Shown: positions 1 to 64,000 of the stretch, in pieces
Numbering within the stretch: position 1 is the stretch's first letter
Layout: every line of letters begins with the position of its first letter
Assembly (NCBI GenBank): GCA_947632005.1
Contig: CANRNU010000005.1
Coordinates: 20,084-84,083 of the forward strand
From: an uncultured Oscillospiraceae bacterium
Lineage (GTDB): Bacteria > Bacillota > Clostridia > Oscillospirales > Oscillospiraceae
Direction of reading: 5' to 3'
Length of the DNA: 64,000 nucleotides
Notes under the pieces: generated by a model
Seen by the model: only the letters and a program-made list of their open reading frames with translations
What the model was told of the DNA's origin: nothing
Database searches by the model: none
Made by a program: the position numbers and the translations under genes

Positions 1-1
1 G

Positions 2-2365
2 GCTGACTACTTAAAAGACATCGACCCGGACAAGGCGGTAAAGCTGGCCCGGGAGCTGTGCGATCAGCTGGAGGGCGACCCGGACAGCTTCCACGGCGGC
101 ATATGGCCGGGCAATGTAACGCTGGATGCAGACGGCAAGGCCGTCCTGGGTCCGGCCGATCACTCTGTCCCCAACCAGCGTCCTGCGGACCAGGTGGAAT
201 ATCTGTCGCCGGAGCACTTCTGGGACAACGAGGGTTCTGCCGCCGCGGACGTATACTCCATCGGCCTGCTGCTCTATGCCGGGTGCAACGGGGGGTATCT
301 GCCCTTCCAGCCCAAGGGCGGCGCGCTGACAGACCGGGACCGCTCCTCTGCGCTTCGCCGGAGAATGAAGGGCGAGACCGTCAAGGCCCCGAAAGGGGTG
401 AGCGCGGAGCTGAAAAAGGTCATAGAGAAGTCGCTCTCCTACAGCCCCGAGGGCAGATATATCACCGCCCGGGAATTCCTCACATCCCTGAGCCGGACCG
501 ATGAGGCCCTGCCCTCTGCGGCAGATGTGGCAGCCGCGGCTGCGGTGGCCGCCGCGCCGGCAGCGTCCGGGAAGGATGCGCCGGAGTCTGTTGCAGAAGA
601 GGCCCCCGCCGAGGAACCGGTCCCGGAGGAGAAGGGCTACACAGAGGCAGAGGAGGCCGCGGTGGCAGCGGCGGTAGCAGCCGTCGTCGCGGCGGACAAG
701 AAGGAAAAAAAGCGCGCCGCCGCCAAGGCAAAGGCCGCCAAAGAGAAAGCCGCGGGGACCAAGAGCAAACGACCGGCGGCCAGCAAGACCGCGCCGGCCA
801 GCAAGCCTGCAGGCGAAGATAACACAGCCGCCGAAGACGGGTCCGCGCCCCAGGACAAGGCCCCGGAGGCGGACAAAGCTCCCGCCCAGGATGAGACTGT
901 CCCGGCGGGTGAAGCCGCCGCACCGGCTGAAGCCGCTCCGGCGAGTGAGACTGTCGCACCGGGCAACACCGCCCCGGCGGATGAGACCGCCGCGCCGGCA
1001 GATGAGACCGTGACATCGGAGGAGGCCGCTCCCAAAGCCGCGGCAGCGGCAGCAGGCGCGGGCGCAGCAGCGGGCGCAGCCTATATGGCCAGCACGAAGG
1101 CCGGCAGCGGAGCACCGGCCGGCAAACCCCAGTATAAGGTGCAGAAGGACTTTGAAAAGGCACCCCGGGTACAGCAGATCAACAGCACGGTCCCCGCGGC
1201 ACAGAAAAAGAAAAAGCGCTCCAAGGCCATTCCCATTTTGTGCGGCATCGCGTCGGCGATCCTGCTGGGAAGCATCGGATACATGGGCTTCGGCCTCTTC
1301 CAGAAAGCACCGGAGGTCTCCGAGACCTTCACAACGCCGGAGGCTGTGCCTCCCTCCCCCATCGTGGTATCTCCCGCGCCCACCGAGACGCCGGCTCCCA
1401 CCCGGACGCCCCGGCCCTCGGCTACGCCCAGGCCCTCTCCCACGCCTGACGCCAACGGCAACATCCCCGTTGTCGGCGGGGCCGGCACGGAGACCGGCAG
1501 CATCACCATCGGCGGTACCGGCACTGGCACTGGTACCGGCACTGGCGGCGGAAGCACCGGCACTGGCACAGGCAGCACCGGCGGGACCGGCGGCGGTACG
1601 GGTACCGGCACCGTCTCCGGCGGCGGCACCGGCACTGGCGGCGGTTACGGTACTGCCGGCGGCACCGGCGGCGGGACATCCGGCGGGACATCCGGGGGCA
1701 CTGGCGGCGGGACCAGCAATCCCGGCTTCACCGTGGAGAGCGCCAGCGGCACCGTCTATCTCACCGGCAACCAGGTCCGGGTCCGTACCGGCCCCGGCAC
1801 CGGATACAGCATCCTGGGGGCGCTGAACAAGGGCGACTCCGTCACCCGCACCGGCACCGTGAAAAACGGCTGGACCCAGGTGAAGTACAAGGGCTATACC
1901 GGCTACATCTACACCCAGTACCTGACCGACACGGCCCCCACGGCAGCCCCCGCCGCCACGCCTTCCCCCTCGCCCTCCGCCAGCCCGGAGCCCATCGGTG
2001 CCAGCTATACGGTCACAAAATCCAACAGCACCTATTCCTCGGCCAAGCAGGCCGCCGGCAACAAGCTGGCCTGTGTGGCGGATGACGCCGACTTCAAGGC
2101 CATCACCGACAAGCTGGATGCGGACAGCACGGTCACCTGTGCCTGGCTGGGCGCGGAGAAGCAGTCTGACGGCACCTGGAAGTGGCTTGACAGCACCACG
2201 CTGGAGAGCAGCGATCCCCATTGGGATCCCAGCGACAGCCAGTCCGGCAGCTATCTTCTGCTGGTCAAGAAGGACGGGACATGGATGTACACCTCCTCGG
2301 ACGGCAGCGTCCCCGCAGGCTGCGACGGTTCGATCGCCTATGTGGTCGAGAGCACAGCCTCCTGA
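2..2365 (+). CDS. Pseudokinase-like membrane protein with C-terminal SH3b domain (5' end outside window)
   Basis: The open frame runs in from the left edge, so the N-terminal lobe is missing. The visible C-lobe keeps the SPE and DVYS-G-LLY landmarks of Ser/Thr kinases, but the catalytic loop reads HGGIWPGN where HRDxKPxN is expected and no DFG is present, so the catalytic and metal-binding Asp are absent: probably a pseudokinase. After the kinase lobe come a long Ala/Glu/Lys-rich segment, a single membrane helix (AIPILCGIASAILLG), a Pro/Thr stretch, a Gly/Thr repeat tract and an SH3b domain (VRVRTGPGTGYSILG) of the type that binds cell wall. The layout resembles a PASTA-kinase relative whose outside domain is SH3b. 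It likely senses wall state or scaffolds; no enzymatic role is supported. Ends at a strong bidirectional terminator. Confidence 0.8.
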   Translation, partial: ADYLKDIDPDKAVKLARELCDQLEGDPDSFHGGIWPGNVTLDADGKAVLGPADHSVPNQRPADQVEYLSPEHFWDNEGSAAADVYSIGLLLYAGCNGGYLPFQPKGGALTDRDRSSALRRRMKGETVKAPKGVSAELKKVIEKSLSYSPEGRYITAREFLTSLSRTDEALPSAADVAAAAAVAAAPAASGKDAPESVAEEAPAEEPVPEEKGYTEAEEAAVAAAVAAVVAADKKEKKRAAAKAKAAKEKAAGTKSKRPAASKTAPASKPAGEDNTAAEDGSAPQDKAPEADKAPAQDETVPAGEAAAPAEAAPASETVAPGNTAPADETAAPADETVTSEEAAPKAAAAAAGAGAAAGAAYMASTKAGSGAPAGKPQYKVQKDFEKAPRVQQINSTVPAAQKKKKRSKAIPILCGIASAILLGSIGYMGFGLFQKAPEVSETFTTPEAVPPSPIVVSPAPTETPAPTRTPRPSATPRPSPTPDANGNIPVVGGAGTETGSITIGGTGTGTGTGTGGGSTGTGTGSTGGTGGGTGTGTVSGGGTGTGGGYGTAGGTGGGTSGGTSGGTGGGTSNPGFTVESASGTVYLTGNQVRVRTGPGTGYSILGALNKGDSVTRTGTVKNGWTQVKYKGYTGYIYTQYLTDTAPTAAPAATPSPSPSASPEPIGASYTVTKSNSTYSSAKQAAGNKLACVADDADFKAITDKLDADSTVTCAWLGAEKQSDGTWKWLDSTTLESSDPHWDPSDSQSGSYLLLVKKDGTWMYTSSDGSVPAGCDGSIAYVVESTAS
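1505..1720 (+). repeat. Gly/Thr-coding degenerate tandem repeat
   Basis: A run of GGC-ACC-type triplets codes Gly-Thr and Gly-Gly-Thr repeats between the membrane helix and the SH3b domain of the pseudokinase-like protein. It is a likely flexible wall-spanning linker and a plausible site of length variation between strains. Confidence 0.75.
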
Positions 2366-2388
2366 GGCACGATATAACGACAAAAAAG

Positions 2389-2415
2389 CGTCCCGCGGCG
2401 GTGAGCCGCGGGACG
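2389..2415. terminator. Bidirectional intrinsic terminator
   Basis: A perfect 11-bp stem (CGTCCCGCGGC / GCCGCGGGACG) with a 5-nt loop sits between convergent genes. A-tract before it and T-rich DNA after it give a terminator on both strands, closing the pseudokinase gene and the GH13 gene. Confidence 0.85.
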
Positions 2416-2438
2416 TTCCTTTGTCTCTGTTGTCTACA

Positions 2439-4082
2439 TCATTCCACCGAAAAATCCCCGGTATCCCGGACCAGCTCGCAGAACAGCGATTCCGACCGGC
2501 ACTTCCGGACGAACCGGACGATGCCGCCCGCCGCCCACTCGAAATAGATGCTCCCGGTCCGGAGGGCCGGGTGGGCATTTTTCAGCGCCGCCAGCTCCCG
2601 GTAGAGGGCCTGCATCTCCGTATCCTCCCGGCCCCAGGGAAACGGCAGCCGGTTCATGGGGTCCCGTCCGCCGGTGAGCCCAGCCTCGTCCCCGTAATAG
2701 ATCACCGGGGACCCGGGCAGGGCAAACTGGAGAAAGGCTGCCGCCCGCCGGGCGTTCCGGTCCGGCAGGAGCGTGCCCACCCGCTCCGTGTCATGGGTGC
2801 CCAGCACCGCCATGGTGCAGTCCAGGGCCGGGGCGGGATAGTGCTCCGCGATCCCCATCACCGTCTCCGCCAGGGCGCGGCCGTCGTCCCGACCGGAGGC
2901 AAAATCCAGGATGGCCGTGCGGAAGGGATAGTTGATGACCCCGTCCAGCTCCGCGCCGGTAAAGTACCGCCGGCGGACGCTGTAGCTGATCTTGTTGGAG
3001 GCGTCCTCCCAGACCTCGCCGATGACCACCGCCTCCGGCTTCACCGCCTTCACCCGGCGGCGCAGCGCCGCGATGAAGGCGTCCGGCAGCTCGTCGGCCA
3101 CATCCAGCCGGAACCCGTCCGCGCCCCGGCGCAGCCATGTGGCCACCACGCCTTCCTCGCCCAGGATGTACTCCATGTAGTCCGGGTCCAGCTCATTGAC
3201 ACAGGGCATCACATCCACGCCCCACCAGGCCGTATATTTCTTGGGAAATTCCTGAAAATCGTACCACTTATAGTACTTAGAGGCGGGTCCCGCCGACACC
3301 GCTCCCCCACCGAAGTGATGGTCCACATCAAAATAGACGCTGTGGCTCCCGGTGTGGGAGAACACCCCGTCCAGCACGACCCGCATGCCCTTTTCATGGG
3401 CCGCGTCGCACAGGGCGGTGAAATCCGCCTCCGTTCCCAGCATGGGGTCCAGGCGCATATAGTCCGCCGCGTCATAGCGGTGGTTGGACCAGGCCATGAC
3501 GATGGGATTGAGATAGATGACGTTCACGCCCAGGCCGCGGATATAGTCCAGCTTTGACAGGATGCCCCGCAGGTTGCCCCCGGCAAAGTCGGTGGCGTTC
3601 CGGGTCCGGGGCACGAAGGTGTCGAAGTCCCGGACCGTATAGGGCTCCAGCTTGCCCGTCAGGTCACAGTCGCCGCACTTGGCGAACCGGTCTGGGAATA
3701 TCTGGTAGTAGACCATCCCCCGGTAACTCTCCGGCGGGCGGTAATCCGCCGGCAGCACGCTCATCTGCCAGTCGTCCCCCAGGCCGATGTTGGTGCCGCT
3801 CCCGGCCCGGAACAGGTCGTAGTCGCCGTTTTTGTCCCAGATGTGGAAGCGGTAGAAATACAGCCCGGGCTCCCCCACGGAAAACTCTGCGGTGAAGACG
3901 TCGTAAGGGTCCTCCGTCCCGGTCTTTTCCAACGGCTGTTCCAGTCCCTCCGCCGTCAGCAGTACGCGCCATGCCCCGCACTCGGCGGGGATGCGTATGC
4001 GTATGCGGCAGGTCTGGCCCGCCCATAGTGGGCCGAAGGGGGTCTTATCGGCCCGGTCAAAGCAGTTGTACAGGATGTTCAT
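2439..4082 (-). CDS. GH13 family alpha-amylase / neopullulanase-like glycosidase
   Basis: 547 aa. The order is an N-terminal beta-sandwich (about 1-110) then a GH13 TIM barrel. The conserved regions are all visible: VVLDGVFSHTG (region I), GFRLDVADE with the nucleophile Asp near 326, GEVWEDA with the acid/base Glu near 356, and GTHDTER (region IV) near 428. No signal peptide is seen, so it should act in the cytoplasm on maltodextrins or cyclodextrins, like neopullulanase or cyclomaltodextrinase; the exact substrate cannot be read from sequence. The gene is monocistronic, with a consensus promoter about 80 bp upstream and a shared terminator downstream. The C-terminal barrel-following domain appears short. 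Confidence 0.9.
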   Translation of the reverse strand: MNILYNCFDRADKTPFGPLWAGQTCRIRIRIPAECGAWRVLLTAEGLEQPLEKTGTEDPYDVFTAEFSVGEPGLYFYRFHIWDKNGDYDLFRAGSGTNIGLGDDWQMSVLPADYRPPESYRGMVYYQIFPDRFAKCGDCDLTGKLEPYTVRDFDTFVPRTRNATDFAGGNLRGILSKLDYIRGLGVNVIYLNPIVMAWSNHRYDAADYMRLDPMLGTEADFTALCDAAHEKGMRVVLDGVFSHTGSHSVYFDVDHHFGGGAVSAGPASKYYKWYDFQEFPKKYTAWWGVDVMPCVNELDPDYMEYILGEEGVVATWLRRGADGFRLDVADELPDAFIAALRRRVKAVKPEAVVIGEVWEDASNKISYSVRRRYFTGAELDGVINYPFRTAILDFASGRDDGRALAETVMGIAEHYPAPALDCTMAVLGTHDTERVGTLLPDRNARRAAAFLQFALPGSPVIYYGDEAGLTGGRDPMNRLPFPWGREDTEMQALYRELAALKNAHPALRTGSIYFEWAAGGIVRFVRKCRSESLFCELVRDTGDFSVE

Positions 4083-4104
4083 ACGGTCGGTTCCTCTCAG
4101 GAGA

Positions 4105-4125
4105 AACGCCCCCGCCGGGGGCGTT
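4105..4125. other. GC-rich hairpin in the GH13 leader
   Basis: AACGCCCCCG pairs with CGGGGGCGTT almost without a loop, in the 5' leader of the GH13 mRNA just before its ribosome site region. There is no T-tract, so it is more likely to affect translation or mRNA stability than to terminate. Confidence 0.5.
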
Positions 4126-4159
4126 CATAGTCCACGCGTCGGGGACGCAGCGCTGCTTC

Positions 4160-4188
4160 ATTATATCCAAAGACCGCCCCCCTGTCAA
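4160..4188 (-). promoter_or_regulatory. Consensus sigma-A promoter for the GH13 gene
   Basis: Read on the minus strand, TTGACA, 17 bp, then TATAAT: a perfect match to consensus. It points into the GH13 amylase gene. Confidence 0.85.
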
Positions 4189-4432
4189 TCTTCCCCGGCA
4201 GCGGCGGCACAATGACAAAGCCGGCCGCCCGAAGGCGACCGGCTCTGCAACAAAGAAGAGAGGAGTGAAAAATGAAAAGTGTCAAACGGTTGGATGCTCT
4301 TGCCCGCGGGGCCTCGGCGTAAGCCCCTTGGTTCCCTGTGACTGTATCATACTACATCCCCTCCCGCCAATGGTGAATAAATTCCCAACGATTTGTAAAT
4401 AAATGATGAATGGTTTATTAACGCGGCAGCGC
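4189..4432. other. Intergenic stretch, one hairpin and a possible 16-codon ORF
   Basis: No ordinary gene is seen. A near-perfect hairpin (AGCCGGCCGCC / GGCGACCGGCT) at about 4217-4242 is followed on the plus strand by AGAGGAGTG and an ATG at 4272 opening 16 codons that end in TAA. Ribosome site and start look good, but there is no promoter that I can point to and no downstream partner, so I only note it. Confidence 0.35.
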
Positions 4433-4462
4433 TTGTCTTCCCCGCCCGGAATGTAGTATAAT
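4433..4462 (+). promoter_or_regulatory. Probable promoter of the DUF2461 gene
   Basis: TTGTCT, 18 bp, then TATAAT ends 33 bp before the ATG of the DUF2461 gene. Confidence 0.65.
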
Positions 4463-4495
4463 ATTTATAACCATTACCAGGCGAGGTAAAAGACT

Positions 4496-5164
4496 ATGCC
4501 GAAGAACATCCCGCCTTTTGAGGGATTCCCCCCGGATCTGCCCGATTTTCTCTGGGGCCTGAGCTTCCACAACGAGCGGCCATGGTTCCAGGAGCACCGG
4601 GCGGACTTTGAGCGCTGCCTGAACATCCCCATCCACGCCCTGGCGGAGGACATCTGCCAGATCATGCAGGAGCGGCACCCGGGCCTGGCCCCGGCGCTGC
4701 ATGTGTCCCGCATCTGGCGGGACGCCCGGCGGCTGTTCGGCCGGGGCCCCTTCAAGGAGCACATGTGGTTCTCCCTGGGGCTGTCCGGGGAGATATACAC
4801 GCCCCTGCCCCAGTTCTGGTTCGGCATCGACGCCAAGAGCTGGGAGGCGGGCATGGGCTGCTGGAACATGCAGGGGGAACTTCTGGACCGCTGGCGCAGG
4901 AGCATCGACGCCCGCCCGGCCAGGCTCTCCCGGATCGTCCGCGCCCTGAACAAGCACCCGGAGCTGGAGCCATATTGGGAGACCTATAAAAAACCCAAGG
5001 GCGACCCCGGGCCGCTGCTATACGACTGGTACAACGCCCGGTCCGTGGAGGTGGGCAGAAAGGTCTGGTTCGACCCGGACCCTCCCGGCAAAGAGCTGCT
5101 GGACCAGGTGCTGGATATCTACGAGACCCTGACGCCGCTGTATCAGTACCTGACCAAAATATGA
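4496..5164 (+). CDS. DUF2461 family protein
   Basis: 222 aa, the usual length for the DUF2461/TIGR02453 family. The family pattern is clear: F-GFPPDLPDFLWGL at the start, WFQEHR near 30, and an internal FGRGPFKEHMWF segment. The family is widespread and its biochemical role is not established; no membrane segment, signal peptide or catalytic motif is visible, so it is probably a soluble cytoplasmic protein. The start is set by GGCGAGG upstream of the ATG. It stands alone between its own promoter and a strong terminator. Confidence 0.8.
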   Translation: MPKNIPPFEGFPPDLPDFLWGLSFHNERPWFQEHRADFERCLNIPIHALAEDICQIMQERHPGLAPALHVSRIWRDARRLFGRGPFKEHMWFSLGLSGEIYTPLPQFWFGIDAKSWEAGMGCWNMQGELLDRWRRSIDARPARLSRIVRALNKHPELEPYWETYKKPKGDPGPLLYDWYNARSVEVGRKVWFDPDPPGKELLDQVLDIYETLTPLYQYLTKI

Positions 5165-5214
5165 CCCAGGCGTCCCCGGAAGGTATCGCTGACGGGAGGC
5201 AGACCCGCGCCAAG

Positions 5215-5240
5215 AAAACCGCCCTTTGGGGCGGTTTTTT
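5215..5240 (+). terminator. Intrinsic terminator
   Basis: AAACCGCCC pairs with GGGCGGTTT around a 4-nt loop and runs into a T-tract, closing the DUF2461 gene. Confidence 0.9.
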
Positions 5241-5246
5241 CTTCGG

Positions 5247-5275
5247 TTGACCGCCAGCCGCGGATGTGGTACAAT
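5247..5275 (+). promoter_or_regulatory. Promoter of the Fur/PerR-family gene
   Basis: TTGACC, 17 bp, TACAAT. The following A/T-rich stretch up to the ribosome site (AAAAGGAG) could hold an autoregulatory Fur/PerR box, but I see no convincing inverted repeat. Confidence 0.75.
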
Positions 5276-5303
5276 AAATTAAGAATCAATCCTAAAAGGA
5301 GCG

Positions 5304-5705
5304 ATGCCTGTGACCCGCCAGAGACAGCTTATCTACAACATCATCAACGCCGCACCCGAGCACCGGACAGCGGAGGAGATCTATGACCTGGCCCGGGCGG
5401 AGATGCCCTCTCTTGCCCGGGGGACGGTGTACCGGAACCTGGGCCTGCTGGTCCAGAGCGGCCAGATACGCAAGCTGGAGATGCCCGACGCGCCCGCCCG
5501 TTATGACCGGGAGCGGCGGCCCCATCCCCATCTGATCTGCCAGGTCTGCGGCCAGGTAGAGGACCTGGTCGCGCCGGAGGAGCTCCTGGGCCCGTTCTCC
5601 ATCATGACGCCGGGGGTAACGCTCACGGGCTATGACCTCAAGCTCTATCACGTCTGCCCTGCCTGCCAGGCCGGGAAAGCGGGCCCTGTCGCCCGGAAAG
5701 CGTGA
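5304..5705 (+). CDS. Fur/PerR-family metal-dependent repressor
   Basis: 133 aa, typical for the family. The N-terminal winged helix holds the DNA-reading segment ARGTVYRNLGLL, followed by RYDRERRPHPHLICQVCG, which carries the metal-ligand histidines and the first CxxC, and a second C-P-A-C pair near the C-terminus forms the structural zinc site. The HPH pattern and early Asp are closer to PerR (peroxide sensing through iron oxidation) than to Fur, but that is inference. It would repress oxidative-stress or iron genes. The promoter is immediately upstream with AAAAGGAG before the ATG; the membrane protein gene follows at 76 bp and may be co-transcribed. Confidence 0.9.
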   Translation: MPVTRQRQLIYNIINAAPEHRTAEEIYDLARAEMPSLARGTVYRNLGLLVQSGQIRKLEMPDAPARYDRERRPHPHLICQVCGQVEDLVAPEELLGPFSIMTPGVTLTGYDLKLYHVCPACQAGKAGPVARKA

Positions 5706-5781
5706 TATTTCACGCCCGGCAAAGCATACTAAAAACCATGGGCCGTCCCGGCGGACGGCCTTTTCGGGAAGGAGGGACAGC

Positions 5782-6576
5782 ATGGACATACCGGCGCTGC
5801 GGCAGAAGCTCGCCTGGGCCGCGGCGGAATACAGCAAAGCCAATCTGTGGCTGTACGCCACCAGCGGCGCCTATTACATGTTCTTTTCCCTCGGTCCGCT
5901 GGTGGTGCTCCTGCTGGGGCTCCTGCCCTATCTCCCCTTCACCCAGCAGCAGCTGTCGGACGCCATCCTGAGCTACGCCCCCGCGCCCCTGCAGGAGCTG
6001 GTCCGAGACCTGGTGGCCGGCGTCTATGCCGGCTCCGCCGCCGCCCTCGGGGTGGGCCTTGTGGTAGAGCTGTGGTCCGCCGGACGGTTTTTCAGCCTGA
6101 TCCTGCGGGGCATCAGCCAGATCTATGACGGCAGGCACAACGGCGGGTACCTCCGCAACCGGCTCATGGGCGCGCTGTACACCGCGGCGCTGATCGCCCT
6201 GGTGCTGGGCAACGTGACGCTGATCTTTGCCGGCGAGAAGCTCCTTCCCATCGCCCGGCTGTGGGCGGTATTGGTGCGGTTCCGGGGCCTCATTTTCTTT
6301 GCGGTGGTGACGGCGGTCAACGCCCTGCTCTTTCGCACGGTCCCCAAAAAGAAGCTGGCCTTCCGCCGCCAGCTGCCCGGAGCGGCCATCTCGGCGGCGC
6401 TGTGGCTGGCCTTCTCCCAGGCATACTCCTGGGCGGTGGAGCGCTTCAGTTTCTACAGCATCTACGGCGGCCTGGCCATCGTGATCATCTCCCTGTTCTG
6501 GATGTACTGCTCCCTGTACCTGCTCTTCCTGGGGGCCTGGCTGAACACCTTGAAAGAAAAAGCGCATGAGGCATGA
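5782..6576 (+). CDS. YihY/BrkB-family membrane protein
   Basis: 264 aa from this ATG, which has GGAAGGAGGG just upstream; the longer track ORF overlaps the Fur gene and lacks a ribosome site. Six hydrophobic segments are visible, starting with YYMFFSLGPLVVLLLGLLPY, and the family pattern FSFYSIYGGLAIVIISLFWMY occurs near the C-terminus. The YihY/BrkB family was once taken for RNase BN, which is a misassignment; it is a polytopic inner-membrane protein of unsettled function, possibly a transporter or envelope factor. It probably shares the transcript of the upstream Fur/PerR gene. Confidence 0.85.
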   Translation: MDIPALRQKLAWAAAEYSKANLWLYATSGAYYMFFSLGPLVVLLLGLLPYLPFTQQQLSDAILSYAPAPLQELVRDLVAGVYAGSAAALGVGLVVELWSAGRFFSLILRGISQIYDGRHNGGYLRNRLMGALYTAALIALVLGNVTLIFAGEKLLPIARLWAVLVRFRGLIFFAVVTAVNALLFRTVPKKKLAFRRQLPGAAISAALWLAFSQAYSWAVERFSFYSIYGGLAIVIISLFWMYCSLYLLFLGAWLNTLKEKAHEA

Positions 6577-6582
6577 GAATAA

Positions 6583-6628
6583 AACGGTCTTGGGGCGCCT
6601 TCCTTACGGAGGGCGCCCCAAGACCGTT
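6583..6628 (-). terminator. Long hairpin terminator between convergent genes
   Basis: AACGGTCTTGGGGCGCC pairs with GGCGCCCCAAGACCGTT, extended inward by seven more pairs. Only the minus-strand side has a good T-tract (TTTTATT), so it mainly ends the Imm26-like gene, and may stop the BrkB transcript as well. Confidence 0.85.
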
Positions 6629-6638
6629 CCGGCGTCCG

Positions 6639-7073
6639 CTAAAATGGTTTTAGCTTATTGATAGAATCTTCCCAGATGGTAATGCCCATCAGGCGATCTA
6701 CCACATGATGTCTGTCCCAAGCTGCCACTACTTCCAGGCCCTTGCATTCTTCATATGTGCACTCAGTGATCTTGCCTTTGTAATACAGCGAGCCTTTGCC
6801 GTCTCCGGAGACAACACACATCGGCGGCGGCCAGGCGTCGTCCTCATTGTCAAAACTTCTTTTGCCAACGACCTTCCATTCTCCGTCGGTCAACAGATCC
6901 TTATATACGCCGACGAAGAACTGATAATCCTCCGTGTCAGGAAGCTCATCGTAGCTGTTGGCACGGGTATTATATATCGCCAATGTATATTCCTTATACA
7001 ATCGCCCATAAGCATTTGTTCCGTCCGGAAGCGGGATCTCATAAATATTCCCTATCTTGATCCTATATCTCAT
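6639..7073 (-). CDS. Imm26-like polymorphic-toxin immunity protein (orphan)
   Basis: 144 aa. It opens with KIGNIYEIPLPDGTNAYGRLY, which is the hallmark start of the Imm26 family, immunity proteins that neutralise polymorphic toxins delivered between bacteria; the acidic, aromatic-rich remainder fits. No toxin gene lies beside it, so it is an orphan that may protect against toxins made by neighbours. Its base composition is lower in GC than the flanking genes, suggesting transfer. Family assignment is from pattern recognition only. Confidence 0.65.
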   Translation of the reverse strand: MRYRIKIGNIYEIPLPDGTNAYGRLYKEYTLAIYNTRANSYDELPDTEDYQFFVGVYKDLLTDGEWKVVGKRSFDNEDDAWPPPMCVVSGDGKGSLYYKGKITECTYEECKGLEVVAAWDRHHVVDRLMGITIWEDSINKLKPF

Positions 7074-7104
7074 TATTATGTCAACCTTCTCGCATTCATC
7101 TTCT

Positions 7105-7189
7105 AGCGGAGCGGTCCGGGTGGGGAGAGGAGAAGCCGCGGACTACTCGAGCTTTGCCGCTTGCGGCAAAAGGGAGACCTAGTCCGCGT
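7105..7189. repeat. Interspersed repeat, copy 1
   Basis: About 85 bp (AGCGGAGCGGTCCGGGTGGG... to AGTCCGCGT), nearly identical to the copy at 7216. It contains the palindrome TTTGCCGC-TT-GCGGCAAA. Read on the minus strand it ends like a duplicate of the ATPase gene end. Confidence 0.85.
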
Positions 7190-7215
7190 ACACCATCGGG
7201 GCCCCCGCACGGACC

Positions 7216-7300
7216 CAGCGGAGCGGTCCGGGTGGGGAGAGGAGAAGCCGCGGGCTACTCGAGCTTTGCCGCTTGCGGCAAAGGGAGACCTAGTCCGTGT
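7216..7300. repeat. Interspersed repeat, copy 2, overlapping the ATPase stop
   Basis: Second copy of the 85-bp repeat. The TAG stop and last three codons of the metal ATPase lie inside it, so the repeat supplies the end of that gene. Confidence 0.85.
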
Positions 7301-9140
7301 GCTTCGACGACAGCATGCGTCCCGCGTTCAATATAGCGATGACGGCCACGCCCACGTCGGCGAACACCGCCTCCCACATGGAGGCCAGGCCAAAGGCGCC
7401 CAGGATGAGGAACAGCCCCTTCACCGCCAGGGCGAAGACGATGTTCTCCACCACGATCCTGCTGCACTTCCGGGCCACGTCCATGGCCCCGGCCAGCTTC
7501 GTCAGGTCGTCGTCCATGAGCACCACGTCCGCCGCCTCCAGGGCCGCGTCGGAGCCCATGGCTCCCATGGCAACGCCCACGTCCGACCGGCTCAGCACCG
7601 GCGCGTCGTTGACCCCGTCTCCCACATAGGCCAGAGCAGCCTTGGGGGACCTCTTCGCCAGCAGGGCCTCCACCTGTTCCACCTTGTCCCCGGGCAGAAG
7701 CTCCGCGTGGACCTCGTCCAGACCCAGACGCTCCCCCACCGCCTTTCCTACGGCGGCAGCGTCGCCGGTGAGCATGACGGTGTGGATGCCCCGGGCCTTC
7801 AGCTCCCGGATGGCGTCGGGGGCCGAATCCTTCACCTGATCGGCGATGACCACCCGGCCCAGGTATTTCCCGTCCCGGGCCACATGGACCACCGTGCCCA
7901 CCTCTCCACCGGACACGGGGCTCACGCCCGCGTCCGCCATGAGCTTTTCGTTGCCGGCGGCCACGGACACCCCATCCACCAGCGCAGTGACGCCCCGGCC
8001 GGCGGTCTCCTTCACATCCGTCACGCGGGCCTCATCCATGTCCTTTCCATAGGCCCGGCGCAGGGACTGGGCAATAGGATGGTTGGAATATGCCTCCGCA
8101 AGGGCGGCGCATTCCAGAAGCTCCGCCTCGGTCACGTCCCGGGCGGGATAGATGCCGGACACCTCGAACACGCCCCTTGTGAGGGTGCCGGTCTTGTCGA
8201 ACACCACGGTCTCCACCTTGGCCAGCTGCTCCAGATAGTTGCCGCCCTTCACCAGGATGCCCCGGCGGGACGCCCCGCCGATGCCCCCGAAGAAGGCCAG
8301 GGGGATGGAGATGACCAGCGCGCAGGGACAGCTGATGACCAGGAAGATCAGGGCCCGGTGGACCCAGGAGCCCCAATCGCCTACGAACAGCGGCGGGATG
8401 ACGGCCAGGCACACCGCCCCGATGACCACGGAGGGGGTATACCAGCGGGCAAAGCGGGTGATGAAATTCTCCGCCTTCGCCTTCTTGGAAGCGGCATTTT
8501 CCACCAGCTCCAGGATCTTCGCCACGGTGCTCTCCCCGAAGGGCTTCGTCACCTCCACGGTGAGAACACCGGTGAGGTTCACACAGCCGGAGACGATCTC
8601 GTCCCCCGCCCCGATGCTCCGGGGCACCGATTCGCCGGTAAGAGCGGCCGTGTCCAGCGTGGACGTGCCATCCAGCACCCGGCCGTCCAGAGGCACCTTC
8701 TCCCCGGGCCGGACCAGGATATGGTCCCCCACGGCGATCTCGTCCGGGTCGGTCTGGACCGGCTCCCCGTCCACCAGCAGGTTGGCGCTGTCAGGCCGGA
8801 TGTCCATGAGCTTGGCGATAGACTTCCGGGACTGGCCCACCGCGTGGGTCTGGAACAGCTCTCCCACCTGATAGAAGAGCATGACCCCCACGGCCTCGGA
8901 GTACTCCCCCAGCACCAGGGCCCCCACGGTGGCCAGGGCCATGAGGAAGTTCTCATCGAACACCTGCCCGTGGGCGATGTTCCGCACCGCCTTCCACAGC
9001 ACGTCCCATCCCACGATCCCATAGGGCACCAGGAACGCGGCCAGCTTCCAAACGCCCTCCAGAGGCGCCAGCACCGCCGCGATGAGCAGCGCACCGGCGG
9101 CCAGGATGCGGGCCAGTGCCTTCTTTTCTTTCCGTGTCAT
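7290..9140 (-). CDS. Heavy-metal translocating P1B-type ATPase (CadA/ZntA-like)
   Basis: 616 aa, a membrane pump that exports soft or transition metals using ATP. Visible features in order: N-terminal membrane helices, the actuator TGES loop, the metal-path motif SCPCALVIS (near 270), the phosphorylation site DKTGTLT (near 313), the SNHPIAQ histidine-proline motif and the hinge GDGVNDAP (near 508). The CPC motif and general pattern favour Zn/Cd/Pb export. Unlike most relatives it has no N-terminal HMA domain; that domain is a separate protein encoded 54 bp upstream. The start has GAGGTG at good spacing. The CadC-like repressor further upstream is its likely regulator. Confidence 0.93.
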   Translation of the reverse strand: MTRKEKKALARILAAGALLIAAVLAPLEGVWKLAAFLVPYGIVGWDVLWKAVRNIAHGQVFDENFLMALATVGALVLGEYSEAVGVMLFYQVGELFQTHAVGQSRKSIAKLMDIRPDSANLLVDGEPVQTDPDEIAVGDHILVRPGEKVPLDGRVLDGTSTLDTAALTGESVPRSIGAGDEIVSGCVNLTGVLTVEVTKPFGESTVAKILELVENAASKKAKAENFITRFARWYTPSVVIGAVCLAVIPPLFVGDWGSWVHRALIFLVISCPCALVISIPLAFFGGIGGASRRGILVKGGNYLEQLAKVETVVFDKTGTLTRGVFEVSGIYPARDVTEAELLECAALAEAYSNHPIAQSLRRAYGKDMDEARVTDVKETAGRGVTALVDGVSVAAGNEKLMADAGVSPVSGGEVGTVVHVARDGKYLGRVVIADQVKDSAPDAIRELKARGIHTVMLTGDAAAVGKAVGERLGLDEVHAELLPGDKVEQVEALLAKRSPKAALAYVGDGVNDAPVLSRSDVGVAMGAMGSDAALEAADVVLMDDDLTKLAGAMDVARKCSRIVVENIVFALAVKGLFLILGAFGLASMWEAVFADVGVAVIAILNAGRMLSSKHTD

Positions 9141-9194
9141 GTCAAAATCACCTCATCTGCCCGCCGGGCCCCTGTCGGAGCCCGGCGAAGCGTC

Positions 9195-9416
9195 TCATTT
9201 CAGAACGATCTGGCAGTCGGGCTCCACCTTTTTGCAGCACTTGACCACCTGCTTCATGATGTCGTCGAAACGCGCATCGTCCGCCTCCACGGTCATCTTC
9301 TGCATGAGGAAGCTCACCGTGGCGTCAGAAACGCCGTCCAGCTTCTTGATGGCGTTCTCCATCTTCTGGGCGCAGTTGGCGCAGTCCAGGTCAATGAGCT
9401 TGAAGGTCTTTTTCAT
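9195..9416 (-). CDS. Free heavy-metal-associated (HMA) domain protein
   Basis: 73 aa, one HMA/CopZ-like domain. The metal-binding loop is DCANCAQK, giving the CxxC pair, followed by the expected beta-alpha-beta pattern; an additional CC pair near residues 61-62 may add ligands. It would carry metal to the ATPase encoded directly downstream, replacing the N-terminal domain that the pump lacks. Its ribosome site is AGAGGAG. It lies in the same orientation as the repressor gene and the pump, though a 319-bp repeat block separates it from the repressor. Confidence 0.88.
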   Translation of the reverse strand: MKKTFKLIDLDCANCAQKMENAIKKLDGVSDATVSFLMQKMTVEADDARFDDIMKQVVKCCKKVEPDCQIVLK

Positions 9417-9445
9417 GGTATCTATCTCCTCTCAAAATATAAATT

Positions 9446-9736
9446 ACCTCCTTATCGGCCCCCTTGTGCAAAGGGGGCTGGCAGCGCCACTCTTCGGGGC
9501 CCCCACGGGAAACCAGCGAAGCGTTTCCTGTGGGGAGAGGAGGAGCGTGGGAGCGGGCGGATGCTGGCGATCACGCCAGCGGAGCTTAGCATACGCCGCG
9601 GCGACGGGACTGAGAGATCGTTCTCCAAGGCCGACAACCCCTCCGCCTCGCTGTCGCTCGGCACCTCCCCTTGCACAGGGGAGGCTTCAAAATGAGTGGC
9701 TTCGCCGCCCGACCTCCCCTTGCACAGGGGAGGCTT
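9446..9736. repeat. Block of interspersed palindromic repeats
   Basis: The gap between the HMA gene and the repressor holds no gene. It contains a CCCCCTT-GTGC-AAAGGGGG hairpin, a segment sharing TGGGGAGAGGAG with the repeats at 7105 and 7216, and two exact 25-bp copies of ACCTCCCCTTGCACAGGGGAGGCTT-type palindrome (9663-9687 and 9712-9736). These look like genome-wide repeat units rather than a coding insertion. Confidence 0.8.
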
Positions 9737-10098
9737 TATTCCTCCACATGTTCCATACCCTGGGCGATGAGCGTGCGGACATGGTCGTCGGCCAGGGAGT
9801 AGAAGACCGTCTTGCCGTCCTTCCGGGGCTTCACCAGCCGGCTCGCCTTCAGCACCCGGAGCTGATGGCTCACGGCGGACTGGGTCAGGTTCAGCAGCTG
9901 GGCGATGTCGCACACACACAGCTCCGCCTCGAACAGGGCGTACAGGATCTTGATGCGGGTGGAATCCCCGAAGACCTTGAACAACTCCGCCAGGTCGTAC
10001 AGCTTCTCGTCGTCCGGCATCTGCTCCAGCACCTGCCGGACCGTGTCCTCATGTACGCACAAAAACCCGCAGCGTTCAACGTCGTTCAGCGCCGCCAT
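9736..10098 (-). CDS. ArsR/SmtB-family metal-sensing repressor (CadC-like)
   Basis: 120 aa from the ATG at 10098, preceded by AAAGGGGG; the longer track start at 10140 lies inside the operator and is rejected. The winged helix includes the alpha-3 site ELCVCDIA and the reading helix TQSAVSHQLRVL. The two cysteines in ELCVCD plus an N-terminal C-x3-C (CGFLC) match the CadC pattern for Cd/Pb/Zn sensing. It should block its own promoter and the downstream HMA and ATPase genes until metal binds. A 9-bp-arm inverted repeat overlaps its promoter. Confidence 0.92.
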   Translation of the reverse strand: MAALNDVERCGFLCVHEDTVRQVLEQMPDDEKLYDLAELFKVFGDSTRIKILYALFEAELCVCDIAQLLNLTQSAVSHQLRVLKASRLVKPRKDGKTVFYSLADDHVRTLIAQGMEHVEE

Positions 10099-10119
10099 GG
10101 GTCGGCCCCCTTTCAAACA

Positions 10120-10145
10120 AACATATGATTGATTGTTCATATGTT
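10120..10145. promoter_or_regulatory. ArsR-family operator
   Basis: Perfect inverted repeat AACATATGA - 8 bp - TCATATGTT overlapping the -10 region of the repressor promoter, the usual arrangement for an autoregulated ArsR/SmtB gene. Confidence 0.85.
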
Positions 10146-10169
10146 ATCATATGCACCTTCCCTTGTCAA
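10141..10169 (-). promoter_or_regulatory. Promoter of the metal-resistance cluster
   Basis: On the minus strand TTGACA, 17 bp, TAACAT; the -10 hexamer overlaps the operator by five bases. Confidence 0.8.
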
Positions 10170-10285
10170 GGTGTTTCCGCAAAGTTTTTTTGCCGGGTCC
10201 GTCCGCCAGGCCGTTCTCTTGATTTTTACAGGGAAACGTGGCATTATAGATGTCATCCTATTATTCTGAGAGGAGGGAGCACGCC

Positions 10286-11860
10286 TTGCCAGACAAGGAG
10301 GAGGAAGTCTCCACCCGCAACACCCGGCCCCGGCGCGGCATTCTGAGCATCATCTTCGGCCGCGGCGCCGTGGCGACGCTGATGCTGCTGGCCCAGTTCG
10401 GTTTTATCTTCATGCTCTTTGGCCGGCTGCAGCAGTACAGCATCTATCTGTCCGGCATGGTGAACGTGCTGTCGGCGGTATTTTTGGCCTATCTGCTGAA
10501 TACCCGCTCCAATCCCTCCATCAAGCTGACCTGGTGTTTCATCATTGCCCTGGTGCCGGTGTTCGGGGTGCTCCTGTATCTGTTCATCACCTTCGACCTG
10601 GGCCACCGGGCGGAACAAAAGGTCCTGCTGGGGATGGTGCAGGAGTGCGCCCCCTTCATGCCCCGGCAGGAGGCGCTGCGGGAACGGCTGGCCCGGGAAG
10701 AGCCGGGGTTCCTGCCCCTGGTCCGGTACCTGGCCGACGCCAACGGCTTTCCCGTCTATGAGAACACCGACGTGACCTACTTCTCCCAGGGCGAGGCCAA
10801 GTACGCCGCTATGCTCCAGGAGCTGGAGAAGGCGGAGCAGTTCATCTTCCTGGAGTACTTCATCGTGGAAGAGGGGGAGATGTGGGACAGCGTCGTGGAC
10901 ATTCTGGCCCGGAAGGCCCGGGAGGGCGTGGATGTCCGGGTGCTGTACGACGGGACCTGCTCTCTGCTGCGCCTGCCGGCCAGCTACCCGAAAAAGCTCC
11001 GGGCCATGGGGATCCAGTGCAAGGTCTTTGCCCCCATCCGCCCCTTTGTCTCCACCAGCTACAACAACCGGGACCACCGGAAGATCCTGGTCGTCGACGG
11101 GAAGGCGGGCATCACCGGCGGGGTGAACCTGGCGGACGAGTACATCAACCGGCGGGAGAAATTCGGCCACTGGAAGGACGCATCGGTGCTGCTCCGGGGA
11201 GACGCGGTCCGCTCTCTGACCGTCATGTTCCTGCGGATGTGGAACGCCGGGGAGAAGGAGCATGTCTACGAGCCGTATCTTCTCCCTCCCGCCGGGTCAG
11301 GCGGGCCGGCGCAGGGGTATGTGATCCCCTACGGGGACAGCCCCCTGGACGAGGAGCTGACCGGGGAGATGGTGTATCTGGACATCCTGAACACCGCCCG
11401 GGACTACGTCTACATCATGACGCCCTATCTCATCCTGGACAACGAGATGGTCACCGCCATGACCTTTGCCGCCCGGCGAGGGGTGGACGTGCGGCTCATC
11501 CTGCCCGGCATCCCGGACAAAAAATACGCCAACCTCCTGGCCAAGGGCCATTACAAGGTCCTGACGGAGGCGGGCGTGCGTATCTATGAATACGCCCCCG
11601 GTTTCGTCCACTCCAAGGTGTTCCTCAGCGACGGCGTCAAGGCCGTGGTGGGCACCATCAACCTGGACTACCGGAGCCTCTATCTGCACTTCGAGTGCGC
11701 GGCCCTGCTCTACAAGTCCCCCGCCATCGAGGACATCCGCCGGGACTTTGACCAGACCTTCCCCCAGTGCCGCGAGATCACCCGAGAAGAGGCGGCCCGG
11801 CAGAAGCTGTCCGTCCGCCTGGCCGGCGCTCTCCTGAAAGTGGCGGCGCCGCTGATGTGA
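10286..11860 (+). CDS. cls: Cardiolipin synthase
   Basis: 524 aa from a TTG start with GAGAGGAGGG upstream; the track ATG at 10250 has no ribosome site. It joins two phosphatidylglycerols into cardiolipin at the membrane. Two or three N-terminal membrane helices come first, then two phospholipase-D (HKD) motifs: NNRDHRKILVVDG near 260 and GFVHSKVFLSDG near 440, each followed by a GG/GTINLD-type segment. Length and layout match bacterial ClsA-type enzymes. It stands alone and ends at a strong terminator shared with the convergent solute-binding protein gene. Confidence 0.93.
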   Translation: MPDKEEEVSTRNTRPRRGILSIIFGRGAVATLMLLAQFGFIFMLFGRLQQYSIYLSGMVNVLSAVFLAYLLNTRSNPSIKLTWCFIIALVPVFGVLLYLFITFDLGHRAEQKVLLGMVQECAPFMPRQEALRERLAREEPGFLPLVRYLADANGFPVYENTDVTYFSQGEAKYAAMLQELEKAEQFIFLEYFIVEEGEMWDSVVDILARKAREGVDVRVLYDGTCSLLRLPASYPKKLRAMGIQCKVFAPIRPFVSTSYNNRDHRKILVVDGKAGITGGVNLADEYINRREKFGHWKDASVLLRGDAVRSLTVMFLRMWNAGEKEHVYEPYLLPPAGSGGPAQGYVIPYGDSPLDEELTGEMVYLDILNTARDYVYIMTPYLILDNEMVTAMTFAARRGVDVRLILPGIPDKKYANLLAKGHYKVLTEAGVRIYEYAPGFVHSKVFLSDGVKAVVGTINLDYRSLYLHFECAALLYKSPAIEDIRRDFDQTFPQCREITREEAARQKLSVRLAGALLKVAAPLM

Positions 11861-11875
11861 CAAAAAGAAAAGAAA

Positions 11876-11916
11876 CGTCCCTGTTCTGCCAAAACACAGA
11901 ACAGGGACGCTTTTTT
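11876..11916. terminator. Bidirectional intrinsic terminator
   Basis: 13-bp perfect stem CGTCCCTGTTCTG / CAGAACAGGGACG with an 8-nt loop, A-rich before and a T-tract after, between convergent genes. Confidence 0.92.
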
Positions 11917-11926
11917 GCTGTCTTTT

Positions 11927-13240
11927 TTACTGGGCAGGCGCGTCCGGCGTCACCGCCGGGAAGCCCTCCGCGCCCTGGAGCCCGGCCTCCCGGATGCGGA
12001 ACTCATCCATCTGCTGCACGCATCCGGTCACATCCGTCATCCCGCAGAGCATATTGTTCAGCGCGTCGGTCATATTTTCGCTGTTGTAGCCGATGATCTT
12101 GCTCGTGGCGGTGGACACCCGCTCGTTGGCCTCGATGGACGCCTTGGCCTCCGTCACCATTCGGGACTGGATGTTGGTGGTCTGGCCCTTGAAGCAGCTG
12201 ACCGTGGCGATGTTCTCAAAGGCCTTGTTGTAGTTTTCCGGCGTGGCGCAGAAGGCCAGGAAATCCAGCGCCGTCTCCAGCTGCGCGCTGTTTTTGTTGA
12301 CCATCATCATATTCAGGTTGCCGCCCTCATAGGTGCCGCTGTCGGCGGTGCCCATGAACACAGGCATCAGGGCGAAGTCGTCCACGGTGTACTTCCCATC
12401 CCCGGCAAAGTCCGTGTAGAACCAGGTGTCCCAGATGAAGGTCATGACCGCCTCTCCGGAGGTCAGGGCGGGGCCGATATCGTCCCAGCCGCAGCGCAGG
12501 TAGTCGGAGCCGAACCAGCCGCTGTCGGCGGCAGTCTTCACCCACTGCACCATATCCGTCACGGCGGGGATGTCGGCAAAGCTGATCTCGTGATGGTTCA
12601 GTCTCTCCAGAAGCTCCGGGTCGTCCGCAAAAATGGGGTCCAGGGCAAACTGCGGCATCCAGGAGCAGCCGTTGGCAGGCCAGCAGATGGGCGTATATCC
12701 GACGTCCGCCAGGGCCTGGCACAGGACGTTGAACTCCGTCTGGGTGGCAGCGGGCTTCAGCCCGAGGCTGTCCAGGAGGGTCTTGTTGTAATAGCACCCG
12801 GAGACCGAGCTCTCCCAGAAGGGCAGACCCAGCAGATCTCCGTCCTTATCCGTGCAGTAGGCCCGGGCGCTGTCCGTCAGGTCGTCTGCCCACGCCTCAT
12901 CGTTCAGGCTGAGGAAGTGCTCGTCCACCCCGAACGCGTTCAGGCCCGTGCTGTGAAAGTGCATGAAGATATCCGGTACATGTCCAGCGTTGAACTCCGC
13001 CGCCGCCTTCGCTTCAAACTCCGCGTCCTCATAGGCGATGATCTCCAGCTTGTTTCCCGTCGCCTGTTCATATTGCTCAAAGATGCTTGCAAGGTAGCTC
13101 TTCTGCATATCGGTCTTTCTCCCCATGACCGTCAGGGTGGTCCCGCTGTCAGAGGATCCCTGCGTCCCGCCGCAGGAGGACAGGAGGGTCGCCGCAGCAA
13201 GCGCCGTCAGCAACACAGAGAAACGCCGTTTATCCTTCAT
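11927..13240 (-). CDS. Extracellular solute-binding lipoprotein (family 1 ABC type)
   Basis: 437 aa. A lipoprotein signal peptide with lipobox LLSSC puts it on the outer face of the membrane. The body is a periplasmic-binding-protein fold of the sugar ABC family: FEQYEQATGNKLEI near the start and FIWDTWFY in the second half. No permease or ATPase genes are nearby. Instead it follows a hybrid histidine kinase gene in the same direction at 55 bp, so it may present a ligand to that sensor rather than feed a transporter. The ligand cannot be inferred. Confidence 0.85.
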   Translation of the reverse strand: MKDKRRFSVLLTALAAATLLSSCGGTQGSSDSGTTLTVMGRKTDMQKSYLASIFEQYEQATGNKLEIIAYEDAEFEAKAAAEFNAGHVPDIFMHFHSTGLNAFGVDEHFLSLNDEAWADDLTDSARAYCTDKDGDLLGLPFWESSVSGCYYNKTLLDSLGLKPAATQTEFNVLCQALADVGYTPICWPANGCSWMPQFALDPIFADDPELLERLNHHEISFADIPAVTDMVQWVKTAADSGWFGSDYLRCGWDDIGPALTSGEAVMTFIWDTWFYTDFAGDGKYTVDDFALMPVFMGTADSGTYEGGNLNMMMVNKNSAQLETALDFLAFCATPENYNKAFENIATVSCFKGQTTNIQSRMVTEAKASIEANERVSTATSKIIGYNSENMTDALNNMLCGMTDVTGCVQQMDEFRIREAGLQGAEGFPAVTPDAPAQ

Positions 13241-13295
13241 CTTTCACTTTCCTCGCAATGTATTTCAAAACCTTACGCATTTTGAGACCGGCCGC

Positions 13296-16223
13296 TCACG
13301 GCCGCCGGTTCAGAAGCTGGTCCACCAGCTTGCGCACGGCGTCCATATCGATGGGCTTGGCGAGATGCCCGTCCATCCCGGCATCGGCGGCGTCGCGCAC
13401 ATCCTCGGCAAAGGTGTTGGCCGTCATAGCCACGATGGGGATGGTCTTTGCCTCGGGATGACTGCTCGCCCGGATCGCCCTTGTCGCCTCATAGCCGTTC
13501 ATCACCGGCATCTGCACATCCATCAGAATCATGTCATAGCGGCCCGGTTCCGACTTTTCAAACCGTTCCAGAGCCTCCCGGCCATTTACCGTCACCTCGC
13601 ATTTGGCGCCCTCGATGTCCAGCAGCTCCGTCAGGATCTCCGCGTTCAGTTCGTTGTCCTCCGCCACCAGGAACATCCGTCCGGCCATCGCGCTCTCTTT
13701 CTCCTCCGTCCCGTAGACGGGCATTTCGGCCTGTTCGGCAAACAGCGGCTCGATGGCCTGCCAGAAGGTGGAGGTGAAGAAGGGCTTCGGCATGAAGGCG
13801 TTGATGCCGGCTGCCCGGGCCTCCGTCTCGATCTCGGTCCAGTCGTAACTGGTCAGCACCAGGATGGGGACGACCGTTCCCACCTGCTGACGGATCCTGC
13901 GGGCGGTCTCCACTCCGTCCATGCCCGGCATTTTCCAGTCCAGCAGGATCACATGGAAGTCCTCCCCATGCTCGTGCGCCCGCGCCGCGGCCTCCACGGC
14001 GGCGGCGCCCTCCGTCACATAGGATACATCCACGCCGGTGCCGCGCATCAGCTCCCGGATGTTCAGGCAGATATCCTCCTCGTCGTCCGCCACCAGTATC
14101 CGGGTGATCTTGTGGCGGAACCATGCGGCCGTATCCTCCTGTTCCGGACGGACGAAGGACAGCTCCACCGTAAAGGTGCTCCCCTTCCCCGGCTGGCTCT
14201 CCACCCGGATGATGCCGCCCATCAGATCCACCAGATTCTTGGTGATCGCCATGCCCAGACCCGTGCCCTGGACCTTGTTGGTGACGGAACTGATCTCCCG
14301 GCTGAAGGGCGCGAAGACCAGCTTCTGGAACTCCTCGCTCATGCCGATACCATTGTCCCGGACCACGAACCGCAGCTTCACATACTGCTGGGCTACCGGC
14401 TCCAGCTCGCTCACCACAAAATCGATCTTGCCGCCTTCCGGCGTATACTTGACCGCGTTGGACAGCAGGTTGATGAGGATCTGGTTGAGGCGGAGCTTGT
14501 CGCCCACCAGCTGCTCCGGAGGCGCGCCCTGCACATGGATGATGAAGCTCTGGTTTTTCGCATCTGCCTGAGGCCGCAGGATGATGCTCAGATCCTCCAG
14601 CAGCTCCGGCAGGCTGAACCGGTCCACGTTCAGGCTGGTCTTGCCGCTCTCGATCTTCGACATGTCCAGCACGTCGTTGATGAGGCTCAGCAGGTGATGG
14701 CTGGAGGCCGCGATCTTCCGGGTATACTCCCGCACCTTTTCGGCGTTGTTCGCGTCCTTCTCCAGCAGCATGGTAAAGCCCACGATGGCATTCATGGGCG
14801 TGCGGATATCGTGGCTCATGTTGGACAGGAAGTTGCTCTTGGCCTCATTGGCGCTTTTGGCCGCCGTCAGGGCCTCCTGCAGCTGCTGGTTCATCTGCTG
14901 CTCCATAGTCCGGTCACTGAGCACGATGATGAATTTCTCCACGTCCTGGATGCTCATATGATACACCGTCATCCTGTACCAGCGGCGCTCGCCGGTGGTC
15001 TGGTGCATGTACTCGCATTCCCAGTACTTGTTGCCGTTCAGAGGGATGGCCGCCAGCTCGCCGGCGGGGATCACCACGTCGTAGTTGACCGCGCATTTCC
15101 CCATCACCCGGATGTCCTGCCGGGCCTCCTCCGCCGGGATGCCCAGGAGCCGCTCGATGTTGGGGCTGATATAGTCCACCGTATGGTCCCTGGCGTCCAG
15201 CATCAGGAAGATGTCGTCCACGCTGTTGGACAGCACGTCGAACATGCGCTCCCGGTATTGCAGCTCCATCCAGTTCTTCTTGGACTGCCGGCGGGTCCGC
15301 ACCACCACCGGGGTGATGGCCGCACCGCCCACCAGCAGGAAGACAGCCACCAGCACAGCGATGGTGGTCTTCTGCACCGAGAGGAACCCGGCGCTGATGG
15401 CTTCCCGGGGCACCACGCTCACCATCATATAATCCTGATAGCCCACGGGCTGGTACAAAATGCAGTGGCTGACGCCGCCGATCTTACACTGGACGACGCC
15501 GGACGCACCGCCGCACCAGTCGCTCTGGAGCGCCTCCAGGTCCTCCGTCTCCAGATCAGAGGCGGCCTTCAGGTAGGTCAGGTAATTTTCAAATATGTTC
15601 CCGCCGGTCTGGGTGGACAGCAAAACGCTGCCGTCGTTGTGGACGACGAAGCACTTGGCGGTCCCGGCGAAAGCGTCCACATTCAGCGAGGCGGCAAGAT
15701 CCGCGTTCGTATAGCTCACGGCCACGGCCTCATAGGCAAAGTCCCTGTAGACCCCGGGCTGCACCGGCGCGGCGAACACCGTGACCTCCTTGCCGCTGGC
15801 CAGCTTCTCTCCCACCATGACCGGCTCCTTCTGCTCCGAAAGCGCCTCCCAGACGGCGGCAAGGTCCGTGGCGCTCTCCGCGCCGTCAGGCGTCATGCAT
15901 GTCCCGTCGCCGGACAAAAAGTACAGCTGTGAAAAGCCCCAGTAATTCTGTTTCCCGGCGATGAATCCGGATATGACGTCGGTGTCCTCTCTTCCCGCCA
16001 GCGCGAAATAATCGTCGCAGCTCTCCAGAAGGCCCCAGTTCCGCTCCACGAACGCGCCAAAGGTCCGGTTCACCTGGCCGTAGATCTCCTCCAGGTGACC
16101 GGTGCTGTCCTCATAGATGCGGTGCGAGATAAACGCAAAATAGGCCGCCCCGATCAAAATGGCGGTAATGCCTACGACACACATCAAAAATGACGGTAAG
16201 AATTTCCGGAACCGTTTTTTCAT
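13296..16223 (-). CDS. Hybrid sensor histidine kinase with two receiver domains
   Basis: 975 aa. In order: a membrane helix (about 13-33), a large extracytoplasmic sensor region of Cache type, a second helix (about 280-300), a PAS domain, HisKA with the phospho-accepting His in SNMSHDIRTPMN (near 470), HATPase with DNGIGM and GTGLGMAI boxes, then receiver 1 (Asp in LLDWKMPGMDG, near 761) and receiver 2 (Asp in LMDVQMPVMNG, near 901). There is no HPt or DNA-binding output, so the signal must leave through another protein. The downstream solute-binding lipoprotein is a likely co-sensor. A good promoter lies 57 bp upstream. Confidence 0.92.
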   Translation of the reverse strand: MKKRFRKFLPSFLMCVVGITAILIGAAYFAFISHRIYEDSTGHLEEIYGQVNRTFGAFVERNWGLLESCDDYFALAGREDTDVISGFIAGKQNYWGFSQLYFLSGDGTCMTPDGAESATDLAAVWEALSEQKEPVMVGEKLASGKEVTVFAAPVQPGVYRDFAYEAVAVSYTNADLAASLNVDAFAGTAKCFVVHNDGSVLLSTQTGGNIFENYLTYLKAASDLETEDLEALQSDWCGGASGVVQCKIGGVSHCILYQPVGYQDYMMVSVVPREAISAGFLSVQKTTIAVLVAVFLLVGGAAITPVVVRTRRQSKKNWMELQYRERMFDVLSNSVDDIFLMLDARDHTVDYISPNIERLLGIPAEEARQDIRVMGKCAVNYDVVIPAGELAAIPLNGNKYWECEYMHQTTGERRWYRMTVYHMSIQDVEKFIIVLSDRTMEQQMNQQLQEALTAAKSANEAKSNFLSNMSHDIRTPMNAIVGFTMLLEKDANNAEKVREYTRKIAASSHHLLSLINDVLDMSKIESGKTSLNVDRFSLPELLEDLSIILRPQADAKNQSFIIHVQGAPPEQLVGDKLRLNQILINLLSNAVKYTPEGGKIDFVVSELEPVAQQYVKLRFVVRDNGIGMSEEFQKLVFAPFSREISSVTNKVQGTGLGMAITKNLVDLMGGIIRVESQPGKGSTFTVELSFVRPEQEDTAAWFRHKITRILVADDEEDICLNIRELMRGTGVDVSYVTEGAAAVEAAARAHEHGEDFHVILLDWKMPGMDGVETARRIRQQVGTVVPILVLTSYDWTEIETEARAAGINAFMPKPFFTSTFWQAIEPLFAEQAEMPVYGTEEKESAMAGRMFLVAEDNELNAEILTELLDIEGAKCEVTVNGREALERFEKSEPGRYDMILMDVQMPVMNGYEATRAIRASSHPEAKTIPIVAMTANTFAEDVRDAADAGMDGHLAKPIDMDAVRKLVDQLLNRRP

Positions 16224-16279
16224 GAAGTGCCCTTGCTCCTAACACTGACAAAGTTTTCAGTCCATGCCTTCCCAGTATC

Positions 16280-16308
16280 ATTCTATCATGTTCCATTAGA
16301 AAAATCAA
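16280..16308 (-). promoter_or_regulatory. Promoter of the hybrid kinase gene
   Basis: Minus-strand TTGATT, 17 bp, TAGAAT, upstream of the kinase gene and downstream of the macrodomain gene, so the kinase operon is probably independent. Confidence 0.65.
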
Positions 16309-16342
16309 TCGCTGCCACGTTTCCTTGTCGCCTTTATAATCA

Positions 16343-17116
16343 TTATCCCAGCAGTTTTTGGTAGATATCGAAATTCTCCCGGCCATGGACCACGAAGACC
16401 ACCTCCGGCCCCGGGGCATTTTCCGCCCGCCAGGTCCGGACCGTATCCACGGCGATCTCCGCCGCCCGTTTTTTGGGGAAGCGGAACACCCCCGTGGAGA
16501 TGCAGCAAAACGCCACGCTCCCCAGGCCCCTCTCCGCCGCCAGGGCCAGGCAGGACCGGTAGCAGGAGGCCAGAAGGGCCTCGTCCCGGGCCGTCACGCC
16601 GTCCTCAACGATGGGCCCCACCGTGTGCAGCACGTATTTGCAGGGCAGGTTGAAGGCGGGGGTAATCTTCGCCCCGCCCGTGTGCTCCGGGCAGCCCTGC
16701 TGGTCCATGAGCTGGGCACAGGCCAGCCGCAGCTGGACGCCGGCAAAGGTGTGGATGCAGTTGTCGATGCAGTTGTGCCCGGGCACATAGCACCCGGTCA
16801 TGCCGCTGTTGGCCGCGTTCACGATGGCGTCCACAGCCAGCGCCGTGATATCCCCCTGCCAAAGGTACAGTCCCGGCTCGGCGGGGCGCAGCCCGGACAG
16901 GGCTGTCACGCCCTTCTCCGCAGCCGCCTCCCGGAGGTATTCGTCCTGTACTGCGAGGAAATCCCCGCCGATCTCCCCCGGGGCCCGCACGTTCATGAGG
17001 GCCCGGAGGAGTTTTTTCTGCTCTCCCGCCTCCCGGGGCACGGCCACGTCCCGGTACCGGGGCTGTTCCCGCAAAAGCCTCTCGATGAGAAAGCTCCGTC
17101 TCTGCTCCTGGGTCAT
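16343..17116 (-). CDS. Zinc-type macrodomain protein-ADP-ribose hydrolase
   Basis: 257 aa. It removes ADP-ribose from proteins. An N-terminal helical part (1-70) precedes a macrodomain with VDAIVNAANSGMTGC and, unusually for macrodomains in general, the zinc-binding insert GCYVPGHNCIDNCIH that defines the zinc-dependent class; the ISTGVFRFPKKRAAEIA loop closes the ribose site. In Firmicutes this class often sits with a SirTM sirtuin ADP-ribosyltransferase and lipoylated GcvH-L; none of these is beside it here. Start chosen at the ATG following AAAGGGGCGGGG. Probably monocistronic. Confidence 0.9.
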   Translation of the reverse strand: MTQEQRRSFLIERLLREQPRYRDVAVPREAGEQKKLLRALMNVRAPGEIGGDFLAVQDEYLREAAAEKGVTALSGLRPAEPGLYLWQGDITALAVDAIVNAANSGMTGCYVPGHNCIDNCIHTFAGVQLRLACAQLMDQQGCPEHTGGAKITPAFNLPCKYVLHTVGPIVEDGVTARDEALLASCYRSCLALAAERGLGSVAFCCISTGVFRFPKKRAAEIAVDTVRTWRAENAPGPEVVFVVHGRENFDIYQKLLG

Positions 17117-17254
17117 ATCCCCGCCCCTTTCGCTGTTTCATCCTTTTATTATAACACATCTTTGCCCCGACGCACAAACACGTCCCCTCTTGTATAAAAT
17201 GGGACGAGGCCGAACGACCTCTCCATCTATCATTTCGTGAGAGGTGCAAATAAA

Positions 17255-18763
17255 ATGTGTATACGATGGAAGAACGCCGACCGGATGGCCGGCTTTTTGT
17301 TATGTATCATCCTGCTGGTGAGCCTGTGCCGGTCCCATGTGGGGGCCTCTGCCGGGGCCATGACGGCCATCGGCAGCGCCGAAGAGCTGGAGACCTTTGC
17401 CCAGAGCGTGAACGGCGGCGAGAGCTATGCCGGTCGGACCGTGACCCTGACCGCCGACATCGACATGTCCGGGCGCGCCTTCGCTCCCATCGGGAGGCCG
17501 GAAGAGGGGCTGTCCCATATCTTTCAGGGGACCTTTGACGGCGGCCACGTCATCTCCGGCCTGCGCATATCCCCCGGCGAGAGCGGCAGCGCAGGCTTTT
17601 TTGCCGAGCTTTATGACGCCGCGGTGCGGGATCTGACCCTGGACGTGAGCATGACCGCCAACGGCCCCACCGCCGTGGGCGGCCTGGCGGGCTGGATGGT
17701 GAACGGCACGGTGCAGAACGTGCTGGTGACCGGCCAGATCACCGCCGCCCGCTGGTCCTCCCCGGAGGACGGCGCCCTGGCGGCGGGCGTCATCGCCGGC
17801 AAGGCCACGGGCCGGACCGTCATGGATCGGGTCGCCGCCCGGGGCAGCGTAGGCGGGGCCGGAGCTTTCCGCTGGGCGGTCTATGTGGGCGGCCTTCTGG
17901 GCTACGTCCAGGGCGGCGGCTCCATCTCCAACTGCTATTCCACCGCCGACGTGCATGTGAACGATGCCGGCGTCTATGCCGGGGGCTTTTTCGGCGGCGC
18001 CGTCAGTCCCCCCGCGGTGCAGAACGCCTACTGCGCCGGGTACGTCATCGGCGGCGCCGCCACCTCCGGGGCCTTCGCGGGGTACTGTACCGGCGGCAGC
18101 GCCCGCAACGGGTGGTACGACGGCGACCTGAACCCCAACTTTGACGCCGTCGCGGCCCCCGCCGGGAGCCCCATCGGCGGGCAGCTGGAGCGGGGGACCA
18201 CCGCCGCTATGCAGGCGGGCCCCTTCCCCCTCACCCTGGGGGAGGCCTTCACCCAGGCGGCCCCCGGCCAAAACCGGGGCTACCCGGTCTTTCTCTTTGA
18301 GAATCCCCATCCGGAGCCCACCGCCCCGCCCGAGCCTACGGACACACCGGAACCCACCGACACACCGGAACCTACCGACACGCCGGAACCCACCGGCACA
18401 CCGGAGCCCACCAATTCACCGGAGCCCATCGACACACCGGAACCCACCGGCACGCCGGAGCCCGCTGTCCCCACCGGGACGCCGCCGGGCCCCACGTCAA
18501 GTCCCTCTGCCCCCACGGCGGAGCCCACGGAGAGCCCCGCGCCCATCCCCAGCCCCACCGGGACGCCCGACGCCCCCACCCAGACGCCTGACGGCCGGAC
18601 CGTGTACGTCTACGGCGGCGGAGGCGGCAGCGGCGGGAACGGTCAGGGCGGCGGGAGCGCCCCCCGGACTGGGGACGAACAGGACCTTCTCCCCTGGCTG
18701 GGCCTGCTCATCCTATGCACCGGGGCGCTGGCCGGCATCCTCCGGCGGCGGGGCCCCTTCTGA
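17255..18763 (+). CDS. Surface protein with Pro-Thr repeats and sortase-like C-terminal tail
   Basis: 502 aa from the ATG at 17255, which GAGAGGTG serves; the GTG at 17237 is less likely. A signal peptide (MAGFLLCIILLVSLCRSHVGASA) is followed by a beta-helix/GLUG-like region with Gly-rich turns (FAPIG..., GTFDGGHVISGL, GGLAGWM, GGLLGYVQGG), then a Pro-Thr tract built on EPTDTP units, and a tail with PRTGDE, a hydrophobic stretch and RRR. The tail fits a sortase signal with PRTG in place of LPXTG, so it is probably wall-anchored with the PT tract spanning the wall. The ligand is unknown. Confidence 0.78.
   Translation: MCIRWKNADRMAGFLLCIILLVSLCRSHVGASAGAMTAIGSAEELETFAQSVNGGESYAGRTVTLTADIDMSGRAFAPIGRPEEGLSHIFQGTFDGGHVISGLRISPGESGSAGFFAELYDAAVRDLTLDVSMTANGPTAVGGLAGWMVNGTVQNVLVTGQITAARWSSPEDGALAAGVIAGKATGRTVMDRVAARGSVGGAGAFRWAVYVGGLLGYVQGGGSISNCYSTADVHVNDAGVYAGGFFGGAVSPPAVQNAYCAGYVIGGAATSGAFAGYCTGGSARNGWYDGDLNPNFDAVAAPAGSPIGGQLERGTTAAMQAGPFPLTLGEAFTQAAPGQNRGYPVFLFENPHPEPTAPPEPTDTPEPTDTPEPTDTPEPTGTPEPTNSPEPIDTPEPTGTPEPAVPTGTPPGPTSSPSAPTAEPTESPAPIPSPTGTPDAPTQTPDGRTVYVYGGGGGSGGNGQGGGSAPRTGDEQDLLPWLGLLILCTGALAGILRRRGPF
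18325..18470 (+). repeat. EPTDTP-coding tandem repeat
   Basis: About eight 18-bp units coding Glu-Pro-Thr-(Asp/Gly/Asn)-(Thr/Ser)-Pro in the surface protein. It forms a rigid wall-spanning spacer and its unit number may vary between strains. Confidence 0.85.
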
Positions 18764-18778
18764 AAAATGCCTGCGGGC

Positions 18779-18807
18779 TTGTATTTTGCGCCGGATTCAG
18801 GTAAAAT
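18779..18807 (+). promoter_or_regulatory. Promoter of the MarR-family gene
   Basis: TTGTAT, 17 bp, TAAAAT. The expected transcript start is only about 9 nt before the ATG at 18823, which supports the ATG at 18844 as the real start. Confidence 0.65.
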
Positions 18808-18843
18808 GGTAGTAACTTAACTATGAAGGCGGCACACAAAGCA

Positions 18844-19326
18844 ATGGAACGCAAAGAGATACTGGATCAGATATGGGACGCGCAGGACGAGGCATACGAC
18901 CTGATGAGCGAGTATGACGCCCTGCCCCACCATTACGGAGACAACATCCTATATCAGGCGGAGGCATATATCGTGGGCTGGATCGGCCGCAAGCCGGACA
19001 TCACCACCACGGAGCTGGCGGACGTGCTGAAAAAGACCCCCAGCGCCTGCTCCCAGATCATCCGCAAGCTCATCAGCAAGGGGCTGGTGGAGCAGACCCG
19101 CAACGAGCAGAACAAGCGGCAGTATAACCTCCGCCTGACGGACAGCGGAAGGCAGCTCTACAAAGACCACGTGGCCTTCAACGAATACTGCCAGAAGGCG
19201 ACCTTCGAGATGCTCTCGGACCTCTCCGACCAGGACCTGGCGGCCCATCTGCGGGTCCAGCGGCGGCTCAACGAGGCGTACACTCGGGATGTGGAACGCA
19301 GCCGCGCCCACTACGGCAGGAAGTAA
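18844..19326 (+). CDS. MarR-family transcriptional regulator
   Basis: 160 aa from ATG 18844 (AAGGCGG upstream); the track start at 18823 would be nearly leaderless. The central winged helix is clear: ITTTELADVLKKTPSACSQIIRKLISKGLVE is the helix-turn-helix, and NKRQYNLRLTDSGRQL is the wing. Flanking helices form the usual dimer interface. MarR proteins respond to small ligands. It lies just upstream of the permease-MalY-RidA group in the same direction, separated by a terminator and a new promoter, so it may control that promoter; that is inference from position. Confidence 0.88.
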   Translation: MERKEILDQIWDAQDEAYDLMSEYDALPHHYGDNILYQAEAYIVGWIGRKPDITTTELADVLKKTPSACSQIIRKLISKGLVEQTRNEQNKRQYNLRLTDSGRQLYKDHVAFNEYCQKATFEMLSDLSDQDLAAHLRVQRRLNEAYTRDVERSRAHYGRK

Positions 19327-19339
19327 GCAGCCCAAAGCC

Positions 19340-19375
19340 CCGGGGTCGGACAGACGCCTGTCCGGCCCCGGTTTT
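19340..19375 (+). terminator. Intrinsic terminator
   Basis: 14-bp stem CCGGGGTCGGACAG / CTGTCCGGCCCCGG (one G-T pair), loop ACGC, then GTTTTG; ends the MarR gene. Confidence 0.88.
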
Positions 19376-19446
19376 GTATATGTTGTCGAAATTCGGGAGG
19401 TGGATTTGTAGAAAACGATAAAGTATCTAAAATATACAAAATTCTC

Positions 19447-19475
19447 TTGACAAATTTCCTCCGATTGCATATTAT
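19447..19475 (+). promoter_or_regulatory. Promoter of the permease-malY-like-ridA group
   Basis: TTGACA, 17 bp, TATTAT. Just upstream is an A/T-rich segment with a weak GTAT-N7-ATAC dyad that could be a regulator site. Confidence 0.8.
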
Positions 19476-19536
19476 TAAGATGCTTCAATGTTAAGGCCAT
19501 AATATGAAAAAGAAGAGATTTGAAAGGAGAATAATC

Positions 19537-20892
19537 ATGAGCGAAAAGTCCTCCTCCGTGGCAACGACAAAAGACTTAAAGCGTGTCCTCGGCCTTAAAG
19601 AACTGTTTTTTACAGCGATAGGCCAGATCATCGGCGGCGGCATCATGTCCCTGACCGGTGTTGCCATCGCAAGAAGCGGACACTCCGTGCCCATCGCGTT
19701 CATATTGTCTGCCATCATCGTCGTGCTCATTACGATCCCCAGGATCATTCTCTGCGGAACGATCCGCATGCGGGGCGGCGAATATACGATGATCGGGCTG
19801 CTGGCCGGAGAGAAATTCGCCGGTGTGTTTGTGTGGCTGCACATTGCCCAGAACATCGCGATCGCCATGTATGCCCTGTCCTTTGCGGACTATTTCCTGG
19901 CATTGTTTACCGGCCTTGACCGAAAACTGATCGCGATCGTCATTCTTACCCTGTTCTACTTGCTCAATCTTCTCGGAATTGATAAAATGGCCAAGGCGCA
20001 GAACTGGATCGTGGGGATCATGTGCGCGAGCCTCGCGGCATTTTGTGCCTTTGGTATTACAAAGGTCGATTTTTCGGCGTTCGCCCCCTCTGTCATCTTT
20101 GAACACGGCGGCGTATCCGGGATGCTGAGCGCGGCGGTCCTCCTGATCTACGCCACAAGCGGCGCTTCCGCGATGATGAACCTGAGCGCGGAGGCAAAGG
20201 ACCCGGTGCGCGACCTGCCAAAAGCGATGCTGACATCCACATTCGTGGTCGCGGTCCTCTACGCGTTTATGGGCATCGTGGCGTCCGGCGTACTTCCGAT
20301 CGACCAGGTGGCGAATCAGTCTCTGGCGCTCGTCGCCAATGAAGTGCTCCCCCGTCCCCTGTACGTATTCTTTGTGGTCGGCGGATGCATGTTCGCTTTG
20401 ATCTCTACCCTGAACTCCCAGTTCGCGTGGGCGACCAAGCCCATCATGCAGGCGTGCGTGGACGGATGGCTCCCGGAAAAGCTGGGCGTCGTCAACAATA
20501 AGTATAAGACGCCCCATATCCTTCTGACGATCCTGTACGTGATCGCGCTGGCGTGCATTCTCTTCAACCTTGACCTGGACATCATCGCCACGGTAACGGT
20601 GATCATCAACCAGTTGATGTACCTGATGGTGAATATCAACATCGTTCGCCTGCCGAAGCTTCTGCCGGCACAGTGGGAAAAGTCCAAATTCAAGGTCTCC
20701 AACGGCGTATTGAGAACTCTGTCCGTGGCAGCGGTCGTTATGAATCTCGTCAACATCTGGCTGGTCGCGCACGATTACAGCTGGTGGGTCTACGCAGCGA
20801 ACATCGGATGCTTCGCTTTGGCATACATCTATGCCGTCGTCTGCATGAAGGCCGGAAAGGTCCATATGGAGATCAGCTACGAGGATCAATGA
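19537..20892 (+). CDS. APC-superfamily amino acid permease
   Basis: 451 aa from the ATG with AAAGGAG upstream. About twelve hydrophobic segments are visible; the first contains the APC substrate-site pattern FTAIGQIIGGGIMSLTG, and segment 6 holds IYATSGASAMMNLSAEAKDP, also typical of the superfamily. It would import an amino acid or amine across the membrane by proton or sodium coupling, or by exchange. The downstream PLP C-S lyase and RidA suggest the cargo is a sulfur-containing or hydroxy amino acid such as cystathionine, cystine-related compounds or serine; this is inferred from context. Confidence 0.87.
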   Translation: MSEKSSSVATTKDLKRVLGLKELFFTAIGQIIGGGIMSLTGVAIARSGHSVPIAFILSAIIVVLITIPRIILCGTIRMRGGEYTMIGLLAGEKFAGVFVWLHIAQNIAIAMYALSFADYFLALFTGLDRKLIAIVILTLFYLLNLLGIDKMAKAQNWIVGIMCASLAAFCAFGITKVDFSAFAPSVIFEHGGVSGMLSAAVLLIYATSGASAMMNLSAEAKDPVRDLPKAMLTSTFVVAVLYAFMGIVASGVLPIDQVANQSLALVANEVLPRPLYVFFVVGGCMFALISTLNSQFAWATKPIMQACVDGWLPEKLGVVNNKYKTPHILLTILYVIALACILFNLDLDIIATVTVIINQLMYLMVNINIVRLPKLLPAQWEKSKFKVSNGVLRTLSVAAVVMNLVNIWLVAHDYSWWVYAANIGCFALAYIYAVVCMKAGKVHMEISYEDQ

Positions 20893-21020
20893 CCGGTTTC
20901 CTGCTGCTCTCATCTAAATCAAAACGCAAAGTGTTGACTTAAGCTTCGTCATGAAAGTAAAATATAAAGACTTCCCGCACCACACAAGACAGCGGCGGGA
21001 ATGCCGGAAGGAGGGCTCTT

Positions 21021-22238
21021 ATGAAATACGATTTTGAAACGATCTGGGACAGAAAAGGAAAAGACGCTTCAGCAGTGGATATCATCGGAAAAGACGTGAC
21101 CTGGACCAAAGCGCCGAAAGCGCCGCAGGATGGCTTTTCCGCCATCCCCATGTGGGTGGCAGACATGAACTTCGCCACCGCCCCGACCATTCCCCAGGCG
21201 ATCATCCAGCGCGCAGAGCATCCGCTGTACGGCTACTTCGCGACCCGCAAGGAATATTATGACGCGATCATCGACTGGCACGAATCAAGGAACGGGGTCA
21301 CAGGCTTGACAGCAGACGCCATCGGCTACGAAAACGGTGTGCTGGGCTGTGTGGCATGTGCCGTCCAGGCATTTACCGCACCGGGAGAGAAAGTGCTGAT
21401 CCACAGCCCGACATATATCGGTTTTACCCACGTGTTTGAAGATACCGGCCGTGTGGCGGAACTCAGCCCGCTGAAGCGCGATGAAAAAGGCGTCTGGCGG
21501 ATGGACTATGAGGATATGGACCGCCGGTTAAAGGCGAACGGGATACACCTCGCGATCCTTTGCAGCCCGCACAACCCTTGCGGGCGCGTCTGGGAACGGG
21601 AAGAGCTGGAGAAGGCGATGGAGGTATTCAGGGAGAATGACTGCATCGTGGTATCCGATGAGATCTGGTCGGATATCGTTCTCAACGGGCACAGGCATAT
21701 CCCCACGCAGAGCATCAGCGAAGACGCGAGAAACCGCACGATCGGCATTTATGCTCCCAGCAAAACATTTAACCTGGCCGGTCTGATCGGGAGCTATCAC
21801 ATCATTTACAACCGGCATCTGCGTGACCGGATGGCTCACATGACCTCGACCTTCCACTACAACGACTTGAACCTCCTGTCCATGTATGCCCTGATGGGCG
21901 CGTATAGCGAGACAGGGAAAGAGTGGACCGACGAGCTCTGCGAGGTGCTCTCCAAGAACATCAATTACGCATATGACTATATCGAGAAGCATTTTCAGGG
22001 CGTATCGGTCGCAAAGCCCGATGGGACCTATATGATGTTCCTGCATTGTGAGGAATTCTGCAAAAAGGCAGGGCTCACTCTGGACGAGCTCCTGGAGGCC
22101 GGATGGAAAGTCGGCGTAGCCTGGCAGGACGGCGCGGCATTCCATGACGAATGGGCGGTAAGAATGAACTTTGCCGTCCCGTACAGTTTGGTCGTAGAGG
22201 CCATGGACCGGCTGGACAAATACGTCTTCAATAAGTAA
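21021..22238 (+). CDS. MalY/PatB-family PLP-dependent C-S lyase (cystathionine beta-lyase-like)
   Basis: 405 aa, fold-type I PLP enzyme. The PLP-binding lysine is in YAPSKTFNLAGL; SPHNPCGRVW and the DEIWSDIV Asp that holds the pyridine nitrogen are present, and the early IPMWVADMNF is the MalY/PatB signature. Family members split cystathionine or cysteine S-conjugates by beta-elimination, releasing a thiol, ammonia and pyruvate by way of 2-aminoacrylate. The gene follows the permease at 128 bp and is followed by RidA, which removes 2-aminoacrylate. Ribosome site GGAAGGAGGG. Confidence 0.9.
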   Translation: MKYDFETIWDRKGKDASAVDIIGKDVTWTKAPKAPQDGFSAIPMWVADMNFATAPTIPQAIIQRAEHPLYGYFATRKEYYDAIIDWHESRNGVTGLTADAIGYENGVLGCVACAVQAFTAPGEKVLIHSPTYIGFTHVFEDTGRVAELSPLKRDEKGVWRMDYEDMDRRLKANGIHLAILCSPHNPCGRVWEREELEKAMEVFRENDCIVVSDEIWSDIVLNGHRHIPTQSISEDARNRTIGIYAPSKTFNLAGLIGSYHIIYNRHLRDRMAHMTSTFHYNDLNLLSMYALMGAYSETGKEWTDELCEVLSKNINYAYDYIEKHFQGVSVAKPDGTYMMFLHCEEFCKKAGLTLDELLEAGWKVGVAWQDGAAFHDEWAVRMNFAVPYSLVVEAMDRLDKYVFNK

Positions 22239-22256
22239 AATACATATGCAGATCTC

Positions 22257-22284
22257 GAGCGCCCGCCGAGGACGGCGGGCGCTC
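22257..22284. other. Intercistronic hairpin
   Basis: Perfect 12-bp stem GAGCGCCCGCCG / CGGCGGGCGCTC with an AGGA loop between the malY-like and ridA genes. No T-tract follows, so it may mark RNA processing or partial read-through rather than full termination. Confidence 0.6.
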
Positions 22285-22301
22285 ACCACACAAGGAGGAA
22301 T

Positions 22302-22676
22302 ATGACTATGACCATCATCCATACCGACGCCGCCCCCGCCGCCATCGGCCCCTATTCCCAGGGCTATGAGGTGAACGGCCTGGTGTGCACCTCGGGCCAG
22401 ATACCCGTGGACCCCGCCACCGGCGCCGTGCCGGAGGGCATCGCCGCCCAGGCGGAACAGAGCTGCAAAAACGTGGGCGCCATCCTGGCCGCCGCCGGCG
22501 TTGGCTTTGAAAATGTCTTCAAGACCACCTGCTTTTTGGCCGATATGGGCGACTTCGCCGCCTTCAACCAGGTCTATGAGAAGTTCTTCGTCTCCAAGCC
22601 CGCCCGCAGCTGCGTGGCGGTGAAGGACCTGCCCAAGGGCGTGCTGTGCGAGATCGAGGCCCTCGCCGCCAAGTAA
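22302..22676 (+). CDS. ridA: RidA-family enamine/imine deaminase
   Basis: 124 aa, the standard length. Family landmarks include AAIGPYSQGYEVNGLVCTSGQIP at the start, FENVFKTTCFLADM in the middle, and PARSCVAVKDLPKG with the substrate-carboxylate Arg. RidA hydrolyses 2-aminoacrylate and similar reactive enamines to keto acids and ammonia, protecting PLP enzymes. That is exactly the intermediate made by a C-S beta-lyase such as the upstream MalY-like enzyme. AAGGAGGA precedes two close ATG codons (22302, 22308), either of which could serve. Confidence 0.94.
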   Translation: MTMTIIHTDAAPAAIGPYSQGYEVNGLVCTSGQIPVDPATGAVPEGIAAQAEQSCKNVGAILAAAGVGFENVFKTTCFLADMGDFAAFNQVYEKFFVSKPARSCVAVKDLPKGVLCEIEALAAK

Positions 22677-22689
22677 ACACCCAGCCGCA

Positions 22690-22727
22690 AAAAATAAGGG
22701 ACCGGAAATTCCCGGTCCCTTATTTTT
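22690..22727. terminator. Bidirectional intrinsic terminator
   Basis: 16-bp stem AAAAATAAGGGACCGG / CCGGTCCCTTATTTTT between the convergent ridA and asnS genes, working on both strands. Confidence 0.95.
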
Positions 22728-22731
22728 GCTC

Positions 22732-24126
<1,395 letters not shown>

Positions 24127-24163
24127 GGTTGCTGCCTCCCTTGCTGCCAATAAGTATGCCGTC

Positions 24164-24192
24164 ATTATATACGCAATATTTCTTTTTTTCAA
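24164..24192 (-). promoter_or_regulatory. Promoter of asnS
   Basis: On the minus strand TTGAAA, 17 bp, TATAAT, 38 bp before the asnS start. Two ATATTG copies flank the -35, of unknown meaning. Confidence 0.8.
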
Positions 24193-24199
24193 TATTGTT

Positions 24200-24994
24200 T
24201 CAATATTGGATATAGGGGCATTGCAGCCAGTGGGTCCAGGGCCGGTCCGCCACACGGGTTTTCACCACCCCGCCGGCGTGGGAGATGGCCTCGATGGCCC
24301 AGCCGCCGCCGATGTACACGCCGATGTGGCCCTTGTCGGAGTAGACCAGCAGCCCCGGCTCGTCTGGCATGGTGTCGATGGGGCCCTTGTCCGGGGCGGT
24401 CTCGTAAAAGCCGTCGGTGCCTATATCCGGCATATCGCCGTAGTCATAGGAAATGCTGTGCTGGGCCGGGTCATACCAGCCGTATCCCTTGATGAGCCCG
24501 GTGCAGTCCGCCACCCGCCGGCCCATCCACTTTTCCCGGATGATCAGCTCGTATTCCTCCACCGCATCGCCGTACTGGTCCAGCTTGTATTGCAATAGGT
24601 CCTCGTCCAGTACATTGCCGAAAGTGCCCCACACGTAGCCCCACTGATTGTCCCAGGCCATCTCCGCCCAGGCCGCCAGGTCCGCGGCGTTCTTGCCGGA
24701 CAAGTCGGAAAAACGGCTCTCATCGATCTCGGTGGAAGTCCCCGTGCCCCGCTGGACCAATACATATTCGCCTTCCTTCCACTCGAACATCTCGCCGCCT
24801 ACGGGCTCCGCCGGGACCTCCGCCGTCGTCGTTTCTTCCACCGGGGCCGACGGCGCAGGCGTGGCCTCCCCCGCCATCGGGGGCCTTTTGCCGCACCCTC
24901 TCATCATCAGCAGCAGCGCCGCCGTCACCGCCAGCAACCCTATGAGCGCCAGTTCGTATTTTATCCGCCGCTGCACAGCTGTCATCCCGCCCAT
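24200..24994 (-). CDS. Membrane-anchored NlpC/P60-type cysteine hydrolase
   Basis: 264 aa. An N-terminal hydrophobic helix ([17 protein letters not shown]) anchors or exports it, a Pro/Thr/Glu-rich linker follows, and the C-terminal half is an NlpC/P60-like domain with the catalytic Cys in [10 protein letters not shown] (near 161) and the His in [16 protein letters not shown] (near 223). Such enzymes cut peptides in peptidoglycan. The internal [18 protein letters not shown] segment is a common insert in clostridial relatives. AGAGAGGTGG precedes the ATG. The gene is followed by asnS, which has its own promoter. Confidence 0.85.
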
Positions 24995-25072
24995 GCCGCC
25001 ACCTCTCTACGCTTTTTTGTCCAGCGTAGAGCAAAGTTGTGGCCGGTCTGTTACCGCAGGCTTAAGGACCCT

Positions 25073-27016
25073 TTAAGACTTTCTTAAGATATTCTTAATT
25101 TGGCACGCCAGGTCCTGTTCCTGCCAAATTTCGGCGGATTGCATAGGTTTGGGACTTTTGCGGATAATAAATCCTGTCCGACAAAAAGATGACAGGAGGA
25201 TAAAGATGAAAGCAACAGGGATCGTGCGGCGCATCGACGACCTTGGCCGGGTGGTCATCCCCAAGGAGATCCGCCGCACCATGCGCATCCGCGAGGGCGA
25301 CCCGACACTGATAATATTGACATCGTAGACCTTGTCCGGGTGCAATATTGACTCCTGGACTATCCGGGTCTGTAAGCTATCCACGATGCCGGAATTAAAA
25401 TTTGCCGCGTCCTCCCCCGGGAGCATCCCTGTGCGCAGAATGCTGTCCACGTCTGCCTTCAGCTGCACGTCGATGTGGTCCTCGTAAACGGTGATACGCT
25501 CCACGATGAGGGCCAGGTCGTTCTTGTCCAGCTTGGGCTTGTGGAGGATGTCATCGAAGATGTCCATGGCCGTCTTGGCCGCCCGATTCACCCGGATGAT
25601 GGTGTTGCGCCGGTCCGCGCTCAACTCGATCTGTGTCGTGATGGCCTCGATACGGCGGAGCAGGTCCGTCTCCATCTCGTCGTAGGTCTCCTCCAGCAGC
25701 GCCTCGTTCTCCGGGTGCTTCATAATGTCCCGTATCCGCTGGCGCTTGGTGGCCTTCAGCTCCTCCTGGAGCTGTTCCCGGACCTTATCCAGATTCTCCA
25801 TGGCCGTCTCCACCCGGGATACGTCATGCTCCTCGTTCTTCAGGTCCGCGTTCAGCCGGGCCAGCATGGCGTCGCAGCTGTCCATCACCTTCTGGATGTA
25901 GATCTTCAGCACTTCGTCCAGCTTATCTCCCCGGATGTGGTGGCTGGTGCAGCCCTTCAGGCCCCGGCGGTGATAGAGCCCGCAGCGGTAGGCCTCCTTG
26001 AGCTTGGGATTGCTCATGGCGAACATGGGGCTGCCACAGTCCCCGCAGAAGAGGAAACCGGAGTACATATTGTCGTACTTTTTATTGCCCCGGTAGCAGT
26101 TGGTGGAGCGGCGCTGTCGGGCTTCCCGGGCCGCGGCGAATGTGCGGTAGTCGATGATCGCCTGGTGGTGGTTTTCAAAGACCAACTGCGCCGTCTCGTC
26201 CTGGCGCATGTCCCGGCCGTTGATGAAGCGGCGTGTGAACTTGCCCTGCCGCAGGGTCCCAATGTAGAAGTCGTTGTCCAGGATGGTCTGTACGGTGATG
26301 ATGCTCCACTCAGGCTTCACTTCCCGGCGGTACTCGGCGCCCTCCGCCTCCTTGCGCTCCCGCTCCGCCATCCTGGGCGTGGGTATATGCTGGTCGGTGA
26401 GATAGTTTGCGATCTTCTTGTAGCCCCAGCCGTCCAGGTAGAGCTGGAAGATCTGCCGGACCACATCCGCCTCCACGGGCACCACCTCGAAGCCCTTGCC
26501 CTTGACGATGTACCCATAGGGTGCGGCGCAGATCCATTCCCCCTCCTGCTGCCGGCGGGTGATGACCGACCGGACCTTCCGGGAGGAGTCCGTCACCGGC
26601 ATCTCATTGAGGAAGAACCGCAGGATGATGTTCTCCCACTGGTCCGACTGGGGGAAGTCGATGTTGTCGTCGATGGCGATGATCCGCGCCCCCGCGTCCC
26701 GCAGGTCCTCCAGCTCCACCAGCCCCCGGCTGGTCCGCCGGGAAAACCGGGAGAAGTCCTTGACCACCAGGATGTCGTATTGGTGGCTGAGCAGCTTGGG
26801 CCGCATGGCCTGGTAGCCCTCCCGTTGGGTGAAGGTGTACCCGGACCGGTCCCGGTCCTCATACATGGTGAGGGTGCTTCCCGGGAACCGACGCCTGACA
26901 AAGTCCTCGATGATGGACTTCTGGTTTTCGATGGACACGTTCTCCCGTCCCATGTCCTCATCCACCGATATTCGGCAGTACCCGGCGATGTCATAGTGTT
27001 CTATCAATGTTATCAC
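25073..27016 (-). CDS. Large serine recombinase (integrase) whose C-terminus reads into host spoVT
   Basis: 647 aa as read. The N-terminal resolvase domain has YCRISVDEDMGRE with the nucleophilic Ser near 17 and the SRFSRR active-site segment; a recombinase domain follows, then the zinc ribbon CGDCGSPMF...C...C near 322-360, and a long coiled coil (about 390-480). It should integrate and excise the island by site-specific recombination. The last 75 or so codons, after DVNIISVGS, are antisense to the start and promoter of spoVT, so they come from the host. In the excised circle the protein would end differently. The start is the ATG at 27016. Confidence 0.93.
   Translation of the reverse strand: MITLIEHYDIAGYCRISVDEDMGRENVSIENQKSIIEDFVRRRFPGSTLTMYEDRDRSGYTFTQREGYQAMRPKLLSHQYDILVVKDFSRFSRRTSRGLVELEDLRDAGARIIAIDDNIDFPQSDQWENIILRFFLNEMPVTDSSRKVRSVITRRQQEGEWICAAPYGYIVKGKGFEVVPVEADVVRQIFQLYLDGWGYKKIANYLTDQHIPTPRMAERERKEAEGAEYRREVKPEWSIITVQTILDNDFYIGTLRQGKFTRRFINGRDMRQDETAQLVFENHHQAIIDYRTFAAAREARQRRSTNCYRGNKKYDNMYSGFLFCGDCGSPMFAMSNPKLKEAYRCGLYHRRGLKGCTSHHIRGDKLDEVLKIYIQKVMDSCDAMLARLNADLKNEEHDVSRVETAMENLDKVREQLQEELKATKRQRIRDIMKHPENEALLEETYDEMETDLLRRIEAITTQIELSADRRNTIIRVNRAAKTAMDIFDDILHKPKLDKNDLALIVERITVYEDHIDVQLKADVDSILRTGMLPGEDAANFNSGIVDSLQTRIVQESILHPDKVYDVNIISVGSPSRMRMVRRISLGMTTRPRSSMRRTIPVAFIFILLSSFCRTGFIIRKSPKPMQSAEIWQEQDLACQIKNILRKS
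25141..25169 (+). promoter_or_regulatory. Sigma-G/F-like promoter of spoVT
   Basis: GCATA, 17 bp, GATAATA upstream of the spoVT ribosome site (GACAGGAGG). This matches the forespore sigma-G pattern (GHATR, 17-18 bp, CATNNTA) in all but one -10 position, and spoVT is a known sigma-G gene in Bacillus. Confidence 0.65.
25206..25303 (+). pseudogene. spoVT: spoVT, 5' fragment, interrupted by the mobile island
   Basis: MKATGIVRRIDDLGRVVIPK followed by EIRRTMRIREGDP is the AbrB-type DNA-binding domain of SpoVT, nearly identical to the Bacillus protein over 33 residues. After the GDP codons the frame continues only as TLIILTS and stops, with no LEIF continuation. SpoVT is a forespore-active regulator of late sporulation genes, of about 178 aa. 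Here only the DNA-binding fifth remains and the GAF-like regulatory part must lie beyond the far end of the island. The sigma-G-like promoter and ribosome site are intact, so precise excision would restore the gene. Confidence 0.9.
25291..25306. other. Left island junction (attL-like)
   Basis: Host spoVT codons for Glu-Gly-Asp-Pro (GAGGGCGACCC) meet non-spoVT DNA here, within a few bases. The serine recombinase reads outward across this point. The core contains a GA dinucleotide, the core used by TnpX-type recombinases; that this one uses it is a guess. The matching right junction is not in the window. Confidence 0.75.
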
Positions 27017-27162
27017 CTATTTATATCCTTTAATTTTTCTGTAATTGTATCACACCCTCTGTTCTTATGCAAGTGTATGGAAGGGGCGAAACGGAGAAAA
27101 AACGGGAGGTTCCTCCTTTTTATCATTTGCGGTCAAGTAATTATCTGGCTCTCAAAGATATC

Positions 27163-27210
27163 GCCGATAATTTATCGGCGTTATTTATCGGCGCTTTTTA
27201 TCGGCACCAT
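27163..27210. repeat. Three 13-bp direct repeats plus one inverted copy of TTATCGGC
   Basis: TTATCGGC starts at 27172, 27185 and 27198, an exact 13-bp period, and its inverse GCCGATAA lies at 27163. It sits upstream of the recombinase gene and downstream of the ParB operon. A protein-binding array (operator, recombination accessory site or centromere-like site) is likely; which one cannot be told. Confidence 0.8.
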
Positions 27211-27223
27211 GGAGAATATGTAA

Positions 27224-27250
27224 GACCGGGCAGGGGTATCCTGCCCGGTC
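27224..27250 (-). terminator. Hairpin after the mobilization operon
   Basis: Perfect 11-bp stem GACCGGGCAGG / CCTGCCCGGTC, loop GGTAT, just past the stop of the 68-aa ORF. T-run weak. Confidence 0.6.
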
Positions 27251-27256
27251 ATCGGT

Positions 27257-27463
27257 TCAGCCCCGGTTGTGCCGCAGAAGGGCAAGGGTGCTGTCGTACA
27301 GCGGCTCCTGCCCGGAACGGAACACCACCGGGGTCAGCTTTTGCCTGGCCAGCGACTGGATGATGCCAGGAAGCTCAGCCATGCACTGATCGTTTGATTG
27401 ATCCTCTTTCGTCAGCCAGATCACCGCGATGTCATTTGCGGGACCGGTCTGAACGATCTCCAT
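27257..27463 (-). CDS. Small conserved mobile-element protein, function unknown
   Basis: 68 aa, with GGAAGGGGGG before the ATG. It has a compact alpha/beta look (NDIAVIWLTKEDQ, then TPVVFRSGQEPLYDSTLALLRHN). I recall similar short proteins from clostridial mobile elements, but know no function. It lies in the same direction as the ParB-relaxase-MobC operon, 96 bp after parB, and ends at a hairpin. Confidence 0.65.
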   Translation of the reverse strand: MEIVQTGPANDIAVIWLTKEDQSNDQCMAELPGIIQSLARQKLTPVVFRSGQEPLYDSTLALLRHNRG

Positions 27464-27559
27464 GGACAGCCCCCCTTCCTCGCATACGGTCCGTCACCGG
27501 GATTATGGCCCGGCAGGGCGGGCGATATACCGGATATGCCATGTTCGCGCCTCCGGGAT

Positions 27560-28441
27560 TCAGCGGGCGTCCTTGTCCCGCTGGCGGCGGAGATATTTGG
27601 CGTAATACTCGCAGGCCTTGACGATGAATTCCTCCCGGTGTTTGGCGTCGTAGTCCTCCGGCACCGCGCCCCGGAGCCGCTCCCAGGGCACGCGCACCGC
27701 CTCCCGCTGGTTGGGCTTTTCCCGGGCCATCATCTCCGCGGCCATCTCCCGCGTCAGCCGGCCCGCCTGGCTTTCCTCTTTCAGGTGGTACGCCTGCCCC
27801 ACGGAGGGGGTGCAGGCGTTGGCCTCCACCTCTTCCAGCACCCAGCGCTGCTCCTCCGGCTTCAGATAGGACAGACTCACGGCGGGCGTGAACGCGACTC
27901 GCCCCTGGTCCATCAGGTCCAGCAACTCCGGGAGGAGATAGGTCAGGCGAATATAGCGCTGGACAGTCTTATAGCTCTCCCCTGCGTCGCTCCCAATTTC
28001 CGCCGCAACCCGATTCGCGTCTAACTTCGGGACAAGTTGTCCCGAAGTTAAGTCAGTTCGTTTCCCTTGGCGGTTTAGTGCTTCTGCTTTCATCTTGTAG
28101 GCAAACGCTTTCTCGCTGGGGAGGATGTGTTCTCTCTGCAAATTCGCGTCCACCACCGCGATGGCGGCCTCATCGTCGGTCATGGGCTGAACGATGACCG
28201 GCACGGACTCCATATCCAGCCGCTGGCAGGCCGCCAAACGGCGATGGCCGGATATGACCTCATAGCCCAGGGCGGCGTCCGCCATGGGCCTTACGATCAG
28301 AGGCGCGAGAACGCCCCGCTCCTGAATGCTCTCGGTGAGCGCGTCCATCTCCTCGCCCTCCCGCACCATATAGGGATTGCCCTCGAAGGGGTGCAGGTCC
28401 TTGACGGGGATGACCGCCGCCTTTCTTTCCGTTTTCTTCAT
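27560..28441 (-). CDS. ParB/RepB/Spo0J-family partition protein
   Basis: 293 aa. The N-terminal ParB nuclease-like/CTP-binding domain carries the hallmark ISGHRRLAA and the VDANLQREHI box; a central KorB/ParB helix-turn-helix region follows (YKTVQRYIRLTYLLPELLDL). The family binds parS-like sites and helps segregate or regulate plasmids and integrative elements. Here there is no ParA beside it, so a regulatory or accessory role in the element is as likely as partition. The relaxase gene ends 2 bp upstream of its start, so the two are co-translated. Confidence 0.9.
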   Translation of the reverse strand: MKKTERKAAVIPVKDLHPFEGNPYMVREGEEMDALTESIQERGVLAPLIVRPMADAALGYEVISGHRRLAACQRLDMESVPVIVQPMTDDEAAIAVVDANLQREHILPSEKAFAYKMKAEALNRQGKRTDLTSGQLVPKLDANRVAAEIGSDAGESYKTVQRYIRLTYLLPELLDLMDQGRVAFTPAVSLSYLKPEEQRWVLEEVEANACTPSVGQAYHLKEESQAGRLTREMAAEMMAREKPNQREAVRVPWERLRGAVPEDYDAKHREEFIVKACEYYAKYLRRQRDKDAR

Positions 28442-28442
28442 A

Positions 28443-29771
28443 TCATCTTGTCCTTTCTTTTGTTCGTTGTTTCTTCCGGGCGTCCGCCTCCAGACGGCGC
28501 TCAGTCATGAGAAGGTCGTACAGCCGCGGAGACTTATTCAAAATGCGCTCCGCCGTACGAAGCTTTTGGCGCAGGGGCGTGATCCGTCGGGTCACTTCCC
28601 TGCGCCGTGCTTTGTTTTCCGCCTGGTCCTCCGTGGACTTCGGGCAGCGTATCCGGTTGCTGATCTTGTCCCGCTCCCTTTCCAGAGCGGCGATCTCTCC
28701 CTTCGTTTGGTTTACATAAGATTGCAAATCTGCGACGGTGTGCAGCCCGTTCTCTCGCAAAAAGTGGTGGTCCGCCACATACCGCTCCAGGTTCCGGGCC
28801 TCGTTCCGCAGCTCCGCCGAGCGTATCGCGCTCTCCCGGGCCATCTTCAGAAGCAGGATCATCACATAGAACATGGCCTCTATGAACACCTCCACGCCGT
28901 CCCGGCTGTGGCCGATGTCAAAGTCCAGCTTCTTCAAAAGGTCGTCCAGCGGATATTTGTGCTTTACGGTTGGCGGCTGCCGCCAGATCGGTTCCTCCCG
29001 GTTTTGGATGAACACGGCGGTGACGCGCTCCACGGTGAAGCCGATACTGTCCAGCCGCACAGGCCGCTTCCATCCCGGCGCTATGACTGTCACGTGCTTA
29101 TACCCATCGGTCCTGTTCAGGGTATAGCCTTTTGCCCGGAGGCTGGTGTACAGGTCCTCCATCTTCCGGCAGTACGGCAGGACCTCCCGCACATCGTTGG
29201 CCACCGCCTCCCGGTGGGACTTTCCGTAGTGGCTGTAGAAGTCCGCGTTTTCCAGCACGTCCTTGCCCCGCTCCCGGCAGATGGCGTCGGAGATGCACCG
29301 CAGCTCCAGGTGGCTGCCGATCTTATTGCGGAATTTCAGCCCATCCTTGAATGACACGCTGTTCACCACGAAATGGTTGTGGAGGTTGCCGGTGTTCAGG
29401 TGGGTCGTGACCACCACCTGGAACCGGCCGCCCCACATCCGCCGGGCCGTCTCCACGCCGATGGCATGTGCCTCCTCCGGTGTGACCTCGCCGGTCACGA
29501 AGCTCTGATAGCCGTGATAGGCCGCCACGGCACCCCGGTCTCCAAACCGCCGCTTAACCGCCATCATCTGGGCATAGGCGTTCCGTTTGGAGCAGTTTAC
29601 GCCGGACACATAGAGCCGCCGGTCCGTCTTGCCGTCGTTCTCGGCGTAACGGAGGGCGACGTACAGGTCCGCGTCCAGAAACTTGGCGTCCGTGGTCTTG
29701 TCCGGATTGGCGGCGTAGTCGATGACCTCCTTCAGCCGGCCCTTTACCGGCCAGAAGCCTGTGGTGGCCAT
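28443..29771 (-). CDS. MOBP-type relaxase
   Basis: 442 aa. It nicks one strand at oriT to start conjugative transfer. The metal-binding motif is THLNTGNLHNHFVVNSV (near 120-136), with AYHGYQSF before it as the usual motif region; the C-terminal half is helical and charged. The pattern is that of MobA/VirD2-like relaxases of integrative mobilizable elements in Firmicutes. The start has GAGAGGAG upstream and overlaps the mobC gene by 28 bp. There is no coupling protein or secretion ATPase in the window, so transfer would rely on a helper. Confidence 0.9.
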   Translation of the reverse strand: MATTGFWPVKGRLKEVIDYAANPDKTTDAKFLDADLYVALRYAENDGKTDRRLYVSGVNCSKRNAYAQMMAVKRRFGDRGAVAAYHGYQSFVTGEVTPEEAHAIGVETARRMWGGRFQVVVTTHLNTGNLHNHFVVNSVSFKDGLKFRNKIGSHLELRCISDAICRERGKDVLENADFYSHYGKSHREAVANDVREVLPYCRKMEDLYTSLRAKGYTLNRTDGYKHVTVIAPGWKRPVRLDSIGFTVERVTAVFIQNREEPIWRQPPTVKHKYPLDDLLKKLDFDIGHSRDGVEVFIEAMFYVMILLLKMARESAIRSAELRNEARNLERYVADHHFLRENGLHTVADLQSYVNQTKGEIAALERERDKISNRIRCPKSTEDQAENKARRREVTRRITPLRQKLRTAERILNKSPRLYDLLMTERRLEADARKKQRTKERTR

Positions 29772-30055
29772 TGTGTCTCCTCTCCCGGCGCGATCAGCTT
29801 TTCCATATCAGACATGAGCGCAAGGGCGGCGGCGTTGACCTCCGGGGAGAAGGGCTTTTCCGTGAGGGCGTCCAGCTTCTCAAAAAGCGCGAAGAAGGCA
29901 TCGGGCAATACCATTCCCGGCTTATAGTCCAGCGCCCGCCGGCGGATATATTCCGCGGCGGAAAGGCCGCAGTCCTTCGCAAGAGCCGTGATCCTTCCCT
30001 TGTCCCGGTCCGATACCCGCAGATACAGCCGGTTCGGTTTTTCCCTTATATTCAT
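29744..30055 (-). CDS. mobC: MobC-like relaxosome accessory protein
   Basis: 103 aa from the ATG at 30055 (GGGGGA at 6 bp); the track start adds 14 unlikely residues. The beginning LYLRVSDRDKGRITALAKDCGLSAAEYIRRRAL is the ribbon-helix-helix of MobC proteins, which bind oriT DNA and help the relaxase melt it. It overlaps the relaxase gene by 28 bp and lies next to the hairpin-rich candidate oriT. Confidence 0.85.
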   Translation of the reverse strand: MNIREKPNRLYLRVSDRDKGRITALAKDCGLSAAEYIRRRALDYKPGMVLPDAFFALFEKLDALTEKPFSPEVNAAALALMSDMEKLIAPGEETQWPPQASGR

Positions 30056-30359
30056 ACACATTCCCCCATTCTCAAAATTAGGCGTAAAAGCTGTCAACAG
30101 CAGCAGGCGCGGAAGCTATCCTGTCGGCGGGGTATTAGGGGCGAGCCCCTAAAGGGGACCGCGGGCGACAGCGCCCGCGGTCCATCGGAACTTGTGCCGT
30201 ACAAGTTCCCTGCTCGTTACGGTGTGGGACGCGCCCCGCGAGGGAATACGGCCGTTCCGGCGCGGCTCACACCGACGTTCGTGGTCTTATCCGAAGGTGC
30301 CAGAGCCGGCACCGGGCAATGCCGCCGGCGGTGCCAAAATCTTTCGTTTTCGGCACACA
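30056..30359. other. Candidate oriT region, hairpin-rich
   Basis: No gene. Three perfect hairpins follow one another: TTAGGGGC-GA-GCCCCTAA (30135-30152), GGACCGCGGGC-6-GCCCGCGGTCC (30156-30183) and GAACTTGT-5-ACAAGTTC (30188-30208), then more short dyads. Position beside mobC and the relaxase gene fits an origin of transfer. A nic site cannot be read from sequence alone. Confidence 0.6.
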
Positions 30360-30680
30360 TCAGAAGGAATCCAGAAATTCCAGCAAAGTATCCTCGCTTT
30401 CGGCCTGTTCCATCGTCTCACCGACAGGAACCGACGCCGTTTGCGGGGATGGCTGTGCTACCATGATCTGAACGCCCTTCAGTTCCGCCCGGACGGTCTG
30501 CGCCAGCCTTTCCAGAAAGGCGTCCTCCCGCTCCCGCTGTGTCAGCGCGTCCTCATAGGCGTTGACCGCCTGAATGATGACGCTGTTCTTGGAACGGGTG
30601 ACGCCCTGCAGGTACTCCCAGGCCCGGCGCTCCTCCTCCCTGTCCATGTTGAAGCGCAGATTGAGCCGCCGGACGCTCAT
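30360..30680 (-). CDS. ParR-like DNA-binding partner of the actin-like ATPase
   Basis: 106 aa from the ATG at 30680; the track start is 20 codons too long. Start and the upstream ParM-like stop overlap as ATGA. The N-terminus (SVRRLNLRFNMDREEERRAWEYLQ) looks like a ribbon-helix-helix strand and helix, followed by KNSVIIQAVNAYE and an acidic C-terminus. In type II partition, ParR binds a centromere and caps ParM filaments. Assignment rests mainly on gene order. Confidence 0.72.
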   Translation of the reverse strand: MSVRRLNLRFNMDREEERRAWEYLQGVTRSKNSVIIQAVNAYEDALTQREREDAFLERLAQTVRAELKGVQIMVAQPSPQTASVPVGETMEQAESEDTLLEFLDSF

Positions 30681-31597
30681 GCGCCGCTCCGCCGCATGAC
30701 TACCTCCGCCATATACTCGTACCCCTGGGCGGCGGCGCACACGTCCTCGTCAATGAACACCCGGCGCGGGTCATAGTCGGCAAAATTCTTCACCAGGCAC
30801 CCGCCGCCTCCGACCACATAGAGGTTCATCAGCTTCGGGTCGTACTCATGCTCCCGGAGCTTGCGGAAAATGCCCTCGGCATACGCCTTCGCGGTGGCTG
30901 TGATGGTTTCCAGATACGCCCCGTCGATGTCCGCTGTCCCGGTGCGCAGTACCCGGTCAATCACGGAATCGTCAATGGCGGCGTGGTGCTCACGCATGAC
31001 GTTCTCCCGGACCTGCAGCACGCATTGATGGGTGCCGTATTTCTCGGTGAACATCCGCCGCATGTCCGGCTTATGGTCCGTGATATACATGACGTTCATA
31101 GTGCCGTTTCCAATGTCGCAGAGCATGTTCACGCCCCCGAAGTCCCGCAGCCTGTCCGCCACGGCGGCAAAGCCCTGGGGGAATATTTCGGCTCCGGCGA
31201 AGCGGACGCGGTAGTTTACGCCCCGATAATAGAACTCCGCTCCCTCCCGCTGGAGCAGATACTCCTTAAAGGCCGCTTTCTGGCCGGACACCCAAGTGAG
31301 GGGCAGGCCCACCGCCAGATACACGGTGGCCTCCGTGCGCTGGACCAGGCGAAACTCACTGGCGATAGCGGCCAGGGTGAGCACGTAAAAGTCCTCGTCC
31401 TTCATCTTCTCCGGCGTGAACTCCTTGTGTCCCACACCGATGGTGTAATACTTGCCCTCCCACACCAGCAGGTCGTGGGTAAAGGCGGGCACCGTGTCGC
31501 TCTTCAAAAGGCCCGTGGGGAACACGCAGTTGGCCGTCTTGATGTTCCCGTAGCCGTGGTCGATGCCGATGATGAGCATGCTGCTTGATTCAATCAT
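30677..31597 (-). CDS. ParM/Alp-like actin-fold ATPase
   Basis: 306 aa. It belongs to the plasmid actin family that polymerises to push DNA copies apart. GIDHGYGNIKTA is the phosphate-1 loop, VNMLCDIGNGTMNVMYI the phosphate-2 loop, and LYVVGGGGCLVKNF the adenosine loop. AAAGGAG precedes the ATG. It is coupled to the ParR-like gene by a 4-bp overlap, and downstream of the Cys-rich VLP gene. In an integrated element this suggests a circular form that is stably kept, at least transiently. Confidence 0.88.
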   Translation of the reverse strand: MIESSSMLIIGIDHGYGNIKTANCVFPTGLLKSDTVPAFTHDLLVWEGKYYTIGVGHKEFTPEKMKDEDFYVLTLAAIASEFRLVQRTEATVYLAVGLPLTWVSGQKAAFKEYLLQREGAEFYYRGVNYRVRFAGAEIFPQGFAAVADRLRDFGGVNMLCDIGNGTMNVMYITDHKPDMRRMFTEKYGTHQCVLQVRENVMREHHAAIDDSVIDRVLRTGTADIDGAYLETITATAKAYAEGIFRKLREHEYDPKLMNLYVVGGGGCLVKNFADYDPRRVFIDEDVCAAAQGYEYMAEVVMRRSGA

Positions 31598-31610
31598 GAT
31601 GTTTCTCCTT

Positions 31611-31844
31611 TCATACTTTTAAATGGTTGTGCTGTAGGATCTCCGTGTAAAGCTCTCTGTCGCCCGGCAGGACCGCATGGAGAAAGTAGGTGCAGTAAAC
31701 GCCGTAACGGCTGATGAGCTGCACGCACCGGTTCTCCCCGCCATCGTCCAGCAGGAGGCAATTGCCGTGCACGCAGTTACAGCACTTCCCGCGCGCCAGC
31801 TTTCGCACTCTGCCGGCCTGCCCTGCCGTGACCTTCAGGATCAT
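31611..31844 (-). CDS. Cysteine-rich VLP domain protein
   Basis: 77 aa from the ATG at 31844; the ATG at 31853 abuts its own ribosome site. The motif ARGKCCNCVHGNCLLLDDGG followed by CVQ, GVYCTYF and HAVLPGD is the Cys_rich_VLP family, short zinc-finger-like proteins carried by Firmicute mobile elements. Function unknown. It leads the operon with the ParM- and ParR-like genes. Confidence 0.85.
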   Translation of the reverse strand: MILKVTAGQAGRVRKLARGKCCNCVHGNCLLLDDGGENRCVQLISRYGVYCTYFLHAVLPGDRELYTEILQHNHLKV

Positions 31845-32002
31845 AGGCTTCATCCTCCCTTCCGTTTTTCGGGCAGCAAAAAAGACCGCCCCATTCGGAG
31901 CGGCCTGTTCCCTGCCCTCTGCCTATGAAATAGCGGAAAGGGCGGTTTTTCCATGAAATCAAGTAACAACTTAAAGATAATATGCGTAACAAGTCAAAAT
32001 CG

Positions 32003-32031
32003 TTGATTTTACAGCATGTTCAACTTATAAT
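32003..32031 (+). promoter_or_regulatory. Promoter of the DUF6076-sigma pair
   Basis: TTGATT, 17 bp, TATAAT, about 48 bp before the DUF6076 start, in an A/T-rich divergent control region. Confidence 0.75.
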
Positions 32032-32078
32032 ACTATAAAGAAATATACGAAAGAACGCCGGACGGAGGTGAAAAAAGA

Positions 32079-33230
32079 ATGGACCAGAGTATTTTTACCT
32101 TTTCCGCCGATCACCGGGACGGGCGTGTATATCTGGGCAGAAAAAGCTACCCGGCCGGCACCTTTGCCGTGCATCTGCTCAACCAGTATTATCTGGACGA
32201 CACCGCCGCTCGGCTCAGCGTCTTTCAGGACGACGCGCATTATCACATCCGGGAGCAGCTGCGGCACGGGTATCTGAATACCGACGAGTTTCGGAAGACC
32301 GGTGCCAACGCCATGGAGGCGCTGAAGACGCTTCCCAGGCTGCACCCTTTTGATACGCTGGACCGCAATGCCATCATCCAAAGCGTAACAGACCTGTTCA
32401 CCGAGGAAAACGGCGAGCGCATCTGTCGGTATTTCTCCGACCGGGGCCGCGTCAGCGCGCTTGACCAAGCGGAACTCCATATCGGCACGGCATACCGCCG
32501 CAGCAGGGATATAGGCGCGCCGGAGGCGGAGGCGCTCATTGGGCGCGTGGATTCCGTTCTGGCCTTCCTTGACCACATCAGCAGCGATCTTTACGACACC
32601 AACCGGAAGCTACGGAAGTTCGTGGCCCGGCTGGACGAGGCGGCGCGCTTCGACGAGGCCCACCTGCTGCCCCTCGCCATGGAGATATTCGGGCCTATGC
32701 CCTTCCCCGTCACGGAGGAATATACCTCCCTGAAAAAGAACAAGGCCAGCGGGGGCATGACCGTTGCCCGCCATCTGACCTTTGACCGCTATCGGGCCTT
32801 TGTGCTGACCGACTTCTTCGAGGGGCTGCACTGGGGGCACTATCCCAGGCGGTGTAGCGTCTGCGGGAGGTTCTTTCTCATGCAGTCCGCCCGCCGCCAG
32901 CAGTACTGCACGGGCATGTCCCCCTACACGGTCCGGGGGAAGCGGCTCACCTGCCAGAAATACGCCGCTTATACCAGGCGCAAGGAACTGGCGGCAAACG
33001 ATCCTGTCTCCGCCCTCTACACCAACCGCTGCTCAGCCATCCGGGTGGAGATGCAACGCGGCACCATTGCGCCCGAGATGGGCGCGGCGGCAAAGGCGCT
33101 GGCACTGGAGCACAAGCAGACCGCGCTGCGGGATGACGCCTATGCCCGGAACCAGTACGCGAAGGACATGGAGCGGGTGAAGCTGTACCGCGACGCGGAG
33201 CTGCTCCTTCTGGGGGAGGCGCGGCCATGA
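32079..33230 (+). CDS. DUF6076-like protein with zinc finger
   Basis: 383 aa, soluble. A C-terminal treble-clef-type finger is visible: RRCSVCGRFFLMQSARRQQYC followed by LTCQKYAAYTRRKE, with Cys pairs spaced as in CGNR-like RNA/DNA-binding fingers. The rest is helical. I place it in the DUF6076 family that is common in clostridial accessory DNA; function not known. It shares a 4-bp ATGA overlap with the following sigma-factor gene, so the two are made together. GACGGAGGTG lies upstream of the ATG. Confidence 0.72.
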   Translation: MDQSIFTFSADHRDGRVYLGRKSYPAGTFAVHLLNQYYLDDTAARLSVFQDDAHYHIREQLRHGYLNTDEFRKTGANAMEALKTLPRLHPFDTLDRNAIIQSVTDLFTEENGERICRYFSDRGRVSALDQAELHIGTAYRRSRDIGAPEAEALIGRVDSVLAFLDHISSDLYDTNRKLRKFVARLDEAARFDEAHLLPLAMEIFGPMPFPVTEEYTSLKKNKASGGMTVARHLTFDRYRAFVLTDFFEGLHWGHYPRRCSVCGRFFLMQSARRQQYCTGMSPYTVRGKRLTCQKYAAYTRRKELAANDPVSALYTNRCSAIRVEMQRGTIAPEMGAAAKALALEHKQTALRDDAYARNQYAKDMERVKLYRDAELLLLGEARP

Positions 33231-34120
33231 AAAACAACGATTGGGAGCAGGAACTGCACCTCTACCGCCTGGACCCGGCGCCGCCAAGAAGGGCCACCTT
33301 TCAGGACTATATCGTGCCCTATTTCGCCGACGGGGATATAACGCACTTTTTCGAGTTCCTGCACTATTACGAGCCCGTCCTGAACAAGCGTGTCATGGGC
33401 TGGGTCGCCAACTATGAAATGCGCGGCCATTTCCCTGATCTGAAGCAGGCCGCTGTTGTCGGTATGCTGAAGGCTCTGGCGCGGTACGATATATCCCGCG
33501 GCACGGACTTTCTTGTGTATGCCAAGCTTTACATTAAAAATGAGGTGGATGATTACGTCCGCACCATGCGGACCGGCTTCACCGTCCAGAGCAGCGACGC
33601 CTACAAGGCCCTCAAAAAGGCCATGGCGATATACGGCCAGCGGCCCGACTCCGGGGATGAGACGATAACCCTCATCGCCGCTGAGATCGGCAAGTCTGTG
33701 GAGGAAACGACGGATATCCTCACCGCCGGCCTGCGGAATATGAATTTCGCGGACTTCTACAGCAGGTACGCCGACGACGATGACGACGAGACCGCCGAGG
33801 ATGTGACGCGGAGCGATTCCTCCGAGCCGTACCGCCTGTATACGCGGCTACTCCGCGAGGAAGCACTGCTGTCCGCCTATGCCAATCTGGACTATCGGGA
33901 GCGCGCCATTGTCGCCGCCCGCCTGGGGTTTTGCATGGACTGCCTGGGAACGGAGTATATCACCACAGCGGAAGACGGCTCCACCGTCCAGCGCAAAATC
34001 AAAAAGCAGGCCTATGCCGACATCGCCATCGACCACACCCTCTCCTCCCCCTCCACCGCCGAGCGCATATACCACCAGGCGATAGAGAAGCTGCGGAAAG
34101 CGATGGAGGAGGAAGGCTAG
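33227..34120 (+). CDS. Sigma-70-family factor encoded by the mobile island
   Basis: 297 aa. Region 2 is readable as LKQAAVVGMLKALARYDISRG and FLVYAKLYIKNEVDDYVR, region 3 follows, and a region-4-like C-terminus begins around LDYRERAIVAARLGF but carries an insertion (EYITTAEDGSTVQRK) before the last helix. It would direct RNA polymerase to island promoters, perhaps with the DUF6076 protein as partner or control. Start overlaps the upstream stop by ATGA. Confidence 0.82.
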   Translation: MKNNDWEQELHLYRLDPAPPRRATFQDYIVPYFADGDITHFFEFLHYYEPVLNKRVMGWVANYEMRGHFPDLKQAAVVGMLKALARYDISRGTDFLVYAKLYIKNEVDDYVRTMRTGFTVQSSDAYKALKKAMAIYGQRPDSGDETITLIAAEIGKSVEETTDILTAGLRNMNFADFYSRYADDDDDETAEDVTRSDSSEPYRLYTRLLREEALLSAYANLDYRERAIVAARLGFCMDCLGTEYITTAEDGSTVQRKIKKQAYADIAIDHTLSSPSTAERIYHQAIEKLRKAMEEEG

Positions 34121-34129
34121 GGATAAAGG

Positions 34130-34163
34130 AACCCACACGGATGTTCATCCGGGCGGGTTTTCT
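34130..34163 (+). terminator. Imperfect terminator
   Basis: AACCC...GGAT-GTTC-ATCC...GGGTT stem with two mismatches, ending in TTTTCT, after the sigma gene. Confidence 0.65.
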
Positions 34164-34221
34164 ATGCCTTTGTTTCCAAACTATAATTAACACTTCATAA
34201 GCAACCACTCATATTATTTGT

Positions 34222-34770
34222 TTAACTCCGTTTTCGCCATTCTATGTCTCCAACCGTACAGCTTGATGTCCAGTATTTCCCTTTAAGATTATCCATATCC
34301 CCATTTAGAACCATCCGACATGTACCTCGTTGAGTTGGATTTTCACGCTCATGTAATGCGGACGGATCAGTAACATAAGTATAGTATAATACGTCAGCTC
34401 TATGTTCCTGCACGATCACTCCAGAAATTGTATAACTTGTATTAATATCTGTTCTTGTAGTTATCTCCACTGAAAGCCATGTTTGCTTCACATATATTGT
34501 AAGTTCTTTTTCGCCCTTTTGTCCGTTGAACTCATATGAGATACTACCATCATATTGTTCATTAAAAACAGGTGGTCTGTTCCACGGAATAAAACGCCAA
34601 AGCCATTTCTCATATACTACAAAAAGAATACTAACGCCAGAGATTGCATATCCGATGTAAGAAGAATAATCACCGAATGATCCCGGCTTTTTTATAAACC
34701 AGCAAATAGCAAAAATAGCTGCAGCTATCAAAACCAAGGGCTTTATGAGCTTCTTGATGCGTTCATTCAT
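34222..34770 (-). CDS. cap15: Cap15-like CBASS effector (two membrane helices plus beta-barrel)
   Basis: 182 aa from the ATG at 34770, with GAGG 8 bp upstream overlapping the stop of the CD-NTase gene region. Two membrane helices (KPLVLIAAAIFAICWFI and SSYIGYAISGVSILFVVY) precede a beta-strand-rich domain (YDGSISYEF, KELTIYVKQTWLSVEITTRT, GTCRMVLNGDMDNLKGKYWTSS), the layout of S-2TMbeta/Cap15. In known systems the barrel binds a cyclic dinucleotide and the protein oligomerises to damage the inner membrane and kill the infected cell. A/T-rich compared with the island backbone. Confidence 0.8.
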   Translation of the reverse strand: MNERIKKLIKPLVLIAAAIFAICWFIKKPGSFGDYSSYIGYAISGVSILFVVYEKWLWRFIPWNRPPVFNEQYDGSISYEFNGQKGEKELTIYVKQTWLSVEITTRTDINTSYTISGVIVQEHRADVLYYTYVTDPSALHERENPTQRGTCRMVLNGDMDNLKGKYWTSSCTVGDIEWRKRS

Positions 34771-34780
34771 GCAATTAACC

Positions 34781-35767
34781 TCATTCATACTCATAAAAGC
34801 GAGACAGAGCATCAATAAAATCACATAATTTCCTTAATGCAGTTGCGTTCTCACACAATGGTTTTATGCCGTTCGCTTCTTTATAATCTGTGAAGGAGCC
34901 TTTTGAGCGTAAAAGTAGCGCAATCATCTGATCAAATGCAAAGGCCCTACGATAATAGTTGCAATTATCTAAATACCACTCGTTATCAATGTTCCACAAA
35001 AGTGATTCCAGCATAAATGAACTAACCCCTTCTGCTACGGTCATATATGATGGATCATCTTTCATAAGGTATCGCATCTTTTTTATAATGCGAACCATTT
35101 TCTTATAATAATGATTTGTCCTCTCATTCTTTATGCGCCCATTAGTAATATGCTGTTCAGGATAGTTGATGATTAATGACCCTTCATCAGGGAAAATCAC
35201 AACACCTCCCACATAATTTGTTTCATCTCGATTATAATCTTTCCGATAGTCTCTGTACCTTAAACATGGAACTGTATCCACGTCTTTACGGTATGTGTTT
35301 CCGTGCACTTTGATTGATTTATTCTTACGTTCAACATCCGAACCGAACGTGTATTCTAAGCATTCTTGAACTTCATCTTTAAAAGTTTTTGCCTGGAGAG
35401 GAGCTGTACAAAAACCATAGTCATCGTCAGATTGTGGATAAGCACTACCTGCCGGTCGATATTCTGTTCTAAACACTTCTTCTTGAATTACAGCAATATC
35501 CACATCACTTTGCGTTCTCACATTAGTGTTATTGGCGTAAGATCCCTGAACAAATATCTTAATCTTTCGATCACTTCCAATAGCCTTCAGTTGCAAGGAG
35601 TAAGAATAAGTGTCTGGATACAGCAAATGTATTCCTTCACTGTCATCGGTGAAACCAATACGTTTAAGGGCATCACCTACCAATCGTATCGAATTCTTGC
35701 AAAGCTGGTCCTCAGAGGTACTGAGCGGCTGAGAGTAGTTATCAAGCATATTTTCCGTGAATTTCAT
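34781..35767 (-). CDS. CD-NTase (cGAS/DncV-like nucleotidyltransferase) of CBASS
   Basis: 328 aa from the ATG at 35767, where GGAGGG stands at the right distance; the upstream track ATG is part of that ribosome site. The nucleotidyltransferase core has FVQGSYANNTNVRTQSDVDIAV (the GS helix and D-x-D metal pair) and a third acidic residue in RKDVDTVP. It makes a cyclic oligonucleotide alarm on phage infection. The pairing with a Cap15-like effector resembles CdnE/CdnB-type type I CBASS. Product cannot be read. No Cap2/Cap3 or HORMA/TRIP13 genes are adjacent. Confidence 0.87.
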   Translation of the reverse strand: MKFTENMLDNYSQPLSTSEDQLCKNSIRLVGDALKRIGFTDDSEGIHLLYPDTYSYSLQLKAIGSDRKIKIFVQGSYANNTNVRTQSDVDIAVIQEEVFRTEYRPAGSAYPQSDDDYGFCTAPLQAKTFKDEVQECLEYTFGSDVERKNKSIKVHGNTYRKDVDTVPCLRYRDYRKDYNRDETNYVGGVVIFPDEGSLIINYPEQHITNGRIKNERTNHYYKKMVRIIKKMRYLMKDDPSYMTVAEGVSSFMLESLLWNIDNEWYLDNCNYYRRAFAFDQMIALLLRSKGSFTDYKEANGIKPLCENATALRKLCDFIDALSRFYEYE

Positions 35768-35863
35768 ACAACCCTCCATTACATTTCTCTTAAACTTATC
35801 CTAACTATATCACAACTCCCCGTAAATTCCAAATAATACTTTTGACTGCTTGATACTAAAACA

Positions 35864-35886
35864 CTCCCGGCTGATCCAGCCGGGAG
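35864..35886 (-). terminator. Intrinsic terminator
   Basis: CTCCCGGCTG / CAGCCGGGAG with a 3-nt loop; TGTTTTAG follows on the minus strand, just past the stop of the 49-aa ORF. Confidence 0.8.
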
Positions 35887-35891
35887 CGTCA

Positions 35892-36041
35892 TCATTTTTC
35901 TTCTCCATCTTCACTTTCAGTCGGAGGGTCCGTCTCCTTCAAGTACTCCTCCTCGCACTCACGCTGAGCTTCTACCAAAATGTTGATGGCCTTTTCCATG
36001 GCCCGGTTCATCTTGTAATACATCTCCTGGTAGTCAACCAC
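35892..36041 (-). CDS. 49-aa acidic protein with GTG start (missed by the ORF track)
   Basis: GTG start with AGGAGG at 8 bp, 49 codons, then TGA and a terminator. The protein (VDYQEMYYKMNRAMEKAIN..., acidic tail ending GEEK) is one amphipathic helix plus an acidic tail. Similar short proteins accompany XRE regulators in clostridial mobile DNA, to my recollection. It has a strong promoter shared with the divergent XRE gene region. Function unknown. Confidence 0.72.
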   Translation of the reverse strand: MVDYQEMYYKMNRAMEKAINILVEAQRECEEEYLKETDPPTESEDGEEK

Positions 36042-36061
36042 TGTTCCCCGCCTCCTCTTTA

Positions 36062-36075
36062 GGCTATATATAGCC
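36062..36075. promoter_or_regulatory. Palindromic operator candidate
   Basis: GGCTATATATAGCC, a perfect 14-bp palindrome just downstream of the -10 of the 49-aa ORF promoter. The adjacent XRE protein is its most likely binder. Confidence 0.6.
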
Positions 36076-36077
36076 CA

Positions 36078-36106
36078 ATAGTAGCATGGGTAGCCTACTT
36101 TGTCAA
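36078..36106 (-). promoter_or_regulatory. Promoter of the 49-aa ORF
   Basis: On the minus strand TTGACA, 17 bp, TACTAT. Confidence 0.8.
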
Positions 36107-36146
36107 GGAATCTCCCCTACAATGGAGGCGAGGAGCGTGATGCCTT

Positions 36147-36386
36147 ATGACAGCACAGGAAGCTGTACGCAACCGCATTTTACAGCTTTGTGGGGAGAGA
36201 AATATCACCATCAACAAGCTGGCAACCTTAGCTGCCCTTCCGCCATCCAGCGTGAAGAACATTCTGTATGGGAAAAGCCAGAACCCAAAACTGCTAACCA
36301 TCAAGCTAATCTGCGATGGCCTTGGTATCACATTGAGCGAGTTCTTTGATACTGACGACTTCAACCAATTGGATACCGATACATGA
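36147..36386 (+). CDS. XRE-family helix-turn-helix regulator
   Basis: 79 aa, a single Cro/C1 domain. The helix-turn-helix is ITINKLATLAALPPSSVKNILYG, followed by KNPKLLTIKLICDGLGITLSEFF-like helices 4-5 (here QNPKLLTI...). It is divergent from the 49-aa ORF and probably controls that promoter through the palindrome between them. GCGAGGAG lies about 12 bp upstream of the ATG. Confidence 0.88.
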   Translation: MTAQEAVRNRILQLCGERNITINKLATLAALPPSSVKNILYGKSQNPKLLTIKLICDGLGITLSEFFDTDDFNQLDTDT

Positions 36387-36390
36387 ACAT

Positions 36391-36422
36391 GAGGCGCATC
36401 GGGTTTGTCCCCGGTGCGCCTC
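36391..36422. terminator. Terminator between convergent genes
   Basis: 13-bp stem GAGGCGCATCGGG / CCCGGTGCGCCTC with one G-T pair; T-run modest on either side. Confidence 0.7.
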
Positions 36423-36442
36423 TCATTCTAGTCTTCGCGCTA

Positions 36443-39400
36443 TTACCCCACCATCAGCTTGTTGGTCTTCTTCAAATACTTCGCCGGGATGGGGGCATCC
36501 AGCTTCCACGTGATGTTCATGGGCCGGGAGCCCTCATGCTTGACATAGCTCGCCGTGCCAAGATACGTGTACGCCGCCGCAGTGTTCAGTATCCGGTCCG
36601 ACTTAAACTCCCTGACAAACAGAAGCACACGGCTCCCCTGCTCTCGGTGATGGATGTACCGCTGTCCGGTGGCTGAGTTCTCCGCCGTCGTGCTCTGGCT
36701 CTGCCAGTGGAACAGCTCGCTGTTAATGGAGTAGTCGTTGTACATCGTGGTCGGCGAATAGTCCTTGTCGGCCTTATTGAGCGTCACGAAGAACACATCC
36801 AGCTTCTTCTCCGACAGCCACTTCACACCCTCGCGCACGGTCGCCGGCTTCATAAAGTCCAGCGCCAGCAAAATCTGGTCGCGGGTATATGTACAGTGCA
36901 GGTCCAGGGGACAGTTAAAGCCCACATCCACCGGCGCGTCAATGAAGTCGATATGGTCATACTGATACTTCAACAGTTCCATGAGCTCGCCCAGCATGAC
37001 CGGCGAGTCCGCAAGGGAGCGGAGATCGGCCCGCACCTCCTCGCTGTTCCAATCCTCCGCCGCCTTCAGCCAGATGCTCACATAGAGCATCTGCATCATG
37101 CGCTGCTCGACGGGCGCCATTGCCGCCACATCCACGTCGCCTATCCGCGGCAGCACCTCCAGCAGAAATGCTATCCACCGGCGGGAATCAATGGTCGCCA
37201 GCCGCGGGAAGGCCTTTTTCATGGTCTCCTCCGCAGGCTCTGCGAAACCCTCTATCACATCCGCCCGCGCGCACAGCCGGGAGAAGGTCTCAAATTTATA
37301 GATGGAGCGCGGGACGATATGGTAATAGTCCAGGAAGTTGGCCAGTGTCAGAGGCCGTCCTGTATCCTCCTCAAAGCTGGCGATTCGCGCGATGAGGCCC
37401 GCACTGTTCCCATAGGACGCCCGGATGTTGTCCAGGATGTACTTCGCCGCCTTCTTCTCCAGCTGGACGTAGCATCCCTTGGGAAGTGATACGAACCCGT
37501 CCTTGATCTCCCGGCTAACGCTTCGCGTCGTATTGGAAAGCAGCGCCGAGAACTTGTCCTCAAAATTATACTTCCTGTTTGCCTGGCCAATGAAATCCAG
37601 CACGGTCAGGCATTCCTTATTCTCCGCCAGGCGGAGGCCGCGGCCAAGCTGCTGCAGGAAGATGGTCAGCGACTCGGTGGGCCGCAGGAACAGCACCGTA
37701 TTGACCTCCGGGATGTCCACGCCCTCGTTGTAGATATCCACCACGAAGATAAACCGGATCTCCCCGTCGATGAGCTTTTTCTTGGCCGTCTGCCTCTCCT
37801 CATCCGGGGATTTACCGGTCAGGAATATGGACGGGATGCCGTGTTCATTGAAATAGTCCGACATGAACTGGGCATGCTCCACCGTCACGCAGAAGCCCAG
37901 CCCCTTCACATCGTCGATGTCCGTGACGTATTTGAGCAGTGACGACACCACATGGTCCGCCCGGCGCTTGGCCACCATCCCGCTCAGGGTGTAGAGATTA
38001 GACAGCTCACTCCTGTCATACCCGCCGGCAGACCACCTCAGCTGGTCCAGGTCCACCGTGTCCGTCACGCCAAAATACTGGAACGGGCACAGAAGCTTTC
38101 GGTCAATGGCCTCCGGCAGCCGTATCTCCGCGGCGATACGATTGTTGAAATACGGCAAGATGCTCTTGCCGTCCATTCGCTCCGGCGTCGCGGTCAGGCC
38201 CAGAAGGATTTTGGGCTGGTAGTAGTCGAGCAGCATCTGGTACGTCGGGGCTGCCGCATGGTGGAACTCATCCACGACGATGTAATCGTAGAAGTCCGGC
38301 GAAGTCTTCTCCGTAAACTCTTGGGAGTTGAACGTCTGGATGGAGATGAACAGATTATCGATGCTTTCAGGCCGGAAGCTGCCCACAAACATCTCGCCGA
38401 AATTGGCGTCCTTCAGCACCGCCCGAAACGTATACATGCTCTGCCGGAGGATCTCCTCCCGGTGGGCAACAAACAACAGCCGGCAGGGCTTTTCTGGGTT
38501 CTGCCTGCGAAACCGTTTATAGTCCAGCGCCGAGATGACCGTCTTTCCCGTGCCGGTGGCCGCCACCACAAGGTTTCTGGTGTAGCCCCGCACGGAGCGC
38601 TCTGCATTCAGCTTGTCCAGGATCTCCTGCTGGTAGGAGTAGGGCAGAATGTCCAGGGTATAGGCCTCGGCATTGTTGCTGTCAAAGTACTTTTCCGCCT
38701 TCAGCGCCCGGGCCAGCCGCTCCTTCTGCCCCTCATCGTAGTACTCAAACTCGTTGGAGTTCCAGTAGCTCTCAAATGTCGCGGCGATCTTGTCGATGGT
38801 CTCCGGCAGGTCGCTTTTCGTGACCTTCACGTTCCACTCCAGCCCGCTGGACATGGCGGCGTTGGACAAGTTTGATGAGCCCACGTAGGCCGTGGTGAAG
38901 CCGGTATCTCGATAGAACACATATGTCTTGGCATGCAGGCGTGTCCGCTTCGTGTCATAGCTGACCTTGATCTGGGTGTTGGGCAGTTGGCGGAGCTCCT
39001 CGATGGCCTTCACGTCGGTGGCACCCATATAGGACGTGGTGATGATCCGCAGCGTACCGCCGCGCTGGGTAAACGCGGTAAGCTCATCCATGATGAGGCG
39101 CAGGCCGCTCCACTTGATGAAGGAGACCAGCATATCGATCCGGTCGCTGGTGACGATCTCCTTTTTCAGCTCGGTATACATCTGCGGCTCATGCACCGCG
39201 CCGGTGAAAAGGGAGCTCTGCGCGATGGATGTCACGGGCCGGATGATTTCCGCTTTCTCGTCCAAGGCAAACATGCTGTTTTGCCTATCCAGGAGCGCGA
39301 GAAGCTGCTCCGCGCGCTCCGCCACAGTGAGCTCATCGAAGCCGGCCTCGGATGTTTCCGCGATGATCGTGGAAACGATGCGGTTGACCAGCTCCACCTG

Positions 39401-39598
39401 AGAGTTTACATCGCCGCCATTGTCCTGGACATTTTCAAGGCCTTTCTCCACCACGGCGGCCACATACTTTGCCAGGACCTTTGCCGCCTCCGCAGCGTCA
39501 ATGGGCGCGGTCTGGCTGAGCTTGTCTGTCGCGGCAAGCTCTCTATCCAGCGACTTGTTGATGACCTGTTCGTATATCCCGTTGTGAAGCATGTTCAT
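36443..39598 (-). CDS. PLD-SF2 helicase-DUF3427 protein
   Basis: 1051 aa from the ATG at 39598, which overlaps the tag stop (ATGA); ATG 39592 is equally possible. An N-terminal helical part is followed by a single HKD-type nuclease/PLD domain (RLHAKTYVF...GSSNLS, near 220), an SF2 helicase with AATGTGKT (near 351), VVDEFHHA (near 440), GLTATPERMDG and QQLGRGLR (near 650), and a C-terminal DUF3427-type region with a likely nucleic-acid binding role. Such helicases occur in defence and repair islands. Coupling to the 3-methyladenine glycosylase gene points to handling of damaged or modified DNA. Confidence 0.87.
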   Translation of the reverse strand: MNMLHNGIYEQVINKSLDRELAATDKLSQTAPIDAAEAAKVLAKYVAAVVEKGLENVQDNGGDVNSQVELVNRIVSTIIAETSEAGFDELTVAERAEQLLALLDRQNSMFALDEKAEIIRPVTSIAQSSLFTGAVHEPQMYTELKKEIVTSDRIDMLVSFIKWSGLRLIMDELTAFTQRGGTLRIITTSYMGATDVKAIEELRQLPNTQIKVSYDTKRTRLHAKTYVFYRDTGFTTAYVGSSNLSNAAMSSGLEWNVKVTKSDLPETIDKIAATFESYWNSNEFEYYDEGQKERLARALKAEKYFDSNNAEAYTLDILPYSYQQEILDKLNAERSVRGYTRNLVVAATGTGKTVISALDYKRFRRQNPEKPCRLLFVAHREEILRQSMYTFRAVLKDANFGEMFVGSFRPESIDNLFISIQTFNSQEFTEKTSPDFYDYIVVDEFHHAAAPTYQMLLDYYQPKILLGLTATPERMDGKSILPYFNNRIAAEIRLPEAIDRKLLCPFQYFGVTDTVDLDQLRWSAGGYDRSELSNLYTLSGMVAKRRADHVVSSLLKYVTDIDDVKGLGFCVTVEHAQFMSDYFNEHGIPSIFLTGKSPDEERQTAKKKLIDGEIRFIFVVDIYNEGVDIPEVNTVLFLRPTESLTIFLQQLGRGLRLAENKECLTVLDFIGQANRKYNFEDKFSALLSNTTRSVSREIKDGFVSLPKGCYVQLEKKAAKYILDNIRASYGNSAGLIARIASFEEDTGRPLTLANFLDYYHIVPRSIYKFETFSRLCARADVIEGFAEPAEETMKKAFPRLATIDSRRWIAFLLEVLPRIGDVDVAAMAPVEQRMMQMLYVSIWLKAAEDWNSEEVRADLRSLADSPVMLGELMELLKYQYDHIDFIDAPVDVGFNCPLDLHCTYTRDQILLALDFMKPATVREGVKWLSEKKLDVFFVTLNKADKDYSPTTMYNDYSINSELFHWQSQSTTAENSATGQRYIHHREQGSRVLLFVREFKSDRILNTAAAYTYLGTASYVKHEGSRPMNITWKLDAPIPAKYLKKTNKLMVG

Positions 39599-40185
39599 TC
39601 CTCCGCCTGTTCCACGTCCCCGCTCTCCACCAGCTCCCGATACCGGAAGCACTCCTTCACGTGGTCGTTGATGATCCCGCAGGCCTGCAGGTGGGCATAG
39701 ACGGTCACGCTGCCGATGAACTTCATGCCCCGCTTCTTCAGGTCTCCGGCGATGCGGTCGGAGAGTTCGTTGGACGCCGGGATATGGCCTAACTCATGCC
39801 CTTTATAGAGCATCGTCTTCCCGTCGGTCCAGCCCCAGAGATAGTCCGAAAACGTGCCAAACTCCGCCCGGATGCGCTGGACGCACCGGGCGTTTTTGAT
39901 GACCGCCTCGATCTTCCGCCGGGAGCGGATCATGCCGGGCGCGGCCATGATGCGCTCCACATCCTCATCGGTGTAGGCCGCCACCTTGTCATAATCGAAC
40001 CCGTCAAAGCAGCCCCGGAATATCTCCCGCTTGCGCAGCACCGTGTCCCAGCTCAGGCCGCACTGCATGGCCTCCAGCATGAGAAACTCAAACTGCTTGC
40101 GGTCGTCATGGACCGGCACGCCCCACTCCTCGTCGTGGTAGCGTGTCTGCCGCTCATTCATCAGGCACCAGGGACATCTCTGCAT
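39595..40185 (-). CDS. tag: DNA-3-methyladenine glycosylase I
   Basis: 196 aa. It excises 3-methyladenine from DNA. The zinc snap of Tag is complete at the canonical positions: Cys4 and His17 (RCPWCLMNERQTRYHDEEW), with the C-terminal His and Cys in HVKECF; the catalytic Glu38 sits in FLMLEAMQCGLSW. Length is normal. Its stop overlaps the start of the PLD-helicase gene, so the two are translationally coupled, an unusual partnership for a repair enzyme. Confidence 0.94.
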   Translation of the reverse strand: MQRCPWCLMNERQTRYHDEEWGVPVHDDRKQFEFLMLEAMQCGLSWDTVLRKREIFRGCFDGFDYDKVAAYTDEDVERIMAAPGMIRSRRKIEAVIKNARCVQRIRAEFGTFSDYLWGWTDGKTMLYKGHELGHIPASNELSDRIAGDLKKRGMKFIGSVTVYAHLQACGIINDHVKECFRYRELVESGDVEQAEE

Positions 40186-40257
40186 AGCAAAACCTCATCC
40201 ACTGCATTATCTTTTTTTCGGCAGATTTTAAGAAAACTCCAAAATCTGCCGAAGTTT

Positions 40258-40536
40258 TTACCTAGCCCTCACGCCAGGGTACTCCACGTCCACGGCTACA
40301 CCGAACATATCCTCCACCTCGCCGGCCAGGACAATCTCCGCCGCCAAGCCAGGGTTTGTCTCCAGCTGCTCTGTCATATACCGGGCCGCCTCCTCATGCC
40401 GGGTGCCCGTGATGACATATATGCCATCCTTCGCGCCTATCCGGCGCAGGGGCAGGCGCGTCACCTGGTCCGGCCTGGCCTCCGCCCGCAGCGCGTCCCG
40501 CCACACCTCGCGATAGCTTCTCAATATGATGCTCAT
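40258..40536 (-). CDS. Hypothetical 92-aa protein
   Basis: AAAGGAG precedes the ATG. A small alpha/beta protein with no motif I recognise: VTRLPLRRIGAKDGIYVITGTRHEEAARY in the middle and an acidic EVEDMFGVAVDVEYPG end. It sits between tag and another short gene on the same strand and may share their transcript. Confidence 0.6.
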   Translation of the reverse strand: MSIILRSYREVWRDALRAEARPDQVTRLPLRRIGAKDGIYVITGTRHEEAARYMTEQLETNPGLAAEIVLAGEVEDMFGVAVDVEYPGVRAR

Positions 40537-40599
40537 ATATAGTTCTCCTTTTCATTTTACCGCAAAGCCGCTTATCCGGCAATGCCAAGTTGGCTGTCG

Positions 40600-40791
40600 T
40601 CAGTCCTCATCGTCCCACAAAAAGTCATAGAACATCATCTCACCGATGCTGAAGGGGCGGTCCTGCTCGGCCTTTTTCATCTTTCTGTACGTCTCGCCGT
40701 CCACCGTGATGGTACGTTCCTCAAAGACCTTTTTCTTCCCGAACAGGCCGTATTTCTCCACCTGGACCGGCGCTCTGACTTTGTGATTCAT
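40600..40791 (-). CDS. Hypothetical 63-aa protein
   Basis: The start at 40791 has GGGAGGTG upstream; the longer track start does not. The sequence KYGLFGKKKVFEERTITVDGETYRKMKK and a C-terminal acidic FLWDDED show a small basic/acidic protein. No family recognised. It precedes the 92-aa ORF in the same direction. Confidence 0.6.
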   Translation of the reverse strand: MNHKVRAPVQVEKYGLFGKKKVFEERTITVDGETYRKMKKAEQDRPFSIGEMMFYDFLWDDED

Positions 40792-40870
40792 AAAAACACC
40801 TCCCGGTATCCCCATCCTACGCGCATCGCTGTCCCATAAACTGGTCAGCAGTGAAATTGGGATGTGCGCG

Positions 40871-40899
40871 TTGACAACTCTTCGCTTTTGTGGCAGAAT
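40871..40899 (+). promoter_or_regulatory. Promoter of the SAM-riboswitch transcript
   Basis: TTGACA, 17 bp, CAGAAT; the expected start lies just before the riboswitch P1 stem. Confidence 0.78.
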
Positions 40900-40905
40900 A
40901 ACAGC

Positions 40906-41035
40906 GACCTATAAAGAGTGCGCGAGGGACAAGCCCTGTGACCGCACAGCAACCTGCCGCCGGCAAGGTGCTAAAGCTTGATCGATAGGGCAGGATAACG
41001 GCAACAGCCCCATCGAGACGATGGGGCTGCTTTTT
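40906..41035 (+). ncRNA. SAM-clan riboswitch (SAM-I/IV-type) with expression platform
   Basis: P1 is CCTAT (40908-40912) with ATAGG (40985-40989). P2 is GTGCG with CGCAC and contains GAGGGA...GCCC and a GTGA segment, as in the S-box internal loop. GCAACC, a P3 hairpin (CC-GCC/GGC-GG), and GGTGCTAAA then match the SAM-binding core. Downstream, CGATAGGGC (the 3' side of P1) can pair with GCCCCATCG, the left arm of the terminator. So SAM binding should stabilise P1 and let the terminator form: an OFF switch. It controls the 123-aa ORF. Confidence 0.85.
41005..41035 (+). terminator. Riboswitch-controlled terminator
   Basis: CAGCCCCATCG / CGATGGGGCTG, 3-nt loop, then CTTTTT. Mutually exclusive with pairing of its left arm to the P1 3' strand. 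Confidence 0.9.
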
Positions 41036-41073
41036 CGCTCTTTATGGGATCTTATCTGTAAGGAGCCTGTATC

Positions 41074-41445
41074 ATGGAAAACACGACTGATCAAACCACC
41101 ACCCCGAAGAAGCAGTACATAAGCGAAGGGCGGGTGCACGCCTTTCTCATCTGCGACCACTCTCTCACCGACAACAGCGCAGAGTTCTATGACTGGCTGG
41201 ATGACGAAGGCTTCACCTTCGGCGGCCGCAAGGGCAATTATGGGGTCTGTCCCTGGTGCTATGCGGACATCACGCGAAAACTCTATGCTTTTGGGATGCC
41301 GGGCGTTCAGGTCGTCCCGGCCATCGGCGGCCACGCCATCACCGTCGATGAATTTAAGACGATCTACGCCATCTACAAGAAGTATGAGGGTAAGGAGATC
41401 TTCACCTTCCACACCAGTCGGTTTGATTATGACGCATCGGATTGA
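41074..41445 (+). CDS. SAM-riboswitch-controlled protein, function unknown
   Basis: 123 aa, AAGGAG before the ATG. No membrane segment. Distinct features are FLICDHSLTDNSAEFYDWLDDEGF, a possible metal or redox pair in GVCPWCYADI, and AYGMPG-like FGMPGVQVVPAIGGHAITVDEFKTIYAIYKKYEGKEIF. I recall related proteins of unknown function from clostridial mobile elements. It is not a known methionine or SAM biosynthesis enzyme, which makes the riboswitch control notable. The nuclease gene follows 78 bp downstream in the same direction. Confidence 0.8.
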   Translation: MENTTDQTTTPKKQYISEGRVHAFLICDHSLTDNSAEFYDWLDDEGFTFGGRKGNYGVCPWCYADITRKLYAFGMPGVQVVPAIGGHAITVDEFKTIYAIYKKYEGKEIFTFHTSRFDYDASD

Positions 41446-41523
41446 CAAACCGACGCCTCTGTGACACGATGATATGAAAAGATCCGCGCGGGATAACGCG
41501 GAAAGCACATAAGGAGGAGCAAA

Positions 41524-42480
41524 ATGATACGCTGTAATTTTAGTAAAGTACGCGAACGGGACATGGATCTGCTTTTTATTCAGGCGTTCATGTCAGACCC
41601 TGGTTTTGCAGAACTCGTGGTCAGTGAAACGAAGTTTTCATACCGCCCATTCTCCATTGTAAAGGCCGAACTTTCTCAATCCATCGGTGACCTTGGCGAG
41701 ACTGACATCATCTTTGTCATAGAAGCATGCGGCGTGCGTCATGGGCTTCTCATCGAGGACAAGGTCGATGCGCCGGCTATGCCGGATCAGTATGAGAGAT
41801 ACATAAAGCGCGGGGCGTGGGGTATAAACCATGGCGAGTTTGCAGATTTCTCCGTGTTCATCTTCAGCCCGGAAAAGTACCACGAATTGAATGAAGAGGC
41901 CCAGAAATACGATCATTTCATTTCATACGAGCGGTTCCTGAAGTATTTTGGCGGGAAGGACGACACAATCAGCATCATGAGAAGCCAGCAGCTTGCCCAA
42001 GCCATTAAAAAGGCGAAAAGGCCCCCGACTGCCGACCTGGATCAAGCAGCAAACGCCTTTTTTGTGAGATACAAAGAATACCAGAAGAGATATTTCCCCT
42101 CCCTGAACTGCACCACAAAGGAAACGTCGAACGGCTGGTGGCCGCACTATCCGACCCGGTTGGGAAACGTGTATCTGTACCACAAGATGCAGGAGGGATA
42201 TGTCGATCTGACATTCTCCAATGCGGCACGGGAACTGCCTGCCGTTGAGAAGTTGGCCGAGTGGCTGGAGGACCACGGCATATCCGGCGCCAAGGCAGTA
42301 AAAACCGGCATGGCAGGCGCAGTACGGATCGTCGTCCCAAAGCTGCATGTGCAGGAGCCGTTTGAGAATGCGAGCGAAGAGGATCTGCGGGCTTGCTTTT
42401 CCGCCATTCAATCTCTGGTGGAATTTGCGAACATCGCGGAGCTTGCAAGCTCAATCAGCGCACTGAAAAGGAACAAGTAA
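41524..42480 (+). CDS. PD-(D/E)XK-superfamily nuclease-like protein
   Basis: 318 aa, with AAGGAGGAG upstream. The nuclease core is visible at about 45-85: an acidic helix, GETDIIFVIEACGVRHGLLIEDKVDA with the D...(I)ED-K pattern, and QYERYI following, as in the PDDEXK_4-type family. The C-terminal half carries WWPHYPTRLGNVYLYHKM and an alpha/beta fold of unknown role. Likely a defence or repair nuclease. It may be under the SAM riboswitch through read-through, since only a short CCGCG-CGCGG dyad intervenes. A/T content higher than the backbone. Confidence 0.8.
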   Translation: MIRCNFSKVRERDMDLLFIQAFMSDPGFAELVVSETKFSYRPFSIVKAELSQSIGDLGETDIIFVIEACGVRHGLLIEDKVDAPAMPDQYERYIKRGAWGINHGEFADFSVFIFSPEKYHELNEEAQKYDHFISYERFLKYFGGKDDTISIMRSQQLAQAIKKAKRPPTADLDQAANAFFVRYKEYQKRYFPSLNCTTKETSNGWWPHYPTRLGNVYLYHKMQEGYVDLTFSNAARELPAVEKLAEWLEDHGISGAKAVKTGMAGAVRIVVPKLHVQEPFENASEEDLRACFSAIQSLVEFANIAELASSISALKRNK

Positions 42481-42708
42481 CCAAAGGACAAAACCAGCCA
42501 CGCAGGTGCAGTATATTGTGACTCGGACATACTTGGTCTTAAAGGCGAAATAGGTTTGATTTCTTTCTGGGGGCTTATCGCCAACAGCCTCATTCAGTGA
42601 CCAATACCGAACTTGTTTTACCATTAGTGGCGAAGGAACGCACTCTTTCATCTCAGTTAAATTTTGTGCCTTGTGTTCATATTGTTCCCTTGTAACAATA
42701 TAAACCAT
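42451..42708 (-). CDS. Possible 85-aa protein with one membrane helix
   Basis: The ORF overlaps the end of the convergent nuclease gene by 30 bp and ends with a hydrophobic TIYCTCVAGFVLWLLV stretch. No ribosome site is visible before its ATG, and no family is recognised. If not a gene, the 365 bp between the nuclease and the CMD gene hold only a terminator. Confidence 0.3.
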   Translation of the reverse strand: MVYIVTREQYEHKAQNLTEMKECVPSPLMVKQVRYWSLNEAVGDKPPERNQTYFAFKTKYVRVTIYCTCVAGFVLWLLVPFQCAD

Positions 42709-42750
42709 CTGTAAAAAGATAGATAGATTGGCTCAAATCTGCTTTGAACG

Positions 42751-42794
42751 ATAAAGAGGGCACGCAGGGCTTATGACCTGCGTGCCCTCTTTAT
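42751..42794. terminator. Bidirectional intrinsic terminator
   Basis: 18-bp perfect stem ATAAAGAGGGCACGCAGG / CCTGCGTGCCCTCTTTAT with an 8-nt loop between convergent units. Confidence 0.92.
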
Positions 42795-42845
42795 GCCCTG
42801 ATTTCTAACAAAGCCATTATAGGATGATTGTGGCGGTGTTCCTCC

Positions 42846-43175
42846 CTATGCTTCTTCGTTCCACACGTCCTTGGCCAGGCGGAACACCGCCCACGCCTTG
42901 GGCCAGCCCACATAAAATCCCACATGGGTCACGATGGCGGCTATCTCCCCGCGGGTAACGCCGTGGGCCTTGGCGTTCTCCAGGTGGTAGATGAGAGACG
43001 AATCCGTGATGCCCGAGCTCATCAGGGCCACCACAGTAATGACGCACCGGGTCTTCAGGTCGATGTCCTGGTTGTTCCAGTTCTCCCCGAAGAGAACGTC
43101 GTCGTTGAAGTGGGCAAAATCCGGCGCGAAATCGCCAAGCTGGTCCCTGCCCGCGGTCTGTGTGATCTTCTCCAT
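42846..43175 (-). CDS. Carboxymuconolactone decarboxylase-family protein
   Basis: 109 aa from the ATG at 43175 (AGGAGGG upstream); the track ORF is much too long. The CMD/AhpD fold is seen as DLKTRCVITVVALMSSGI and HLENAKAHGVTRGEIAAIVTHVGFYVGWPKAW. It lacks the CxxC of AhpD peroxidase reductases, so it belongs with gamma-CMD-like proteins of uncertain substrate. It follows an Fe-S aldo-keto reductase gene at 14 bp, a pairing common in anaerobes. Confidence 0.88.
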   Translation of the reverse strand: MEKITQTAGRDQLGDFAPDFAHFNDDVLFGENWNNQDIDLKTRCVITVVALMSSGITDSSLIYHLENAKAHGVTRGEIAAIVTHVGFYVGWPKAWAVFRLAKDVWNEEA

Positions 43176-43189
43176 GATGATCCCTCCTG

Positions 43190-44281
43190 TCATGCAAAAT
43201 ACTTTTCGATCTCGCGCATCCGGGCCGACTGCTCCACATGGAAGGGGCAGCGGCTGTCGCAGTGGCCGCAGCCCACGCAGTCCGCGGCGGTCCTGGTGAG
43301 CGTGTGATAGTGCTCCGTCGCCAGTGGGTCCCCCGCTTTGGCCAAGTCGTAATACTTGTTGATGAGGCCCACATTCAGGCCCGCCGGGCAGGGCGCGCAG
43401 TGGTTGCAGTACACGCACCGGCCTTTGGACTCCTTCGGGGTGAGGTTGGCAATGACGGAATAATCTCGCTCTTCGTCGGATGCGTCAAAATACGCGAGAT
43501 TCCGCTTCAGCTCCTCCACATTGGCCGCCCCGGGCAGCACCGTGAGTACGCCGGGCTTATCCAGGGCGTACTGAATGCACTGGGCTGGCGTCAGGGCCCG
43601 CTTGAAGGGGGACTGCTTCCCGTCCAGGAGTTGCCCCGCGTTAAAGGGCTTCATCACCGCGATGCCCACGTCCTCCGCCTCGCACCGCCGGTACAGCGCC
43701 TGCCGCTCCCCGTCAGAGCCGATGGCGTATTCGCCCTGGCCGTAGTCGTACATGGGGTTGATGGAGAACATGAGCATGTCCACGATGCCCTTGTCCAGCA
43801 CATGGTGGACCGTGTCCGGGTTGTGGGAGGACAGGCCGATGTGCCGCACCACGCCCTGGGCCTTCATATCAAGCACATATTGCAGCGCCCCACTCTTTTC
43901 GTATGCCTCCACATCGGTCCGCTCGTCCAGACAGTGGATGAAGCCGAAGTCGATGGTGTCTGTTTTCAGATTGTCCAGCTGCCAGCCGATGGAGCGCTTG
44001 ATTGCCTCCAGGTCGGTGGTCCATCCGTACTCCCCGGTGGTGTAGTTGGCACCGAAGTGGATCTGTAAGTACACGTTTTTGCGGCAGTCGGCCAAGGCCT
44101 TCCCGTAGGCCGGGAAGCAGGAGGCGTGGCCCGCCGCCAGGTCGAAGTAGTTGACGCCCAGCTGGACCGCCGTGCGCACCGTCTCAATGATGTCCTTCTC
44201 CTTCTGCTGGCCCACCACCGCCGAACCCATGCCGATGATGCCGATCTGTTCCCCGCCGTGGGGCAGTGTGCGATATTGCAT
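43190..44281 (-). CDS. Aldo-keto reductase fused to a ferredoxin-type 4Fe-4S domain
   Basis: 363 aa. An N-terminal AKR barrel (GMGSAVVG, LGVNYFDLAAGHA, IGLSSHNPD) is followed by two iron-sulfur ligand sets, CVYCNHCAPCP and CVGCGHCDSRCPF. The family in anaerobes couples a flavin-independent barrel to electron transfer; the catalytic tetrad is not clearly complete, because ASCFPAYG stands where a Tyr is usual. It is co-transcribed with the CMD-family gene. Substrate unknown. Confidence 0.88.
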   Translation of the reverse strand: MQYRTLPHGGEQIGIIGMGSAVVGQQKEKDIIETVRTAVQLGVNYFDLAAGHASCFPAYGKALADCRKNVYLQIHFGANYTTGEYGWTTDLEAIKRSIGWQLDNLKTDTIDFGFIHCLDERTDVEAYEKSGALQYVLDMKAQGVVRHIGLSSHNPDTVHHVLDKGIVDMLMFSINPMYDYGQGEYAIGSDGERQALYRRCEAEDVGIAVMKPFNAGQLLDGKQSPFKRALTPAQCIQYALDKPGVLTVLPGAANVEELKRNLAYFDASDEERDYSVIANLTPKESKGRCVYCNHCAPCPAGLNVGLINKYYDLAKAGDPLATEHYHTLTRTAADCVGCGHCDSRCPFHVEQSARMREIEKYFA

Positions 44282-44310
44282 AAGCGCCTCCTTCTATTAT
44301 TCTCTCCGTA

Positions 44311-45126
44311 TCAATTCCCCCAGAATATGGGATACTTCCGCATCTGTTCAAAGAGACACTGCCGGACCCGCTCCAGCATAGCCCCGTCATATATTTCGGA
44401 CAGGTCCGCCAGCGCGTCCTCCACATTCTGCCGAGTAAAGCTGCACTTTAGCTGTGGCCCATAGAGTGCCTCTGCCGCGGCCATTTGCTCGTCGAAGCTC
44501 TCGTCAAAGGGCTTGGCCTTCACCCTGGAAATGCACTCATACACATCCGCTTCCATTGGGTAATCGTGTGTATCAGACAGCAGCGACAAGCCGTTGTCAA
44601 ATGCCGGGCACAGGCGAAAAGCACCTGTTGACTCATTCCGGATGACCGCCAGGTTATTGGTATGCCGATCCTCGTTGAGAAACAGCGCGTCCATCTCAGT
44701 CAGCATCGTGATGTACTCCCCCACGCCTGCCAAACCCGTGACCGACTGGACGAAGTCCACTGTGTAGGCGATCCGCTCCGCCGGCCCGTCCATGCCCGCC
44801 ATAGTCTGTGCCAAGCCCCGGCCCTTAAAGGCACGGTGCAGCCGCTCAAAGGGCACCAGCATTTCGTCCGCCGCCCGGAAATTTCCGCTTTCGCAGCCCG
44901 GCACAGTCCTGCTGTCACAGACGATATTCACCGGCTCATAGCGGACAAAGGCACCAATGTTGGACTCCTCCAGCAACCGGGATACAAGCACCTCACTCAG
45001 CGCCTCATACCCCATGTGATCCGCCTTGTACCACCTTCCCCGGAACTGCCACTTTGGTTGATCGCCTTTGGAGGTATGTCCGGTCAACGGCTCCCGTCGT
45101 GCTCCGCTCAGGTCAATGCTTTTCAT
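44311..45126 (-). CDS. HipA-like kinase (toxin-like)
   Basis: 271 aa from the ATG at 45126, which overlaps the end of the HTH gene by 14 bp; the track start is six codons longer. The catalytic part has YKADHMGYEALSEVLVSRLL (nucleotide-binding lysine and helix), DALFLNEDRHTNNLAV (catalytic N-DRH-NN) and PAFDNGLSLL (metal-binding DNG), as in HipA/PI3-4-kinase-fold proteins. It is shorter than HipA and lacks the N-subdomain, like HipT. Known relatives phosphorylate tRNA synthetases or other targets and arrest growth. Its partner HTH gene is directly upstream. Confidence 0.82.
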   Translation of the reverse strand: MKSIDLSGARREPLTGHTSKGDQPKWQFRGRWYKADHMGYEALSEVLVSRLLEESNIGAFVRYEPVNIVCDSRTVPGCESGNFRAADEMLVPFERLHRAFKGRGLAQTMAGMDGPAERIAYTVDFVQSVTGLAGVGEYITMLTEMDALFLNEDRHTNNLAVIRNESTGAFRLCPAFDNGLSLLSDTHDYPMEADVYECISRVKAKPFDESFDEQMAAAEALYGPQLKCSFTRQNVEDALADLSEIYDGAMLERVRQCLFEQMRKYPIFWGN

Positions 45127-45712
45127 GGTCCAACTCCCGCTCAAAATACCGAAACCTCAGCCACATATCATCGTCCGCTGTGCGTCCGTGAGTCTTTTCT
45201 GCGATCTGCAGCGGGTCATATACATCCAGCCCCAGCTGGCGCAGCAACACCTTCACGTCTCCCCTGCTCTCGGGGAAGCACCTCTCCCGGAGGAATACGT
45301 CCAGGTCTTCCCACGTGGGCGACTGGTTTACACCGAACGCCCGGTGCAGCACATCGTCCGTCTTGTTCCGCACCGTCAGCCTCTGCCGCATAAAATCCAC
45401 ATCGATCACCGAGCAGGGCCGCTGCCGCCACATATAAGTCATGCGCAGAGTGACGCCCTCTGCCGGCGCGGGCTCAGCCAGGTACCGCCCCACGATCTGC
45501 CGGGAGGTACCAAACTGTGCCGCTATCTCATCCATGGTCATTCCTCCATCCCGCAGGACTTCCATCCGTTGGACATCTTCCCCGCTGAACCTCCGTTTTC
45601 GCCCGGCGCCTCTCGGATTTTTCCTATTGACCGTCTCCGCCAGCTTCTTCAGCTGCTGCACATCATCTGTCCCAAAGATCTCCCGACAGAGCTTCCTGTA
45701 ATCTGTTTTCAT
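45113..45712 (-). CDS. HTH DNA-binding partner of the HipA-like kinase
   Basis: 199 aa. The N-terminal half holds a resolvase-like helix-turn-helix: RRFSGEDVQRMEVLRDGGMTMDEIAAQFGTSRQIVGRYL. The C-terminal half (MTYMWRQRPCSVIDVDFMRQRLTVRN, RAFGVNQSPTWEDLDVFLRERC) is seen in association with HipA-like kinases and may bind the kinase. It is the likely antitoxin and autorepressor. A consensus promoter with two kinds of inverted repeat lies upstream. Confidence 0.78.
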   Translation of the reverse strand: MKTDYRKLCREIFGTDDVQQLKKLAETVNRKNPRGAGRKRRFSGEDVQRMEVLRDGGMTMDEIAAQFGTSRQIVGRYLAEPAPAEGVTLRMTYMWRQRPCSVIDVDFMRQRLTVRNKTDDVLHRAFGVNQSPTWEDLDVFLRERCFPESRGDVKVLLRQLGLDVYDPLQIAEKTHGRTADDDMWLRFRYFERELDHEKH

Positions 45713-45730
45713 ACCCTCACCGTCACTATT

Positions 45731-45803
45731 ATATGCAACTATTTTAATTTAATTGCATTATATATCTATCCTCATCACTTGTCAAGCGTTACACTTCTGT
45801 AAC
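45731..45803. promoter_or_regulatory. Promoter and operators of the HipA-like pair
   Basis: Minus-strand TTGACA, 17 bp, TATAAT (45757-45785). Around it stand GTTACA-CTTC-TGTAAC (45788-45803), immediately upstream of the -35, and an ATGCAA...TTGCAT dyad downstream of the -10. The arrangement fits tight autorepression by the HTH partner. Confidence 0.8.
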
Positions 45804-45840
45804 AGGGCAAACTGTTACTTGATTTTAGTGAGATAAGAAA

Positions 45841-45869
45841 CGCCATCCGATCAAAAGCATCGGATGGCG
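45841..45869 (-). terminator. Hairpin terminator
   Basis: CGCCATCCGAT / ATCGGATGGCG, 7-nt loop, then TTTCTTAT on the minus strand, after the 384-aa membrane protein gene. Confidence 0.75.
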
Positions 45870-45902
45870 CTTCCCCGGTATGGTACTTATTCGACGCCGC
45901 TG

Positions 45903-47057
45903 CTAACCATGCTCATTGAAGTAATCCTCGGCGTCCTCGTAGTCGTAGAAGTCGTCGTAGTGGTAATAGTAAAACTCTTCCGGGTCGGAATAGTCTTGCA
46001 CGTCGTAGGGGTCGGACCGGGTGGTCGTGGTCTTTTTCGACGTAGAGCTCGTGGTGCTTTTAGTGGTCGTGGCAGCCTTCTTCGTCGTAGTCGTAGTGCT
46101 TTTCGAGGAAGAGGATGAAGTATAGGATTTAGAACTCCAGGTCGAGGATGTGGACGGCTTTTTCGTGGGGGCGGGGTAAACGTCCTTGCCGTCTACCCGC
46201 AGAGTGGGTGCATTCCAAGGAGAGATATCATACTTTTTGCCGTCGCTGTGGACCGTCGGCATCGTAATACTGGTTTTGTTCACACGCCCGATCTCCAGAT
46301 CGTTGAGCGCTTTCACCAGCGCATACTGGTCCCGGAGGGTGAGCCCGGAAAGGCCGCTCACCGTGATGTCGGGATAGTAAAGCAAAAGGGATTCGTCCTC
46401 TGACACGGAAAAAGTCACCTTCACAACATCCAGACCATACGCAAGACACACGGCTTTTACTTCGTCTACATAGGCTTGTCGGACGGCATTGGTTTGCCGG
46501 TATTTACGGACCCCTAAGAATAGGATCAGCAGGAGGCATAACACCAGGGCCACGCAGATGCCAATCGCTGTGCGGGGCTCAATGCCCTGGGATCGGTAGA
46601 CCTGCTCTGGTGGGGGCGGGGCGGGCGACTTTGCCGGTTTGGCGCTGTTTTGCGGACGGACCTTCACTGGCACGGTTTTGGGCGGTGGGTAGGCACCACT
46701 TTCATAAATACTGTGCGGCGGGATACAGTCCTCTACGCTAAACTCGTCCTCGCCGCGGGCTTTGAGATCAGCGAGGGCCGCGTTGTATTCTTCCTCGGTC
46801 TCGTAGTCCTCCGGGCTCAGTTTGAAGCTGAACTCTGCGGTGGCCCGCCACTCATGCTTTGCCTCATCCAGCGCCTTTTCGTAGTTCTCCCGGAACTCAT
46901 AGTCACGGGGGTCCAGGCCATATTCGGCTCCATCTTCGACTTCTTTGCGCCAGCTGTGGGCCAGGTCGTCATACATCCAGTCAGAGAAGAACTTGTCCGA
47001 TTCACTTATCTTCCCGTCGCCGTCAAAGTCGTCGTACCAGAAATCATCAAAGGACAT
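45903..47057 (-). CDS. Single-pass membrane protein with EF-hand-like start and Ser/Thr-Tyr/Asp tail
   Basis: 384 aa. The N-terminus has DFDGDGKISESDKFF, an EF-hand-like calcium loop (D-D-D-K-S..D). A charged region follows, then one membrane helix (TAIGICVALVLCLLLILFLGV), a small extracytoplasmic fold, a Ser/Thr tract and a Tyr/Asp-rich end. No signal peptide, so the N-terminus is inside. No family recognised; the Ser/Thr tract could be a wall spacer or modified. AAGGAGGC-like DNA upstream of the ATG is present in part (TCTGGAGGCATCC). Confidence 0.65.
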   Translation of the reverse strand: MSFDDFWYDDFDGDGKISESDKFFSDWMYDDLAHSWRKEVEDGAEYGLDPRDYEFRENYEKALDEAKHEWRATAEFSFKLSPEDYETEEEYNAALADLKARGEDEFSVEDCIPPHSIYESGAYPPPKTVPVKVRPQNSAKPAKSPAPPPPEQVYRSQGIEPRTAIGICVALVLCLLLILFLGVRKYRQTNAVRQAYVDEVKAVCLAYGLDVVKVTFSVSEDESLLLYYPDITVSGLSGLTLRDQYALVKALNDLEIGRVNKTSITMPTVHSDGKKYDISPWNAPTLRVDGKDVYPAPTKKPSTSSTWSSKSYTSSSSSKSTTTTTKKAATTTKSTTSSTSKKTTTTRSDPYDVQDYSDPEEFYYYHYDDFYDYEDAEDYFNEHG

Positions 47058-47396
47058 AAGGATGCCTCCAGAAGGAGATCTTGGTTAATTTAAGCATGTC
47101 ACCAATTCATTATATTCTAAAATCCTCGTTATGTATAGCCCAAATAGAGGTACGTGCTGTAACCTATGTATTGTTTTCAAAATTGATTCGCTTACGGCAA
47201 CAGCGAACCTGGATTGCTATGTCAAAATGCCGGCAGCGGCGATAGCGGGTGTGATTCCAATACTCCCTTGTGAGTAATAGCTGTGCGTGGTATAATGTCA
47301 AATATTGATAGAATTGTGGTTTTTAAGTAAATGATCTAAACACCCATGAAGTATCTGTCAGATGATGATCAAACCGGCCATATAGGGGGGGAGCAC
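47058..47396. other. Control region ahead of the four-gene operon
   Basis: No gene. TTGTGA, 17 bp, TATAAT (47268-47296) is a good plus-strand promoter. The leader then contains the low-confidence ATG at 47346 and the ribosome site AGGGGGGGAG before the GTG at 47397. Confidence 0.7.
47268..47296 (+). promoter_or_regulatory. Promoter of the four-gene helicase operon
   Basis: TTGTGA, 17 bp, TATAAT, the only good promoter seen for the operon running to 57988. Confidence 0.72.
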
Positions 47397-48980
47397 GTGG
47401 CGTCGCTAACGCATGTCTGCATGTGGTCAGACAACAGTTGGAAGCCAATTACAGCCGAACAAGCTGCAAGACTGCATCCAGGCGGGACAGTATCTGCACA
47501 TAGTGGTCTGTTTATGTGTGACCTCTGTGGTCAATATGTCACTCTTACTGACGGTGATATCAGAATACGGTATTTCAAGCACAGTGCCTCCGAAAAAAGT
47601 AAGGATTGTCCTGAACGTACATTTGGTGCTGGGTATTCAATCTCTTATAACCCCAGGGAACATGCTTTGCCGATCCGTATTACGGATGTATCCTCAACTT
47701 CGTTCAGATTTGAAGTTGGCCTAATTCGTGCTCCAGTAGCTTTCCTCAGCAAAGGTTTTCGCATAGAAATCAAGCCAAAGGGAGTTCCTGGCATATCATA
47801 TGTGTTTAATAGAGAGCGACTGAATTGCGACCACATTACATATCTTCCTATCGGAGAAAGGCCATTTGAAAAATACACTCTCAGTTTTCAGGGTGGAGAC
47901 GGCATATTAAGCGAGTTTTGGCCAGCAGAAATCAATGGTATTGATCCAGATGGGACGTTATTTGAAACGGCTTCGGGCAAGAAGCTTACATACGATGCCG
48001 ATGTCGAGATCGGGAAGGAATACTATCTGTTAAAGCGAGGCCGTATCTGTAAGAGTTCATGTGGCAGTGTGCAAATACGACAAATCACTCAAAAACTCTT
48101 TGGTTGGAATATGTGGTCCCTTTATGTTGTTTCCGTATCTGCATTTGATGAGGATGCCGCACGTTTCTATCTCGACCTTCATTGCCGCTTAACAGATCAT
48201 CCCGTTTCACTACAACCAGTGTGGCCGCTATATGTGGAAGGCAATTATATAATAAAGCATAATCACAACAAGATGTTTATTCTTGTTGATGGCAATATAG
48301 CCGCAGTCAAGACTTTTCCCACTGCGACAGTACATGTACTAAATGACAGAACAGCCAGAGAAAAATTATATGAAGTGTTCTGCTCCGGCAGACAGCAGTT
48401 AATATCCGCAGGCCGCACTCACACCCTGCAATATACTTACTTTTGGAAAGAACCCCTTAATCAAGAGGGGTCACTTCCAACCATTTCAGTAACCGATACT
48501 GCCGGTATCGAGATGGCTCCTGGCGAAGCCACTTCTCTACCGCCCAAAAGAATTCTGTGCTTTAAATCAACCTATGATAGCACGATTATTATTTCCAATA
48601 ATGATCATGTTATAGACAAGCGAACAGTTCCTGCAGACAAATATATTGAGTTGGGCGACCTATCTTTCGGTTTTAGTGTGCAAGTTATTATTGGTCTTGA
48701 TGCTATATGGCAAATTAGATTTAAGAAACACCAGTTAGATGTTGCGGATGACGAAGATGAGCTATTAAAGCAATTAACAAATGTGTCAGGAATATACATT
48801 CCCGTCCCACATTCCATACGAAACATATTGGCAAGGATGAAACGCTATCCTAAAATATGCCAATGGATCAGAAAATGTATAAATAATGGCACTATCAATG
48901 AGCAATCATATCGCAGGTTGCAAAATGCCTACCGTCGCATGAACACAAAAGATAAGGAGATACATTATGAATTACATTGA
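47397..48980 (+). CDS. Operon protein 1: CoiA-like zinc-finger start, otherwise unknown
   Basis: 527 aa from GTG 47397 with AGGGGGGGAG upstream; the track ATG at 47346 has no ribosome site. Near residues 39-75 there is FMCDLCGQYV...RYFKHSA...DCPE, a CxxC-H-C pattern like the N-terminal finger of CoiA-type competence proteins. The remainder is beta-rich with no family I recognise, and the C-terminus is helical. The last 14 bp overlap the next gene. In the context of a defence-like helicase operon it may recognise DNA ends or a substrate. A/T-rich. Confidence 0.72.
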   Translation: MASLTHVCMWSDNSWKPITAEQAARLHPGGTVSAHSGLFMCDLCGQYVTLTDGDIRIRYFKHSASEKSKDCPERTFGAGYSISYNPREHALPIRITDVSSTSFRFEVGLIRAPVAFLSKGFRIEIKPKGVPGISYVFNRERLNCDHITYLPIGERPFEKYTLSFQGGDGILSEFWPAEINGIDPDGTLFETASGKKLTYDADVEIGKEYYLLKRGRICKSSCGSVQIRQITQKLFGWNMWSLYVVSVSAFDEDAARFYLDLHCRLTDHPVSLQPVWPLYVEGNYIIKHNHNKMFILVDGNIAAVKTFPTATVHVLNDRTAREKLYEVFCSGRQQLISAGRTHTLQYTYFWKEPLNQEGSLPTISVTDTAGIEMAPGEATSLPPKRILCFKSTYDSTIIISNNDHVIDKRTVPADKYIELGDLSFGFSVQVIIGLDAIWQIRFKKHQLDVADDEDELLKQLTNVSGIYIPVPHSIRNILARMKRYPKICQWIRKCINNGTINEQSYRRLQNAYRRMNTKDKEIHYELH

Positions 48981-51732
48981 TCTTCTTACCCCGGAAGAAA
49001 AAGACACCCTCTGCAAGATCATCACTGGCCGAGAGTTCAAAGAACTTTTTAAGAATAACGAGCGAGAGTTCCAAAAATTACGAAAGGGCTTTCGGGCTAA
49101 ATCCTTGACAGAGCAGTTTGCGTTGTCTACTGCTATGTCCAACGTCGACAAGCCTTTTATCGCGACGTATATCAATGGGCTAGTAGATATGTGGCTTAAA
49201 GAAATTCAGAAAAATGTAGAGAAGCTTGAAGCGGAAGGATCAACCCATAACGTTGCGTTAGCAACAACAATGCTTGACTCATTTTTTGTCAACAATGTAG
49301 ATTTATACCTCAAGCTCACGGGCAAAGCGTCTGATATGGATACTTGCTCCGCAATTCTTGATAGAATGACAAGTATCAAATCTGAGCGCAAGAGAAATGA
49401 AGAAACAGCTAATCAAATCAGAGCTATAGAAGAAGAAAAACGCCAGTTGTATGATCAGCTTAAAGAGGTGCAGCAGAATGCTAATACTATAAGAACTGAG
49501 TACGAGCGAAGAATCCAAGAAGTTGAACAAGAGAATAGCACATTGACCTCTCAACTGACTGAGGCGCAAGAGAAAATCACAGAATTACAAACTGCTCCTG
49601 CCAAAATTACTAGCGAAGATGTAGATTATCTCGCACAGTATGATGATACCGACGCTACTATTCTACACGCCGTAAGTAATGATGAAATCGTTTCATTGTG
49701 TGGTGTTATCTCAGATTATAATGGCCAAAAATGGCTTATGCGGTATGCTGACCTAAGTAATAACGGGCATTATCATGTTTTTCACAAACGGGAAGACACC
49801 CCATCATACTTCACCAATCGGGATAAGATATTTTATAAAGATGGTCCCTCTAACGATGGTTTCTATGGCATTTGGACTTGGTCCGCGATACCAAGCGAGA
49901 AGGACCCATCAAAAGATTATATTATATCCCGATATAAACCTGATCTTAATGCTATTGAAGTCGCTGTTATAACTAATACGTCAGACCTTGATAGTCTGGT
50001 AAACCAACTGAAGTCCGGAATTGAATACATACCTCACAGTCGTAGGATCATGTTCTCTTTTTGCTCATCGAAAGGGATGTATACAGGCATTCTATGTAAC
50101 TGTGATGAACTCAATAGTATTAATGGAAAGATCTCCTTTTCTGAAGGTTGTGCTGTTGTTCCTATATATGTGTTCCCCAGTGATAATATAATGCGTTTGG
50201 ATAATGGGCTTTCCTTCTACAAAAACGCATTTGCGGGAACGCCAGACAAACTCTACCATTTAAAAACCCCTCTTGAAATTGTAAAAAGCATCGTTACCTC
50301 ATCAATCTCCTGGCCCACATATAAAACAAGGGGAATCATACGTGCTGATTACAGAACTTTTAAGGATTTCCTCTGTGCGATCCCGGTCGATGATATAACC
50401 CGCCAAATTGAGACTGCATGCCATTGTTCCAGTCCTGCTGCAAAAGCATTGCTGGAAGAATTCCTGAGCACAGCCAAGAAATATGTTGATGGAAATAGCT
50501 TAGAAGACGATATAATCCTCTCTGCCATTTCTGCAAGTGCCGAGCTTCAGGAGAGAGCAAAAACACTGATCCGCGCAGATTGGGAAACTGAGAACAAGGG
50601 CTTACTGGCTGACGCCCAAGAAAAGCTCAAAGCACTTGACGGAAAAATAAATGACGCTACCACCCAGTTAGCTGAGGCTCAAGAGGAACTTAATAAGACT
50701 AAATTGGAAGAAGATCGCCTTACTGGCGTCATAGCAGAAAAGGAAAAACTTGCTGAAGATGTTGAAAAGGCAGTATCTGAAAGAATCCAGCAAGCACGTA
50801 AGCATGCGGCCGATTTCATTGCAAACATGGCATTTGTTACTGGTCAACAGATACAACTTTCAGTTGATGTGGATTCTGCCGCAAACAAAGTTGCCTCTGA
50901 TCCTGTTGTTGCCCAATATCAGGTGTTTTCTCCTTATGAAGAACTTAGCGACCTTGAGGCACATCATTCTTGGGCAGACGTGATTGATACAGCTACATTT
51001 GAGTTTGGGGAAGCAGGAGTTACAGAGCAATATAGAAGAGGCTTAGCTGCTTTCCTTTGTGCTGCTTTTATTGAGAAGCAACCAATTTTCCTTGTTGGCC
51101 CTAATTCACTTGATATTGTTCAAGCGTTTTGTGCATCCGTAAGCGCTCACAAATATGGACTGCTATGTTGTGAGGGCAACTATGACAATAAAGTAACTTC
51201 GAGAATTGGTGCCACTGGCGAAGACATTGTGATAATCAATAACCTTCTCTCAAGCAGATGGATGAACCGGCTTCCTGAGATTGTCTTCAATAAGGACATA
51301 TTTTATGTCGCTACTCATCCATATGCAGAGGACATTCAAGTTGAGCCTCAGAGCCTGTATGGATTTGTGCTTCCGCTGTTCACAGAGTTCTTTGTGGACA
51401 AAACAGCAACCGGCAAATACTATGGAGGTTATTTTGCAGATGACTTCAAGCCCTATTCAGCGCCAAAGGGCATACATAAAGAACCGAAAGTCCTCTCAAG
51501 CTTATCCATAAGCTCTTTCGTCAAGAACAGAATCAACAATCTTGTTACTACGATGCATGGCATTTATCCAAGCACAACAGCAGATGACGAATTCTTGTTT
51601 TCCGTCTTTCCCATTGCTTATGCGTCACTGGAAGTTGAAAAACTTGTAGATGCAGTTGCCGATCCACAGAAAGGTTTTACAATTTCTGCAAACCTAAAAC
51701 GTGATCTGCGCCATGTAATGGGAGACGTTTAA
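48967..51732 (+). CDS. Operon protein 2: coiled-coil protein with a degenerate AAA-like end
   Basis: 921 aa, AAGGAG before the ATG. An N-terminal helical domain, a coiled coil (about 135-210), a beta-rich middle (about 225-500), a second coiled coil (about 535-620) and a C-terminal region resembling a McrB/AAA-type ATPase whose motifs are damaged: FLVGPNSLDIV where a P-loop is expected (near 708, no GKT) and DIVIINNLL where Walker B is expected (near 753, no DE). Probably a structural or sensor subunit rather than an ATPase. No family recognised. It ends in TAATG overlap with the next gene. Confidence 0.72.
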   Translation: MNYIDLLTPEEKDTLCKIITGREFKELFKNNEREFQKLRKGFRAKSLTEQFALSTAMSNVDKPFIATYINGLVDMWLKEIQKNVEKLEAEGSTHNVALATTMLDSFFVNNVDLYLKLTGKASDMDTCSAILDRMTSIKSERKRNEETANQIRAIEEEKRQLYDQLKEVQQNANTIRTEYERRIQEVEQENSTLTSQLTEAQEKITELQTAPAKITSEDVDYLAQYDDTDATILHAVSNDEIVSLCGVISDYNGQKWLMRYADLSNNGHYHVFHKREDTPSYFTNRDKIFYKDGPSNDGFYGIWTWSAIPSEKDPSKDYIISRYKPDLNAIEVAVITNTSDLDSLVNQLKSGIEYIPHSRRIMFSFCSSKGMYTGILCNCDELNSINGKISFSEGCAVVPIYVFPSDNIMRLDNGLSFYKNAFAGTPDKLYHLKTPLEIVKSIVTSSISWPTYKTRGIIRADYRTFKDFLCAIPVDDITRQIETACHCSSPAAKALLEEFLSTAKKYVDGNSLEDDIILSAISASAELQERAKTLIRADWETENKGLLADAQEKLKALDGKINDATTQLAEAQEELNKTKLEEDRLTGVIAEKEKLAEDVEKAVSERIQQARKHAADFIANMAFVTGQQIQLSVDVDSAANKVASDPVVAQYQVFSPYEELSDLEAHHSWADVIDTATFEFGEAGVTEQYRRGLAAFLCAAFIEKQPIFLVGPNSLDIVQAFCASVSAHKYGLLCCEGNYDNKVTSRIGATGEDIVIINNLLSSRWMNRLPEIVFNKDIFYVATHPYAEDIQVEPQSLYGFVLPLFTEFFVDKTATGKYYGGYFADDFKPYSAPKGIHKEPKVLSSLSISSFVKNRINNLVTTMHGIYPSTTADDEFLFSVFPIAYASLEVEKLVDAVADPQKGFTISANLKRDLRHVMGDV

Positions 51733-52739
51733 TGGACAAGTATACCGGGCTTCTTTCAGTCATATCAAACCAGTATCACATCAAAAGAGGACTACAAGAA
51801 ACTGAAGAAAGTTGGAAAACACGTCTGATTTATAGCATCTGTGGAATGATGGCTTATGCGGCACTTTGGGATGATCTTGAAGAGCCAATTTCCATTGTGC
51901 ATTTGAAGAAAAGAATCCGCAGCATACTTTCTGCTTACAAATCAATCTACCCTGAGCTTTCCATAAGTTTACCGTATGCCTCCGCAGATCTTGAGGACGA
52001 GATCGCTAACCTATTTCTAAGCACAGGGGTAGTTTATCACCGCCCTAACAGAATCGCTCCATCAATGAAACACGAAGAGTTGTTCAGCGGTATTCTGTTC
52101 CAACGGGGTATTCCACTTGATAACATTTCCCATGTCTCTGGTATTGGGTATTACTCAAAACAAGATGGAGGCACAAATCCAGATAAGATAAAAACAATGT
52201 TCGGCCTTGAGCAAAAGAATCTGCAGCTTTTGTGGCACGAAACATTAACCACTGCTATCTGGAAATCCACTCAGTTTTTTGAACATAACATAGAATATCT
52301 CCGCCTAATGCCTCCATTCACTCGAGGATATTGGATAACCACGCCAGATACTACTGGTGTAGTTTCAATCCTTCGAATCGGAGTAAACGGTTCCCAACTG
52401 TATTATCTTTACCGTTATGCTGGCGCAACACTAGAAGTTAGTCCTCTTCCTCAGTGGCAAGTGGAGTCCTCTCATTACAGAACACTTGCATGCGCCTGTT
52501 TATCAACCTACGGTACATTGGCGCCAATAGAGTTTGCTGAGGATGGTGAATTGACCCATATACGTTTTGGCTATTTGCTTCCTCCCCGCGAACTTGATTT
52601 TTTGAAGCTCTACAGTTGGCCTGAGGAATGCACATCACTCCCAAGCGATTTTAAGCGAAAGCTATCAACAGAAGTCTTTAGGGCTATTAGGGATATTCTA
52701 TCTGATGAAGGATATAAATTTAAAGGAGCGACGATCTGA
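51732..52739 (+). CDS. Operon protein 3: unknown 335-aa protein
   Basis: Start overlaps the previous stop (TAATG) and its stop overlaps the next start (TGATG), so it is translated as part of the set. The protein is soluble, helical at the start and mixed alpha/beta later (RGYWITTPDTTGVVSILRIG, LACACLSTYGTL). No catalytic motif is visible and no family is recognised. Tight coupling to the helicase gene suggests a stoichiometric partner. Confidence 0.7.
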   Translation: MDKYTGLLSVISNQYHIKRGLQETEESWKTRLIYSICGMMAYAALWDDLEEPISIVHLKKRIRSILSAYKSIYPELSISLPYASADLEDEIANLFLSTGVVYHRPNRIAPSMKHEELFSGILFQRGIPLDNISHVSGIGYYSKQDGGTNPDKIKTMFGLEQKNLQLLWHETLTTAIWKSTQFFEHNIEYLRLMPPFTRGYWITTPDTTGVVSILRIGVNGSQLYYLYRYAGATLEVSPLPQWQVESSHYRTLACACLSTYGTLAPIEFAEDGELTHIRFGYLLPPRELDFLKLYSWPEECTSLPSDFKRKLSTEVFRAIRDILSDEGYKFKGATI

Positions 52740-55700
52740 TGACAACTGGAGCTAATTCTGTTCATAAGCAACTGCGGACGGAGTTGGAAGACTATATTAA
52801 ATCGCAGTATTTTGGAAAGTCACCGCTCCTTCTTTCAGCATTAAATAATCATATTGATGACGAAGGCTTGCTCTATCAGAAGCCATTTATTGAGTCATCT
52901 CCTGCATATCTTACAGTACAAAACGGTATTGAAGGAGCATCTATTGAGCCCTGGATGAAAGAGTATTTTTTGCAACTATCTGAGGCGGGAATTGGTGTTT
53001 TCCCATCTCCATTTGCTCATCAGATTACCGCACTTGAAGCTGCGGTCAAAGGAGAAGACCTATTCGTTTCAACCGGCACAGGTTCTGGTAAAACAGAGTG
53101 CTTTATGTGGCCGCTTCTTGCAAAGATGGCAGCTGAGGCAAAAACATCCAAGAAAACGTGGGAAAAACGGGGTATTCGCACAATTATTATGTACCCAATG
53201 AACGCCCTAGTTTCTGACCAAGTTAGCCGACTTAGGAGGATGATTGGAGATCCTGATAAGAAGTTTATCCGGATTTTCAGAAATACCTGCGGTAGTGAAG
53301 TCCGCCGCCCTCAGTTTGGCATGTATACCGGCAGGACTCCGTACCCCGGGGAGCAGTCTTCTCCAGGACAAGACAGAAAACTAGAAAAGACCTTGGCAAG
53401 AATGTCTTTTCCACAGAATGATTCTGAAAAAGAGTTCTTCAGTCATCTTCTCAAGGAGGGAAAGATCCCTGCAAAGGATGATATGAATCTGTTCCTGCGC
53501 GGGCTTCATGAAGGTAGGCATATTCCAAACGATGAGGATGCGGAGTTAATAACCCGCTTTGAAATGCAGCAATTCTGCCCGGACATTCTTATTACGAACT
53601 ATTCCATGCTGGAATACATGCTGCTACGCCCAAGAGAACAGAAAATCTGGGATGATACACGCGAATGGATTAATTCAAATCCTAACAACAAGCTGCTTTT
53701 TGTCATTGATGAAGCTCACATGTATCGCGGCTCATCGGGCGGCGAGGTTGCGTTGCTGATTCGCAGACTTTTCCATAAACTCGGGATTGGCCGGGATCGT
53801 GTACAATTCATACTTACTACCGCAAGCATGCCCAACAAGGATCAACAAGACATTGATTCTGTAATGAAGTTCGCAAATGAACTTACCGCCTCCGACACGG
53901 GTAGTCATTTTCGTTATCTCACCGGTGAAAAAGAGGTCATTGATGGGCAGTTGAAGTATGATATACCAGTTGGGCTTCTCTTAAACTCCGATCCTAATGA
54001 ATTTGAGAACAAGGATGAGGTAAAGCTTTCTGCGCTTTTGTCGTTCTGGCGTCAGCTAGAGGGCTTTGACCAAAGCATCAGCACTCTGGAATCAGTTTGC
54101 AACTGGATGTACGAAAATCTTGTGTATTATCGTCCATTTCATGAACTCATAAGGTATTGTCGTGGAAACGCAGTATCTTTAAGCGAACTGTCTTCTGGCA
54201 TCTTCCCTGATCTCGGTCAAGAAAACGCATTAAAAGCTGTCAGCGTCCTTTTGGCTATGGCACCTCTTGCAAAAAACGATAAGGGCTCTGTTCTTTTCCC
54301 GGCACGCATGCATATGCTTTTTAAAGGTATTTCAGGCGTCTATGCATGTGCAAATGTGGATTGCAGTTGTTCTCATTCTGAAGGAGGCCTTACTTTAGGG
54401 GAGCTCTATTTGTCTGATGGTAATTTGATTTGCCCGCATTGTGGCAGTGTTGTATATGAGCTTTATAACGACAGGCGCTGTGGCGCACTATTCTTCAAGG
54501 GCTATGTCCTTGAAGATGACTCAAATCTTCATGGGAATGTATACCTGTGGCATTACCCCGGTCAGTTAATGGACCACCGGATGAAAGAAGTACATTTATT
54601 TATCCCCACAGATGATTTTGAGTTGCCCGCAAAGCAGGGTAAGAATGTCATAAAGCCATGTTATCTTGATGTCAAGAGTGGGTTTATCAACTTTACAGAT
54701 GATTCTTCCGCCAATAAGCCCTGGATGAGAAAACTATACTACTGCAACTACTCCGCAAAAGGTAGGCCACAAATTATCACCTTCCCTACCTGTCCACATT
54801 GCAGGCATCAGCTTTCCACATTGCAGCTTACATCATTCAGCACTCGAGGGAATCAATCTTTCTTCAACTTAATCCAATCGCAGTTTCAACTGCAACCTGC
54901 CGTACAGGGAAAAGATAGCGATCCTGATCGCTTCCCTAATGAGGGACGCAAAGTTTTACTGTTCTCGGATAGTCGTCAGCGTGCAGCAAAGTTAGCCAGA
55001 GATATGTCTGATGCGTCAGATATCTCCGCCGCAAGGCAGTTGTTCGCGATAGCAATAAAAACAATGGAAGATCAAACTGTCGAGCAATCAATGAATTCGC
55101 TGTACGATTACTTTTGTCTTGCAGCTGGTCAACATCACGTGCAGATGTTCCATGCCCATGAACGTGCGAAGTTCGCAGAAGATTGTGCTTTTGCAATGAA
55201 CAACTATAGACGATGCGCAAGGCGAGGAATATCCTATACTCCGAGATTTACTATCGCAAACGCTCCAGTGCAGATGCAAGAGCATCTTCTTCGATTGTTC
55301 GCTGGTGGCTATAACACCTTGTACGACTCCGCTACAAGTTGGCTTGAACCTACTGATCAAGCGCTCTTTGATGCTATTGATGCTCTTGAAGAAAACAATA
55401 TAATTGTCACTGATGAAGAGTTCATTGAGCTTTTCAATGCCTGGATGCTATCAATCTGTGACATGTATACAGCTATTGGCCATACTATCAATGATTCAGT
55501 TCGTTTAAAAGTTCGCCCAAACTATGGTGGCTATGGCCTTGACAAAGATTGGGAATTTTCAAAAGTCATCCATGAAATCATGGGATGGGGTGACGAAAAT
55601 GAAACCGAGTTGGTTTGGAAACGAGTACTAAAAGAGGCATTTCTTGACTCTGCACAGCCTGATAATGGAAAACTATATGTCGATCTTTCTAGAATAAAAC

Positions 55701-57988
55701 CACGTTTTGATGATGCTCATGTATGGTATAAGTGTGAAAAGTGCTCGGAACTGACCCCCTTTCCCCTAAAAGGAAAATGCCCAAGCTGCGGCTCCGCTCA
55801 TATTCATAAGATGAGCTCAAATGAATACGAAGCACTGGTTTTCTGGAGAAAACCTGTCTCTGACGCTCTCCAGGGTGAGCCAATTCATGTGATTGACACA
55901 GAGGAGCACACTGCTCAGCTCTCGCATAAAGACCAACGTGATGATTACTGGAGCAAAACTGAACAATATGAATTGCGTTTCCAGGACTTGATCCAAGATG
56001 GAGAAACGCCTGTTGATATTCTCAGTAGCACAACCACGATGGAAGTTGGTATTGATATTGGCTCCTTAGTGGCAGTTGGCTTGCGGAATATTCCTCCAAT
56101 GCGTGAAAACTATCAACAACGAGCAGGACGAGCGGGCCGGCGTGGATCCAGTTTATCGACAATAGTTACCTTTTGTGAAGATGGCCCTCACGACACATTA
56201 TATTTTAATAATCCAATTCCTATGTTCCGCGGTGATCCTCGCAGGCCTTGGGTTGATACACAAAGCGAGAAACTTCTCCAGCGCCATTTAACCATGGTTA
56301 TCTTACAGGAGTTTCTCGCGGAAAATCATACGAGCCTTGATACGATTCCTGCCGCACTCTTTCTTGAAGACTACCTTGACAATTTTAAGCGCTATCTTTC
56401 CTCTTACAATATTGACCAGGACAAGTGTCTTCTTCCTGTTGGCACAACACTAAACTATTCATTATTTGAGAGTGATCTTGATCGAGCATTTGATACACTT
56501 AAAGAAAAATGCCGGTCTCATCCTGAGCTTTTTGGTATAGAAGAAGGGGCCAATGAAAGTGACGCAAAGGTTCTCCTGGATGCCCTCTATGAAGAAGGTA
56601 TCATCCCAACATATTCTTTTCCGAAGAATGTCGTAAGTACATACATACCAGATATGAACGGGAAAATCCTTTATGAGGTTGACCGGGGACTCGATGTAGC
56701 TATCGGCGAATATGCCCCAGGTAGAGCAATAGTTGTTGACAAACAAACCTATCAGATTGGCGGATTCTATTACCCTGGAAGTGAACGTCGTCATGGTCAG
56801 GCACTAACTCCGGCACGTTCCTATACAGATGACCCGAATTTTGTAAAGCCAGTTATTTCTTGCGATGAGTGTGGCTGGTTCGGCTTGGCAGAAGAGAAGA
56901 CAACGTGTTGCCCGTTCTGTGGAAACAGCAACCTGAAGACCTCTCGTAAAATGATGCGTCCCTGGGGCTTTGCACCAAGAAACGCTGAATCAATACCAGA
57001 TGCCCAGCTATTGGAAGAATACACCGCTGTACAGCAACCCTTGTATTCAACTCTACCAGATGCAGAAGAAATGAAACTCATCCCAGGGTGTAGAAACATA
57101 AGGATCGCCTCTCGAACAAACCAACGAATCATCATGCTGAACAAAGGTTCTGGTGACAAAGGCTTCATGGTGTGCAAGGATTGTGGTGCTTCCATGCCGG
57201 GTGATGACATTTCCGTTTTGAAGAATATTGAAAGACCATTCAAGTCAAAGTATGCCAGGAGCAAATGTCATCATATCAATTCCTTTAATGTGAATCTTGG
57301 ATATGATTTCATAACCGATATGCTAGTTCTTGAATTCACAATTGATGACAGGGTTATCGACGCAAGTCGAAATAATAATCCCTGGCTCATTCGGGCAGCT
57401 CAATCCTTAGCTGAAGCACTCCGACTAGCCGCTAGCAAAAAACTCGATGTTGAATTTACTGAACTTGTAACTGGTTATCGTCTCAGAACCGGACCTGAAG
57501 CCTCATATGTTGATATCTATCTATATGACAGCCTATCAAGTGGGGCTGGGTATGCGGTCAGCGTAGCTGATACTATTGTCGAGCTACTCTCTGATATAGA
57601 TGGGCTCCTAGGTTCCTGCGATTGCGGATCGGCATGTTCTAAATGCTTAAAACATTATAGGAATCAACATGTACACGGTATACTTGACCGTTTTGCTGCG
57701 CTTCAACTCCTTAGATGGGGTGTTGATGGAATGAAAGCACCTTCTATCAGACCCGATGCACAGATTAACATGATCATGCCTTTAGCAAACATTCTCAAGC
57801 AATCTGGTTGCGAAGTTATTGCTGACGGAGAAGTGATCACTGTATCTAGGCGAAGACGCACAAAGAACGTTGTAATATATCCAGCAATGTGGGTTGAACC
57901 ACATGCCTCCAACACAATTTTTGTGAGTGATGCTTATATTAAGTATGCCAAGCCATATGCTGTTCAAAAGATTCTCGACAACATTTAA
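52739..57988 (+). CDS. Operon protein 4: giant SF2 helicase with DUF1998/MZB end (DruE-like)
   Basis: 1749 aa, AAAGGAG upstream. Helicase motif I is STGTGSGKTE (near 111-119), motif II FVIDEAHMYRG (near 322), motif III ILTTASMPN; lobe 2 has TTTMEVGIDIGSL (near 1103) and QQRAGRAGRRG (near 1126). Between the lobes are several zinc-finger-like Cys pairs, and the C-terminus has the DUF1998/MZB cysteine cluster CDCGSACSKCL followed by H-LDR. Size and layout match DruE of Druantia and resemble DISARM/YprA-type helicases. It should translocate on DNA. The other Druantia or DISARM proteins are absent; the three upstream genes take their place. Confidence 0.88.
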   Translation: MTTGANSVHKQLRTELEDYIKSQYFGKSPLLLSALNNHIDDEGLLYQKPFIESSPAYLTVQNGIEGASIEPWMKEYFLQLSEAGIGVFPSPFAHQITALEAAVKGEDLFVSTGTGSGKTECFMWPLLAKMAAEAKTSKKTWEKRGIRTIIMYPMNALVSDQVSRLRRMIGDPDKKFIRIFRNTCGSEVRRPQFGMYTGRTPYPGEQSSPGQDRKLEKTLARMSFPQNDSEKEFFSHLLKEGKIPAKDDMNLFLRGLHEGRHIPNDEDAELITRFEMQQFCPDILITNYSMLEYMLLRPREQKIWDDTREWINSNPNNKLLFVIDEAHMYRGSSGGEVALLIRRLFHKLGIGRDRVQFILTTASMPNKDQQDIDSVMKFANELTASDTGSHFRYLTGEKEVIDGQLKYDIPVGLLLNSDPNEFENKDEVKLSALLSFWRQLEGFDQSISTLESVCNWMYENLVYYRPFHELIRYCRGNAVSLSELSSGIFPDLGQENALKAVSVLLAMAPLAKNDKGSVLFPARMHMLFKGISGVYACANVDCSCSHSEGGLTLGELYLSDGNLICPHCGSVVYELYNDRRCGALFFKGYVLEDDSNLHGNVYLWHYPGQLMDHRMKEVHLFIPTDDFELPAKQGKNVIKPCYLDVKSGFINFTDDSSANKPWMRKLYYCNYSAKGRPQIITFPTCPHCRHQLSTLQLTSFSTRGNQSFFNLIQSQFQLQPAVQGKDSDPDRFPNEGRKVLLFSDSRQRAAKLARDMSDASDISAARQLFAIAIKTMEDQTVEQSMNSLYDYFCLAAGQHHVQMFHAHERAKFAEDCAFAMNNYRRCARRGISYTPRFTIANAPVQMQEHLLRLFAGGYNTLYDSATSWLEPTDQALFDAIDALEENNIIVTDEEFIELFNAWMLSICDMYTAIGHTINDSVRLKVRPNYGGYGLDKDWEFSKVIHEIMGWGDENETELVWKRVLKEAFLDSAQPDNGKLYVDLSRIKPRFDDAHVWYKCEKCSELTPFPLKGKCPSCGSAHIHKMSSNEYEALVFWRKPVSDALQGEPIHVIDTEEHTAQLSHKDQRDDYWSKTEQYELRFQDLIQDGETPVDILSSTTTMEVGIDIGSLVAVGLRNIPPMRENYQQRAGRAGRRGSSLSTIVTFCEDGPHDTLYFNNPIPMFRGDPRRPWVDTQSEKLLQRHLTMVILQEFLAENHTSLDTIPAALFLEDYLDNFKRYLSSYNIDQDKCLLPVGTTLNYSLFESDLDRAFDTLKEKCRSHPELFGIEEGANESDAKVLLDALYEEGIIPTYSFPKNVVSTYIPDMNGKILYEVDRGLDVAIGEYAPGRAIVVDKQTYQIGGFYYPGSERRHGQALTPARSYTDDPNFVKPVISCDECGWFGLAEEKTTCCPFCGNSNLKTSRKMMRPWGFAPRNAESIPDAQLLEEYTAVQQPLYSTLPDAEEMKLIPGCRNIRIASRTNQRIIMLNKGSGDKGFMVCKDCGASMPGDDISVLKNIERPFKSKYARSKCHHINSFNVNLGYDFITDMLVLEFTIDDRVIDASRNNNPWLIRAAQSLAEALRLAASKKLDVEFTELVTGYRLRTGPEASYVDIYLYDSLSSGAGYAVSVADTIVELLSDIDGLLGSCDCGSACSKCLKHYRNQHVHGILDRFAALQLLRWGVDGMKAPSIRPDAQINMIMPLANILKQSGCEVIADGEVITVSRRRRTKNVVIYPAMWVEPHASNTIFVSDAYIKYAKPYAVQKILDNI

Positions 57989-58034
57989 ACCTGTCCTCCA
58001 TCCATATTCAGATTGAGAACAGGCGAAATTACAA

Positions 58035-58063
58035 AGCCCACTGACCATTTTGGCCGGTGGGCT
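58035..58063. terminator. Possible terminator after the four-gene operon
   Basis: AGCCCACTG / CGGTGGGCT stem between convergent genes; no T-tract, so weak. Confidence 0.5.
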
Positions 58064-58146
58064 GTGTGGCATTTATAAAACACTATATCCTCAACCTAAG
58101 AGAATTGGGCAACGGTCTGTTGGCGTCTTTTCGCGTAGCATATCCA

Positions 58147-59001
58147 CTATTTTTCCCTCTCAACTGTTATTTCTTTGCCATTCGACCTAACGAAAATATC
58201 CCCATCTTGGTCGGTACGGTACATTTTGGGTTTCCATGTTTTGCTGTCCAACAAATCAAGTGTTCGCTGATCTGGATGGCCGTATGTATTCCTTTCTCCA
58301 ACGGATATTACCGCATAATCCGGCATAAAAGTTCCCAAGAACCGATACAAGGCATACGAGTATGCCCCATGATGAGGAATCTTCATTAAATCAACTTTAA
58401 ACTGTGCATCGGTACCTTTCTGGAATTTGTCAGATATTCTCGTCTGCGCTCCCTCCTCTATATCCCCAGTAAACAGGAACGTAGTTTTTCCATATGTCAC
58501 CAGCAGCACAAGCGAATCATTGGGTTCCTCCCCTCCTGCGTCAACAACTTCTACTGTTGCACTCCCTAAATCAAATTTATCTCCTACAGAAGGCTTTGTA
58601 ATTACTTGAGAACTATATTCCCTGATTCGTCCTCGAAGTTCCGAAAAATCTCCTATGTTGCTATTTTCTTCCATATAGATCGATCTATCTATAGAGGAAG
58701 CATAAGTTAGAATTTTCATCAGCCCACCGATATGATCCTTATGAAAATGAGATATAACCAAGATATCGAGATGCTGAATTCCCTTTCCTCCTTTTTCTTC
58801 CTTTAAGACATTATATACTATATCGCCACCTTTCACATTTCCGCCATCGATCAACATATAGTGACCGTCGCACTCCACCAATGCCGCATCTCCTTGTCCC
58901 ACATCAATAAAGCGGATGCTGAAAGTTGAGTCTTTAGAACAAGCGCAAAAGGATAACAGCGCGGCAAGTAGCAGTAGAAATGCTAACAGTCTTACTTTCA
59001 T
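58147..59001 (-). CDS. ComEC-like metallo-beta-lactamase lipoprotein
   Basis: 284 aa. Lipoprotein signal with LLSFCAC puts it outside the cell. The MBL fold shows FIDVGQGDAALV, SHFHKDHIGG (metal ligands HxHxDH), FLFTGDIEE and KIPHHGAYSYAL, the pattern of the C-terminal domain of ComEC/Rec2 and its free-standing relatives, thought to cut DNA or phosphodiesters. Start overlaps the stop of the TPR-like lipoprotein gene by 4 bp (ATGA), so the two form an operon. It faces the four-gene operon convergently. Confidence 0.87.
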   Translation of the reverse strand: MKVRLLAFLLLLAALLSFCACSKDSTFSIRFIDVGQGDAALVECDGHYMLIDGGNVKGGDIVYNVLKEEKGGKGIQHLDILVISHFHKDHIGGLMKILTYASSIDRSIYMEENSNIGDFSELRGRIREYSSQVITKPSVGDKFDLGSATVEVVDAGGEEPNDSLVLLVTYGKTTFLFTGDIEEGAQTRISDKFQKGTDAQFKVDLMKIPHHGAYSYALYRFLGTFMPDYAVISVGERNTYGHPDQRTLDLLDSKTWKPKMYRTDQDGDIFVRSNGKEITVEREK

Positions 59002-60965
59002 TCTTGTTTAAATACCACCTTGTCAGTAAAAATCCAACGGTCCTGATGTTCGTCAACTATGAAATTGAAGACATGTGCGTTGTCTTCATCTGCATTGGTG
59101 ATACTAACCGTTACTCTTGAATCATCCGTCCATTCATAGCCCTTCATCTGCTTGCTGGACACGTGAGCATAGAAGGAATCTACAGTCGTTCCTTCCCTGT
59201 CAACCTTAGTAATGGTGCAATCATCAAATGTTTCACTTTTCCCATCACCAGTGACTGCGACAGAAATATCTGCCCCAGAGGACAAAAGGTTGACAGGAAC
59301 TAAAATTTCGTCTCTGGAAAGGTCAATACTGTAACTATTCTCAGGCGCAGAAAAGGAATAGCGGTCATTGATCGGGTCTACCAGGAATATGCCATTTTCA
59401 TCCGTCTGTAGGATCGCCTCGATCTCCGACTTTTCCGTTTCACTGATGTGCAGTTCTTCGGCAAGCGCAATCAACAGATCACAGTTCAAAACAAGAGGTT
59501 CATACAACGAAGGAAGTTCAGTTTTCCTGACTTCTTTTAATTCCTTATTATATGCCTTTAGGCGATCCTTTTCATCCTTGTATTGTTTTTCTGCCTCTTT
59601 CTTCTCTTTTGATGTCATGAATCTATAATCCGGCTCTGCAATTTCCAACTCCTTCACATCATCCAGATATGTAGCGTTCAACGCTCTTTGTTCATCCAGA
59701 AGGATTGTGACATTATCGTATGCTATGTCATACGCAGCTTGCAAGTATTTCTGATCATTCGTCTTAGCATAAAGATCCAAATACACCTGCGCGGCAAAAT
59801 AGCGAATCGACCACTCTTCTGTAGTAGTATTCTCTATGATGGCGTCAGCATACCCCTTACTTCTGGAGATATACTCATCTCCGTCGTAGGTTTCTTGTAC
59901 GGCAACTATAGCCTTTGGAAGGATCTGGACGTAATTATAATCTTTACGATAGATCCCTGTTGCCAAATCGTTGTACCTATCAACGCATTCCAGACATTTC
60001 GCGTACTGTGATGTCTCAAAATAGCAGTCAGCTAATTCGAGCCAATAATTGCCCAACAGTTTATATGTCTCTTCTTCTGCCTCTAACCTGTGGATCTTCT
60101 CATGTACAGAATCTATCTCACTGATTTCAGCAAAGTTTTCTATCGCCTTCTCATTCAGTGTGAGTTTTCCATCCAAGCCGTACTCTTGGACAATATCAAC
60201 CATGTAGTCAAAAGCTCTTTCCCTGTTCTTCTGAATCGCGGCAGTTTCTTCATCGTCAAGTTCCCAACCGCTCAACAAGAAGGCCCGGTCCGCTGCTTCA
60301 TTAGCGCTCTTGTATTTGTTGTACGAGTCAACGACTGTATATACAACACTTGTAGCCAACCGCTTCCAATCAAATGAGTTCGCCACAGACAAAACAGCAA
60401 GAGGATTCGGCACCGCGCTTCGAATGGTAGTAGCCTTATCCTGATTATAAATGTACTGCAGCCGGTCCCTTTTAACAGAAATGTTGATATAGGACTTTAT
60501 GATATCTCTCAAGTTTTGGAGGTGCTCCTGAGTGGTTTCGTCAATCGCCCCAGGATTGATGTCATTTAGTAAAGATGTGTAGATATCATCCAGGATAAGA
60601 CGGTTATCCTTAGAAATGCGGATCTCTTCCGCTGTAATAGCCAAGTAATACAGCATCGAGAACGAATTCCTCTGCCGTTCAGTCAGTTCTGGAATATCCA
60701 CCGTTTCCTCCGGCGTAGTAAAAGCGGATGACGGCAGTACGGCCTCTGACGACACGATATCTTGGGCAGAATATGCCTCATTTGGTCCTTCAGAGGAGAC
60801 TGGCACCATTGTTTCTTCTGGGGGAACATCAGTCCCCATGTTGGCAGGGGAAGGTTCTATGTCAGAATTTGTAGTCTGGGCATTTGAACTGCATCCAAAT
60901 AGCGGCATGGCCATTGCTAGAGCAATTAACACAGCAAGAACCCGCCCAATCAATAATTTCTTCAT
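58998..60965 (-). CDS. Large helical lipoprotein, TPR-like
   Basis: 655 aa. Lipobox LFGCSS after a signal peptide; an acidic Ser/Pro-rich linker to about 85, then long alpha-helical repeats of TPR character (YWLELADCYFETSQYAKCLECVDRYNDLA) and a C-terminal beta-rich domain (ADISVAVTGDGKSETFDDCTI). No enzyme motif. It is made with the MBL lipoprotein and may tether or regulate it on the cell surface. Family not recognised. A/T-rich like its neighbours. Confidence 0.72.
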   Translation of the reverse strand: MKKLLIGRVLAVLIALAMAMPLFGCSSNAQTTNSDIEPSPANMGTDVPPEETMVPVSSEGPNEAYSAQDIVSSEAVLPSSAFTTPEETVDIPELTERQRNSFSMLYYLAITAEEIRISKDNRLILDDIYTSLLNDINPGAIDETTQEHLQNLRDIIKSYINISVKRDRLQYIYNQDKATTIRSAVPNPLAVLSVANSFDWKRLATSVVYTVVDSYNKYKSANEAADRAFLLSGWELDDEETAAIQKNRERAFDYMVDIVQEYGLDGKLTLNEKAIENFAEISEIDSVHEKIHRLEAEEETYKLLGNYWLELADCYFETSQYAKCLECVDRYNDLATGIYRKDYNYVQILPKAIVAVQETYDGDEYISRSKGYADAIIENTTTEEWSIRYFAAQVYLDLYAKTNDQKYLQAAYDIAYDNVTILLDEQRALNATYLDDVKELEIAEPDYRFMTSKEKKEAEKQYKDEKDRLKAYNKELKEVRKTELPSLYEPLVLNCDLLIALAEELHISETEKSEIEAILQTDENGIFLVDPINDRYSFSAPENSYSIDLSRDEILVPVNLLSSGADISVAVTGDGKSETFDDCTITKVDREGTTVDSFYAHVSSKQMKGYEWTDDSRVTVSITNADEDNAHVFNFIVDEHQDRWIFTDKVVFKQE

Positions 60966-61322
60966 ATGTATCTCTCCATTTATACCCTGTCAAACTTCTT
61001 TGAAAACAGCCTATCTTAAGGGTAATATGAACGGTGTCCAATAAAACACCCTTCCAACCTCAGGTCCTCCCATTTTATTTCAAGAAGAGAGAGTTCTTCA
61101 CGTCAGCACTAGCCAAAAGTGGCCATGCCTTTGTTTAGCGACCCCAACCCATCAGCAAAACCCGGGCAATCTAGTTGAACTATAAATTCACCTTTCTTGA
61201 ACTATAATTCTTCTCATTTGAACTATAATCCGTCTTTCTTGAACTATAATTTAAACTATAGCGTCCCTTTCGTCAAGCCCGGCTGCCTAGGGTAAGGCCC
61301 CTGCCCTTGCCCCCCTTATATA
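60966..61322. other. Non-coding stretch with a repeat array
   Basis: No gene seen over about 350 bp. It holds upstream sequence of the lipoprotein operon and, in its second half, the TTGAACTATAA repeats listed separately. Confidence 0.6.
61175..61261. repeat. Array of TTGAACTATAA repeats at helical spacing
   Basis: Four copies of TTGAACTATAA-type sequence begin at 61175, 61197, 61218 and 61239, spaced 22, 21 and 21 bp, with a fifth degenerate copy (TTAAACTATA) at 61251. The spacing of two helical turns puts all copies on one DNA face, as in iterons or a cooperative operator array. Confidence 0.85.
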
Positions 61323-61361
61323 CCTTTACTTTTTTCGCATTTGTGATATAATAAGTAAAGG
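61323..61361. promoter_or_regulatory. Promoter and operator of the XRE-Fic gene
   Basis: Inverted repeat CCTTTACTT - 21 bp - AAGTAAAGG brackets a TATAAT at 61347-61352, with TTTACT 16 bp before it as a weak -35. The encoded protein has its own XRE domain, so autoregulation is likely. Confidence 0.68.
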
Positions 61362-61367
61362 AATGAG

Positions 61368-62285
61368 GTGAATGATGTGCTCTCCTATGCGGGGCTGCTT
61401 CAAAAGCTGCAGGAGCACGGGCTGACGAAGACCGCCCTCGCCGCTCAGCTTGGTATATCCTCCCGCACCGTTGCCAAGATCGGCCGCGGGGAGAGGATCG
61501 CGGACCATGTGCTCAAAAAAATAGCCGCATATCTGGACTGCTTTCCCGAGGAGCTCTGCAGAACCATCTCTGACAACGCCCTGCTTCAGACGCTCCGGGA
61601 CGAGAAGAGCGCTCATATCTCCGGCGGCATTTACCATGAGCTGCAGGTGCGCATGACGTACAACTCCAATCATATGGAGGGCAGTAAGCTCAATGAGGAG
61701 CAAACGCGGCTCATCTTTGAGACCAGTACCATCGCCGTGGACGAGGCCATCCCTGTGGATGACGTCATTGAGACGGTCAACCACTTCCGGGCCATTGACT
61801 ATGTGATAGACCTGGCGGAGGCGTCGCTCTCCGAAGCCATTATCAAAGAACTGCACCGCATCCTGAAACAGGGAACCACGGACTCTACCCTGCCGTGGTT
61901 CGCTGTGGGCGAATACAAGAAGCGCCCCAACATGGCCGGCGGCCTTGAGACCGCCAAGCCAAAGGATGTTCCCGCCCGCATGGAAAACCTGCTCGCCGGG
62001 TACGAGGCCATCGATGCCGTCACCATCAACGATACTATTCGGTTTCACTGGGAGTTTGAGCGCATTCATCCGTTCCAGGACGGCAACGGCAGAGTCGGCC
62101 GGCTCATCGCCCTCAAGGAGTGTCTTCGCCACGGCATCGTCCCCTTCCTCATCGAGGATGACAAGAAGCTGTACTACTACCGGGGCCTGGCCGAATGGGA
62201 GCGTGAAAGAGGCTGGCTGACCGATACCTGCCTGGACGGCCAGGACACTTTCCGCCGCCTGATGGATATGTTTGAAATACAGTGA
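61368..62285 (+). CDS. Fic-family AMP-transferase fused to an XRE DNA-binding domain
   Basis: 305 aa with GTG start (AAGGA upstream; GTG 61377 with GAGGTG is an alternative). An N-terminal helix-turn-helix (TKTALAAQLGISSRTVAKIGRG) is followed by a Fic domain with HPFQDGNGRVGR. The segment SNHMEGS near 100 fits the (S/T)xxxE(G/N) inhibitory helix, so the enzyme is self-inhibited (class II). Fic enzymes transfer AMP or other nucleotides to proteins. The XRE domain probably controls its own promoter or the upstream repeat array. Confidence 0.9.
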   Translation: MNDVLSYAGLLQKLQEHGLTKTALAAQLGISSRTVAKIGRGERIADHVLKKIAAYLDCFPEELCRTISDNALLQTLRDEKSAHISGGIYHELQVRMTYNSNHMEGSKLNEEQTRLIFETSTIAVDEAIPVDDVIETVNHFRAIDYVIDLAEASLSEAIIKELHRILKQGTTDSTLPWFAVGEYKKRPNMAGGLETAKPKDVPARMENLLAGYEAIDAVTINDTIRFHWEFERIHPFQDGNGRVGRLIALKECLRHGIVPFLIEDDKKLYYYRGLAEWERERGWLTDTCLDGQDTFRRLMDMFEIQ

Positions 62286-62305
62286 CATCCCCACCATGGG
62301 GGATG
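62286..62305 (+). terminator. Small hairpin after the XRE-Fic gene
   Basis: CATCCCC / GGGGATG with a short loop; weak T-content follows. Confidence 0.5.
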
Positions 62306-62332
62306 CCATACTTTAGTCTTCATATTGTGAAT

Positions 62333-62356
62333 AGGGAGGCACATCTGTGCCTCCCT
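62333..62356 (-). terminator. Hairpin after the tnpV gene
   Basis: AGGGAGGCACA / TGTGCCTCCCT with a 2-nt gap, directly past the stop on the minus strand. Confidence 0.7.
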
Positions 62357-62360
62357 CTCT

Positions 62361-62732
62361 TCATACGTATATCACTTCTTCGTAGACAATCTCCCGGGCG
62401 CGAGCGGCGATGTTGTTCATCCGACCCACCCATGCCATCTGGTCCCTTGCCTTCAGCTCCTCCGTGATGCCTTCGCTGGCCGCCATCTGCTCCACCAGGC
62501 GGGAGTACATTTCCCTGGCTCGCTCGTCCGTGTCGGCCAAGTGGGCGTTCAGCCCTCCGCTGGTCAGCAGATGGGAAAACGTGCCCCTGCGGTGCCGCTT
62601 TAGGTACTCCATCCGCCGCTTTCCCCACACACCCACAGGGCTCTCCGCCTCCTGGTGCGGCAACAGGTTCGGCAAATAGTAGTCCCCCACCAGCGTGTAG
62701 CCGATGCCGTTGATCTCTTTGTACTGTTCCAT
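62361..62732 (-). CDS. tnpV: TnpV-family transposon protein
   Basis: 123 aa, the family's usual length. The signature is complete: GYTLVGDYYLPNL at the start, PVGVWGKRRMEYLKRHRRGTFSHLLTSGGLNAHLADTDE in the middle, and DQMAWVGRMNNIAARAREIV at the end. TnpV occurs in Tn4451-like and related mobilizable elements of Firmicutes; its function is not established. GGAGGT stands before the ATG. Its presence 37 kb from the recombinase argues that this stretch still belongs to the island or to a second nested element. Confidence 0.92.
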   Translation of the reverse strand: MEQYKEINGIGYTLVGDYYLPNLLPHQEAESPVGVWGKRRMEYLKRHRRGTFSHLLTSGGLNAHLADTDERAREMYSRLVEQMAASEGITEELKARDQMAWVGRMNNIAARAREIVYEEVIYV

Positions 62733-62810
62733 CGCGCAGACCTCCTTGTTTTTTCTTCCATCATACTAGGAAGTCCGCGGTCTGTCGAATGTGTGAAATG
62801 CTGTGGCAGG

Positions 62811-63227
62811 CTAATTTCCTAATACCACGCGCCCGTTCTTTTTCTGCCATTCCTTATATTCATCAACATCATCCTTGACAAGCTTTAGAGCCGCTGCTAC
62901 AACAGCGGCATCATCGGCAAGGCCAAGAACAGGAATGGAATCCGGAATCAGGTCAAAGTGGTTGAAAAGGTATATCAGTGCACCTACGATAGCAATAATG
63001 CTTCCAATTGGAATGTCAGTGTATTCCTTTTTTATGTAAGAGCGGACCAAGGAGATCAGTATCGGAACAGATGATAATCCAGAACCAATAGCCGGTATCT
63101 TTTGCAGCTTTCGCTCCAATCGTTCCAAAAACCTCTCAAGTTTATCCTGGTCTTTAAGAAGTTCCTCCGCTTCTGATGAATTCTTGTTGAGTTCATTCTC
63201 TATGACCTCTTCGGAAATTTTAGACAT
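62811..63227 (-). CDS. YkvA/DUF1232-family membrane protein
   Basis: 138 aa. A charged, helical first half is followed by the DUF1232 signature IYLFNHFDLIPDSIPVLGLADDAAVVAAALKLV, which contains a short hydrophobic hairpin. The family is small, often found near stress genes, and its role is not known. The ATG has GGAGGG upstream. It lies between tnpV and a Fic gene on the same strand. Confidence 0.9.
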   Translation of the reverse strand: MSKISEEVIENELNKNSSEAEELLKDQDKLERFLERLERKLQKIPAIGSGLSSVPILISLVRSYIKKEYTDIPIGSIIAIVGALIYLFNHFDLIPDSIPVLGLADDAAVVAAALKLVKDDVDEYKEWQKKNGRVVLGN

Positions 63228-63292
63228 TTGTTTACCCTCCGTTCATTAAATCTAAAGTCTCTTTGCTTATTTCGATTGTTTTTTATTCTTTT

Positions 63293-64000
63293 TCACTCGC
63301 CTTTTCTATACGCCCAGTGGCTCGCCACGCGGCACTTGACCAGCGATCCCTCCGCCGTCAGGGCGGCCAGGATACGGTTGGCCGTGGCGGGGGACACGCC
63401 GCACAGCGCGCGCACATCCGCGTTGCTGATATGGTCGTGGGTCCGCAGATACCCCTCGATCTTCCGCCGGCGGGCAGCGGCCCTGTCTGCCGCTCCATCG
63501 CTCATTTCATCGCTCGCATCCAGCGCCTCCATGAGCGATGACTTGATGACCGACAGCATGAACTCGATGAAAGCCGTGGACTCGCCCGCGTCGTTGGAGG
63601 CGTTGATGGCGTCATAGTAGCCCTGCTGATTAGCATGGATGATGGACTCCACCGGCAGCCAGGCGAAGATCGGGGCCCACCTGGACAGCAGCAGCGTGTG
63701 CCACAGCCGCCCGATGCGGCCATTGCCGTCGGCGAAGGGGTGGATGAGCTCCAGCTCGTAGTGGAACACGCAGCTTTTGATCAGCATATGCACGTCGCTG
63801 TCCCGGGTCCAGTCCAGCAGCTTTTGCACTGACTCCGGCACATACTGGGGCAGCGTGCCCAGATGCACCACCCGTCCGGTCTGGTCCACCACGCCCACCG
63901 GCCGGGAGCGGAACACGCCGGACTCCTCCACCAGCCCCCGGGTCATCACCCCATGGGCCGTCAGCAGGTCGTCTATGGAATAGGGGTCCAGCCCGTCCAG
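63293..64000 (-). CDS. Fic-family protein, N-terminus outside the window
   Basis: The frame is open to the right edge, so the N-terminal part is missing; the internal ATG used by the track is not the start. The Fic motif is HPFADGNGRIGRLWHTLLL, and a winged-helix C-terminus (HISNADVRALCGVSPATANRILAALTAEG) follows, the layout of the large Fic-DUF4172/DUF977-like class. No inhibitory motif is seen in the visible part; it may lie in the missing N-terminus. This is the second Fic gene within 2 kb. Confidence 0.9.
   Translation of the reverse strand: MDGLDPYSIDDLLTAHGVMTRGLVEESGVFRSRPVGVVDQTGRVVHLGTLPQYVPESVQKLLDWTRDSDVHMLIKSCVFHYELELIHPFADGNGRIGRLWHTLLLSRWAPIFAWLPVESIIHANQQGYYDAINASNDAGESTAFIEFMLSVIKSSLMEALDASDEMSDGAADRAAARRRKIEGYLRTHDHISNADVRALCGVSPATANRILAALTAEGSLVKCRVASHWAYRKGE

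Follow-up and report, generated by a model that had tools for sequence, protein, structure and literature searches.

A predicted P4-less SAM riboswitch with two locks upstream of an uncharacterized small protein with genomic links to metK

Introduction

The described systems closest to the locus presented here are the SAM-I and SAM-IV riboswitches. In SAM-I, the residues located within 5 Å of SAM are 6–7, 11–12, 44–47, 57–58, and 87, and SAM-IV is devoid of P4 but contains P5 and PK-2 (PMC6890682). In C. acetobutylicum, a SAM-I riboswitch controls an antisense RNA, and the target of this regulation is methionine-to-cysteine salvage (PMC2258182).

The locus under study lies in a 64-kb stretch of DNA, further called the window. 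In a first-pass annotation, it was described as an OFF-type riboswitch of the SAM clan that controls a gene located in a mobile island, encoding an unknown 123-aa protein and unrelated to methionine metabolism. Here, we describe a computational analysis of the aptamer, its expression platform, and the downstream gene. In the reading that we favor, with a probability of roughly 0.6, a SAM-OFF leader RNA with two locks controls a 123-aa protein that belongs to a rare family with a link to the supply of SAM.

A SAM-I-like Aptamer without P4

A cmscan analysis of the window revealed only one RNA family, i.e., SAM (RF00162), at 40906–40991 of the + strand (61.7 bits, E = 6.6e-12). This score is above the gathering cut-off of RF00162 (44.4 bits), and thus the core elements of a SAM-clan riboswitch, which had been read from the sequence earlier, were borne out. 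RF00162 wins the clan competition and, since it is the best-scoring model in clan CL00012, membership of SAM-IV or SAM-I/IV was rejected. Other matches in the window in a permissive RNA-family scan were at chance level. The aptamer is composed as follows:

40906–40991, + strand: SAM-clan (SAM-I-like) aptamer without P4 (cmscan and alignment)
40908–40912 with 40985–40989, + strand: P1, aptamer helix
40918–40922 with 40943–40947, + strand: P2a, aptamer helix
40926–40928 with 40934–40936, + strand: P2b, aptamer helix
40930–40933 (CAAG) with 40977–40980 (CUUG), + strand: pseudoknot, tertiary pairing of the aptamer
40948–40958 with 40962–40972, + strand: P3, aptamer helix

A P4 helix is absent between P3 and P1. 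The P4 positions of the model are deleted in the window as well as in three other riboswitches discussed below (L012, L049, and L024). This absence had been overlooked in the first-pass annotation, as had a hairpin at the Shine-Dalgarno sequence (see below). Upon inspection, no PK-2 or P5 as found 3′ of P1 in SAM-IV and SAM-I/IV was seen; the P3 loop is short and not conserved, and P1 is followed by a spacer of variable length. On the basis of its architecture, we classify the aptamer as a SAM-I-type variant lacking P4 rather than as a plain member of SAM-I. The kink-turn in P2 was judged from the sequence only.

To evaluate the structure, we aligned 17 aptamers lacking P4; 96.6% of the pair cells in this alignment contain standard pairs. 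Strong covariation was seen for P1, P2, P3, and the pseudoknot. Both-sided changes were found in 16 of the 26 pairs, with 5.1 expected from shuffles, and all four pairs of the pseudoknot covary with 100% pairing, which was equaled in 0 of 500 shuffles; kinship among the aligned sequences inflates both of these shuffle statistics. When the pseudoknot partner was slid by one column, pairing dropped below 40%.

The residues that are near SAM (PMC6890682) are invariant in 17 of 17 aptamers except for positions 8 and 59, and the pocket residues U7, G11, C44, A45, U57, and G58 do not vary. Position 59 varies, but its partner covaries. Position 8, also near SAM, is a C in the leaders of metK and never a C in the orphan leaders; thus, affinity or specificity could differ between the two groups. 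Possibly, the variant aptamer has a shifted ligand preference, e.g., for SAH or another SAM relative, in which case the gene would answer to the methylation balance. The absence of P4 and the nature of position 8, unlike that in metK aptamers, would be consistent with such a shift. However, it is hard to reconcile with the invariance of the six pocket residues and with the presence of P4-less aptamers upstream of metK as well, and we consider a shifted preference improbable. SAM itself is very likely the ligand that the window aptamer binds.

In 99 related genomes, the SAM riboswitch matches fell into two size classes, i.e., a full-length class, mostly of 96–118 nt and about 74–95 bits, and a short class, mostly of 84–99 nt and about 30–62 bits. 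Two short yet high-scoring exceptions are both located upstream of metK. A motif test showed metK downstream of at least 26 of the 29 best full-length matches fetched. As to the low-scoring short matches, two precede the 123-aa gene (G000 and G295), nine precede other small uncharacterized genes, and four precede metK, so that aptamers lacking P4 are also seen upstream of a canonical SAM gene. The host genome, an incomplete assembly of 2.3 Mb, contains a second SAM riboswitch, which is full-length (84.6 bits) and precedes metK. In other families of the order, metK is preceded by SAM aptamers that lack P4 and have an extended pseudoknot (L085, L086, L092, and L093).

Two Predicted Locks in the Leader

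The leader contains the following elements around the aptamer:

40871–40899, + strand: sigma-70-type promoter with a TG upstream of the −10 (TTGACA-17-CAGAAT; pattern match only)
40983–40991, + strand: CGATAGGGC, the 3′ strand of P1 and alternative partner of the left arm of the terminator (antiterminator; pairing energies)
41005–41035, + strand: intrinsic terminator with an 11-bp stem (41005–41029) followed by C and TTTTT (pattern match and folding)
41037–41066, + strand: Shine-Dalgarno-sequestering hairpin, 41037–41047 with 41056–41066 (pairing probabilities)

With TTGACA at 40871 and CAGAAT at 40899, transcription is predicted to start at about 40905–40906, i.e., right at the beginning of the aptamer. 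Promoter and terminator are both pattern matches, and such matches are no more numerous than in shuffled versions of the region. The 3′ strand of P1 pairs with the leader up to the T-run at −14.1 kcal/mol, as compared to −7.6 kcal/mol in shuffles, of which 1.3% were as good. These values support the earlier proposal that this strand can pair with the left arm of the terminator, and the OFF-type logic, the terminator, and expression upon SAM depletion, as originally proposed, all found computational support as well. We regard the OFF logic of the riboswitch as well supported.

The second lock concerns the Shine-Dalgarno sequence AAGGAG at 41060–41065, which has a probability of being paired of 1.00 in the window, a value that was reached in 0 of 200 shuffles. 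For the 5′ arm of its hairpin (41037–41047), the 5′ strand of the aptamer is an alternative partner (−19.4 kcal/mol, 0.7% of shuffles). In 16 orphan leaders, the Shine-Dalgarno sequence is buried with a median probability of 0.96, vs. 0.62 in 28 metK leaders (one-sided Mann-Whitney p = 1.3e-5 among sequences that are related). In the window and in the majority of the orphan leaders, the two alternative pairings are better than those of shuffles, which is not the case for the three metK leaders tested. Two orphan leaders are exceptional, as the Shine-Dalgarno sequence is not buried in L083 and the 5′-strand pairing is absent in L049. L087, L090, and L091 possess the Shine-Dalgarno hairpin without a terminator. 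In these three leaders, a matching change of AAGAG to AGGAG in J1/2 of the aptamer preserves the complementarity to CGCGCTCCT.

In the proposed mechanism, the P4-less aptamer would form when enough SAM is available, and P1 would keep CGATAGGGC off the terminator, as a result of which transcription would stop. In transcripts that are nevertheless extended, the Shine-Dalgarno sequence would be locked in the second hairpin. When the SAM level falls, the 3′ strand of P1 would pair with the left arm of the terminator and the 5′ strand of the aptamer with the anti-Shine-Dalgarno strand. Judging from the energies, both locks should be shut in the presence of SAM and open in its absence. Once they are open, the 123-aa protein would be made, probably together with a 318-aa nuclease-like protein.

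The Downstream Genes and Their Relatives

Two genes follow the leader:

41074–41445, + strand: ORF for the 123-aa protein, founder of small-protein family 1, with a predicted β-α-β-β-β-α fold
41524–42480, + strand: 318-aa protein, probably encoded by the second gene of the transcript, with a PD-(D/E)XK-nuclease-like motif (TDIIF...LLIEDKVDA) recognized by eye

In agreement with its earlier designation as an unknown, the 123-aa protein has no match in Pfam or NCBIfam, and matches in PHROGs were at chance level only. No match was found in the PDB by sequence, and a fold search with its AlphaFold model, which is of medium quality (pLDDT 77), yielded nothing below E 1. In Pfam, NCBIfam, and the PDB, nothing pointed to homology with known enzymes or transporters in methionine/SAM metabolism, nor does the protein contain a toxin or known defense domain. 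Searches of phage and plasmid proteins gave no match to family 1.

Family 1 is rare. It was found in 2 of 301 genomes from the family of the host, in 4 of 391 genomes of the class (one of the four being doubtful), in 6 of 201 genomes of an alphaproteobacterial order, and in 12 of 120 Methanobacteriales. L008 and G416 were rejected as relatives, since their matches were at chance level or unclear. In some Methanobacteriales (L037, L038, L039, and L042), the family 1 domain is duplicated in tandem, in some cases fused to TPR-like repeats. Genes for ADP-ribosylglycohydrolases are found near family 1 in rumen Alphaproteobacteria and Methanobacteriales alike (L006, 3355–4173; L034, 2661–3375; L035; L036).

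A check for riboswitches covered the Firmicutes and viral relatives identified. A same-genus copy of the family 1 gene (L003/G295) is preceded by a SAM riboswitch scoring above the cut-off. Divergent relatives are located behind SAM riboswitches in three further lineages, i.e., in a Firmicutes contig with conjugation-type genes (L012/G647, 55.7 bits), a Firmicutes genome (L049/G1274, 49.0 bits), and a viral contig (L024, 46.6 bits). All these scores are above the cut-off, and the protein identities are 33–51%. In the viral contig, one extra ORF separates the riboswitch from the relative, and a gene for a DNA C5-methylase is located downstream. No riboswitch was found upstream of another Firmicutes relative (L011/L025, G613), and the archaeal relatives scanned showed no SAM riboswitch. 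About 77 SAM matches were counted in 99 genomes of about 2 Mb, from which we infer a rough chance frequency of well under one per thousand genes.

The second link is with metK, which is located directly upstream of the family 1 gene, with a gap of 10–12 nt, in L004, L005, L006, L028, and L031; in L032, the family 1 gene behind metK is a remnant. Thus, each of the six gene-carrying genomes of one alphaproteobacterial order shows the link, the remnant included, whilst the flanking genes differ; the link comes from this single bacterial order. The MetK concerned is divergent and the only one found in G690 and G691. It matches the Pfam SAM-synthetase families, with the N- and C-terminal domains over the cut-off and the middle domain just below it. 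In the same-genus genome G295, a second, divergent metK (L022, 1495–2574) is located beside genes resembling mobile-element cargo.

Thus, several lineages show a genomic linkage of family 1 with either SAM riboswitches or SAM genes. As relatives are located behind SAM riboswitches in three other lineages and behind metK, it is doubtful that the gene is unrelated to methionine metabolism, as originally claimed, and it does not appear to be a stray target. An ordinary S-box leader could have been captured by chance before an unrelated gene without any adaptive role, which would agree with the rarity of the gene (2 of 301 genomes of the family) and its location in a variable region. However, the recurrence of the pairing in three further lineages at 33–51% protein identity, the conservation of both aptamer and expression platform, and the tie to metK elsewhere render such a chance capture very improbable. 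Most likely, the 123-aa gene is a new, uncharacterized member of the SAM regulon. Its product would most likely be a factor acting at SAM shortage, e.g., in association with MetK or with enzymes that use SAM, and family 1 would be a rare, horizontally spread family carried as cargo of mobile and defense DNA.

A Defense Island and a Second Small-Protein Family

The surroundings of the locus contain the following genes:

34222–35779: CBASS operon, oligonucleotide cyclase and 2TM/Cap15-type effector
36443–39652: type IV methyl-directed restriction enzyme containing PLD, helicase, and DUF3427 parts
39595–40185: 3-methyladenine glycosylase
47346–57988, + strand: large four-gene operon

Of the products of the last operon, a 335-aa protein weakly matches DruD (Druantia) and a 921-aa protein weakly matches DruC, JetC, and LmuB. 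It is possibly a divergent Druantia-like system. The mobile island of the first-pass annotation is more exactly described as a defense island, considering the CBASS operon, the type IV restriction enzyme, and the weak Druantia-type matches around 49–52.7 kb. DNA similarity to the same-genus locus L003 is interrupted between about 42.48 and about 45.89 kb, and the riboswitch cassette is kept; thus, the cassette lies in a variable defense region. The 318-aa gene is kept together with the riboswitch in that genome, and a pattern search detected no + strand terminator between the 123-aa and 318-aa genes. The 318-aa protein has no match in Pfam or PADLOC.

Short aptamers also precede genes for a different family of small proteins of about 100 aa, designated family 2 (L083, L084, L087–L091, and L095). 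Family 2 was found in a Ruminococcus phage record (PV036439.1) and in two IMG/VR contigs, and all three of these sequences contain a SAM riboswitch (60–62 bits). A pattern based on the aptamer sequence identified 14 stretches in viral contigs, some of them near-identical, and family 2 is encoded by the first gene in 11 of these; a stricter DNA pattern of the aptamer found nothing in viral contigs. Some of the family 2 aptamers in phages and viral contigs lie beside genes for DNA methylases. In the literature searched, the coverage of which was incomplete, no report of a SAM riboswitch on a phage genome was found. The structure model of family 2 (pLDDT 80.5) yielded nothing below E 1 in a fold search of the PDB. 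Families 1 and 2 show a similar order of predicted elements, but homology between them is not claimed because of the hhalign E-value of 0.02 and low probability. The same P4-less leader also precedes genes for proteins of 83 aa (L094, 4589–4837) and about 91 aa (L117, about 3165–3440), which perhaps represent a third family.

These contexts bear on the main rival explanation, in which the 123-aa protein and the nuclease-like 318-aa protein would form a cassette for defense or counter-defense that is held off by the double lock. It would be released when an invader drains SAM, e.g., by a phage SAM-degrading enzyme, or when methylation-based defense fails; in phages, the switch would serve the phage. 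The CBASS cyclase and effector, the type IV restriction enzyme, and the weak Druantia-type matches around the locus, the P4-less switch before family 2 in phages and viral contigs, in some cases near DNA methylase genes, and the cost of leaky expression suggested by the double lock all point in this direction. However, the alphaproteobacterial metK operon has no defense context, a toxin or known defense domain is lacking in the 123-aa protein and a PADLOC match in the 318-aa protein, and any mobile gene is expected to associate with islands. Such an effector role is rather unlikely. The same holds for its broader version, i.e., that the P4-less, doubly locked riboswitch is a portable module of phages and mobile and defense elements in gut Firmicutes, with SAM depletion releasing small effectors of two or more families in phage-host conflict, which we put forward only tentatively. 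A factor in SAM supply is favored over a SAM-depletion effector, a preference in which the function of the protein is inferred.

Implications and Comparison with Known Riboswitches

The findings would add at least two uncharacterized small-protein families to the SAM regulon, of which family 1 is tied to SAM by two independent lines, i.e., the riboswitch and the metK operon. They also reveal SAM riboswitches on phages, describe a SAM-I-like aptamer without P4 combined with locks at a terminator and at the ribosome-binding site, and offer a concrete way to ask whether the methyl-donor level of the host is sensed by phages and mobile elements.

The riboswitch in the window has P1, a kink-turn-containing P2, P3, the P2-loop pseudoknot, the residues of the SAM pocket, and the terminator-based OFF logic in common with SAM-I (S-box, RF00162). 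It differs from SAM-I in the absence of P4, in the second lock on the Shine-Dalgarno sequence, and in its target, an uncharacterized small protein on mobile/defense DNA. With SAM-IV (RF00634), it shares the lack of P4, the SAM core, and PK-1. Like the SAM-I riboswitch of C. acetobutylicum (PMC2258182), it represents a case of an unusual SAM-I riboswitch target in Clostridia, but the target in the window is a sense mRNA for an uncharacterized protein rather than an antisense RNA.
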